From: Candidatus Zixiibacteriota bacterium
GTDB taxonomy: Bacteria > Zixibacteria > MSB-5A5 > UBA10806 > 4484-95
Direction: 5' to 3'
Length of the DNA: 40,047 nucleotides
NCBI GenBank assembly: GCA_021159005.1
Contig: JAGGSN010000031.1
Location: 1-40,047 of the forward strand
Part shown: piece by piece, positions 1 to 40,047 of the stretch
Layout: the number at the start of each line of letters is the position of its first letter
Numbering within the stretch: position 1 is the stretch's first letter
Notes under the pieces: model-generated
What the model was told of the DNA's origin: nothing
The model's input: the letters and a program-made list of their open reading frames with translations, nothing else
Database searches by the model: none
Position numbers and translations under genes: made by a program

Positions 1-287
1 AAACGCTTGGCTTTCATCATAGCAGGCAGAAGTCGGAGACTTTTCTGCCCTACTGAGTCTGGCTTCCATTCCGAGGTATCGTAAAGAGGGCGTATGCAAT
101 ACGCCCCTTCGCGTTATCGGGACATCCGCCAATGGCGGATGCCGCCCACATAATGTACACCAGCCACAAAATAAAATAGGCAGAAGTCGGAGACTTCTGC
201 CCTACTGGTTTGTTCGCCTTGGCGGACTGCTGGTGCACGAGGACGTACACCAACCACAAGATTTCAAATTCGCGTTAAGCTCAAAAG
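1..287. repeat. Gene-free edge filled with intergenic palindromic repeats
   Basis: No gene is supported here. The stretch is a mosaic of short repeats. Two copies of an element built on GAAGTCGGAGACTT with TCTGCC arms lie near 27-57 and 180-206. A GGGCGTATGCAATACGCCCC palindrome lies at 86-116, a CCGCC-AATG-GCGG palindrome near 126-140, and a GTGCACGAGGACGTACACCA element at about 231-257. Read on the minus strand, the element at 86-116 is a hairpin followed by CTCTTT. It lies downstream of the aminotransferase gene, so it could terminate that transcript. Confidence 0.7.
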
Positions 288-1571
288 TTAATCTACCAAT
301 ACCTTCTCAAGCCTTTCGCAAAGGTAATCGATTTCTTCATCGTTGATAATTAACGGCGGGGATATTCGGATAGTGTGCCCATGACTGTCATTGGCAAGCA
401 CGCCGAGTTTCAGGAGTTTTTGGCAATAGGTCATGGCATTGCCGTTGTTAACCTCAATGCCGATAAACAATCCCTTGCCGCGGACTTCCTTGACATGAGT
501 CGAACGTTTGGCTATTTCGGAAATTTTATCTTTGAGGATTTTACCCATCTTAGCCGAACGTTCGGCAAGTTTCTCGTTTATAATAACATCCAAAGCGGCA
601 CTGCCGGCAACGCAGGCTAACGGATAGCCGCCATAAGTAGAGCCATCCTTGCCGGGCTGGAATGCCATATCCATCAGTTTCGTATTGGCTATGAAAACAG
701 ATACCGGCACTAAACCGCCGGAAATAGCCTTACCCAGGACAATGCCATCCGGGATAACATTTTCATGCTCGAAGGCAAACATCTTGCCGGTGCGGCCTAA
801 GCCAACCTGAACCTCATCGAAAATAAGCATCAGGTCATTCTTGTCGGAAAGCTCGCGAAGCTCTTTGAGGAAACCATCGGGAGCGGGATACATGCCGCCC
901 TCGCCCTGCATCGGCTCGACTAAAATGCCGCAGGTGTTTTTGTTGATAGCTTTTTCGACCGCTTTAATGTCGCCGAAATCCACCGCCACAAAGCCGGGTG
1001 TTAGCGGGCCGAAACCTTCCTTATATTTGTCCGAGGTAGAGAACGATACAACGGTAATCATCCGGCCATGGAAGTTGTTGTTAAAAACGATAATTTCCTG
1101 CTTGCCATCCGGAATGCCTTTAGCCTTATAGCCATAATAACGAGCCATCTTGATAGCGGTTTCCACCGATTCGACACCGCCGTTTTTGGGCAGCACTTTA
1201 TTGCCATTTTCGCCGAAACGCAGTCCGAGCTGCGGCAGTGTCTCGGCAGCTTTTTTAAGGAATATCCCTAAGACATCGGTATAAACCATGTTGGATAACA
1301 CGGAGGCATAACCGCCATTTAAAGCATCGACTAAAGCCTTAACAATTTTGGGATGATGATGTCCCGGATTAGCGGCGGAATAAGCGGCTAAGCAATCGAG
1401 ATGCTTGGTGCCGTCGATGCTGGTAAGCCAACAGCCTTCCGCCTTGCGAACGACTAACCCAAGGCGGCCGTAATGATTTGCGCCGCAGGTTCTTTCAAAG
1501 TCGATTATTTCGCTGTCCGGCAGTTGACTGAAGCCAAATTCGGTTTTATTCATTGTTTTAGTAGTATTCAT
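288..1571 (-). CDS. rocD: Ornithine--oxo-acid aminotransferase (class III, PLP-dependent)
   Basis: This 427-residue protein has the length and motifs of class III aminotransferases of the ornithine aminotransferase type. These transfer the delta-amino group of ornithine to 2-oxoglutarate, giving glutamate semialdehyde in cytosolic arginine/ornithine breakdown or proline synthesis. Visible motifs are LPKNGGVESVETAIKMARYY for the cofactor-phosphate region, NNNFHGR, the aspartate motif LIFDEVQVGLGRTGK, and the Schiff-base lysine K281 in VLGKAISGG. The start is set by AAGGAGATATT directly before ATG. It stands alone, divergent from the NfeD gene, so the context adds nothing about pathway. A related acetylornithine or GABA transaminase is possible, but the GVESVETAIK and NFHGR context favours ornithine aminotransferase. 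Confidence 0.85.
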   Translation of the reverse strand: MNTTKTMNKTEFGFSQLPDSEIIDFERTCGANHYGRLGLVVRKAEGCWLTSIDGTKHLDCLAAYSAANPGHHHPKIVKALVDALNGGYASVLSNMVYTDVLGIFLKKAAETLPQLGLRFGENGNKVLPKNGGVESVETAIKMARYYGYKAKGIPDGKQEIIVFNNNFHGRMITVVSFSTSDKYKEGFGPLTPGFVAVDFGDIKAVEKAINKNTCGILVEPMQGEGGMYPAPDGFLKELRELSDKNDLMLIFDEVQVGLGRTGKMFAFEHENVIPDGIVLGKAISGGLVPVSVFIANTKLMDMAFQPGKDGSTYGGYPLACVAGSAALDVIINEKLAERSAKMGKILKDKISEIAKRSTHVKEVRGKGLFIGIEVNNGNAMTYCQKLLKLGVLANDSHGHTIRISPPLIINDEEIDYLCERLEKVLVD

Positions 1572-2043
1572 AATATCTCCTTAATATTGTTGCATTCTGA
1601 TTGTAATTATAAATGGAGGCAATAGAGACATTTACAATTGGCCCTTTAGGTATATACGCCACAAGAGATGGCGGACTATCCTGTTAAAGACCTCGTTATT
1701 ACCTGAGCATTTTATCATAATTTCAATCTATCATTTAAAGCAAGTTTGTCAAGTTCAATTCGTCTATGATTGACACATGCGGTTGTGCGCTAACCGCGAT
1801 TTTCATTGTGGTTAAAGGGGCAAACGAGGACATCTGTCTCCTACCGGAACTCCTCCCCTACTAACTTGGCGCACAATGACTTACACCAGCCGCAAATTTA
1901 TATCAGTGCCATGGAAAAAGTCGGGGCTGGAAAGCTCCGACTATTAATTTGGTTTTATTAATATTTCGAGTAAATATCCCGAATTAATTATATTGACATA
2001 TAGAAGATATTCAATTACAATGCGGCAAGGAGTAATTGATTTT
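1572..2043. other. Divergent intergenic region between aminotransferase and NfeD genes
   Basis: About 470 bases without a gene. It holds degenerate repeat pieces: an ACGAGGACATCTGTCTCC element near 1826-1843 and an AGTCGG...CCGACT hairpin near 1919-1942. The 3-prime end carries the promoter-like site described separately. I see no small ORF with a ribosome-binding site. Confidence 0.6.
1993..2021 (+). promoter_or_regulatory. Sigma-70-type promoter candidate for the nfeD-slipin pair
   Basis: TTGACA at 1993-1998 and TACAAT at 2016-2021 are separated by exactly 17 bases. The predicted transcription start, near 2028, falls on the AAGGAG before the NfeD start, which leaves almost no leader. Either the leader is very short or the match is partly fortuitous. 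Promoter rules in this lineage are not known to me. Confidence 0.4.
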
Positions 2044-3381
2044 ATGAAAAAATATGCTTATCAAATAATCATTATTTTATCGTTGTTATTTTCAATTTCC
2101 TGTTTTGCTCAGACGACATCAGCAGATGTGCCGGATACGTCTAAGACAGATGGGGAATATTCGAGCAAGCCTGCGCAAGTTAACCTGCTTATTATAAAAG
2201 CGGCTATCGGGCCTATAACACTGCGAGTTATCACAAAAGCAATCAAGCTGGCGGAGGAAAACCGTTCCGAGGCGCTTATCATTATGCTTGATACGCCGGG
2301 CGGCTTATCGGAATCTACCTGGGAAATCAACAGTGAGATTTTATCCTCGAATGTTCCGGTGGTGATGTATATTGCGCCGCGCGGGGCACGAGCTGGTTCG
2401 GCCGGAGTTTATATTACCTATTCCTGTCATATCACGGCTATGGCGCCCCAGACTAATATCGGTTCGGCGCATCCGGTTGGCGCAGGAACCCAACAGCCCG
2501 ATTCAATATTATCTGAGAAGATAACTAATGATGCGGTTGCCAAGATTAAAACGCTGGCTAACAAACGCGGCAGAAATATTGAATGGGCGGAAAAAGCAGT
2601 TAGGGAATCAGCCTCTATAACCGAGTATGAGGCATTAGAGATGGGCGTAATTGAGTATATTGCCGATGATATTGATGACCTTCTGCGGCAAATTGATGGC
2701 GATACTATTGAGGTTATTTCCGGCGATGTAGTATTAAATACTAAAGATGCCCGTGTTAATGAGATAGATATCGGTTTTGCCAACAGATTTCTTGAAGTAA
2801 TCTCCAACCCGAATATCGCTTATATACTTATGGTTATAGGCATGATGGGTTTATACTTTGAGTTTTCCAATCCGGGAGCTATCGTGCCGGGAGTAGTCGG
2901 CGGCATCAGCCTGATTTTAGCATTCTTTGCTTTCCAAACTCTGCCGATAAATTATGCAGGGTTAGCTTTAATGATAATGGCGGTAATATTATTTTTACTT
3001 GAGATAAAGGTAACAAGCCATGGCATACTTGCTATTGGCGGAACAATTAGTTTATTTTTAGGATCACTTATGCTTATCGATTCAGATTTACCCTACATGC
3101 AAATTTCGCTATCGGTAATTATACCGGTGGTGATAATAACGGCGGGTTTCTTTTTATTCGCCATCTACTTTGCTGTTAAGGCGCATAAAAGAAAAGTAGC
3201 CACCGGCGAGGCTGGTCTTATCGGCGAAACTGCCACCGTTACAGATATGACAGATGGCAAAGGAACGGTTTTCGTGCACGGCGAATACTGGCAAGCCCTT
3301 GGTACCGAGGATTTTCCCCAAGGCGAAAGAGTGAAAATCATCGGCATTGAGGGTATGTTTGTAAAAGTGGACAAATTATAA
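2044..3381 (+). CDS. nfeD: Long-form NfeD family membrane serine protease (stomatin operon partner)
   Basis: The predicted protein has 445 residues from the ATG at 2044, which begins a clear signal peptide ([16 protein letters not shown]). An upstream in-frame TTG would overlap the -35 box, so the ATG is preferred; AAGGAG lies 11 bases before it. The N-terminal half is a ClpP/S49-like protease domain: S119 in [10 protein letters not shown] is the likely nucleophile and K159 in SEKITND the likely general base, matching the 1510-N type Ser/Lys dyad. Four or so membrane helices follow (residues about 255-375), then a soluble OB-fold NfeD domain ([11 protein letters not shown] to the end). Long NfeD proteins of this kind cleave stomatin-like partners in membrane quality control. 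The slipin gene follows after 16 bases, the usual arrangement. Confidence 0.88.
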
Positions 3382-3397
3382 TTTAAGGAGGAGAAAA

Positions 3398-4165
3398 ATG
3401 GCTCAGGGTTTGTATGGATTTGTAGTACTCATCTTTATAGGGATATTTATACTTAGCCAAGCAATACGAGTGCTTCGTGAATACGAGCGCGGAGTAGTGT
3501 TCAGGCTGGGACGACTGGTTGGAGCCAAAGGTCCCGGACTTATACTTTTAATTCCTGTTATCGATAAAATGGTTAAAGTTTCGATGCGGACAGTGCCTAT
3601 GGATGTGCCGCCGCAGGACATTATCACTAAAGACAATGTTACGGTCAAAGTTAACGCAGTTGCTTATTTCCGTGTTATGGATGCCGCTAAAGCTATTGTT
3701 GATGTCGAGGATTATATCTACGCAACCTCACAGATTGCTCAAACGACTCTACGGTCAGTATTAGGGCAGGTAGAGCTTGATGACCTTTTATCGGAACGCG
3801 AAAAGATTAACCACGAACTGCAGAAAATTATCGATTTGCAAACCGAACCCTGGGGCATTAAAGTTAGCGTGGTCGAGGTAAAAAATGTCGACCTGCCGCA
3901 GGAGATGCAGAGAGCTATTGCCCGTCAGGCTGAGGCCGAGCGTGAACGCCGCGCCAAGGTTATACATGCCGAAGGCGAGGTGCAGGCATCCGAACGGATT
4001 AACAAGGCGGCTACAGTTCTTTCTCAGACACCGGTTGGCATACAGTTGAGATATTTGCAGACTCTGGTAGAGGTCGCCGCCGAGCGCAATTCGACTACTA
4101 TTTTCCCGGTGCCTATTGATCTGTTTAAGCCATTTATTGAAAACATGAAAAAGGAAGAAAAATAA
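3398..4165 (+). CDS. Slipin / stomatin-like SPFH-domain membrane protein
   Basis: This 255-residue protein has one N-terminal membrane segment ([17 protein letters not shown]) and then an SPFH/band-7 domain with [27 protein letters not shown] and a long charged helix ([18 protein letters not shown]). It ends in the conserved [11 protein letters not shown]. Length and motifs match bacterial slipins, oligomeric scaffolds of membrane microdomains and partners of long NfeD proteases. AAGGAGGAG precedes the start. With the NfeD gene it forms a two-gene operon. No hairpin terminator is obvious downstream. Confidence 0.92.
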
Positions 4166-4344
4166 AATAGTCTTTATAGGATTATTAATTTAATTGATAT
4201 AGCGTTTATTGTTGTGCCTTGGGATGTTGGCCGACACGGCGTCTGCCTAAGGCGAACTACTTTGTTGTAATGTATTATTTTATCATAAAACAAAGGCTTG
4301 TTGGTGCACGAGGACTTGTCTGCCGCCTACAATAGAAATATAAA
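4166..4344. repeat. Convergent gap with degenerate repeat elements
   Basis: This short gap between converging genes holds pieces of the dispersed repeats: GTCTGCCTAAGGCG near 4240 and TTGGTGCACGAGGAC at about 4301-4315, followed by TGTCTGCCGCC. I find no coding potential or clear terminator. Confidence 0.5.
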
Positions 4345-5715
4345 TCACCGCGTTTTATTCTTAGCGATACCGTATTTTTCCAGCAAATCATATAGTGTCG
4401 TTCGGCTTATATCAAGCTGACGGGCAACTTTCGAAATATTCCAGCGGCTCGATTCGATTTTTTCCTTAATGAATTTCTTTTCATATATATCCCTGAAATC
4501 AAACAGCGTCATAGGCGTTTTCATAGATAATTCCGAGCTATCGATATTAATATCCTCGCTGGATATTGTTGATGACTTGGTGATTATAACGCCTCTCTTA
4601 ATTCGGTTCTCAAGTTCTCTGATATTACCCGGCCATCGGTAGCCGTTTATAGATTCAATAGCGTCATCAGAGAAAGCCAAACCGTTTTTGGAATATTGGC
4701 GGCAATATTTATCGAGAAAATATTTTGCCAAAAGCAATTTATCATCCCCGCGTTCAGATAGAGAAGGAAGTGAAATATTTATTACAGACAGGCGATAATA
4801 AAGGTCATCTCGAAATGTTTTTTCTTTCATCGCCTCCTTAAGGTTTTTATTTGTAGCGGCAACTACTCTGACATCAAGTTCAATTGGCGACTCGGCGCCG
4901 ATTCTTTCGATAGAATGGTCTTGCAGAAAACGCAGTATTTTAACTTGTAATTCATTCGGCAATTCGCCAATTTCATCTAAGAATACCGTGCCGTGATTGG
5001 CTGTTTCGAGTCGGCCGATTTTACGCTGATAGGCGCCGGTAAAAGAGCCTTTTTCATGTCCGAACATTTCCGACTCTAAAAGCGATTCGGGAATTGCGCC
5101 GCAGTTGATTGCAACAAATGGTTTTCCGGCTCGCGGGCTTTTCGCATGAATCGCTCGGGCTACAAGCTCCTTGCCGGTCCCCGATTCGCCGGTAATCAGC
5201 ACCGTTATATCTATGGGCGCCACCGAATCAATTGTCCGAAAGATATCCTGAACAGACGGATGGTTGCCGATAATATCCTGATAGGAACTTGCCTGGATTA
5301 CCTGGCTTGCCAACCGACGGTTTTCCCGTTCGAGATACTGCATCCCCAGCGCCCGCGAGATGATAATTTTAATCTCGCTAATAATAATCGGCTTTTGATA
5401 AAAATCATAAGCACCCAAACTTACCGCTTCGAGGGCTTTGTTCTTATCATCCGTACCGGTTATCATGATGACTTTAATGGTCGGGTCAATTTTGACTACA
5501 TCACCCAACAAATCAATGCCATCTGAGTCGCCGGCAAATGGCGAAAGGGCAATATCTAAAGTTATCAGGTCGGGTTGAAAATCAGCCAGTTTCTGCTTGG
5601 TCGATTTAACATCAGGAGCGGTCTCGACTATGTAGATATCATCAAGCGCCCACTTAAGCTGGTTTCTTATCCCTTCGTCATCATCAACGATTAGTATTTT
5701 CGATTTTTTTGTCAT
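4345..5715 (-). CDS. prsR: PEP-CTERM system sigma-54 response regulator PrsR
   Basis: A 456-residue NtrC-class regulator. The N-terminal receiver domain carries the phospho-acceptor D54 (DLITLDIALS) and the lysine of YQKPI. A sigma-54-interacting AAA+ domain follows, with Walker A GESGTGKE, the loop GSFTGA (a variant of GAFTGA, near residue 223), and Walker B TVFLDEIGELP. A Fis-type helix-turn-helix ends the protein (SKVARQLDISRTTLYDLLEK). The receiver sequence and the pairing with a membrane GAF-containing kinase match PrsR of the PEP-CTERM/exosortase protein-sorting system. Its start overlaps the PrsK stop as ATGA. It is expected to activate sigma-54 promoters, and the window's PEP-CTERM gene has such a promoter. 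Confidence 0.85.
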   Translation of the reverse strand: MTKKSKILIVDDDEGIRNQLKWALDDIYIVETAPDVKSTKQKLADFQPDLITLDIALSPFAGDSDGIDLLGDVVKIDPTIKVIMITGTDDKNKALEAVSLGAYDFYQKPIIISEIKIIISRALGMQYLERENRRLASQVIQASSYQDIIGNHPSVQDIFRTIDSVAPIDITVLITGESGTGKELVARAIHAKSPRAGKPFVAINCGAIPESLLESEMFGHEKGSFTGAYQRKIGRLETANHGTVFLDEIGELPNELQVKILRFLQDHSIERIGAESPIELDVRVVAATNKNLKEAMKEKTFRDDLYYRLSVINISLPSLSERGDDKLLLAKYFLDKYCRQYSKNGLAFSDDAIESINGYRWPGNIRELENRIKRGVIITKSSTISSEDINIDSSELSMKTPMTLFDFRDIYEKKFIKEKIESSRWNISKVARQLDISRTTLYDLLEKYGIAKNKTR

Positions 5716-7778
5716 CTCCCGAATACCAGCATAAATGTGGAACCTTTACCCAGTTCGCTTTCAACAATTATATCGCCGCCTGTTTCTCTAAACATCTCGC
5801 GGCACTGGTAAAGCCCAATCCCCAAACCCTTGGTTTTGGTGGTCTGGAAAGGACGAAAAAGATTATTCTTGATAAAAGATTCGCTTATGCCAATTCCCGT
5901 GTCCGCAATCGAAACGATAACCCTGCCGTTATTGATAAGATCATCCGCAGTGATAGTCCCGCCTTTGGGCATAGCCTCCACAGCGTTAATGAGAAGATTT
6001 TCAAACACCGTTCCCAGTACATTGGCATCCGTTTTGACTTTTATAGAATCATTTATATTTATTTGCAAATCAATATTTGCTTTATTTTGAATAGCGCTTT
6101 TCCGCAAAGCTTTGTCAAAAACTTTCTTCAGATTAATCTCGTGCAGCTGAAATTGTTCTTTGCTGGGTGTAGCTTTTAATTTTTCGATGATTTTTTGCAT
6201 CCGGTCAACAGCTTGTGTTATTGTTCTTATAGATTCTTTCTGGAACTCCGGATTGGACATCTTGCTTGGCGCATTTTGAAGCATCAACGACAGCATGCTA
6301 ACGGCATTTTTGAGGTCGTGGACGACAAATGAAGCCGTTCTGTGAAATGATGCCAGTTTCTCATTCTCGAGAAGCATATCGCGTGAACGCAAGTGCAGTA
6401 TGGCAACCGCCGCCTGATGTCCCATCACCGACAGCAATTCCAAGCCCTCGCTGCTATACTCCGAATTATCTTTCTTAGCGCCAAAAAACACTATGCCTGT
6501 CAGTTTTTTTTCAGCAACAAGCGGCACAACAACATTAAACTGCTCAGCTTTTTCCATCAAGGCGCTAAAACCAGTTATTTTAATTTGCCATGGAAACACC
6601 GGTTTAGCGTTTAAAAACAGCCACTCTGCGGTTTGGTCTTTTAAATCATATTTATCCGAAGCCTGACCTGCTGGATAAACACAATAAAGGCAACTATTCA
6701 ATGCCTCAAAGATTTCCAGTTTCGAGGGGTCAAACACGCGGGCAACCTCTTCATCGATAGTCTCCAACAGCTTATCAAGGTTGTCGCAGGCGGCGAAATT
6801 TTCACTTAGGGCGCGCCATTCGGCTTTGTAATCGAATCGGCCGGCATATATTCGTGAACGGAAAAGTTTGCCGAATCTTTGACGAATTGAATCCGACAGA
6901 GCCACTATGAAAAAAAGGCTAATAACTAAAAACGCTCCAAATGCCGAAAGAAACGCCTCAATATTACCGCCAAACATCATGATAAATTTTCCCACTACGC
7001 CGATAAAAATCAGGAAAAATCCTAAAAACAATATTACCGCTGATGAATAAAACGCCTGCTTATCAACAGTTATGTTTATGGTAAAAGCATCCTTTTGCAT
7101 TAATAATGAATATAGCCATATAAGGCAGAATAAAATCAGCGGCGAGGAATACAAATAGAAATTTAACGAGATAGAGCCAAGAAATAGTATCTTTATTAAA
7201 CCTGCCAGAATTATCAAATCTATAATAATCAGCAGAAAAAACTGTTTCTTGACATTGCCGGTACTCAAGCGCCAGACACTTTCAAAGTTTACTAACGAAT
7301 AAACAGTTAGAAGACTCTGGAATAGACAAATAACTCTTGCCAGAAACCCCTGGTTTGCAATTATATATTCCGAGTCGATAACTATCGAGCTATGAACAAA
7401 TCCGGAAACTGTTAAAACAGCTAAGAAAAAAGTTATAAAGGCAGCAATCCTGATGAATACTCCCAAACCATGTCCCGATTGCTTGTCGGGAGTTTGTCCG
7501 TAATGAAGTGAAACCAGCAGCAGCAAAAACGGAACGAATGAAGCAGAAAGAACAAACAGTTTATCGCTAATAGAAAATAAAACGCTCTTTATTCCTTCGC
7601 CGCCAGCAAGTGTAAATATTATCAAGCCAGCGGAACCCCAGAATAACCCTATGCACAACAAACAGAGAATGAAATATACTGTTATTTTCTTTAAACCTGC
7701 TTTAACAGCAAAGAGAACCCCTATAGCGAGAGCAACTAATAAAACAATAAGATTACTTACGCCCAATATGAAATACAA
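5712..7778 (-). CDS. prsK: PEP-CTERM system membrane histidine kinase PrsK
   Basis: A 688-residue kinase. About nine to ten hydrophobic helices fill residues 1-300, as in PrsK. A GAF-like domain follows (about 340-460), then the phospho-acceptor H487 in FVVHDLKNAVSM, the N-box ENLLINAVEAM, and the ATP-binding G-boxes ADTGIGI and TKTKGLGIGL. It probably senses an envelope or small-molecule cue and phosphorylates PrsR. The start is TTG with GGAG five bases upstream, two bases after the preceding stop codon; no ATG is better placed. The 4-base ATGA overlap with prsR implies coupled translation. Confidence 0.85.
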   Translation of the reverse strand: MYFILGVSNLIVLLVALAIGVLFAVKAGLKKITVYFILCLLCIGLFWGSAGLIIFTLAGGEGIKSVLFSISDKLFVLSASFVPFLLLLVSLHYGQTPDKQSGHGLGVFIRIAAFITFFLAVLTVSGFVHSSIVIDSEYIIANQGFLARVICLFQSLLTVYSLVNFESVWRLSTGNVKKQFFLLIIIDLIILAGLIKILFLGSISLNFYLYSSPLILFCLIWLYSLLMQKDAFTINITVDKQAFYSSAVILFLGFFLIFIGVVGKFIMMFGGNIEAFLSAFGAFLVISLFFIVALSDSIRQRFGKLFRSRIYAGRFDYKAEWRALSENFAACDNLDKLLETIDEEVARVFDPSKLEIFEALNSCLYCVYPAGQASDKYDLKDQTAEWLFLNAKPVFPWQIKITGFSALMEKAEQFNVVVPLVAEKKLTGIVFFGAKKDNSEYSSEGLELLSVMGHQAAVAILHLRSRDMLLENEKLASFHRTASFVVHDLKNAVSMLSLMLQNAPSKMSNPEFQKESIRTITQAVDRMQKIIEKLKATPSKEQFQLHEINLKKVFDKALRKSAIQNKANIDLQININDSIKVKTDANVLGTVFENLLINAVEAMPKGGTITADDLINNGRVIVSIADTGIGISESFIKNNLFRPFQTTKTKGLGIGLYQCREMFRETGGDIIVESELGKGSTFMLVFGR

Positions 7779-7780
7779 TA

Positions 7781-8620
7781 TTACTCCGTCCGGTTAAGGT
7801 AAAAATAGGTTATACCGGCAAAAAGCAAATAATTCGCGATTAAGGAAATTACGATATTGGCTGACATAAGATAAATTAGTGTGGTTGTGTTGAATTTCCC
7901 CAGAATGAGATAGGCTTTTGTGGATGTTATATATCCAATCGGGAATTGAATCAGCCAGGGAATAAAGAGTATTATGAATGTGAAAACAAAATTTCTCAAT
8001 GTTAACACAACGCTCTCCCCTATGGCAGGAAAAAGCCTCATGCGGTGTAATAGTACCGCCGGATATGCATACACCAGAAAAGCCGATATTGCTAATGCAA
8101 TCATCTGTACTAAAAAAAAGCCGAGAAAATACGACATAGGTAAGTCATTGACTAATGGAAAGATCAGAGGTCCGCCATACATGAAAAAAAGCACAATCAA
8201 CCCTGTTTTTACTATCCATATAATCATAAGGGCTGGCAGTGATTTAAAAGCGGTGCGAAAGCCCTCGGCAAAGCCGCCTTTTTCCTGCTTGAAATCGGCT
8301 CCAATCATAAAAACAGCCGCGGCGCTTAATATAATCCCAAATATAAAATCCAGAACCAGCAATGAACCATAGCTGTATAATTGGGGAAGAAGATAATAAA
8401 AATATGGAAAGTGAAGCGCTTTCTCGGAATAGAAATAACTTAGCAAAGGTGAAAACAACTTATTGATTGGCGAATAATAAAAGTATACCAGAATAGTCAG
8501 CCATAGCCCCTGAAAGAACGCCAAAATTATAAAAGGCGCTATTAGCTTTATTGATTTTAAGCGTCTGAATATGCGGAAATATATTTCAATAAACAGATTT
8601 ATCCGGTCTAAAACGCTCAA
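7781..8620 (-). CDS. Polytopic membrane protein of unknown function in the prsKR operon
   Basis: A 279-residue protein with about six hydrophobic helices and little soluble sequence. A short cytoplasmic-looking loop (DFKQEKGGFAEGFRTAF) recalls membrane families with a glycerophosphoryl-phosphodiesterase-like helical bundle, but I do not recognise a named family. The start is TTG preceded by GGAGGGG six bases away. It lies 23 bases after the lipoprotein stop and two bases before prsK, so it is almost certainly co-transcribed with both. Confidence 0.8.
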   Translation of the reverse strand: MSVLDRINLFIEIYFRIFRRLKSIKLIAPFIILAFFQGLWLTILVYFYYSPINKLFSPLLSYFYSEKALHFPYFYYLLPQLYSYGSLLVLDFIFGIILSAAAVFMIGADFKQEKGGFAEGFRTAFKSLPALMIIWIVKTGLIVLFFMYGGPLIFPLVNDLPMSYFLGFFLVQMIALAISAFLVYAYPAVLLHRMRLFPAIGESVVLTLRNFVFTFIILFIPWLIQFPIGYITSTKAYLILGKFNTTTLIYLMSANIVISLIANYLLFAGITYFYLNRTE

Positions 8621-8643
8621 GATACCCCTCCGCAGGCTTTAGG

Positions 8644-10206
8644 TTATGGAACAGTAATCAGCGCATAGGCAGAATAGCTGGAAATACGGCCGCCTCGGTC
8701 GAAAACCCTGAGCCAGTAGTAAAACTCATTTCCGGATGAAACGCCATTCTTATTGATTGCGTAAGAAAGGCTGCTAATATCATATACATAAGCTATTGGA
8801 GTGGATGCTAATGAATCATCATCCGAATATTCATAGACAACATAATACGAAAAATCAGGAATTTCGCTGGCCGACCAGCCAATAACAGCGGTAAGGTCTA
8901 ATAATAAAGTGTCAACGTCGCTGGAATCATAACTTACATCGCTTATAAAACAGGATACGGACGGCGGCTGAGTATTTTCAAGCGCAACAAGTATGGTATC
9001 AGAATCGGAGGAATCATCGTAGCTGCTGTAGAATCTTAACATATAATAAACAGAATCAATAGCATCATCAGGTAAATCATTAAGACCAATACTGTCTATA
9101 TAACTTACCTGCGAAATATCATTAAATGAGGCGATTATGGTATCGACCGTGTTGGCGCCGTTAGACCTGAACAGCCGGTATGAATTGAAGTCTTCCGATA
9201 ATGAAGCCGACCACTGCAGGGTAATCATTTGATAGTTATCCGGCTCTTGATAAACCGGCAGTAAATCCACCGGGTCGCTCGATGCCAGCATGATTGAATC
9301 GGAAACCATTACCTCGACGCTGTCGCCATTCTCATCTCGGAATACGGCGTAAAAGGCAGCCGTATCCTGATTGTCGGCTGTTTGCCGGGATATAAACCAT
9401 AATTTTGAGGCGGCAAAGGTTTCCCAATCTGCATTGTTGAAATCAGCCGAATTTGAAATCATCATATACGATGTGCCCGAGGGCGCGCCTATTGTCAGAT
9501 CGACTTCCCGCGAATAAGTTTTTGGAGCATTATTGTTGACTACAATCGAATACTGGTAATTTAGAATTTCATAGGTGATATCATCCGAAACATAACCGCT
9601 GGTGTTGTTGCTGTTGTTATCGCGAAACATGGCATATACAGTCTTTAAACCGGCTCCCTCGTCAACTATCCAAGGTTTCGAATTTGCGAATGATTCCCAG
9701 GGAGAATTTGCAAAATCCGAAGTGTTTGAAATCCGCATAAGCATAGTGTTAGATGGAGCTACTAAAGTTAAAATTACATTTCTTGTATTGGTTGTTTCGC
9801 CGCCTTCAATAATCAAGGAGTATAAATTGGGAACGCCATTGGCAGACGCTGACAGATTGCCCTCTATTCTATCCTCATTAAAAGCCGAAACTTTGTATAA
9901 ATACATATACCCATTCTGCAAGTTGGAATCAGCAAATTCAGCATCGGTTGTGCTGTCGATAAATGAATATTCAGGGCTTAAAGTATCGGCGAGGAAACGG
10001 GCGCGGTATATCTTGTAGCCGACGATACCTGTCGAATCAGCCATCTCCCAATCAAGATTCAACGTTCCATCGCCAACCGATATAATCAGGTTTGCCGGCG
10101 TGCCTATAACAACCGGCTCGAAAGAATTATCTACCGGATTGGGAATCTCGCGGCTGCATCCAAGCAAAGCGGCAAAAACAGCAAAGAGTATTATAATTTT
10201 TCTCAT
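8644..10206 (-). CDS. Fibronectin type III-like surface lipoprotein
   Basis: A 520-residue protein with a lipoprotein signal peptide: a hydrophobic run, then the lipobox LLGC, with Cys near residue 17. The mature part has repeated FN3-like beta-sandwich segments: LNLDWEMADSTGIVGYKIYR near residue 50, a related LQWSASLSEDFNSYRLFRS segment near 330, and a third before the C-terminus. Between them lie two copies of a module marked by MRISNTSDFANSPWESFA and MMISNSADFNNADWETFA. It is probably anchored in a membrane and exposed to periplasm or surface. AGGGGATTAATA precedes the ATG. It sits 10 bases after the PEGA gene and upstream of prsKR. Confidence 0.85.
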   Translation of the reverse strand: MRKIIILFAVFAALLGCSREIPNPVDNSFEPVVIGTPANLIISVGDGTLNLDWEMADSTGIVGYKIYRARFLADTLSPEYSFIDSTTDAEFADSNLQNGYMYLYKVSAFNEDRIEGNLSASANGVPNLYSLIIEGGETTNTRNVILTLVAPSNTMLMRISNTSDFANSPWESFANSKPWIVDEGAGLKTVYAMFRDNNSNNTSGYVSDDITYEILNYQYSIVVNNNAPKTYSREVDLTIGAPSGTSYMMISNSADFNNADWETFAASKLWFISRQTADNQDTAAFYAVFRDENGDSVEVMVSDSIMLASSDPVDLLPVYQEPDNYQMITLQWSASLSEDFNSYRLFRSNGANTVDTIIASFNDISQVSYIDSIGLNDLPDDAIDSVYYMLRFYSSYDDSSDSDTILVALENTQPPSVSCFISDVSYDSSDVDTLLLDLTAVIGWSASEIPDFSYYVVYEYSDDDSLASTPIAYVYDISSLSYAINKNGVSSGNEFYYWLRVFDRGGRISSYSAYALITVP

Positions 10207-10216
10207 TATTAATCCC

Positions 10217-10987
10217 CTAAAATGATGCCGTTAACACAAAGTTGATTCTCTCGCCATCAAAACTGGTTTTAACACCAGATATATGGGATGGTAAAGTTCC
10301 CTGGAAAGACATTTTTTTCTCAGGGAAAAAGATAACAGCATCGAGAATGTTGTATACATACAGCCCGGCTGTAAGCGCCAAATAAAGATTTCTGGTCGAT
10401 TCAGCATCATAAGCCTGGCGGTTTTTATCAAGCGCTACGCTTTGCAAACGGGATAATTCATCGAGTGAAGCGGCATTTTCCAACTCATTAAGAGCCAGCT
10501 GATAGTCATCTCTTTTTGTGCGGAAATTTCTATCGGCTAACAGCACGGCAACTCCCAGACCGATTGCGGCCGCATTGTAAATATAAGCCCGCGACTTTCG
10601 TTCGGAATAATATTGTCCCCAACCGGGTAAAAACAGAGACCGTAAAGCCGCCTTATATCTTGTTTTTGAAGATAATGAGATATCAAAACGGTTATTTTGT
10701 CCCGGCATAATTACAATTTCTCCACTCCATGATTCATAGCCGGGTTGGGAAATCATTAACTGATAAAAGCCATTGATATTTTCAGGAAGCCGGCAGGGTG
10801 AGGTTGCATTTATTACATACTCGCCATTAAGAGTAATAGCGGCTCCCGGCGGATTGGTATTGATAATAGTGTTTATATCATCTTTATCCCCTTCATCCTG
10901 AGCATACGCAAAGGATGAAAATATTATAATCGACAATATAAGCAAATAATACCGCCATACAGCTCCGGGCAGTTTGTTTGTAATCAT
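10217..10987 (-). CDS. PEGA-domain / DUF5683-type envelope protein
   Basis: A 256-residue protein with a signal peptide ending near ASFAYAQ-like sequence (IIIFSSFAYAQ). A PEGA beta-domain (INTNPPGAAITLNGEYV to GYESWSGEIVI) follows, then a segment resembling DUF5683 (AALRSLFLPGWGQYYSERK) with two short hydrophobic helices. Such proteins are thought to be envelope-associated; the biochemical role is unknown. It is the first gene of the tight run leading to prsKR. The strong GAGGAGG lies 18 bases before the ATG but only 6 before an in-frame CTG and 3 before an in-frame ATT, so the true start may be non-AUG and six or seven residues earlier. Confidence 0.8.
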   Translation of the reverse strand: MITNKLPGAVWRYYLLILSIIIFSSFAYAQDEGDKDDINTIINTNPPGAAITLNGEYVINATSPCRLPENINGFYQLMISQPGYESWSGEIVIMPGQNNRFDISLSSKTRYKAALRSLFLPGWGQYYSERKSRAYIYNAAAIGLGVAVLLADRNFRTKRDDYQLALNELENAASLDELSRLQSVALDKNRQAYDAESTRNLYLALTAGLYVYNILDAVIFFPEKKMSFQGTLPSHISGVKTSFDGERINFVLTASF

Positions 10988-11036
10988 ACGTTTTATCAGA
11001 ATAAACCTCCTCTACAACACCTAACAGGCGTAATTA

Positions 11037-11360
11037 TTATCCTTCCTTAATAATACGATATAAATACCAGGTTGGTTTGTCAACTGTTTGTCTGTCGAGA
11101 TAAATTTCGTATATCTTGTTATCATCGCATTCAACCCGGTAATAATTCCGATGGCGGCGTGCTCGCCAGTTGCGTTTGACAGCTCCGGCGGGATAGTTCC
11201 AATCCTGCCAGGCTGACACGATAGTTGTAATTTTTTTTCGATTCCCTTTCCAATAAAATGCTTCCGGCAAATTATTATCCGGATTTTTTTCAACTTCTAT
11301 TGGCTTCGAAATAAACACAACTTCAGCCGCAAGTATATTATATATCGTCATAAAAGACAA
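11037..11360 (-). CDS. DUF6504-like small protein
   Basis: A small protein of up to 107 residues with the pattern FISKPIEVE, then FYWKGNRKKI, WQDWNYP, RARRHRNYYRVE and EIYLDRQ...WYLYRI. That order of conserved Trp, Arg-His-Arg and Tyr residues resembles DUF6504, a small family often found near DNA polymerase or repair genes. No such neighbour is present here. The start is uncertain: a TTG opens the frame, an ATG lies three codons later (11351), and no ribosome-binding site favours either. It lies 49 bases upstream of the PEGA gene. Confidence 0.7.
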   Translation of the reverse strand: MSFMTIYNILAAEVVFISKPIEVEKNPDNNLPEAFYWKGNRKKITTIVSAWQDWNYPAGAVKRNWRARRHRNYYRVECDDNKIYEIYLDRQTVDKPTWYLYRIIKEG

Positions 11361-11721
11361 GTTGTTTATATTTTGAGTTTCCCTAAAAAGCTAAAAAATA
11401 ATCTCAAATTAACAGCTCTGATTTGAAAAAGCTGCTCCGCAAGACAGTCGGGGCGGGCCATGTCAGCGGTCTGAGTTCGCCTATGGGCATCCGCCGACAA
11501 CAATATATTTTAATTTCCCTAAACCTGAGCTTGCCTTGCCAAGTTATTCCTAATAAACAGAATATTAAAACCGGAGGATTGTATTAAAACAATACTTGAC
11601 TTAATCGCTTAATTTATTAATTATACTAAAAATAAGTATAGGGAATAAATCTGTGGTCTTCAACGATTTGAAAGCATAAAGAAAGATAAAATTCACTTTA
11701 AAATCTTAAGAGAGGATGCCT
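11361..11721. other. Intergenic region upstream of the subtilisin gene
   Basis: About 360 bases without a gene. A degenerate repeat block lies near 11445-11500, with CAGTCGGGGCGG and GGGCATCCGCCGACA pieces. AT-rich DNA follows, with TTGACT at 11596-11601, but no -10 box at normal spacing. The promoter of the subtilisin gene is probably in this AT-rich part. Confidence 0.5.
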
Positions 11722-14700
11722 ATGTATCGACGCAGTAATTCAACAGGGGCTGTCGTTTTGTCGTTAATGCTTTGCGCAGCCGGTTTGTTAGTTGCTTTTA
11801 CTTCCGCAAATGCCGGAACTATCGAACCGCCTTTGAATGAATTAATCGCCGAAAACGATTCTGGCGAAAAAATCGGGGCTATAATTATCATGTCAGACAG
11901 GATTGATAACGAGAAACTAAACAACAGCCTGATTGACAGAAAAGCTGATAACGCCCAGCGTCATTATGAGGTCATTACCACTCTCAAACGCAAGGCGACG
12001 CTTACCCAGGGACCGGTTCTGCGAATGCTTGATGCTCTTGAAGCTGAAGGGAAGGCATCTAATATTAAGAACTACTGGATTGCCAACATGATAAGCTTTG
12101 AGGGGAACGCCGAGGCAATAAAAAAGATAGCATCAATGCCGGAAATTGAAAAAGTTATTTTTGATATGCCGGTGGAGATGATGAAGCCTATTATCGGCGA
12201 CAGCGCTCCGCCTATGACAACCTACCGTTCGCCTATGCTTGATGTTATCAATGCGCCGGCGGTTTGGGCTATGGGTTATACCGGCGCCGGCAGATTGGTC
12301 TCGAATATCGATACCGGCGTGGATGGCACACATCCGGCTTTGTCATCCCGTTGGCGGGGCAACAACGGCCATCCGACTTCGGAGTGCTGGTTCGACCCGG
12401 TCGAGAATACCACCTATCCAACCGACCACGGCGAGGGTGATGTGCCGCATGGTACTCATACTATGGGAACTATCTGCGGCAGAAGCGCCACAACCTACGA
12501 CACAGTCGGCGTAGCTATGGATGCTCAATGGATTGCCGCCGCCACTGTTGATTATGGCGGCACTACCTCAGATTTAATCCAATCGTTCGAGTGGATAGCC
12601 GACCCGGATGGCAATCCCATAACAGTCGATGATGTTCCCGATGTGGTAGGCAACTCGTGGGGCTGGTCGCCATTTTGGGCAGGCTATGAGCATTGCGATG
12701 ATACTTTCTGGGATGTTATGGATGGTTGTGAAAATGCCGGCGTGGCTGTTATCTTCTCAGCCGGCAATGAGGGCGATTACGGCGGTTCGAATGTTCCCAA
12801 CAGTCTGCGTACTCCGGCTGATAGAGCAACCACTTACTACAACGCTTTTGCTGTCGGTTCGGTTAATGGCCATAATGCCAGCTATCCGATTTCCGGTTTT
12901 TCATCGCGCGGTCCTTGCCAATGCGGCACCGGCGACTTGAATATCAAACCCGAATGTGTTGCTCCCGGCGAAAATATTTACAGCTCTGTTCCCGGCGGAT
13001 ATGAAAGTAATTGGAGCGGCACCTCGATGGCATCGCCGCATATCTCGGGCTCAGTGGCAATATTGCGTCAGATTAACCCCGGACTGCGTGTTGATGAAAT
13101 CAAGCAGATATTAATACAAAGCTGTATCGACCTCGGAACGACTGGCGAAGACAACTGGTACGGCCATGGCATCTTAGACCTTGAAGCGGCGGCGCAACTG
13201 GCTATGACCGGTATCGGTTTTATCGATGGTTATGTTCGCGATGCTACATATAACAGCCCTCTGCCGGCAGTCGTCCAGATTGCAGGCACATCGATTGTAA
13301 CAACAGCTAATGGCTCCGGCTATTACCTTCTGGCCGCCTCGCCCGATACTACTTATACGATCAGAGCATCCTACTCGGGTTATGAATCGGTTGATAATAT
13401 GGTTTATGTTGTTGAAAACGATACAGCCGCCAGTAATTTTTATCTTCCCGCTCCGTTAGTGGATTATTACCCTGTTTCATATAATGTATCAGTATCACCC
13501 GGTAATTCCACTCAAAGGGATTTGGTGATAAAGAATATTGGCGCCGGCAGTCTTAGTTTCAATCTCTGGACTACAGCAGACAGCCGTTTGCTTTTAGACA
13601 ACGGCTCCGAGATTCCTGTTTCGATTAAGCAATCGCCGCTCGGTTACTATCCGGCAGACCAAACTAAAGCCGACTCGAAACCGGAACCTTATTTCCCGCC
13701 GATGATATTATCGCAAGGCGGGCCGGATGCATTTGGTCATATGTGGATAGATTCCGATGAACCCGGCGGGCCGTCTGTCAATTGGGTTGATATCTCCGGA
13801 CCGGGCACCTCGGTTGCTCTTGATGATGACGACTATACCAGTTCGCTATCAATCGGTTTTAATTTCCCGTTTTATGACAACACCTACTCATCGCTTGCTA
13901 TCTGTTCAAACGGGATGCTTTCATTCAGCGGCGGCTCGAGCAATACGAACAATACCAATCTGCCTGATTCGGACAGTCCGAATAACCAAATTGCCATGTG
14001 GTGGGACGATCTCGATCCCTCTGACGGCGGCAATATTTATTATTATCGGGATACAGCTAATAATCGTTTTATCGTAAGTTTTGTAAATGTGCCCAACTAC
14101 ATATGGTTTGGCGATGGCGGCTCGCTTAGTTTCCAGGCAATATTATATCCCAGCGGCAAAATCGAGCTAAATTATGCGACAATGAATCCCGGCGATGATA
14201 ATCTTAGTTCGTCAACTATCGGCATCGAAAATTATAACGCTTCAGATGGATTGCCAATTGTTTACAATGCCTCTTATATGCACAGCAATTTAAGCATTGC
14301 AATTACTGCGGCTCCCGAATGGCTTACAGCCCTACCCGGCTCGGGATATGTACCAGCGGGTGATTCTGTTATTGCAGCGGTAGCATTTGATGCCGTCGAA
14401 TTAACGGAGGGAATTTACACCGGCAATATTAATCTCGACAGCAACGACCCGAACGACCCTAATATCGATATACCGGTTACTTTGAATGTTACCGAAACGC
14501 CTACTCCTCTTATCGAGCTGAGCGCTTATACGATTTACGATACGGTTTATTCAGGCTACTCTACCGCTTATGATTTAATTATATCAAATACCGGAACAGC
14601 TGATTTGGATTACAATGCGGCAGATAACCGCTCGTGGATGTCGGAATATCCGACAAACGGCAATGTGTCGCCCAGTCAATCGGACACTGTTGAAATTACT

Positions 14701-16845
14701 TTCGATGCCGCATCGCTATCGCCCGGTTCATATTCGGGAACAGTTGCGATTACCTCTAACGACCCGAACAACTCGACAATAAATATACCCTGCTATTTAT
14801 ATGTAAGCCTGCTTATCACTGATGATGTCGGTGTAACTGAGATTATTAACCCGCCCGATTCGATAGCTAACGGCTTGCCGTACGAAATTGAGATTGAGGC
14901 GGCTAATTTCGGTTTGGATGCTCAGACATTCAACGCGGTCATCGAGGTTCGAGTTTTTAACTCATCGACTGTAATTTTTACCGATACGCTTACCGTCTCC
15001 AATTTGCAATCGGGCACAATCGATACCTTTACTTTTGCCGATGCCTTCACTCCATCCGATGACACAATCTACACCTTTGAGGCATATACAACGCTCGTTT
15101 CAGATCAGGTTCCGGGCAATGATATGTTATCGAAGGATTGTCGAAGCGTCAACTTTGTCAGCGTATGGTACGGCAATCTTGACGGCAGTCCGGTGTATGC
15201 TCCTATCGGGTATATTGCTTATGTCGATGTTTACATGATGACACCGTCGGACGTTTACATAGCCGATATGCTTTTATGCCTTGGCACGGATGATCAGTAT
15301 GTCGATAGTCTGCTAAGCCAGGCTGAGGGTGAATTCTATTATCCGCTGACCGAGTGGTCGGTGGCTGAATTCTTAGCTCCTGAAGGTTCGCCGCCGAATC
15401 CAGCCGGCTGGTCGAATCAATCATTTATGGGCTGGGCAAGACTTGGCTCGCAGGATAAAAATCCATGGCTTCATGAAACAACGCCGACTCATGTGATAAC
15501 ATTCGCTATTAAGATCGTTGATGATGACGGGTTAGTCGGCCGGATAGAACCGGCTATAGGTGAAGGCATTAATTATCTTCAGGGCGGCTCGAATGCCGGC
15601 GATACATCCGGAGGAGCCGGTTATCCGCTATCGGAAAACTTCAGCGAATTGCAGTTCTTTGATGTGCTTCTCACCGATGATGTCGGCGCATCAAAAATCT
15701 TTTCGCCGCCGGATTCAATGGTTGTGCTGGCGCCTTATCAGGTGGAGATTGAAATAACTAATTACGGCAGCGACCCTCAGACGTTTGATGCCATCGTTGA
15801 GGTTTTTACGCAGGGGTCATCATCGGCAGTGTTTGCCGACACAATTACAATCACCGGCATGCCGGCATTTAGCGCGGATACAATCACATTCGCTGAAAGC
15901 TTTACTCCTGATGTCGAATCGACTTATACGTTTATTGCCTATACGATTCTGCCATCCGATCAAAGACCATCTAATGATAATGTATCAAAAGATTGCCAGA
16001 GCTTTAACATGGTTAGCGTCTGGTACGGCAATATTGACAGCAGTCCGGTTTATGCCTCCATCGGCAATAGAACTGATGTGGATGTTTATGCTTTGACACC
16101 GCCGGAGGCTTATGTTGCCGACATGCTTCTTTGCCTGGGCACGGATGACCAGTATATCGACAGCCTGCTAAGCCAAGCTGAGGGCGTAGTTTATTACCCG
16201 CTGACACAATGGGCGGCAACCGAGTTTTTAACACCCGACGGCTCGCCGCCGAATCCATCGGGCTGGTCGAATCAATCATTTATGGGCTGGGCAAGGCTTA
16301 GCGCGGAGGATGATAATCCCTGGCTTCATGCTGAAGCCCCGATTAAGATTTTAACCTATGTAGTAAAGATTGTTGATAATGCCGGATTGCTCAATCAGGT
16401 TTTGCCGGCAATCGGCACGGGATTAAACACCTATCAGGGACCATCGAATATGGGTGATACTTTGGGTTATGAGGGGTATCCTGTGATGGAGAGTTTCAGC
16501 GAATTTCATTTTATTGAAAGTTTCGCTTGTGATTATTTGCCCGGTGATATAAACGGGGACAAAGTATTAATGGGCAGTGATGCTACCTATGGCGTAAGAT
16601 ACTTTAAGGGAATGGGCACTCCGCCGCCGGATAGCTGCTACAACACGTCAGCTTCCGAATGGCTGTATGCCGCCGCTGATTGCAATGGCGACTGCTTTTT
16701 TATGGGTTCCGATATTGTTTATATTGTAGCATATTTCAAAGGCGAGAATCAGCCGCCGCAATGGTGTCCGCAGACACCACCGTTAAGCCCGCCGGTGATG
16801 GGCAATGATGGCGGAGTGAGTTTGATGGATATATCAGGCGAGTAG
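11722..16845 (+). CDS. Secreted subtilisin-like (S8) protease with tandem cohesin-like repeats and dockerin-like C-terminus
   Basis: The predicted protein has 1707 residues. The ATG at 11722 is chosen because GAGAGG lies six bases upstream; an ATG two codons earlier has no room for a binding site. Order: signal peptide (to about 32), inhibitor-like propeptide, S8 domain with D197 (IDTGVDGTHP), H243 (PHGTHTMG), oxyanion N349 (SAGNEG) and S435 (GTSMASPH), a carboxypeptidase-regulatory-like domain (about 500-585), a beta-rich domain with WVDISGPG, a BACON/choice-of-anchor-like pair (DSNDPNDPNI and TSNDPNNSTI), then two 283-residue repeats each opening with DDVG and PPDS and containing VSVWYGN. 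The end has two calcium-loop segments (GDINGDKVLMGSDATYG and DCNGDCFFMGSDIVY). All catalytic residues are present. It is probably a cell-surface or exported protease; substrate unknown. Confidence 0.92.
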   Translation: MYRRSNSTGAVVLSLMLCAAGLLVAFTSANAGTIEPPLNELIAENDSGEKIGAIIIMSDRIDNEKLNNSLIDRKADNAQRHYEVITTLKRKATLTQGPVLRMLDALEAEGKASNIKNYWIANMISFEGNAEAIKKIASMPEIEKVIFDMPVEMMKPIIGDSAPPMTTYRSPMLDVINAPAVWAMGYTGAGRLVSNIDTGVDGTHPALSSRWRGNNGHPTSECWFDPVENTTYPTDHGEGDVPHGTHTMGTICGRSATTYDTVGVAMDAQWIAAATVDYGGTTSDLIQSFEWIADPDGNPITVDDVPDVVGNSWGWSPFWAGYEHCDDTFWDVMDGCENAGVAVIFSAGNEGDYGGSNVPNSLRTPADRATTYYNAFAVGSVNGHNASYPISGFSSRGPCQCGTGDLNIKPECVAPGENIYSSVPGGYESNWSGTSMASPHISGSVAILRQINPGLRVDEIKQILIQSCIDLGTTGEDNWYGHGILDLEAAAQLAMTGIGFIDGYVRDATYNSPLPAVVQIAGTSIVTTANGSGYYLLAASPDTTYTIRASYSGYESVDNMVYVVENDTAASNFYLPAPLVDYYPVSYNVSVSPGNSTQRDLVIKNIGAGSLSFNLWTTADSRLLLDNGSEIPVSIKQSPLGYYPADQTKADSKPEPYFPPMILSQGGPDAFGHMWIDSDEPGGPSVNWVDISGPGTSVALDDDDYTSSLSIGFNFPFYDNTYSSLAICSNGMLSFSGGSSNTNNTNLPDSDSPNNQIAMWWDDLDPSDGGNIYYYRDTANNRFIVSFVNVPNYIWFGDGGSLSFQAILYPSGKIELNYATMNPGDDNLSSSTIGIENYNASDGLPIVYNASYMHSNLSIAITAAPEWLTALPGSGYVPAGDSVIAAVAFDAVELTEGIYTGNINLDSNDPNDPNIDIPVTLNVTETPTPLIELSAYTIYDTVYSGYSTAYDLIISNTGTADLDYNAADNRSWMSEYPTNGNVSPSQSDTVEITFDAASLSPGSYSGTVAITSNDPNNSTINIPCYLYVSLLITDDVGVTEIINPPDSIANGLPYEIEIEAANFGLDAQTFNAVIEVRVFNSSTVIFTDTLTVSNLQSGTIDTFTFADAFTPSDDTIYTFEAYTTLVSDQVPGNDMLSKDCRSVNFVSVWYGNLDGSPVYAPIGYIAYVDVYMMTPSDVYIADMLLCLGTDDQYVDSLLSQAEGEFYYPLTEWSVAEFLAPEGSPPNPAGWSNQSFMGWARLGSQDKNPWLHETTPTHVITFAIKIVDDDGLVGRIEPAIGEGINYLQGGSNAGDTSGGAGYPLSENFSELQFFDVLLTDDVGASKIFSPPDSMVVLAPYQVEIEITNYGSDPQTFDAIVEVFTQGSSSAVFADTITITGMPAFSADTITFAESFTPDVESTYTFIAYTILPSDQRPSNDNVSKDCQSFNMVSVWYGNIDSSPVYASIGNRTDVDVYALTPPEAYVADMLLCLGTDDQYIDSLLSQAEGVVYYPLTQWAATEFLTPDGSPPNPSGWSNQSFMGWARLSAEDDNPWLHAEAPIKILTYVVKIVDNAGLLNQVLPAIGTGLNTYQGPSNMGDTLGYEGYPVMESFSEFHFIESFACDYLPGDINGDKVLMGSDATYGVRYFKGMGTPPPDSCYNTSASEWLYAAADCNGDCFFMGSDIVYIVAYFKGENQPPQWCPQTPPLSPPVMGNDGGVSLMDISGE
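14818..16515 (+). repeat. Two in-frame 851-bp tandem repeats in the protease gene
   Basis: The first unit starts near 14818 and the second near 15669. Each encodes about 283 residues with the same order of motifs: DDVG, PPDS, VSVWYGN, MLLCLGTDDQY, SLLSQAEG, GWSNQSFMGWARL. Parts are nearly identical in DNA, for example CTGGTCGAATCAATCATTTA at 15411 and again near 16263, while other parts have diverged clearly. This pattern points to duplication with patchy homogenisation or selection. Confidence 0.85.
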
Positions 16846-16861
16846 AATATTGAAATGATAG

Positions 16862-16965
16862 CTGGTGCACGAGGACGTACATCAGCCGCGAAATATGAGC
16901 GGCATCCGCCTATGACGGATGCCGTTCACGAGTCTTCTTCGCGTAGGGGCGTATTGCATACGCCC
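16862..16965. repeat. Palindromic repeat cluster downstream of the protease gene
   Basis: Three families sit side by side: a TGGTGCACGAGGACGTAC element (16862-16890), a GGCATCCGCC...GGATGCC palindrome (about 16900-16923), and GCGTAGGGGCGTATTGCATA at 16941-16965, whose arms form GGGCGTAT/ATACGCCC. They lie directly after the protease stop. The last element is in the gene's orientation but lacks a following T-tract, so terminator function is doubtful. Confidence 0.7.
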
Positions 16966-17021
16966 AATTAACACAGTTGGAAGGTGGTGTCAGAAGCTAC
17001 TTCTGACACGCGGCGATGATT

Positions 17022-18509
17022 TTAATCCCCGGTAAAGATAATATTGGCAATAAAGCCAAGGCAGATTAAACCGGATACATATATAAGCATAAAGTATGTA
17101 AACAGCCACGGATGTTTCCTTATAGCCCCTTTTCCAAAATTACTGACACTTATTTTCAGGCGGAAAAAGATTATCGCCGTATACATAGCAGCACAAATAA
17201 TATAATAGATGGAACTATTGTATCCTGATAAAATCTGATAATCTGTCCTCTTTAAAAAATCTATAGGATAAATGGATTCATTAAGTTTATTGAAACAAGT
17301 AATATTTAGTAATGTGAATATAAACAGCAATAAAAATGTCCACCAAAACACTTTTTCCTTGTTGTAACCATAGTTCCACCAGTGCACATTCCAATAATGA
17401 CCAATTGGAGTAAAAACATTCCACTGATTTTCTCTGCGTTGGTGCTCATATTTAAACTGGCGGTAATCGATATCGAGAATTTTGTAGCTTTCTTTTAAAC
17501 CGTCATCTTTAATCTTGTTTAATAGCTGCTCATAGATGCTGACTTTGTGGTCATAAGTTAGGCTATCGATAACCCAGATGCCTTTTTTATAAACGGTATC
17601 TATAACAGATTTCGCAGAGTCTATTCCGGTAATATCCAATGTTGAGGAAGTATCAATTTTAGCAATAATAGAATCTATTCCGGTAGAATTTTCATTAAAG
17701 ACTGAATCAGCAGGAAACCATAACTTAAAAAGATCCATTCGAAGTTTAATTTTGCTGATATCGGCATCAGCTAAAGCTATGAGGCATTTATTTGAATATC
17801 TGGGAGGTAAGCAGTATGTGAAATCTATCTCCCTACCAACATTTTTAACAAACCTGAAATCCATTGTGTCGGGTAAAATTGCTTTATAAAAGTTAGCTCC
17901 TTCTCGAAATACAGTATTTTCAAAATTGGCTTTGGAGTGAAAATAAGCAGACATAAAATCAGCTTCAGAATCAAATTTAGCATCTTTAAAATAAGCTAGC
18001 GAATAAAATATGGCATTTGAAAAAGATGCCTTTCAATTATATTCAGCAAATTGAAAATTAGCATCGAAATAAAATTTATCTCTTGCAAATATTGCATTAA
18101 ATCGAAAATGAGTGTTTCTAAAAACAGCGGTAGAATCAAATGTTACATTATAAAAAGATGCTTCTGATTTAAAATTAGATTTATAAAATGTAACTTCATT
18201 GCAAAATATAGCATCCTTAAAAATTACAAATGAATCAAATTTAGCAGACCAAAATTCAGCTTTAGAATTAAATTTTGCTCCTGTGAAACTTACAGGATAA
18301 TGAAAAATTACGGAATGCGAATATTTATTAAAATATAAAATTGAAGAATCAACCTCAACGCCCTCATGTGGGCTTTTTAGCCAGTAATTGTAATCAACTA
18401 ATTCATTAAATTCTTTGCCGGAATAGTCTATAGCAACTTGCGCCATAGCAGAAGCGCACCATAAGAATGTAAGGCTGAATATTACCAGAATTATCGCGAA
18501 TCGTTTCAT
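17022..18509 (-). pseudogene. Pentapeptide-repeat-like membrane protein gene interrupted by one in-frame TGA
   Basis: The first 158 codons encode a signal peptide (FAIILVIFSLTFLWCASAMA) and a repeat with aromatic residues alternately 5 and 6 positions apart (SEASFYNVTFDSTAVF, RFNAIFARDKFYFDANF). A TGA at 18033-18035 ends that frame, but the same frame continues without another stop for 336 codons. The 5/6 register is kept exactly across the TGA (AEYN, stop, KASFSNAIF, then AYFKDAKFDSEADF). The rest has a soluble region (WIDSLTYDH-like, QFKYEHQRRENQW) and three membrane helices near the C-terminus (VFWWTFLLLFIFTLL, YYIICAAMYTAIIFF, FMLIYVSGLICLGFI). Unbroken it would be about 495 residues. A single substitution or sequencing error is the simplest cause. 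Function unknown; no ribosome-binding site is evident at the ATG. Confidence 0.75.
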
Positions 18510-18539
18510 AATTTAATATGAGATTTTGTTAGAAAAAAT

Positions 18540-18578
18540 GTCGGGTTTCTCCTCGCCTTCGGCGAGTCGGAACCCGAC
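18540..18578. repeat. Palindromic element with GTCGGGTT / AACCCGAC arms
   Basis: A nested palindrome: outer arms GTCGGGTT and AACCCGAC, inner CTCGCCTTCGGCGAG. It belongs to the family also seen at 27303-27333. It lies between the broken pentapeptide gene and the end of the capsid island. Confidence 0.65.
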
Positions 18579-18677
18579 CTACATATATTTTAAACTCATC
18601 CTTGGTTTATGTTACTATAAATATGGTGATAATGCAATATGAAATTATTTTTAGTATATGAGAACGGATGGCGCACG

Positions 18678-18709
18678 AAAAGGGCGTATGCAATACGCCC
18701 CTACGCGTA
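18678..18709 (-). terminator. Repeat-derived hairpin terminator candidate at the end of the capsid island
   Basis: On the minus strand this reads GGGGCGTATTGCATACGCCC followed by TTTT, a stable hairpin with a T-tract 35 bases after the holin-like stop codon. It is a copy of the dispersed GCGTAGGGGCGTATT family. Placement and orientation fit termination of the island transcript. Confidence 0.55.
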
Positions 18710-18742
18710 ACGGTATATGAAATAATACTACAAGCATCCCCT

Positions 18743-19126
18743 TCAACTGCGTCCTTCGAGCTTGGCATCATCGGCAGGCAGTCTATCCTTTTTGCGTTTG
18801 ATTGCCGCCCGAACGGCGCGCTCTGCCGGACCTTTACCCACTCCGGCAACATCGATTATTTTGTCAATGGCGCGGTCGAGCCAGTTCGACCAGTAAGCAT
18901 TCGGGAAACGCTCGGCAAAATAGTCGGTAACATCATCGGCGATTGTGAAAACATGCAAAGCAATCTGTCGAGCGCGGATGGTTTGCAGCAGCGGTATGAT
19001 ATATCTTTTCGTCAGCATGCCCACCGCGATTATCAATATCGCTCCCATCGCCTCGAAAGCGCGTTCGCTTAGAAAACCGCCGATGCCGCCAAATATACCG
19101 GCTTCGATTAATGTTATTTCATTCAT
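18743..19126 (-). CDS. Phage holin-like small membrane protein
   Basis: A 127-residue protein starting at the ATG preceded by AAAGGAGAAACA; a longer upstream reading lacks a binding site. An N-terminal amphipathic stretch is followed by one hydrophobic helix (MGAILIIAVGMLTKRYIIPL). An Ala-rich charged helix follows, then a C-terminus (DKIIDVAGVGKGPAERAVRA) ending in a basic tail. The pattern of one helix, a coiled segment and a short repeat near the C-terminus resembles LLH-type phage holins. A holin would permeabilise the inner membrane to release a lysin, but no lysin gene is visible nearby. It could equally be a structural membrane protein. It is the last gene of the island. Confidence 0.55.
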   Translation of the reverse strand: MNEITLIEAGIFGGIGGFLSERAFEAMGAILIIAVGMLTKRYIIPLLQTIRARQIALHVFTIADDVTDYFAERFPNAYWSNWLDRAIDKIIDVAGVGKGPAERAVRAAIKRKKDRLPADDAKLEGRS

Positions 19127-19171
19127 TGTTTCTCCTTTATGATATATTTTATGTCTCATTATGGAATAAAA

Positions 19172-19235
19172 AAGAGGGCGCATGCAATACGTCCCTACGT
19201 GAAGAAGGCGTATCCGCCATTGGCGGATTGCCCTG
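19172..19235 (-). terminator. Repeat-derived hairpin with T-tract between fibre-like and holin-like genes
   Basis: On the minus strand a GGGACGTATTGCATGCGCCC hairpin is followed by CTCTTTTTT. A second palindrome with CCGCCATTGGCGG lies just before it. It directly follows the stop of the 478-residue gene, so it may separate the holin-like gene from the upstream transcript or lower its expression. Confidence 0.55.
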
Positions 19236-19240
19236 CTAAT

Positions 19241-20677
19241 CTATTTAAGCTGCCAGCTTGCGCTGTCGGGCACATCTGTTTCGGTGCGGAATATTACGCC
19301 GGAATTATATTTTATGATAAATTGATATTTCGTGCTATCGCCGGATAATTTCGAGCAGGGTATTAAATCGATATACCAGTAGCCTGATGAATCGGTAGAG
19401 GTCGATTTGCAAAATGGCGTAATGATAAGGTCTGAATATTTCACCGGATGATAGGCTCGCGGAATCTCGGCGGCAACATCGACTCCATAAATATCCTCAC
19501 CGCTTATATCATACACCCAGCCGTATACGCGGCATAAGTCGGGATCTGATGGATTACCGGGGTCGAACTTTGTCATATACAAAGAATCGGTGCCGCCGCC
19601 TGAGGCTATTGCGATTGTATCCATAACCTGCTGGTAATTATTATGAGTTATCTCCACCCAGAAACTGTCGGCATCCAGTGCGAAAATTCTTTTGCCGTTA
19701 ACATCCGTAAGCAAGCCAGCCGCCTTTGCTGTCGATTGGTCAAGCGTTCTGATAGTAATCTTGGCGCTCTGAATCAATGTGCTGTCTGAGGCATCCAGCA
19801 CGATTAATGTTTCCGCCTCTGTGCCGCCGCCTGATAACGACAATGCCTCGATATCCTCATGGATAACCGTTAAGGTGTCGAACAGCGAATCAGGTAATGA
19901 GGCGGCTGCCGATATGGTTCCATCCGCGCTTATATCTATTGTAGTATCCTCATCGACACGAGCAAATTGATTGCTTATCATCATTGCCTTAATTGATGTG
20001 GTATCCGAACCGCCGCCTGCGCCTTGATAAATAAGCGAATCCTTCTTAACCGCTAATGTATCGCCTGTCGATACGGTATCACAAGCAACCACCGGCGTTG
20101 TCGAAGGGTCGAATGTCGAGAATCCGGTCGCCTTGTAATCTGCGGCATTGTTAGCCGTGTAGCTAATATCACCCGCCGATGAATCAACCAGCGCTACCTT
20201 GTCGCTGGACTCATCGAAAGTCGACAGCCCTGATACATCAGCTTTGCAGGACCCCGTGTCCGGCAATGCCAGTAAATCCCCGATACCAACATCATTGACA
20301 TAATAATTGCCGAAAGCAACCGTATGATAATTACTGCCGGTAATCGAAAGCGCATACCAAGTATAGCCGCCCAGACTGTCATCAGCCATTGCCGCCCGAT
20401 ATTTCTTCTCGAAGAATGCCGTTTCCGGCCAGTTTGCGCCAACCCTGTAAGCGGTATTAACCTCTATCGTATCGGTGTTGAATGATGAACCATTATAGGC
20501 TTGCACCACATACACCGTATCGAAATCATCGAGGATTGATTGACCATCGGTGTCGTACAAAAAGAACTGCACCACAAAGGTATCATCAATGCCTCCCGAA
20601 TTGTTGTCGTATATCAAGCCGCCCCATGCCGACGTAACCGATAGCAGGGTTATCAATATCATCAATATCTTTTTCAT
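19241..20677 (-). CDS. Secreted fibre-like protein of the capsid island
   Basis: A 478-residue protein with a clear Sec signal peptide (MKKILMILITLLSVTSAWG). The body has low-complexity beta-type sequence with paired GLSTFDESSDKVALV and GFSTFDPSTTPVVACD segments, a pattern I associate with environmental phage tail-fibre or structural proteins. The C-terminus resembles a carboxypeptidase-regulatory-like beta-sandwich (CRVYGWVYDISGEDIYGVDV). A signal peptide is unusual for a phage fibre and implies export before or apart from particle assembly. Its ATG overlaps the stop of the upstream 1194-residue gene as ATGA, with AAAGGAG inside the upstream coding sequence, so the two are translationally coupled. 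Function unknown. Confidence 0.75.
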   Translation of the reverse strand: MKKILMILITLLSVTSAWGGLIYDNNSGGIDDTFVVQFFLYDTDGQSILDDFDTVYVVQAYNGSSFNTDTIEVNTAYRVGANWPETAFFEKKYRAAMADDSLGGYTWYALSITGSNYHTVAFGNYYVNDVGIGDLLALPDTGSCKADVSGLSTFDESSDKVALVDSSAGDISYTANNAADYKATGFSTFDPSTTPVVACDTVSTGDTLAVKKDSLIYQGAGGGSDTTSIKAMMISNQFARVDEDTTIDISADGTISAAASLPDSLFDTLTVIHEDIEALSLSGGGTEAETLIVLDASDSTLIQSAKITIRTLDQSTAKAAGLLTDVNGKRIFALDADSFWVEITHNNYQQVMDTIAIASGGGTDSLYMTKFDPGNPSDPDLCRVYGWVYDISGEDIYGVDVAAEIPRAYHPVKYSDLIITPFCKSTSTDSSGYWYIDLIPCSKLSGDSTKYQFIIKYNSGVIFRTETDVPDSASWQLK

Positions 20678-23600
20678 CTTGGTCTCCTTTGCATATCTAT
20701 TACTCTTGACCGCCGCCCACCCGCTATGCTTTCCAGCGGCGTTAAGGTTATCTCCGGCAAGTCGCTTACTGTTTTCTCGATAGTTACAAGATCGAAAAAT
20801 ATATTACCCTGTGAATAGTTGCCGTAAATAATCAGTTTATCAAAAACCGTGATTGTATTATCGTTTTCAACAATAGTAGTGCCATCAACCCAAGCCGATA
20901 CGCCATCAGTATCTTGTATCGTTATTTTCAATTCATGGTACCTGGCATTCATAGCCTCCTTATCGCTGTCTGTCCAGCTCGAGGAATCGGAACTCCTATA
21001 TTTAAACATGCCGTTATTACGGGGAAACCCTACTCTAATATAGTCGTTGGCAGTGGTATCAAGAAGTTCGACATACGATATAAGTCCCGAACCGCCTCCA
21101 AACCATACATGAAAATAAATATTTCGATTGGATACATCAGTTCCAACCGACAACGTGCAGGCGGAGTATGTGCCGGTAATGACGCAGAACTGGTCGCCTG
21201 CCCAAACCTTGTTTATCTCCGCGCCGGTAAACAGCGAACTGTCTGATATGGATGCGAATATCTTGACACTATCCCCGCTCCAGCCATCGACACTGTCAAT
21301 CCAAGTATTCTCAGGTTTATTCTCGAAATTATCGTATCGCCCCCAGATACTGTCGGGTTCGGCAAACACCGAATCGGAACCCGGATTGCTCCAGTATATC
21401 TGCAAGACTCCGTTAGTCGGAGCGTTTTTATTGGCTAAAATATTTCCATAATTAAAAGCAGCGGCAATATCACCGGCATTATTCGAGGTGTCCATCTGGA
21501 ATGCCATAACCGGCACTCGCGGCAGTTCGTAATATGTATCTGTATAGCCGTTGTAATAAACAAAGTGAATATCATTGCCGGCACGCTGAAAATCGCCGTA
21601 GAGATGGTCTGGCCAGTAAATTACTTTTCTGCCCCTGCTATATACTATCGCCTTGCGAAAACCGCTTGGCGTATATCTATATGTGTTTATCCTGCCAGCT
21701 CCATAGCCGGAGTTTGCCGCTAAGTATTCACCAACCCATGCCATCGTATCGGCAGTGTTTAGCCCTGAACCTCTTAAGACAAACGGTTCGGCGGCGAAAT
21801 ACTCCCCGCGCGTGCCGGGGTCCGGTTTTGTCATGCCATAGATATAGACCTTATCCCCCTCGACTATCGGCGTTGAAACATGATGAATAGTATAAGAGTC
21901 AAAACCCGCTTCAGTTGTCAGGTTGGTAATTTCCCAACTGCTGTTTCGCCAGCGAACAAAATAAATATCGGATTCACGCCTTTGTCCAAGCGTATCGTAT
22001 TCCGTATAGACGATAATCGGCTTGTTGTCGCCATCAAGGCTTATGCCGTTGCCGTTGCCCATCAAGAACATTCGGGTAAGCGTATCAGCATCCGGCGTGC
22101 CGCAGACTGTTATCTTAGAGCAGGCGGCATAATCAACTGTGCTATCAGCTTTCAGCGTGTCGGTTGTCCAGCCTATCGGGTTTTGCGATTCCAGCTCATA
22201 CCATGTTTCGTAATAACCAGAATCCGCTCCGCTTGTTTCGATATCTGAATACATGCACGATATAGCCCGGCCATAACCAAGATTAGCATAGGAGTCATAC
22301 CAAAGCACAACTACCCACATGCGGTCATTGTTATCTATCATCGCCCCGACATTGTAAACCGATGGCGGAGTCAATTTGTAATCATGGTAATAAACAATAT
22401 ATTTTCTATCAGACCATGAACCCCAGCCCGAACCTGTATAAGGCAATTTAGCATAACAATAAGCCGCTCGCTTTAGATGCGATGCGAGAGGGTCGCCAAG
22501 AGAGGTATCGCACCTGTGCCGATAACTAATGAACAAGTCGCCATTTGAATTAGTCATAGGCGTTGAATAAGCTGATTGCCTAAAAGCGGCTGGTTCGGCA
22601 ACCGCTGTCCAGTTTGTTATATCAATGCCCGAACCGTTGACATGCCCGACGGTCGTTCGATAGTAATAAGCTCCGTGTTCCTGAACGCCATCATGACCGC
22701 GCCTCATTAAATGAAGCTTATGCTCAACAGGGTCTATCGTTATTTGCGGCATAAAGTGTTCGTCCCCATCAGTATTCATAACCGAATCGATATTGGTTTC
22801 CACACAATACGGGCTTGACCATGCGCCTGTCTCGTGATTGCGTTTGATTACATAAGCTCCCATATAGCCGGTCGAGGTATCGACTCCAAGATAAGCAACA
22901 TACGTAAAACTGTCATAATAAGCTATTTGCGTACAGCCGTTATGAAATGCTTTATTGACCATAGCATTATCGGCGATAATTTCACCATAGCCCGTGCGGA
23001 ATGGAACTTTAATCGGCTTATCCGCCCCGAGAACGCTGTGACTTGTGCCCAAGCAGATATTCTGTCTTCTCGTGCAGCTGGCTATATCCGCCCGAATATC
23101 GGTTGTATCCGGCCAGCCTTCAGGCGTTACTCCCTCAAAGGTTTGGTCGGCGCAGTAATCAAGGGTATCGCCATCAGTAGAGGCAAATCTTATCCGCCAA
23201 TGATATTGAATACAGCATTGAAGTGTTGAACCGCCATAAGTAATTTTACTGCATCGTTCATCGGTATAAAAAGTATCATTAAAGGCAGCCCAGCCCGGAT
23301 TCCATATATCAGAACCGCCTGCCGATGTGCCTACTTGTATCTGGTAATAATAACAACTATCGATGGCGCATACTGCCGAGAATTGCGGCGAATAATCAAC
23401 AAGCTGTTTTGGCGTTAATGTATCGGGATTAGCATAACCATAACCGGACGAACTCAATTGTTCCGAATACCATGTCGTAACTTTTGGCAAAGTCGGCGGA
23501 TTAGGCGTATGGTAATATATCTTGCCATAAGGACGCTGAGAGGCAGTATCGGCATATTCCGTTGACCGAAATTTCCACTTGCCTAAGCTGTCCGCTTCAT

Positions 23601-24258
23601 TATATAAACCCACAAGCGTAAAGCCGTAATTTGAATATGTCCCCTGATACCACTCATCGACCATATCGCCGATGTCAATTTTAATCCAGACCGCTTCACT
23701 GTCGGGGGTCAACACAAATTGTTCATAAACTGCAGTATCGCTTCTGTCCGTGCCGACACCATTACAGCCAGCGATAGTCCATTCGCTGTCGGGATAGCTG
23801 TAGTCATTCCAGCACACCGAACCAGTGCTGAAGGCAATACAAGCTCCGCCCTGTGCCCAGTTCCTCATTATTCGGCAGGGATAATATGGCATGGATGCCG
23901 CCCCTGAACATGCCGGTCTTACATAATAATCATGACAGTATAAATAGATGAACGCCGAATCAATCACCTTGCCGGCTGGTATATCGCCAATGTTTGTAAT
24001 CTTGATAAACGGTCTAATCCAGTTAAGCCTGTTGGATACATTGCAAGACGAATCCTCATCATTACCCAGTATAAAATATTCGCACGTGCCCCAGCTGTTA
24101 TTAGAATTGTTGGGATAAGATGAACTTAAATACTGTCCGCAAGCGTCATCAATATCGGTCGAATCAACATTCAGCGAATCCGCCCACACATACGCATCAT
24201 GCGAACTCGACATTGCCAGAAGTATAAGCAGTATTTTAATTATCAAAAGTTTTTTCAT
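20674..24258 (-). CDS. Large secreted multidomain protein (DNRLRE-like, BNR propeller-like, LamG/DUF2341-like)
   Basis: A 1194-residue protein with a signal peptide (MKKLLIIKILLILLAMSSS). Residues about 25-250 resemble the DNRLRE/CBM96-type beta-domain (IDSAFIYLYCHDYY, GKIYYHTPNPP). An FN3-like region follows (about 255-380), then a BNR_4-like propeller (about 410-900; EHFMPQITIDPVEHKLHLMR, NSNGDLFISYRHR, LDGDNKPIIVYTEY). The C-terminal domain is LamG/concanavalin-like (WGRYDNFENKPENTW, RYHELKITIQDTDGVSAWVD). It probably binds glycans or surfaces outside the cytoplasm. There are many cysteines, consistent with an exported protein. AAAGGAAAAAT precedes the ATG. It sits downstream of the adaptor-like gene after a 200-base gap with a terminator-like repeat, and is coupled to the next gene. 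Confidence 0.78.
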   Translation of the reverse strand: MKKLLIIKILLILLAMSSSHDAYVWADSLNVDSTDIDDACGQYLSSSYPNNSNNSWGTCEYFILGNDEDSSCNVSNRLNWIRPFIKITNIGDIPAGKVIDSAFIYLYCHDYYVRPACSGAASMPYYPCRIMRNWAQGGACIAFSTGSVCWNDYSYPDSEWTIAGCNGVGTDRSDTAVYEQFVLTPDSEAVWIKIDIGDMVDEWYQGTYSNYGFTLVGLYNEADSLGKWKFRSTEYADTASQRPYGKIYYHTPNPPTLPKVTTWYSEQLSSSGYGYANPDTLTPKQLVDYSPQFSAVCAIDSCYYYQIQVGTSAGGSDIWNPGWAAFNDTFYTDERCSKITYGGSTLQCCIQYHWRIRFASTDGDTLDYCADQTFEGVTPEGWPDTTDIRADIASCTRRQNICLGTSHSVLGADKPIKVPFRTGYGEIIADNAMVNKAFHNGCTQIAYYDSFTYVAYLGVDTSTGYMGAYVIKRNHETGAWSSPYCVETNIDSVMNTDGDEHFMPQITIDPVEHKLHLMRRGHDGVQEHGAYYYRTTVGHVNGSGIDITNWTAVAEPAAFRQSAYSTPMTNSNGDLFISYRHRCDTSLGDPLASHLKRAAYCYAKLPYTGSGWGSWSDRKYIVYYHDYKLTPPSVYNVGAMIDNNDRMWVVVLWYDSYANLGYGRAISCMYSDIETSGADSGYYETWYELESQNPIGWTTDTLKADSTVDYAACSKITVCGTPDADTLTRMFLMGNGNGISLDGDNKPIIVYTEYDTLGQRRESDIYFVRWRNSSWEITNLTTEAGFDSYTIHHVSTPIVEGDKVYIYGMTKPDPGTRGEYFAAEPFVLRGSGLNTADTMAWVGEYLAANSGYGAGRINTYRYTPSGFRKAIVYSRGRKVIYWPDHLYGDFQRAGNDIHFVYYNGYTDTYYELPRVPVMAFQMDTSNNAGDIAAAFNYGNILANKNAPTNGVLQIYWSNPGSDSVFAEPDSIWGRYDNFENKPENTWIDSVDGWSGDSVKIFASISDSSLFTGAEINKVWAGDQFCVITGTYSACTLSVGTDVSNRNIYFHVWFGGGSGLISYVELLDTTANDYIRVGFPRNNGMFKYRSSDSSSWTDSDKEAMNARYHELKITIQDTDGVSAWVDGTTIVENDNTITVFDKLIIYGNYSQGNIFFDLVTIEKTVSDLPEITLTPLESIAGGRRSRVIDMQRRPR

Positions 24259-24286
24259 ATTTTTCCTTTGTTTAAGGCTGATGCAG

Positions 24287-24327
24287 AAAAAAGGGCGTAT
24301 CCGTCTGAGGCGGACACCCCTACGCGT
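24287..24327 (-). terminator. Repeat-derived hairpin with T6 upstream of the secreted-protein pair
   Basis: On the minus strand GGGGTGTCCGCC...GGATACGCCC forms a long stem followed by TTTTTT. It lies after the adaptor-like gene and 29 bases before the ATG of the 1194-residue gene. If it works, it would cut the capsid-type genes off from the two secreted-protein genes, which would then need their own promoter or readthrough. Confidence 0.5.
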
Positions 24328-24458
24328 TACGATTTTGTAATACCCAATATTATTAAGAAATTACTATCATAAGACTTTTAGCAATAGCCCCGGCCTTCAA
24401 TCAGGATGCGGCTTTGAAAAAAGCCGTCTATTGAATCACCTTATCCAATAACGCCGGA

Positions 24459-25271
24459 TTACGCTTTCGAGGGCGCTTTTAAACCGCCCATAGAACCGGT
24501 AAATTTCTCCAGCAGTAAATAAGCATCATGCTTATACTGATCTGTCAGAACAGACCATGATGCACATGAGCTTTTATTAGTCATAGATGACAGCGTTTGC
24601 AATGCCTTAATCCGGCAGATTATCGAAACCGCCAAGTAGGTCTCGGCAATAACCAGCGATTTATCAGATGAGGAAGCAAAAGCCGAATCGATGTAATTCA
24701 GTATCTGTTCGTTCGCCTCATTGATGGCATTGTTAATTGTCTGCTCGTCAAGTTCCGAATACTCGGAAATGTAATCTATATAAACAAGCTGGCAAGCTTC
24801 GATATCGCCGGAGCTAAGCCGAGTGATTTCGCCATTGGCATAGTCGATGCTGAAATCGGCTCCGCGCTCATACACTCGATACGGCATATACCAAACCGAT
24901 ACAACCGCTTCCGGCGCAATATCGCCCGAGCTTATTCGGATTAATGCGCCTTTGTTGTAATCAACGGTGTAATCCAGGTTCTCTCTGTAAATTTGACCGA
25001 GTGAACTGTCGGAAGCGACCACTACCGAATCCCGCAACAAGTCGGATTTATCGAGAGCGGCTTTATCGCTGACTGGAAATATTATCGCTTCATAATCAGG
25101 TTTATTTTGCTCTTTAGCCTTTACTTTCTCGGATGCGCTCTGCACCGGCGGATATTTGAGTTTCGCCGGTGTACCCGCTATCAGCTTTACCGGTTCTGAG
25201 TAAACCTGGCCGACAGATATGCGGTTTTCGATGATATGTTTTTTAACAATTTCTACTGTTGTAAAACTCAT
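24459..25271 (-). CDS. Head-tail adaptor-like protein of the capsid island
   Basis: A 270-residue protein. The N-terminal part has VEIVKKHIIENRISVGQVY and a beta-rich section holding two copies of a short module: LDYTVDYNKGALIRISSGDI and DFSIDYANGEITRLSSGDI. The C-terminal third is helical (LDEQTINNAINEANEQIL, VIAETYLAVSIICRIKAL) with the look of gp6/gp15-type head-tail connectors, which join a portal to the tail. The start overlaps the upstream stop as ATGA. No portal gene is present. The connector assignment rests on motif recall and position, not an alignment. Confidence 0.55.
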   Translation of the reverse strand: MSFTTVEIVKKHIIENRISVGQVYSEPVKLIAGTPAKLKYPPVQSASEKVKAKEQNKPDYEAIIFPVSDKAALDKSDLLRDSVVVASDSSLGQIYRENLDYTVDYNKGALIRISSGDIAPEAVVSVWYMPYRVYERGADFSIDYANGEITRLSSGDIEACQLVYIDYISEYSELDEQTINNAINEANEQILNYIDSAFASSSDKSLVIAETYLAVSIICRIKALQTLSSMTNKSSCASWSVLTDQYKHDAYLLLEKFTGSMGGLKAPSKA

Positions 25272-25654
25272 GGCAAATCTATCTCCATTATTAGCAGGTC
25301 AACCAAGCCATGCTTGGCTAAGCCCGAAACCGAATCCTGACCGCAAGCAATCTTGAAATGATTTTCGGATGACTCTCCAACTAAAAAACAATGAGCCTGA
25401 TTGCGCGGGATTATTATCACAACCGGGTTTGCTATCAGAGATGGCAAACTGTTGCCGCTGGCATCTTCCAAATCGCTAAAGCTGATTAACTGATCACTGC
25501 CGCCTAATCTGCTGTGCAAAAATACTACTCTTTTCGAGGAGCTTTCCTCAACCATCACAAACTGAGCATCAAATGAATCAGCATTGCCCCAGACAACGAC
25601 ATTTGGAACATGCCATTTGCGATTGCTTTTTAAATGATTTAAGGTAATGTTCAT
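25268..25654 (-). CDS. Small protein of unknown function, coupled to propeller and adaptor genes
   Basis: A 128-residue protein starting at the ATG that overlaps the upstream stop as ATGA, with GGGGAG four bases before it. A longer reading into the upstream gene is not needed. It is beta-rich (VPNVVVWGNADSFDAQFVMV, NPVVIIIPRNQAHCFLVG) without membrane helices or signal peptide. Its place between two structural-type genes and ATGA coupling at both ends suggest a virion or particle component made in step with them. I do not recognise the family. Confidence 0.7.
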   Translation of the reverse strand: MNITLNHLKSNRKWHVPNVVVWGNADSFDAQFVMVEESSSKRVVFLHSRLGGSDQLISFSDLEDASGNSLPSLIANPVVIIIPRNQAHCFLVGESSENHFKIACGQDSVSGLAKHGLVDLLIMEIDLP

Positions 25655-27084
25655 TTTACTCCCCTTGCGGCTGTAAGATAATCTGATGATGGAACTGCCA
25701 TTATCTGAGTTCCCACCGGTGATATGGTAAAGGCAGCTGTTGTTCGAGTCCTTATCCAGAAGTAGTTTTTGGCATTGACCGAACTGCTCTGCCAATTATC
25801 AGGAGTCGAATCGAGATCGTTCCAGAGATATATGGTTTCGTTTAGTTCATCGAAATTACACCCGCCCGATACCGGCGTGAATGACTGCCAATCGTCGCCA
25901 TCGAAATATTCCCAGACAACAGTACCGCCGCTTCCCGCCGTGGATAGGATTATCGAAAGGCAAAAGAATTTTTCCTCCATGCCAACATACAGGCAGTCAT
26001 CAACGGCATCTATCAGGGCATTGGATGATGAATGGTAGATGTCGGCAGTATTTGTATTTGCGGCGGCTGAGGTTTTATCATCAAATGAGTCGTCCGAATT
26101 ATCAAACAGCAAGACTCTATGGCAAAGACCAATTCCGCTGATAAGATTGCCGGCAGTAAAATTTTCACCGTCTTTATAAGCATAACGCGGCAGAAAGCGG
26201 TCGCTGCCAACATCCTTAACATAAAATATAAACGGCGTATTTCGATTAAATAAGACTTGAGGAGCTTTTGCTTTTTCATCAGCGGCTTGCAATAACCCGC
26301 TGAAATTGACACCGTCATATTCGCGGTAATATACTATGCCCGCAGATGACGGACATGCTGCAATGCCGAGCTTTTGATCATCTGACACCGCGCAGTCGAA
26401 CTCCGCATCGATATAGCTGCTGTTAAGAAGCGCAATCGCTGAATCCCAACTGCCGCTTAAGCCGTCTCTTCTTCTGAAAGATAGGTTTGACCTATTTTGC
26501 GAATACACGGCATATAAATCACTGCCTATAAAATTCAGGTTTACATAAGGCATCTCGTTGGATGAACCCGAAAGCTCCGCGCCGGTATCCGATGGGCCTG
26601 TGCCCCAGATTGTGCCCGTGTCGGATGATTTAATTCTGATATGATAATCTTCTTCGGCGGAATCATAGCAGGCAAAAGCGCACCACAGCTTGCCGCTTTC
26701 CGCGCGCGCGATAACCGGATAATAAGCCGATTCGACATTTAATACGGTTGCCGGCGAACTTATATACCACGTCCCGGCAGAAAACGCCAGTTTGAAAAAG
26801 ACTATATCCAGCGTCGTTTGCTTAATGTAGACGACATATATATTGCCATCGCGGTCGATACAGGCAGAGAAAGGATAATCGGCCGAATCGCTTCGCAAAG
26901 TAATCGGATTAGACCAGTTGTTGTAGGGATAGTCTGCCCATCTAAACTCGATTTCGCTTGATGACTTGCCATACAAACAGGCAAGCCGGCCGGCGTAGGC
27001 GCCATAGTCCAGCCTCAATAATTTCCGTTGCGGCGATACGCCTGTTGGTATTGAGGCTGTTGATGTATCAATTAATTTATGCAT
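25651..27084 (-). CDS. Beta-propeller (sialidase-like fold) protein with C-terminal structural domain
   Basis: A 477-residue protein without signal peptide. Residues about 20-330 are a series of blades with strand patterns such as IDRDGNIYVVYIKQTTLDIV, SGKLWCAFACYDSAEEDYHI and GSDLYAVYSQNRSNLSFRRR, as in BNR/sialidase-like propellers. I see no full set of sialidase catalytic residues. The C-terminal part (VWEYFDGDDWQSFTPVSGG, YFWIRTRTTA) resembles a small domain found in phage baseplate and tail proteins. It lies between the capsid and adaptor-like genes, where head-completion genes are usual. No Shine-Dalgarno is seen at the ATG. Function unknown; particle decoration or adhesion is possible. 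Confidence 0.7.
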   Translation of the reverse strand: MHKLIDTSTASIPTGVSPQRKLLRLDYGAYAGRLACLYGKSSSEIEFRWADYPYNNWSNPITLRSDSADYPFSACIDRDGNIYVVYIKQTTLDIVFFKLAFSAGTWYISSPATVLNVESAYYPVIARAESGKLWCAFACYDSAEEDYHIRIKSSDTGTIWGTGPSDTGAELSGSSNEMPYVNLNFIGSDLYAVYSQNRSNLSFRRRDGLSGSWDSAIALLNSSYIDAEFDCAVSDDQKLGIAACPSSAGIVYYREYDGVNFSGLLQAADEKAKAPQVLFNRNTPFIFYVKDVGSDRFLPRYAYKDGENFTAGNLISGIGLCHRVLLFDNSDDSFDDKTSAAANTNTADIYHSSSNALIDAVDDCLYVGMEEKFFCLSIILSTAGSGGTVVWEYFDGDDWQSFTPVSGGCNFDELNETIYLWNDLDSTPDNWQSSSVNAKNYFWIRTRTTAAFTISPVGTQIMAVPSSDYLTAARGVK

Positions 27085-27390
27085 GATATTTTATACAGAG
27101 ACAAACATTACAGCGGGTCGAAAATATGATAATAATATGCAAGGTTCGCGTAGGGTCGTCCGCCATTGGCGGATACGTCCCCTGGTTACCAGGCAGCGCT
27201 TGGCAACCAAAGCTAAAAGTTCGCGTAGGGGCATATTGAATACGCCCTCTTTTATTATTCAGTCAGGTCGTAACGAAACGCAACCAGCCTGCTAACTGCC
27301 TTGTCGGGTTTCTCCCTTTGGTCGGAACTCGACCTACGCGCTTTTAAAATACATAACCGCAAAATAACGCTTGTCTCTGCGATTCCTTTC
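27085..27390. repeat. Gap between capsid and propeller genes, filled with palindromic repeats
   Basis: About 306 bases without a gene. A composite unit at 27146-27210 joins the GTCGTCCGCCATTGGCGGAT palindrome to a GGTTACCAGG...CTTGGCAACC palindrome. A second GCGTAGGGGC element with ATATTGAATACGCCC and TTTT lies at 27221-27254. A degenerate TCAGGTCGTAACGAAACG piece lies near 27263, and a GTCGGGTTTC...ACTCGAC element at 27303-27333. The GCGTAGGG-type elements here are oriented against the capsid genes. Confidence 0.75.
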
Positions 27391-28506
27391 TTAGCTGTAG
27401 TTTATATCCAGAACTAATGAGGCATCCTCGATGATTTTCGCATATGCCACCGATTCGGAGATAACAGCCTCCTCTAAATGCTGCTCGATAACTTTGTCAT
27501 ACTCGATAGTCAGCGGTTGGGAGAAAATTTCCTCCACAGCGAATCGGTTGTCGAGGCCAACTACATTATCATTGGGAACCTCATCACAGCGGACTAAGGT
27601 TGCGCCCAGCGGCGAGGTGATTTCGCCTGAATTTAAGAATTTGAAGCCTATCATCGGGTCTTTAAATTCGCTGATATTCAGGATGGTTTTAATTACGCTT
27701 CCATGGCAAGCCATCACATTGGGCTGATAGGGGAAAAACTCGTTGAAGAAGTCAACCATGTCATCATAATCGAGCGTGCCGGAAACATCGGTAGTTTTCA
27801 CCGCTGCGGCATTGTTGTTGCCATCGCCGTTGATGATAGTATCAACCGCTAAGGCGACGCGGTCAGAGGCCAGACGGTAGCCGATATACCACAACAGCAC
27901 CTTGAACTGCGCCATTGTCCGATGTCTTAACGCCTTGTATGAAACCTTGAGGTTTAGCCCGTAATCGGGGATAACGATTGTATTAGCCTGGTCGGTTACC
28001 AAAATCGAGGGCACATCCGATACCTCGCCGACTGGCCTAAGCGACAAATCGGAATCGGCGGCACTGGTATCGATATGGAACGGCGTATATCGGGAGGTAT
28101 TCACTCCTGAGGTTGCGGCGATAAGACGGTTAAGTTCGGGACGCATATTCTGGCCGCGCTTGATTTCCCGCATCATGAATTCGGGCATCAAAGCCGAAGC
28201 GGCGCGGTAAAACAACTCGACCGTTACCGGATTTCTGCCGCCGGTTCGCAAGCCATGATATGCCAGCTGACGCTCGAAAGCATCCAAAGGCGAACCGGCC
28301 GGGGATGGATCATACTCCGGCAGTTCCAATAACTCCGAAAGCGACAAGCCTCTTTGCTGAGCATCCAGATAAAAATCTTTATCGACTTTGACATTAGCAG
28401 TCTGCGATAAGTCTGCCTGGCCAATTGCCGTCCCATCGGCAAACTTATCGTTGATTGCCGCGGGCATCATGTTGTTCATAAATATATTTGAGTCTATTTG
28501 GTTCAA
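27391..28506 (-). CDS. HK97-fold major capsid protein
   Basis: A 371-residue protein. An N-terminal region of about 95 residues (LDAFERQLAYHGLRTGGRNP) precedes the core, as in capsid proteins with a delta-like or scaffolding arm. The core shows the usual order: PEFMMREIKRGQ, a strand-rich stretch ending IVIPDYGLNLKVSYKALRHR, the long spine-like helix AQFKVLLWYIGYRLASDRVA, then INGDGNNN and a C-terminal beta-rich axial-type domain (LGATLVRCDEVPNDNVVGLD). The neighbouring prohead protease and decoration-like gene agree. The start is TTG, with AAGGAG six bases upstream; no ATG is well placed before codon 10. Expected to form an icosahedral shell; what it packages is unknown because no terminase or portal is seen. 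Confidence 0.8.
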   Translation of the reverse strand: MNQIDSNIFMNNMMPAAINDKFADGTAIGQADLSQTANVKVDKDFYLDAQQRGLSLSELLELPEYDPSPAGSPLDAFERQLAYHGLRTGGRNPVTVELFYRAASALMPEFMMREIKRGQNMRPELNRLIAATSGVNTSRYTPFHIDTSAADSDLSLRPVGEVSDVPSILVTDQANTIVIPDYGLNLKVSYKALRHRTMAQFKVLLWYIGYRLASDRVALAVDTIINGDGNNNAAAVKTTDVSGTLDYDDMVDFFNEFFPYQPNVMACHGSVIKTILNISEFKDPMIGFKFLNSGEITSPLGATLVRCDEVPNDNVVGLDNRFAVEEIFSQPLTIEYDKVIEQHLEEAVISESVAYAKIIEDASLVLDINYS

Positions 28507-28542
28507 TGTATTCTCCTTTTTAAATGTATATGATTATTATTT

Positions 28543-28606
28543 CACGTAGGATCGTCCGTCTCAGGCGGACACCCTCTTGTTGCCAAGCAGCGCTTGGTAA
28601 CAAGAG
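28543..28606. repeat. Composite two-palindrome repeat unit
   Basis: CGTAGGATCGTCCGTCTCAG with its partner arm GGCGGACACC is joined directly to CTCTTGTTGCCAAGC...GCTTGGTAACAAGAG. It is the same two-part unit as at 27146-27210 and 37382-37447. It lies just upstream of the capsid gene's ribosome-binding site. Confidence 0.75.
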
Positions 28607-28645
28607 GAATGTATTCTCCTTTTATTAATGTATACGATTACTATT

Positions 28646-28790
28646 GCGCGTAGGGGCGTATTGAATATGCCTTCAGGTTTTTGACAAATGATTATTTGTT
28701 GGAATTTCTATAATGATATTGAAATTCACATAAACGCAGCGCGTAGGGGCGTCCGCCTCAGGCGGATACGCACTATTGCATACGCCCTCG
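28646..28790. repeat. Further palindromic repeats between decoration and capsid genes
   Basis: GCGTAGGGGCGTATTGAATA lies at 28646-28671. A longer element at 28739-28790 nests GTCCGCCTCAGGCGGAT inside GCGTAGGGGC and a GCATACGCCC end. Both are in plus orientation, opposite to the island genes, and neither is followed by a good T-tract in that direction. Confidence 0.7.
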
Positions 28791-28798
28791 AAATCTAT

Positions 28799-29218
28799 CT
28801 ACAAGATGAGCGTAACTTCGCTGGTGCCGTTAATGTCAATTACCGTTCCGCGGGCGACATTGCCGCCGGCGGGGTCGTTGCCCGTCAAGGCAGGCGCCTG
28901 CTTAACAGACCCGGAACCATTGATCACAACCCGGTTGCCTACCGAGGGCACTGTAGATACGGCAGGCAATGTCATTACGCCGGCAATTTGCACTGTGGCA
29001 ACACGCTTGCCGTTGTCAGCATCGGTGAGCGATAAATCGACAAGCTTGCCAAGTAGCATGCCGCCATCGGCACCCGGGCCAACCTGATAATCGTCAAGTA
29101 TAGCTACAGCCTTGCCAATATCAGCATCGGCAAGGTCATCGCTGCTGGCGGTTTGGTGAATCTCGAAAGCGGCATAAACTGCTCCGATTGTTTCGAGGTT
29201 TTTATCTCTTATAGTCAT
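28799..29218 (-). CDS. Capsid decoration / cement-like protein
   Basis: A 139-residue beta-rich protein with repeated Gly-Lys/Arg-Val steps (DADIGKAVAILDDYQVGPG, LTDADNGKRVATVQIAGVM, VPSVGNRVVINGSGSV, NVARGTVIDINGTSEVTLIL). Small size, beta pattern and place immediately before the capsid gene fit DUF2190-type or similar head-decoration proteins that stabilise HK97 shells from outside. AAAAGGAGAAAAA precedes the ATG. There is no signal peptide. The family assignment is by pattern and position. Confidence 0.65.
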   Translation of the reverse strand: MTIRDKNLETIGAVYAAFEIHQTASSDDLADADIGKAVAILDDYQVGPGADGGMLLGKLVDLSLTDADNGKRVATVQIAGVMTLPAVSTVPSVGNRVVINGSGSVKQAPALTGNDPAGGNVARGTVIDINGTSEVTLIL

Positions 29219-29307
29219 TTTTTCTCCTTTTAAAAATTGTCTGTGATTTTTTGAAGATGATTTGTAAGTTGGTGCACACGGACGTAATAGAATGTTGGTG
29301 CACGGGG

Positions 29308-29434
29308 ACGTACACCAACCACGATAAGTGGCTCACGGGGACGTACACCAACCACGATAAGTGGCTCACGGGAACGTACACCAACCACGATAAGTGGCTC
29401 ACGGGAACGTACACCAACCACGATATCTTATGCT
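29308..29434. repeat. 33-bp tandem repeat array, about 3.5 to 4 units
   Basis: Units containing ACGTACACCAACCACGATAA and then GTGGCTCACGGG repeat with a period of exactly 33 bases from 29308, 29341, 29374 and 29407. Copies differ by GGGG versus GGGA before ACG. The unit core ACGTACACCAACCAC is shared with single dispersed elements at 231-257 and elsewhere, so the array looks like local amplification of that element. The 33-base period is a multiple of three, which keeps several frames open; these are not genes. Confidence 0.85.
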
Positions 29435-29442
29435 TTATTTGA

Positions 29443-29475
29443 CTCTTGTTGCCAAGCGCTGCTTGGCAACAAGAG
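29443..29475. repeat. 33-bp near-perfect palindrome, CTCTTGTTGCCAAGC family
   Basis: CTCTTGTTGCCAAGC and GCTTGGCAACAAGAG form 15-base arms around a 3-base centre. It sits just after the stop of the scaffold-position gene on the minus strand. Relatives occur at 27182-27210, 28574-28606, 33134-33158 and 37415-37447. A hairpin could act in RNA processing or termination, but no T-tract follows. Confidence 0.75.
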
Positions 29476-29481
29476 AACTGC

Positions 29482-29889
29482 TTAATGATAATCTTCCGGT
29501 TTTTGAGATTGATTTTGATTAGCGACGCCGATAGACTTAAAAGACCTTGTACGTCCTTTGAAAACGTTTTCTATAGCCTGATTGATTTCCGTTTGAAGCG
29601 TCTTCAACTGCTCGTAATTCAGAGACTCGGTCTCAATTAGCATTTCCGCCTGTGAAATTAAGGGATTTCCCGCCGCTTTTAGGGCTTTGATTTTCTGTTT
29701 CATTTCGGTAATGACATCCGCTGTCAGCTTTTCGCCCAGTTTTAAAGCCGGTGATGTATTTTGCAGAAACGATTTTGTCTCGCGCAAGATAATGCTGATA
29801 TTATCGAGATTTAAAAAACCTTTCTGCGGCGCAGATTCTATTGCCGCGCCAGCGCTTTCAAGCCCGGATATGCACTCATCTATTTTCAA
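29482..29889 (-). CDS. Helical protein in the scaffold position of the capsid island
   Basis: A 135-residue protein from a TTG start with AAAGGAG seven bases upstream; an ATG 11 codons earlier lies deeper in the preceding gene without a binding site. It overlaps the preceding gene by 14 bases. It is rich in predicted helix and charged residues (ADVITEMKQKIKALKAAG, ETESLNYEQLKTLQTEINQA) with a Gln/Asn-rich tail. Placed between protease and capsid genes, it could be a scaffolding protein, which guides shell assembly and is then cleaved. No sequence motif proves this. Confidence 0.6.
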   Translation of the reverse strand: MKIDECISGLESAGAAIESAPQKGFLNLDNISIILRETKSFLQNTSPALKLGEKLTADVITEMKQKIKALKAAGNPLISQAEMLIETESLNYEQLKTLQTEINQAIENVFKGRTRSFKSIGVANQNQSQKPEDYH

Positions 29890-30163
29890 TGGCTGACTCC
29901 TTTCGATTAATATTGACCTCAATGCGGCTCAAGCGAATTATAATATCCTCCCTAAGCTCAAAAAAATCTTCCTTAGTGGCAAAATTTTCAGCCAGCCTTA
30001 TTTCAAGATTGGAAATCCTTTTATCGAGACTGGCGACGAATTTCTCCTCGGCTTTATTAGCCATATCAATTTTTATCCCGTCAATTGTCGTGTAATAAGT
30101 AGATAATGCCGCTAAAACCGCGATAACAATTGAAACAATATAATTACGGCAGCGATTCCACAT
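29876..30163 (-). CDS. Membrane-anchored coiled-coil protein
   Basis: A 95-residue protein with one N-terminal membrane helix (IVSIVIAVLAALSTYY) and then a heptad-patterned charged region (SLDKRISNLEIRLAENFATK, FFELREDIIIRLSRIEVNIN) likely to form a coiled coil. It starts three bases after the protease stop, with AAGG seven bases before the ATG, and overlaps the next gene. A membrane-anchored protein between protease and scaffold-position genes is not standard in HK97-like head modules. It might tether assembly to the membrane, but that is speculation. Confidence 0.7.
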   Translation of the reverse strand: MWNRCRNYIVSIVIAVLAALSTYYTTIDGIKIDMANKAEEKFVASLDKRISNLEIRLAENFATKEDFFELREDIIIRLSRIEVNINRKESAIENR

Positions 30164-30166
30164 AAC

Positions 30167-30928
30167 TTAGCCTTTCTTTCTAACAAGCAGAAAATTACCG
30201 CCGTTCAAACACGCTCTGAAGCCCTCAATATTTTGAGATATTACAGGGCTGTTCACAATGTGATGAGCCGGAGTAAATGTATAGCATTTGCTTGATTCTT
30301 TGCCATTGGAAAACGCAGCGGACGAGGAATGATTTTTGCCGAAAGCAAGTTGATTAGTCAGCATTGTATCTGGTATCGAACCTCGATAAACTAACGATGT
30401 TTCCAGAATTTTATCCACCTCACGATAATAAAACGAGATGTCCTTGGAAACTTGGTGTCCGCAATTGCGAATATCTTTCCCGCAGGCAGAACATTCGGGG
30501 AAGCCGTAGGTAAAGCTTACAGAGCATTCCTTGTAAATACCCGAATCGATATTCAGCCTGAGTTTCTCTGCGCCTTCTGCTTTTTTAAGCCAATAAAAGT
30601 AGGTTTTTATCCATAGTCTGTCGTTTTTTTCCACTGTTTCAGCCCAGAAATTTCTCGCTATGGGCAAACCGCTTTTATCATGACCAATTAAAACCGGCGA
30701 ATCGATAAAAAGCTTAGCCATTGAGGGTAAATCCGCCCGGTCGAACTGTCCGCCATAAGAATTGACACTATCGCTGATAATATACATCGCTCTTATAATC
30801 ACCTCAGAAACAGTTACCGGCGTAGGCGGCTTGATATTTTTGTTGATTAAATCGATGTAGCGTTGAAGATTGCTGTTTACCACCGAGGTTGAAAGCTCGG
30901 CGGTTTGTTGTGTGCTTATAATTTTCAT
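30167..30928 (-). CDS. HK97-type prohead protease with zinc-knuckle insertion
   Basis: A 253-residue protein from the ATG preceded by AGGAGAGTTT; an earlier in-frame ATG 12 codons upstream has no binding site. It shows the U35-type pattern: VLIGHDKSGLPIARNFWAE with H83 as likely catalytic His, then DRLWIKTYFYW, then GIYKECSVSFTYG with S136 (S in CSVSF, equivalent to LSxGF) as likely nucleophile. A C-x2-C-x6-C-x-H motif follows at once (CSACGKDIRNCGH), suggesting a bound zinc. Prohead proteases cleave scaffold and capsid termini during shell maturation. It is the first gene of the island; terminase and portal genes, usually just upstream, are absent. Confidence 0.75.
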   Translation of the reverse strand: MKIISTQQTAELSTSVVNSNLQRYIDLINKNIKPPTPVTVSEVIIRAMYIISDSVNSYGGQFDRADLPSMAKLFIDSPVLIGHDKSGLPIARNFWAETVEKNDRLWIKTYFYWLKKAEGAEKLRLNIDSGIYKECSVSFTYGFPECSACGKDIRNCGHQVSKDISFYYREVDKILETSLVYRGSIPDTMLTNQLAFGKNHSSSAAFSNGKESSKCYTFTPAHHIVNSPVISQNIEGFRACLNGGNFLLVRKKG

Positions 30929-31054
30929 AAACTCTCCTGTCTTCACAATACCCTCGATAATCAATATTAATGCAAAATGTACAACTTCCGGTCACTCAGG
31001 CTGGAAATATGAACGTATATCTTTATTTCGCTTAGGATTAGGTTGATGTTGCAA

Positions 31055-31081
31055 CAGTTTTCACATATCGACCAGAAACTG
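31055..31081. promoter_or_regulatory. Inverted repeat, possible activator site
   Basis: CAGTTT and AAACTG are separated by 15 bases, centred about 110 bases upstream of the -24 element. That is the usual distance for binding of an NtrC-class activator such as PrsR. The arms are only six bases long, so chance is a real alternative. Confidence 0.3.
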
Positions 31082-31179
31082 GACAGTATTAATATATCGT
31101 GATTTTTGTAAAATGTTGATGATTTTTCAATTGCTTAGTATATATATGGTTATAAATTATTTTGTAAATATAATTCGTC

Positions 31180-31196
31180 TGGCATTAATATTGCAT
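31180..31196 (+). promoter_or_regulatory. Sigma-54 (-24/-12) promoter of the PEP-CTERM gene
   Basis: TGGCATTAATATTGCAT matches the sigma-54 consensus with the diagnostic GG and GC separated by exactly ten bases. The predicted start, near 31206, leaves a 40-base leader containing AAAGGAAAATCTG before the ATG. PrsR, encoded at 4.3-5.7 kb, is a sigma-54 activator of the PEP-CTERM system, so a direct regulatory link is likely. Confidence 0.7.
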
Positions 31197-31246
31197 ATAC
31201 ATCTAACAGTTTTGAAAATATTTTAATTGATAGAAAGGAAAATCTG

Positions 31247-32092
31247 ATGAAAAAAATTACAATTTTAGCAGCAACCCTGGTTTTTACCGGCGGAATGATG
31301 CTTATAGCTAACGCCTCCCCTGATTATATAATTCATAACCATTTTGGCGTAGGCGATTTATATACTAACAACAACACCGACCCAATGAGTACTTTTGCGA
31401 TGAGTTGGAACCCTCTTACCGGTAATTATATGACAGATGATTGGGGCACCGACGGCACCGCGCCATCTCCGGGGCCAAATTATTTTGTATCGGAGGTTTT
31501 CGACCTTGAGGCGATGTATCTTGATGTTGATTATGATGCCGATCAAGTATCATTTTCGATTGTTACTTCCATGCCAAATGACGGTTTTGACGGCGTTTCG
31601 TGGTATCCCGGTTACGTTTTCCGCGCCGGCGATGTCCGCTTCAATATTGGCGATGACCTTTTTGTTCTGGGAACCTACGATAGCCCCTCAGGAGAAAACC
31701 ACTACGGCAACATGTATTATAATCCTGAAATGACTTATACCGATAGTTATCGCGGATATAATATTGATAACCCGGTTCTGGCTGAGGGCAATGCTATCAA
31801 CCAAGTGGGATCACTGTCATCTTCTTCGTTCAATTATTGCGAATATCTTGATGATAACAGCACCAGTTTAATGGAAAACGGCTTCAGCACTTATCTTATT
31901 GAAGGCACTGTATCGTTTGCTGATTTCGGATATGATTTACTTGATGAAGATGCTTTCAGCATGTCTCTTGGGATGAGCTGCAATAACGATGTAGGCACTC
32001 TTTCGATAGCGCCGGTTCCCGAACCTGCCACAATCGCACTTTTGGGACTTGGTTTGCTCGGACTTTACGCTGGAAAGCGCCGCAAGAAATAA
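31247..32092 (+). CDS. PEP-CTERM domain surface protein
   Basis: A 281-residue protein with signal peptide (MKKITILAATLVFTGGMMLI, cleavage near ANA) and a C-terminal sorting signal: VPEPATIALLGLGLLG followed by GKRRKK. PEP-CTERM tails are recognised by exosortase at the membrane; no exosortase gene is in this window. The body is acidic, Gly/Asn/Asp-rich and has no recognised enzymatic motif (NHFGVGDLYTNNNTDP, YPGYVFRAGDVRFNIGDDLF resemble other PEP-CTERM extracellular proteins). It is probably exported and linked to extracellular matrix. It is a single-gene unit with its own sigma-54 promoter and terminator. Confidence 0.9.
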   Translation: MKKITILAATLVFTGGMMLIANASPDYIIHNHFGVGDLYTNNNTDPMSTFAMSWNPLTGNYMTDDWGTDGTAPSPGPNYFVSEVFDLEAMYLDVDYDADQVSFSIVTSMPNDGFDGVSWYPGYVFRAGDVRFNIGDDLFVLGTYDSPSGENHYGNMYYNPEMTYTDSYRGYNIDNPVLAEGNAINQVGSLSSSSFNYCEYLDDNSTSLMENGFSTYLIEGTVSFADFGYDLLDEDAFSMSLGMSCNNDVGTLSIAPVPEPATIALLGLGLLGLYAGKRRKK

Positions 32093-32122
32093 AAGAAAAA
32101 CCCGCGTTTTTATATAAAAAAT

Positions 32123-32153
32123 CGGCCGACTTACTAAGTTGGCCGGTTTTTTT
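32123..32153 (+). terminator. Rho-independent terminator after the PEP-CTERM gene
   Basis: CGGCCGAC and GTTGGCCG pair around a short TTACTAA loop and are followed by a run of seven T after GG. It lies 31 bases after the stop codon. Confidence 0.85.
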
Positions 32154-32214
32154 ATTGGGGAAAATTAGTATGGTTATATAGTGTTGAGGAAGGGCTGATA
32201 TCGCGAGGGAAAAT

Positions 32215-32243
32215 AAAAAAGCCGCCAGCAAAATTGGCGGCTT
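32215..32243 (-). terminator. Rho-independent terminator of the zinc-ribbon gene
   Basis: On the minus strand AAGCCGCCA and TGGCGGCTT form a perfect 9-base stem with a 7-base loop, followed by TTTTTT. It lies 30 bases beyond the stop of the 53-codon gene, which supports that gene being real. Confidence 0.85.
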
Positions 32244-32272
32244 AATCTATTATTATCAGTAATGATTACTTT

Positions 32273-32434
32273 CTAATTATATTCTTCAATCTCCTCCCTT
32301 TCCTCCATGTATTTTTCAAGGTCGCCCTCGATTTCATCTCTCGCTGCCATTAAACACTCTTTTGAACAATATTCCTCGTCATCATAGACGAAGGAATTGC
32401 CATTGATGAATTCATTGCAATAAGAGCAAAACAT
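32273..32434 (-). CDS. Small zinc-ribbon (treble-clef-like) protein, 53 residues
   Basis: A 53-codon frame begins MFCSYCNEFINGNSFVYDDE and contains EYCSKECLMAARDE, giving paired CxxC and CxxxC knuckles 16 residues apart. This is the pattern of small treble-clef/MYM-like zinc-binding proteins. A glutamate-rich helix follows (LEKYMEEREEIEEY). GGAGGATTCT precedes the ATG and a strong terminator follows the stop. The function is unknown; proteins of this kind often bind metal, nucleic acid or another protein. Neighbouring genes give no further clue. Confidence 0.75.
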   Translation of the reverse strand: MFCSYCNEFINGNSFVYDDEEYCSKECLMAARDEIEGDLEKYMEEREEIEEYN

Positions 32435-32808
32435 AGAATCCTCCAGAGTTCTTTTATTGTGAACTTCAGCTCATCATTATAGTTACTGGTTGCATATACG
32501 GCGTCAGCTTTAACAAACCGATTTATGTATTTAAAACTTGTATAATATTCGGATTTATTTTGAAAATATTTACTTATTAAATAACTTTTCTATATCTTTT
32601 TTACTACTATTCCGCTTTTCAATAAATACATAACATACAACCGTCATTCCCCGCCGCGGCGGACGTTATCATGATGAATATGAAATTACCATCAAAGCGA
32701 AATATAGTTGAACTTTATTGCAAGTTTTACATATATTCTTATGTGTCGATATAATAAAATTATAATAATGGAGATGCCGATAAACCCAGCAATAACACAG
32801 GAGCCAAA
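32435..32808. other. Divergent AT-rich intergenic region
   Basis: About 374 AT-rich bases without a gene. A perfect TATAAT at 32750-32755 with a weak TTACAT-type -35 element 17 bases upstream may drive the downstream 103-residue gene. A GTCATTCCCCGCCGCGGCGG element lies near 32643, related to the palindrome at the window's right end. Confidence 0.45.
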
Positions 32809-33120
32809 ATGGATGCGCAGGAAAGAAAAAATCTTGTAGGTTGGCTTGAAAATAGGATTTCGCTTGATAACCAGAAAGATGAAATTAAAATCGGGTTTGA
32901 CAAGCCGACTACTGAGGATTTCATAGCCGCCGGTTTCAGCGGTGAAATAGTAAAACTCACTTTGGACACAGCCTGGTGGCAGGAAATGATTGACGATATA
33001 ATCGAAACGCCCGATTTTGCCGAACCCGACGCCTCACATGAACAGACTCTAAGCTATGCCCGGGATTTAGTAACGGAATATATCGGCAAGCGGCTAATAA
33101 CGTATGAACGTATTGCATAA
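32809..33120 (+). CDS. Hypothetical small acidic protein
   Basis: A 103-residue, mainly helical acidic protein (MDAQERKNLVGWLENRISLD, GEIVKLTLDTAWWQEMIDDI, SYARDLVTEYIGKRLITYER). It has no signal peptide, membrane helix or recognised motif. AGGAG lies five bases before the ATG and a TATAAT box lies about 55 bases upstream, which supports it as a real gene. Function not recognised. Confidence 0.7.
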   Translation: MDAQERKNLVGWLENRISLDNQKDEIKIGFDKPTTEDFIAAGFSGEIVKLTLDTAWWQEMIDDIIETPDFAEPDASHEQTLSYARDLVTEYIGKRLITYERIA

Positions 33121-33133
33121 ACCCGTTAGACAC

Positions 33134-33257
33134 TAAACAGCGCTTGGCAACAAGAGGTCGTATGAGGTATGACCCTGCGCGCAGCACAGCATATACGATT
33201 TCAAAAATTTTAATGTTGTGTCAGTTCGCAGTCCGCCTAAGGCGGATGAACTGTCAC
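33134..33257. repeat. Repeat cluster: half palindrome and GTGTCAGTTC palindrome
   Basis: A half copy of the TTGGCAACAAGAG family lies at 33134-33158. A 40-base palindrome lies at 33218-33257, with GTGTCAGTTC and GAACTGTCAC arms around GTCCGCCTAAGGCGGAT. The latter family recurs at 36804-36845 and 37691-37730. Confidence 0.7.
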
Positions 33258-33353
33258 TTTATACTAAATCGGCAGGCTGCGTCCTCCGCGGCGGATACTA
33301 TTTTGCTGCGATCTGCCCAAACAGGAATCTAACAATTATGCTAAAGAAATACC

Positions 33354-34559
33354 ATGTCTGAATTATATCCGGTAATATTCTGCCTTGTCTTCATCATCAT
33401 ACTAAGCTTTGATGCCTGGCTGTTCTTGCGTTTTTTGAACCGCGCCTGGTGGTCATATCGTTGGGTGCGGCTGACTACCTTTCTTATACCGGTGTTTGGT
33501 GGAATATGCATTGTCCTCTGGGCCTGGGGCGTAAAAATAGACAACTCGATTCTAACCGGTATTGGCGCCACAGGCGGCGCTTTCACAATGGTTATCCAGA
33601 TAGCTCTGCTTTTATCATTGCCGGTATCAGGGGCTTTTCATGTAATAATCGATATTGTCAGGAAAATAAAAAAGAAAGTGATGACTGCACCGGTTAAGCC
33701 CGACCCCAAACGCCGGTTGGTATTAAAAACAGCGGCGGCGGTTTTCCCGATGATAGCAGTATCTGCCGGAGCCGGCGGTGTTGCCTCATCATTTAATGAA
33801 AGCAGAATGCCAAAGATAAAATTATTATATCCGGATTTACCCTCATCCCTAAACGGTCTGCAAATACTCCAGATATCCGACTCGCATCTTGGCTATTATA
33901 TAACATTGCATCATCTTGAAAGAATGCTTATGAAAGCTGAGGAGCAAAAGCCGGATATAATTCTGCTTACCGGCGATATTGCCGATGACCTTCGGATACT
34001 GCCGGATGCGTTGTCGATGATAGCGCAGTTAAGCCCTCGCCTGGGATGCTATGCCTGTTTGGGAAACCATGAATACTATCGAGGGATAAATAAAGTCTAT
34101 AGAGCATATGATGCCGGTCCTATACCGCTTTTAGTGGATGCCGGAACTGCAATTGATATTGACGGCATACCGTTGTATATCGCCGGGGCAGACGACCCGC
34201 GCTGGATGCGGCGGGATAACAGCCGGTTTATTGACGAATCGATTAGCAAAAGCATCGCCTTAGCGCCGGATAATGCTTTCAAAATCCTGATGAGCCATCG
34301 GCCAACTGCTTTTGATTTTGCCGCCGAAAAGGGTATGCAATTGACTCTATCCGGTCATACACATGGCGGCCAGCTTGGCATAGGCGGGAGATCGCTTTTT
34401 GAGTATCTGCCCGCCTTGGGCGGGTTAAGGTATCAATGGGGGCATTATCAAAAGGCGAACGGCAGTCAATTGTATACTACCTCCGGTTTCGGGCACTGGT
34501 TCCCGTTCCGGCTGGGCTGTCCGCCTGAGACGCCGTTGATTGAGTTGAGGAAAGCATAA
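33354..34559 (+). CDS. Membrane-anchored calcineurin-like metallophosphoesterase
   Basis: A 401-residue protein. Residues 1-110 hold about three hydrophobic helices, followed by a basic segment and a Tat-like RRLVLKTAAAVFPMIAV stretch. The catalytic domain has all metal-binding motifs in order: D176 and H178 (ISDSHLG), TGDIAD, N238/H239 (GNHEYY), the SHRP motif, and H335/H337 (GHTHGGQ). This matches the YkuE/YaeI-type membrane metallophosphoesterases, which act on phosphodiesters such as UDP-sugar or phospholipid derivatives outside the cytoplasm; the substrate here is unknown. No strong binding site precedes the ATG. Confidence 0.88.
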   Translation: MSELYPVIFCLVFIIILSFDAWLFLRFLNRAWWSYRWVRLTTFLIPVFGGICIVLWAWGVKIDNSILTGIGATGGAFTMVIQIALLLSLPVSGAFHVIIDIVRKIKKKVMTAPVKPDPKRRLVLKTAAAVFPMIAVSAGAGGVASSFNESRMPKIKLLYPDLPSSLNGLQILQISDSHLGYYITLHHLERMLMKAEEQKPDIILLTGDIADDLRILPDALSMIAQLSPRLGCYACLGNHEYYRGINKVYRAYDAGPIPLLVDAGTAIDIDGIPLYIAGADDPRWMRRDNSRFIDESISKSIALAPDNAFKILMSHRPTAFDFAAEKGMQLTLSGHTHGGQLGIGGRSLFEYLPALGGLRYQWGHYQKANGSQLYTTSGFGHWFPFRLGCPPETPLIELRKA

Positions 34560-34782
34560 AATCAGATATTTGCGCCGGCTGCAGAATACTTTTTAAATAT
34601 AAAAAAGTGTTGACACAGCAATAAAAAACATTCATATTAAAACATATAATATGAAACCTCATTAAATTATAGTGTACTATTTTGCGGTTAACTTCAAGAG
34701 AATCCATGAATCATTGCTAAACTTTGTAAGCTGAATTTTATTAAAAAGTAAATCGAACAAAAAAGCAACAAGAGGTGGTATT

Positions 34783-36572
34783 ATGTTGTCATGCAATTCT
34801 TTTAAACATATGAAATTAACAGCAATTGCCGGGGCTGTATTTGCCGCTATCTGCATATTTTCATCATATGCAGCTGCCAGCGAACCGCCGATTATCGATC
34901 GGGATAATATTTTTTCGCTGCCGGGAGACTGCATATATCAAGATACCTCAGCGAATCTTGAGTTGTCGATATTGATGGCGACACCTTGACAGTAGAAACA
35001 AACATCGGCAATCCGCTAATGACATACTTTTATATTGATACCAGCGGCGTCAGTCATTGGATAGGCTATATCGATTTTTATATGGCTGAATTCTGCAGCG
35101 ATACGTTTGAAGGAGACCTGGAAATTATTGCCATTGATGAGGAAGAGCTGTCCGATACGGCGGTTTTTGGTCCGCTTACCATAGTCGGCAAGATAAAATT
35201 TTCTGCTTACCAGGTTTACAGTTTATGGCCCGGCGCAGGCACACCGCTGCCATTTTTCCTTGATGCTCCCGAATGTTTTTGCCTTGGCGGATTTAAGTTC
35301 ACTTTTAGCGGCGATTCCAACCCTGATATCTGCAATATCAATCCATACGATCCAATTTTCACCTTGGATATAATGCTGAAAATATGCGAAGAGTATCCTG
35401 ATGGTTTTACTTTCCCTATCAGTTTTTTAGATAGTGAAGATATATATGAGTCCATGAATTTAAACAATCTTAGCGACACCTTAGGATATGCTGTCTGGTA
35501 CACACATGGATGCGACAGCTCTCAATCTGGTCTGACAAATTTATATTTGGACCTGCCTGCTTGTAGTTTAAAATATGCAGATGACTTTTCAAGAGCGGGC
35601 GATTTGAATCTCAATGGCTTTCGATTTGAAGCAGGTGATATGCTCGTTGGATTAAATGCGGCAATGGATTGCCAGCCTCTTAATCAATTTCAATTTTTAC
35701 TCGGCGATATAGGCTATCCCGGCGATGGCTTGCCGCTCACTATCGGGGATTTGCTAATTTTTAAATCCACTATTAATTGGTATTCCTGGCCGAGTGTTTC
35801 AATGAATCCCGAATCTGATACCCTGGTAATTCAATCAGCGTTTGCCGACCCCGGCGAGGAAATTCACCTTCCCGTTCATTTGGTAACAGCAGATACTATA
35901 TTTGGTTTGCAATTCTGTTTTGTTAGCGACACCCAGTATGTAACTATTGATTCGATGATTTTAAATGGCGATATTTCATTAACTCAGACAAGCTGTACAG
36001 ATACCTTGCATGTTTTGGATTTTAGTTTTGACGAACCATGCGATTCCGATATTGTTTATCCCGGCACATATTACCTTGGGGATTTGGTTGCTCATGTTAA
36101 ACCGGATGTTGTCTCGGATGTAACCACATTTATTGAATTTTACAGTGATTTACATTATGGTATTTATAATACTTTGCTTTACAGCGGGCTGGCTAATCCC
36201 GGGTTTTTTCAACCGGTGTTTGTTAGTTCGAGAATTCATATACCGCGTGATAGTATTTATTATTATCCGGGTGATGTGAATATGTTTAACGGCATCTGGC
36301 CGCCGCAAGTTATGGGCAGCGATGCAACATATTTAGTAAACTTTTTCAGAGGCAATCAAGCCAGCCAGCCATGCTTAATAGACGGCTTCTGGCCATCGGC
36401 TGATATTAACGGCGATTGCAGTATAATCGGCAGCGATGTTATAGCGCTTGTAAACTATTTTAAAGGCTCCGGAAGCATCAAATATTGTCCTGATTATAAG
36501 CTATACAAATTCAACCCGGATTCCCTGCCGGAAAATCCGCCTTCCGGTTGGCCGAACTGTGAAACCGAATAA
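34783..36572 (+). pseudogene. Frameshifted secreted cohesin-like/dockerin-like protein gene
   Basis: The first frame gives a signal peptide and short lead (IFSLPGDCIYQDTSANLE) and ends at a TGA at 34987. The second frame resumes smoothly from about 34964 with VVDIDGDTLTVETNIGNP. Adding one G after GAG near 34960 would join them as NLEVVDIDGDTL, so a single-base deletion explains the break. The joined protein would be about 596 residues. It has a beta-rich domain, a calcium-loop segment (AGDLNLNGFRFEAGDMLVGL), a cohesin-like domain, and a C-terminal dockerin-like pair (QVMGSDATYLVNFFRGN, ADINGDCSIIGSDVIALVNY). The C-terminus is close to that of the subtilisin at 16.5 kb. AGAGGTGG precedes the ATG. 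Confidence 0.8.
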
Positions 36573-36933
36573 CTGATTATTGCATAAATACACATGCGCT
36601 TTTAGGCTACCAAGCACGGACGTGTCTTGGGACTTAGGACACCACTTGGCAGCCGAAGTAAAACAATATATGCTATTGTACGTCGGGGCGTCCGGCGGCT
36701 CCGGATTCCCGTTTTCACGGGAAAGACATATGCTATTGTGCGTAGGGGCGTATTGCATGCGCCCTTTTATATTGTGTCAATTTAGGAGCATATTCCTTTT
36801 ATTTGCGTCGGTTCGTAGTCCGCTTAAGGCGGATGAACCGACACATTCGATTGGCCTGCTGAGTAGTCTGTTCAAGTCGGGGGTATTAAGTTTTTGTTAT
36901 TAATAAGAATACTAATTGTGCGAAAAATGCAGA
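36573..36933. repeat. Gene-free stretch with several repeat elements
   Basis: About 360 bases. It holds a degenerate TACCAAGC...CTTGG element near 36608, two direct repeats of TATGCTATTGTNCGTNGGGG 60 bases apart (36670 and 36730), a CCCGTTTTCACGGG hairpin near 36708, and GCGTAGGGGCGTATTGCATG with TTTT at 36740-36770. A GTCGGTTCG...CGAACCGAC-type palindrome lies at 36804-36845. The element at 36740 lies about 170 bases beyond the broken dockerin gene, in its orientation, and could terminate transcription. Confidence 0.7.
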
Positions 36934-37239
36934 CTAATCCATCGGCACAACCTGACGGACATCCTCGCGGCCGAAAAAATACGGCAGGCCTTTATTATAG
37001 CCCCGGTCGGATGTGCATACCAAGAAGGAGGTCGCCTCAAATATGGCAATAATCTTTTCGTTAGGCGAATCCTTCTCCAAGTTACGGCAATAGCTGTCAA
37101 CCTCTATGTAGAGCGGCGGCTGCCAGTGAAAAGAAGAATTGACGCGGATAGCCTTAATTTTTTTACGCCGAATCCTTACTCTTTTCATGGAGCCTTCCAA
37201 TTTCTGTCTCAACTCCTCTAATTCATCATCTGAAAGCAT
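36934..37239 (-). CDS. Hypothetical conserved-looking small protein
   Basis: A 101-residue protein. It begins MLSDDELEELRQKLEGSMKR, followed by a basic RIRRKKIKAIRV, then a compact region with Trp, Cys and Tyr (HWQPPLYIEVDSYCRNLEKD, IIAIFEATSFLVCTSDRGYN) ending FGREDVRQVVPMD. It has globular composition with no signal peptide or membrane helix. No Shine-Dalgarno is visible before the ATG. It stands alone between repeat-filled gaps. I do not recognise the family. Confidence 0.6.
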   Translation of the reverse strand: MLSDDELEELRQKLEGSMKRVRIRRKKIKAIRVNSSFHWQPPLYIEVDSYCRNLEKDSPNEKIIAIFEATSFLVCTSDRGYNKGLPYFFGREDVRQVVPMD

Positions 37240-37818
37240 AAGTTTCTATTCTGTCTCGCACTGTTAAGTTATTAACAAAACAGTAATTTTAGTTTTTAAA
37301 TGACACATACCACTGCGCGTAAGGGTGTTCGCCTAAGGGGGCAGACGAGGACGTCTGCCGCCCACGAAAGAACATACCATTGCGCGTAGGGGCGTCCGCC
37401 ATTGGCGGATACGCCCTCTGGTTACCAAGCAATGCTTGGCAACCAGAGTAATACTGTTGCTTTATCAACAGTCAATGGAGCTTATACTATAAAGCCCCAA
37501 CGCGAATCAACAGTTTGAATACAATAATCCGCCGGCAGCGAATGTTTTTGTATGTATTATTTGCATTTTATTCAATCTATGCAAGTTTTATTAATTAATA
37601 AAATATTTCTCCCGATGTTTATATCATAGTTCAACTGTTTAGGCAGGTCGTAGTGAAACGTGACCTGCCGACTTTCTTGTTAAATAAAACGTGTCAGTTC
37701 ATCCGCCTTAGGCGGACTACGAACTGACACAACATAAAATGCTTTACTATATGAGCATTTGTCATTATTATCGTAATGATGATTATTGGTGGAGAAACTA
37801 CCGGACAGGTGATTGCTG
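37240..37818. repeat. Long gene-free stretch with four palindromic repeat families
   Basis: About 580 bases. GCAGACGAGGACGTCTGC, a perfect palindrome with 7-base arms, lies at 37341-37358, preceded by a degenerate GCGTAAGGG element. The composite unit at 37382-37447 joins GTCCGCCATTGGCGGAT to GGTTACCAAGC...GCTTGGCAACC. GGCAGGTCG...TGACCTGCC lies at 37642-37669. A near-perfect 40-base palindrome with GTGTCAGTTC/GAACTGACAC arms lies at 37691-37730. I see no gene. Confidence 0.75.
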
Positions 37819-38481
37819 ATGTCTTTTACGGTTGATTTTCATGTACATACGATTAATTCGTATGATTCGCTCAATAGGCCGGAATCTATAATAAAAAAAG
37901 CTAAGCGGGAAAAACTCGATGCTGTAGTAGTTCTTGACCATGATACGACAAAGGGCGGTATGCAAACCGCCGCGATAAACAGCGCTGATATTATCATTAT
38001 ACCGGCAGTCGAAGTGAAAACCGACATCGGCGATATAATCGGATTGTATGTTCGACAGGAAATCGAGAGCAGGGAATATCATCGGGTTATTGAGGAAATA
38101 CGCTCTCAGAAGGGGCTGGTAATACTGCCCCATCCATATCATAAGCATGAATTAAAAAATGATTTATTCGACTTGATTGATTTAATTGAAATCAATAATG
38201 CCCGATTATCTAAACAAAAGAACCAGCTGGCGAAAGAACTGGCTGGAAAACATGGTCTCCCTGTGGTTTCCGGCAGTGATGCTCATTTCCCATGGGAAAT
38301 CGGCAAGTGTGCAGCCATATTCGATAACACGCCCTCATCCAAAGAGGAATTTATTGAAACAATACTAAAAGGCGAGAGAACTCACAAGGTTGAGTTATCC
38401 GGCAAAATAAACATAATAGCCAGCCAGGTAATTAAATACTTAAGGCGGCCGGAGAGCTTATTGGAGCGTTTAAGCAAATGA
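37819..38481 (+). CDS. PHP-domain phosphoesterase
   Basis: A 220-residue protein from the ATG at 37819; a TTG two codons earlier is less likely. AGGTG lies eight bases upstream. Metal-binding motifs of the PHP fold are present: H8 and H10 (DFHVHTINS), LDHDTTKGG, an acidic residue in VEVKTDIGD, ILPHPYH and SGSDAH. The PHP fold hydrolyses phosphate esters using two or three metals. This short stand-alone type acts on small phosphomonoesters in characterised members; the substrate here is unknown. It lies 49 bases before the ATP-grasp gene, probably in one operon. Confidence 0.88.
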   Translation: MSFTVDFHVHTINSYDSLNRPESIIKKAKREKLDAVVVLDHDTTKGGMQTAAINSADIIIIPAVEVKTDIGDIIGLYVRQEIESREYHRVIEEIRSQKGLVILPHPYHKHELKNDLFDLIDLIEINNARLSKQKNQLAKELAGKHGLPVVSGSDAHFPWEIGKCAAIFDNTPSSKEEFIETILKGERTHKVELSGKINIIASQVIKYLRRPESLLERLSK

Positions 38482-38530
38482 TTGTATTAACGGTTTTCCG
38501 ATTCATTCCGATAGGGCGAAAAATAATTAT

Positions 38531-39751
38531 ATGAAAATATTTCTCACAGATGGCGATGCCCTTCACTGTCTGGCAATTGCCCGCCTTTTAAGCAAGAAAG
38601 GGTTCGAGCTGACAATAGGTTCTCAACGTCGGTTTGGGTCGGTCGCTTTCGCCTCGAAATATTGTCATCATAAGGTAATATATCCCGACCCCGGCAAATA
38701 TCCGGACAAGTTCAGGGATTTCCTGTTCGATTTCTTAAGCAAAAATAAACATGACGTTCTTCTCCCCCTCCGTTCGACAGTAGTTCCGATAATATCGGAA
38801 AATAGGGAAAAGCTTTCGGAATTGGCGGCATTTGTCTTGCCGGATAAAAAATCGCTGGCTATCGCCTTAAGTAAATCCGAAACATTTCGGGCGGCTAATG
38901 AATGCGGTATGACTATGCCGGCAACCTGTTATCCTCAATCGATAGATCAGGTTAAGGATTTTATAAACGATTGTGAGTTTCCGGTAGTCAGCAAGACCTC
39001 CTATGGCGCCGGTTCACGAGGCGTGTTTTACCATCACAATCCGGAAAGTCTTCTGAAATATTGCAGCGGCTACTTATCAGGACCGGAATTTAACGACAAC
39101 CCGCTTATACTGCAGGAGTTCATCACCGGCCCCGGCTGCGGTTTTTTTGGTTTGTTTGACCATGGCAAGCTGGTTACCTATTTCATGCATCACCGATTGC
39201 GGGAATACCCGATTACCGGCGGACCATCGGTAAAAGCCGAAAGCTTCTATAATGAAACATTGAAGTCGGAATCCCTCAAGTTATTAGATTATCTGAATTG
39301 GCATGGGATTGTTATGGTTGAATATAAATATTCGCCTAAGAAAGATAAATTCGTGCTTATGGAGATTAACCCCAAATTCTGGGGGTCATCAGATTTATCT
39401 ATTCATTCGGGCATTGAGTTTGCCTATCGCTGGATACAATTGGCGCTTGGGGAAAAGCCGCCGCCGTTTAAGGGCTATAAAATTGGCAAGCGTTTTCGAT
39501 GGCTGTTTCCGGGCGATTTTATGCATCTGCTATCTCATTTTGGATTTAGCTGGGAATGGTATGCTGATTTTTTCGACAGGAATATAAGCACCGATATTAA
39601 ATTATCCGATATTAAGCCGTTTTTCATAGAGTTATTGCTCGTGGCGGGATATTTTTATTTATACGGACCGAACATTCGCTATCCATTTGGAAAAATTCCA
39701 TTAACCAAATCAACAGATATGCCATCCGATAAAGCGCCCTGGGAAATTTGA
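38531..39751 (+). CDS. ATP-grasp family ligase of unknown substrate
   Basis: A 406-residue protein. The N-terminal pre-ATP-grasp fold starts MKIFLTDGDALHCLAIARLL. The ATP-grasp core has FPVVSKTSYGAGSRGVF (ATP-binding lysine and Gly-rich loop), ILQEFITG, and the metal-binding LMEINPKFWGS. The C-terminal 90 residues have a hydrophobic helix (FFIELLLVAGYFYLYG) that may touch the membrane. It resembles carbamoyl-phosphate-synthase-like ATP-grasp proteins that form amide or peptide-like bonds in modification of sugars, lipids or peptides. Paired with a PHP phosphoesterase, it may belong to a small-molecule or glycan-modification step. No strong binding site precedes the ATG. Confidence 0.85.
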   Translation: MKIFLTDGDALHCLAIARLLSKKGFELTIGSQRRFGSVAFASKYCHHKVIYPDPGKYPDKFRDFLFDFLSKNKHDVLLPLRSTVVPIISENREKLSELAAFVLPDKKSLAIALSKSETFRAANECGMTMPATCYPQSIDQVKDFINDCEFPVVSKTSYGAGSRGVFYHHNPESLLKYCSGYLSGPEFNDNPLILQEFITGPGCGFFGLFDHGKLVTYFMHHRLREYPITGGPSVKAESFYNETLKSESLKLLDYLNWHGIVMVEYKYSPKKDKFVLMEINPKFWGSSDLSIHSGIEFAYRWIQLALGEKPPPFKGYKIGKRFRWLFPGDFMHLLSHFGFSWEWYADFFDRNISTDIKLSDIKPFFIELLLVAGYFYLYGPNIRYPFGKIPLTKSTDMPSDKAPWEI

Positions 39752-39762
39752 TATATATCAGC

Positions 39763-39806
39763 TCGTAGGGGCGTCCGCCATTGGCGGATACGCCCTCTTT
39801 TTTATA
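39763..39806 (+). terminator. Repeat-derived hairpin terminator after the ATP-grasp gene
   Basis: CGTAGGGGCGTCCGCC and GGCGGATACGCCC form a long stem around ATT and are followed by CTCTTTTTT. It begins 12 bases after the stop and is in the gene's orientation. It is a copy of the main dispersed repeat family and the best case for terminator function. Confidence 0.7.
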
Positions 39807-40006
39807 TTATTCAATTCCCTACTGTCCGGCCTTTTCAATAGAATTCTCCAATTAATACACAATAAATGAAACTTGATTAAGCCATAACATATAAAACAAT
39901 AAGCCGTTAGAGTATCTTTATAAACACCTGTGTTCTGTTTTTTGCTTCATAGATATTTCCGGATTAGATTTCAGAAGTCGACTTTGATTCGATGATTATC
40001 CATTTA

Positions 40007-40036
40007 CGTCATTCCCCCGCCGCGGCGGGGGAATCC
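40007..40036. repeat. GC-rich palindrome at the right edge
   Basis: ATTCCCCCGCCGCGGCGGGG continues to GAAT, forming a 24-base perfect palindrome. A partial relative occurs near 32643. The rest of the 250 bases before it hold no gene that I can support. Confidence 0.7.
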
Positions 40037-40047
40037 AGAAATCCGCC

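What the first reader, a model, noticed from the sequence alone, without database searches (positions are those of the whole stretch)
18743..30928. Capsid-type gene island without terminase, portal or tail genes
Eleven minus-strand genes run from a prohead protease through scaffold-position, decoration-like, HK97-fold capsid, propeller and adaptor-like genes to two secreted proteins and a holin-like protein. Terminase and portal genes normally sit just upstream of the protease; here a PEP-CTERM gene with its own promoter does. No tape measure, tail tube, baseplate, lysin, integrase or replication gene is visible. Most frames look intact, which is unexpected for a decaying prophage. A domesticated shell, a gene-transfer-agent head module or a satellite using parts encoded elsewhere are all possible.
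Basis: partly seen in the sequence, partly recalled or inferred. Interest (0 to 1): 0.88.

Follow-up and report, generated by a model that had tools for sequence, protein, structure and literature searches.

The report
Phylum-wide domesticated phage head system
Bacteria across the uncultured phylum Zixibacteria carry one inherited copy of a phage-derived DNA-packaging head, split over separate chromosomal sites and kept under selection, which looks like a so far undescribed gene transfer agent rather than a dying virus.

Summary
The gene island is real: capsid, decoration, scaffold-position and prohead-protease genes plus a beta-propeller, an adaptor candidate, two secreted proteins and a holin-like protein. 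The 'missing' portal and terminase are not missing from the cell. Single intact copies lie on another contig of the same genome (C153), and in two sister genomes of the same family they sit just upstream of the protease. The modules have separated by rearrangement, repeatedly in the phylum (up to about 1.3 Mb apart in one-contig genomes). The capsid is single-copy in 111 of 132 Zixibacteria genomes (73 of 78 good ones). All 14 host families with two or more members are monophyletic in its tree, and all Zixibacteria capsids form one clade apart from viruses (nearest free relative about 35% identical). Terminase ATPase and nuclease residues and the protease His/Ser are invariant; capsid dN/dS is 0.01-0.07. 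Sheath and tape-measure genes are sporadic (9/132 each) and were not found in this genome. Best reading: a vertically inherited, DNA-packaging, GTA-like viriform without a recognisable long tail. Gene content, conservation and inheritance are shown; expression, packaging of host DNA and transfer are inferred.

The parts
30167..30928 (-). prohead-protease-type gene (family C1); His95/Ser148 (numbered from the 265-aa ORF) plus Cys/His knuckle; lacks the DNA-ligase extension of some relatives
   Evidence: phrog_16951 5.4e-14; invariant His, Ser 37/37; viral family members hit S78 models weakly
29876..30163 (-). small membrane-anchored coiled-coil protein (family H), function unknown, possible lysis or assembly factor
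   Evidence: conserved in 26 loci at this position; TM segment by eye
29482..29922 (-). scaffold-position protein (family C2)
   Evidence: position and conservation between protease and decoration gene; no profile match above noise
28799..29218 (-). decoration-type virion protein (family G)
   Evidence: phrog_4588 virion structural protein 3.7e-6; homologues in viral loci at the same position
27391..28506 (-). HK97-type major capsid protein (family E)
   Evidence: phrog_3922 1.1e-60; 111/132 genomes of the phylum
25651..27084 (-). beta-propeller protein (family A), candidate tail nozzle or receptor-binding protein
   Evidence: AlphaFold pLDDT 93; best PDB match LME-1 phage portal-tail complex chain, 4e-11, then PLL/PHL lectins
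25268..25654 (-). small conserved protein (family F), function unknown
   Evidence: conserved in 27 loci next to D
24459..25271 (-). adaptor/connector candidate (family D): beta domain plus C-terminal helix bundle
   Evidence: model pLDDT 87; weak PDB match to a phage baseplate chain; homologue next to TerS-like K, TerL and portal in viral record L281
20674..24258 (-). large secreted protein in the variable slot between D and B
   Evidence: N-terminal signal-like segment; weak Ig_Rha78A_N and CBM96 matches below cut-off
19241..20677 (-). secreted fibre-like protein (family B)
   Evidence: conserved in 37 loci, signal-like N-termini in most by eye
18743..19126 (-). small membrane protein, holin-like (family L)
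   Evidence: conserved in 19 loci as last gene of the run; no profile match

Best explanation
This is the head module of a GTA-like viriform fixed in the phylum Zixibacteria: a tailed-phage relative captured once before the phylum diversified and inherited vertically since. Inferred working: under some host signal a few cells express both loci; capsid, scaffold-position protein, decoration protein and protease build a prohead on the portal; TerS-like K and TerL, encoded at a separate locus, pump in DNA; because the genes lie at distant sites a particle cannot carry the whole element and would carry host DNA; the adaptor candidate, propeller and secreted fibre-like proteins form a short neck/tail or adhesion layer; the small membrane proteins help release. 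Shown: gene content, conservation, invariant catalytic residues, vertical inheritance, physical splitting. Inferred: expression, packaging of host DNA, release and transfer.
For: Single-copy capsid in 111/132 genomes, 73/78 of the good ones; TerL 115/132, portal 112/132, both in the window's genome on C153. Host families monophyletic in capsid, portal and TerL trees. Zixibacteria capsids one clade against 73 viral ones, SH-aLRT 99. Invariant Walker A, DE and nuclease Asp in TerL, profile matches solved TerL domains. Capsid dN/dS 0.013-0.07. Modules about 91 kb, 0.41 Mb and 1.3 Mb apart in one-contig genomes G114, G079, G107. Shared host neighbours across families. Prophage tail markers sporadic: sheath 9/132, tape measure 9/132, none in own genome.
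Against: No recognisable tail, endolysin or regulator was identified, so delivery is unexplained. No expression or particle data. G010, a one-contig genome, has no detectable TerL and its propeller is in two frames; G027 has a broken capsid, so some lineages may have lost function. Integrases and lysins were not searched genome-wide. Host congruence was judged by family labels, not by a host tree built here.
Confidence: 0.7

Rival explanations
1. A domesticated protein compartment or surface structure: the shell is used without DNA, as in encapsulins, or as a secreted shell decorated with secreted proteins.
For: No tail genes; secreted proteins in the cluster; head module often apart from the packaging module.
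Against: Portal and TerL kept in nearly all genomes with invariant catalytic residues and one-clade, host-congruent trees.
Confidence: 0.1
2. An ancient provirus of Zixibacteria that can still be induced and spreads as a virus, but is seen mostly as a resident copy.
For: Phage-type head and packaging genes intact; relatives at about 35% occur in IMG/VR contigs with tail genes.
Against: Single copy, host-congruent trees, no near-identical free contigs in IMG/VR beyond one carrying the island (L172), modules up to 1.3 Mb apart.
Confidence: 0.07
3. A phage-derived delivery or antagonism device, in which the head and secreted proteins act on other cells but gene transfer is not the selected function.
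For: Lectin-like propeller; secreted fibre-like proteins; protease fused to a DNA ligase domain in some lineages.
Against: No toxin or effector recognised in the conserved cluster; ligase domain absent in the window's copy.
Confidence: 0.08
4. A decaying prophage remnant.
For: Island lacks packaging and tail genes locally; single lineages show broken genes (G010, G027).
Against: Frames open and dN/dS far below 1; phylum-wide retention.
Confidence: 0.03

Closest known systems
Gene transfer agents as viriforms: RcGTA-like (alphaproteobacterial type I), BaGTA (type II), Brachyspira BhGTA (Kogay et al. 2022, PMC9662315)
   Same: Phage-derived capsid, protease, portal and TerL; endogenized over more than one locus; vertical inheritance with host; no self-packaging as one unit expected
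   Different: Other phylum; no recognisable long tail; secreted proteins in the cluster; protease fused to a DNA ligase domain in some lineages; no experimental evidence of particles or transfer
Tailed phages with phrog_3922-type capsids (IMG/VR relatives L173-L251, 25-35% identity)
   Same: Order portal - protease - scaffold-position - decoration - capsid; protease-ligase fusion and secreted genes also in L173/L174
   Different: L174 carries distal tail, sheath and other tail-position genes; the Zixibacteria copies do not have them nearby and form a separate clade
Encapsulins (HK97-fold nanocompartments, PMC8346489)
   Same: HK97-type shell protein kept by a cell
   Different: Here portal, TerL and protease are kept; no cargo enzyme identified

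Membership tests
Gene transfer agent (criteria of PMC9662315) | Uses caudoviricete-derived proteins to form particles (sequence similarity is accepted as evidence) | tested here: met
   capsid, portal, TerL matches; particles themselves not seen
Gene transfer agent (criteria of PMC9662315) | Mostly encapsidates random host DNA | not testable with these tools
   needs particles
Gene transfer agent (criteria of PMC9662315) | Genome fully endogenized, often across multiple loci | tested here: met
   C31 and C153 in own genome; separate places in one-contig genomes
Gene transfer agent (criteria of PMC9662315) | Element not fully packageable in its own head | tested here: inconclusive
   head size unknown; a distance of up to 1.3 Mb between modules makes joint packaging implausible
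Gene transfer agent (criteria of PMC9662315) | Mostly vertical inheritance, co-diversifying with hosts | tested here: met
   15 label changes of a minimum of 15 in the capsid tree, 14 of 14 in portal and TerL trees; host side is family labels, not a host tree
Gene transfer agent (criteria of PMC9662315) | Packaged DNA delivered to other cells | not testable with these tools
   experimental
Encapsulin | HK97 shell working without portal and terminase (own knowledge of the family) | tested here: not met
   portal and TerL conserved alongside the capsid in the phylum
Prophage (inducible provirus) | Contiguous element with mobility and replication genes, patchy occurrence | tested here: not met
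   split modules, near-universal single copy; integrase not searched genome-wide
Siphovirus or myovirus virion | Tape-measure or sheath gene | tested here: not met
   PF10145 and L174 sheath absent from own genome, 9/132 each in the phylum; other tail families not searched

The most novel reading that the evidence does not exclude
An ancestral, phylum-wide gene transfer agent of Zixibacteria, captured once before the phylum diversified: a head-and-packaging machine without a recognisable long tail, delivering DNA through propeller and secreted fibre-like proteins, with a protease-DNA ligase fusion in some lineages.
Probability: 0.5. Interest if true: 0.9.

Novelty: new variant of a known kind. 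Interest (0 to 1): 0.82.

Why it matters
The three GTA groups classified with an established genetic basis lie in alphaproteobacteria and spirochetes (PMC9662315). A capsid, portal and terminase kept in nearly every member of an uncultured phylum would be a further independent exaptation of a phage, at phylum depth, and could give Zixibacteria a built-in route for gene exchange. It also shows that packaging genes 'missing' from a capsid island can sit elsewhere in the genome, so such islands are easily misread as decaying prophages; one copy is filed as a virus in IMG/VR (L172).

Tried and rejected
Absence of terminase and portal: rejected. The Pfam TerL_ATPase model PF03354 missed the genome's TerL; an alignment from relatives found it. 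Contractile tail encoded elsewhere: tested with the L174 sheath, sporadic only. Long-tail tape measure: PF10145 sporadic only. PDB sequence searches with capsid and portal profiles: nothing. Pfam on portal members: nothing meaningful. Foldseek of D: one weak phage baseplate match, not decisive. Literature joining Zixibacteria with GTA or capsid protein: none in the held library. PMC11237797 was read as a lead and proved irrelevant.

Full report
Observation. The window is the whole of contig C31 (40047 bases) of a 3.66 Mb genome in 241 contigs. ORF listing gives a co-directional minus-strand run from 30928 to 18743. Profile searches identify the capsid (phrog_3922, 1.1e-60), a decoration-type virion protein (phrog_4588) and a protease family (phrog_16951); the other genes have no confident family. 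The island is real and the capsid call is secure. The protease call rests on family, position and invariant His95 and Ser148 (37 of 37 sequences); viral members of the family give sub-threshold matches to prohead-protease models.

Where the terminase and portal are. Forty stretches of up to 20 kb from 39 relatives were read around the capsid. In G112 and G111, of the window's own family, a portal-like gene (J), a small gene K and a TerL-like gene (I) lie upstream of the protease. In G112 a PEP-CTERM gene on the other strand stands between TerL and protease, as it stands beside the protease in the window. J matches phrog_3753 portal (1.3e-31); I matches phrog_2 TerL and Pfam Terminase_6N. The TerL alignment shows invariant GNRWGKS, DE and nuclease aspartates, and its profile matches solved TerL nuclease and ATPase domains. 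K is called TerS-like from position and a Cys/His-plus-helix pattern seen by eye; no profile supports it. Searching the phylum finds TerL in 115 of 132 genomes and portal in 112. In the window's genome both lie on contig C153 (portal 12595-13806, TerL 16176-17483) with several kilobases of other genes on either side, and the window has about 9 kb of other genes upstream of the protease, so the split is not a contig break. One-contig genomes show the same: capsid and TerL are about 91 kb apart in G114, 0.41 Mb in G079 and 1.3 Mb in G107.

Inheritance and selection. The capsid is found in 111 of 132 genomes of the phylum and 73 of 78 of those at least 90% complete; the few second hits are pieces of one broken or divided gene. 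Named records are nearly all Zixibacteria MAGs, a few with other labels. In the capsid tree all 14 host families with two or more members are one side of a branch: 15 label changes against a minimum of 15. The portal and TerL trees reach their minimum of 14 as well, although in the portal tree family f10 counted alone needs two changes. Host family labels, not a host tree built here, are the standard. The 53 Zixibacteria capsids form one clade (SH-aLRT 99) against 73 viral capsids, with shorter tips; long viral branches leave the nearest virus uncertain. The only close IMG/VR contig (L172, 56%) carries the same island; the next is at 35%. Nei-Gojobori dN/dS is 0.013-0.07 for the capsid and below 0.3 for the other genes where dS is not saturated; many pairs are saturated. 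Many loci in families f7 to f10 share the same downstream host genes (N, O, M), and TPR gene P lies by the portal in several families and in the window's genome.

What the other genes suggest. Family A folds as a beta-propeller with pLDDT 93. Its best PDB match is a chain of the LME-1 phage portal-tail complex, followed by PLL/PHL lectins, so nozzle and receptor-binding roles are both open. D has a beta domain and a C-terminal helix bundle with only weak structural matches, but in viral record L281 it lies next to K, TerL and portal. B and the variable gene before it begin with signal-like segments in most lineages, read by eye, which is unusual for virion genes. L174, a relative at 35%, shows the same habit and in addition carries a distal tail protein and a sheath. 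The L174 sheath finds matches in only 9 of 132 Zixibacteria genomes, and the PhageMin_Tail tape-measure model in 9; neither is in the window's genome. The protease is fused to an ATP-dependent DNA ligase domain in G110, G108 and in L173/L174, with KYDG present in f15/f16 members; the window's copy lacks it.

Interpretation. Terminase and portal with invariant active residues under purifying selection mean DNA packaging is probably retained. Single copy, host-congruent trees and physical splitting argue against a virus. Against the published GTA criteria (PMC9662315), caudoviricete ancestry, multi-locus endogenization and co-diversification are met; incomplete self-packaging is likely but inconclusive; packaging of random host DNA and delivery could not be tested. 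It works like a GTA as far as sequence can say; it is not filed as a proven one.

Limits. The data are mostly metagenome-assembled genomes. There are no expression data. Integrases, lysins, regulators and most tail families were not searched genome-wide. The distribution outside the phylum is not resolved: 401 genome stretches matched and only the best 80 are shown.

Noticed in passing
L041:4410-6614, L039:10680-12932, L173:1759-4158, L174:1-2136: Prohead-protease-type proteins fused to an ATP-dependent DNA ligase domain (PF01068, E 1e-25 to 1e-30), in two Zixibacteria families and in a viral-contig relative; KYDG motif intact in L039-L041.
   Followed up: partly
L070 and L071 (G027:C1 2322220 and 1725325): In a one-contig genome the capsid gene is in two pieces 600 kb apart that overlap by about 40 residues: rearrangement or misassembly.
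   Followed up: no
L046, L076 (G010): One-contig 2.1 Mb genome has capsid and portal but no detectable TerL, and its propeller gene is in two frames: possible loss of function in one lineage, or sequence error.
   Followed up: no
window 17022-18509 (-): Two genes just after the island, one a pentapeptide-repeat protein (PF13576, 2.6e-11), the other with a membrane region; not conserved with the island.
   Followed up: no
L072:14690-15532: A secreted protein with CBM96 and Por_Secre_tail sorting domain sits between K and TerL in the packaging locus of the window's own genome.
   Followed up: no
window 31247-32092 and homologues (family R): A PEP-CTERM gene on the opposite strand recurs near the island in nine loci of several host families.
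   Followed up: no
L112, L124, L131, L153, L157: Records titled Ignavibacterium, Thermoplasmata, Calditrichota, Flavobacteriaceae or Calditrichaeota carry capsids at Zixibacteria-level identity (55-60%), so they are probably mislabelled or contaminated.
   Followed up: no
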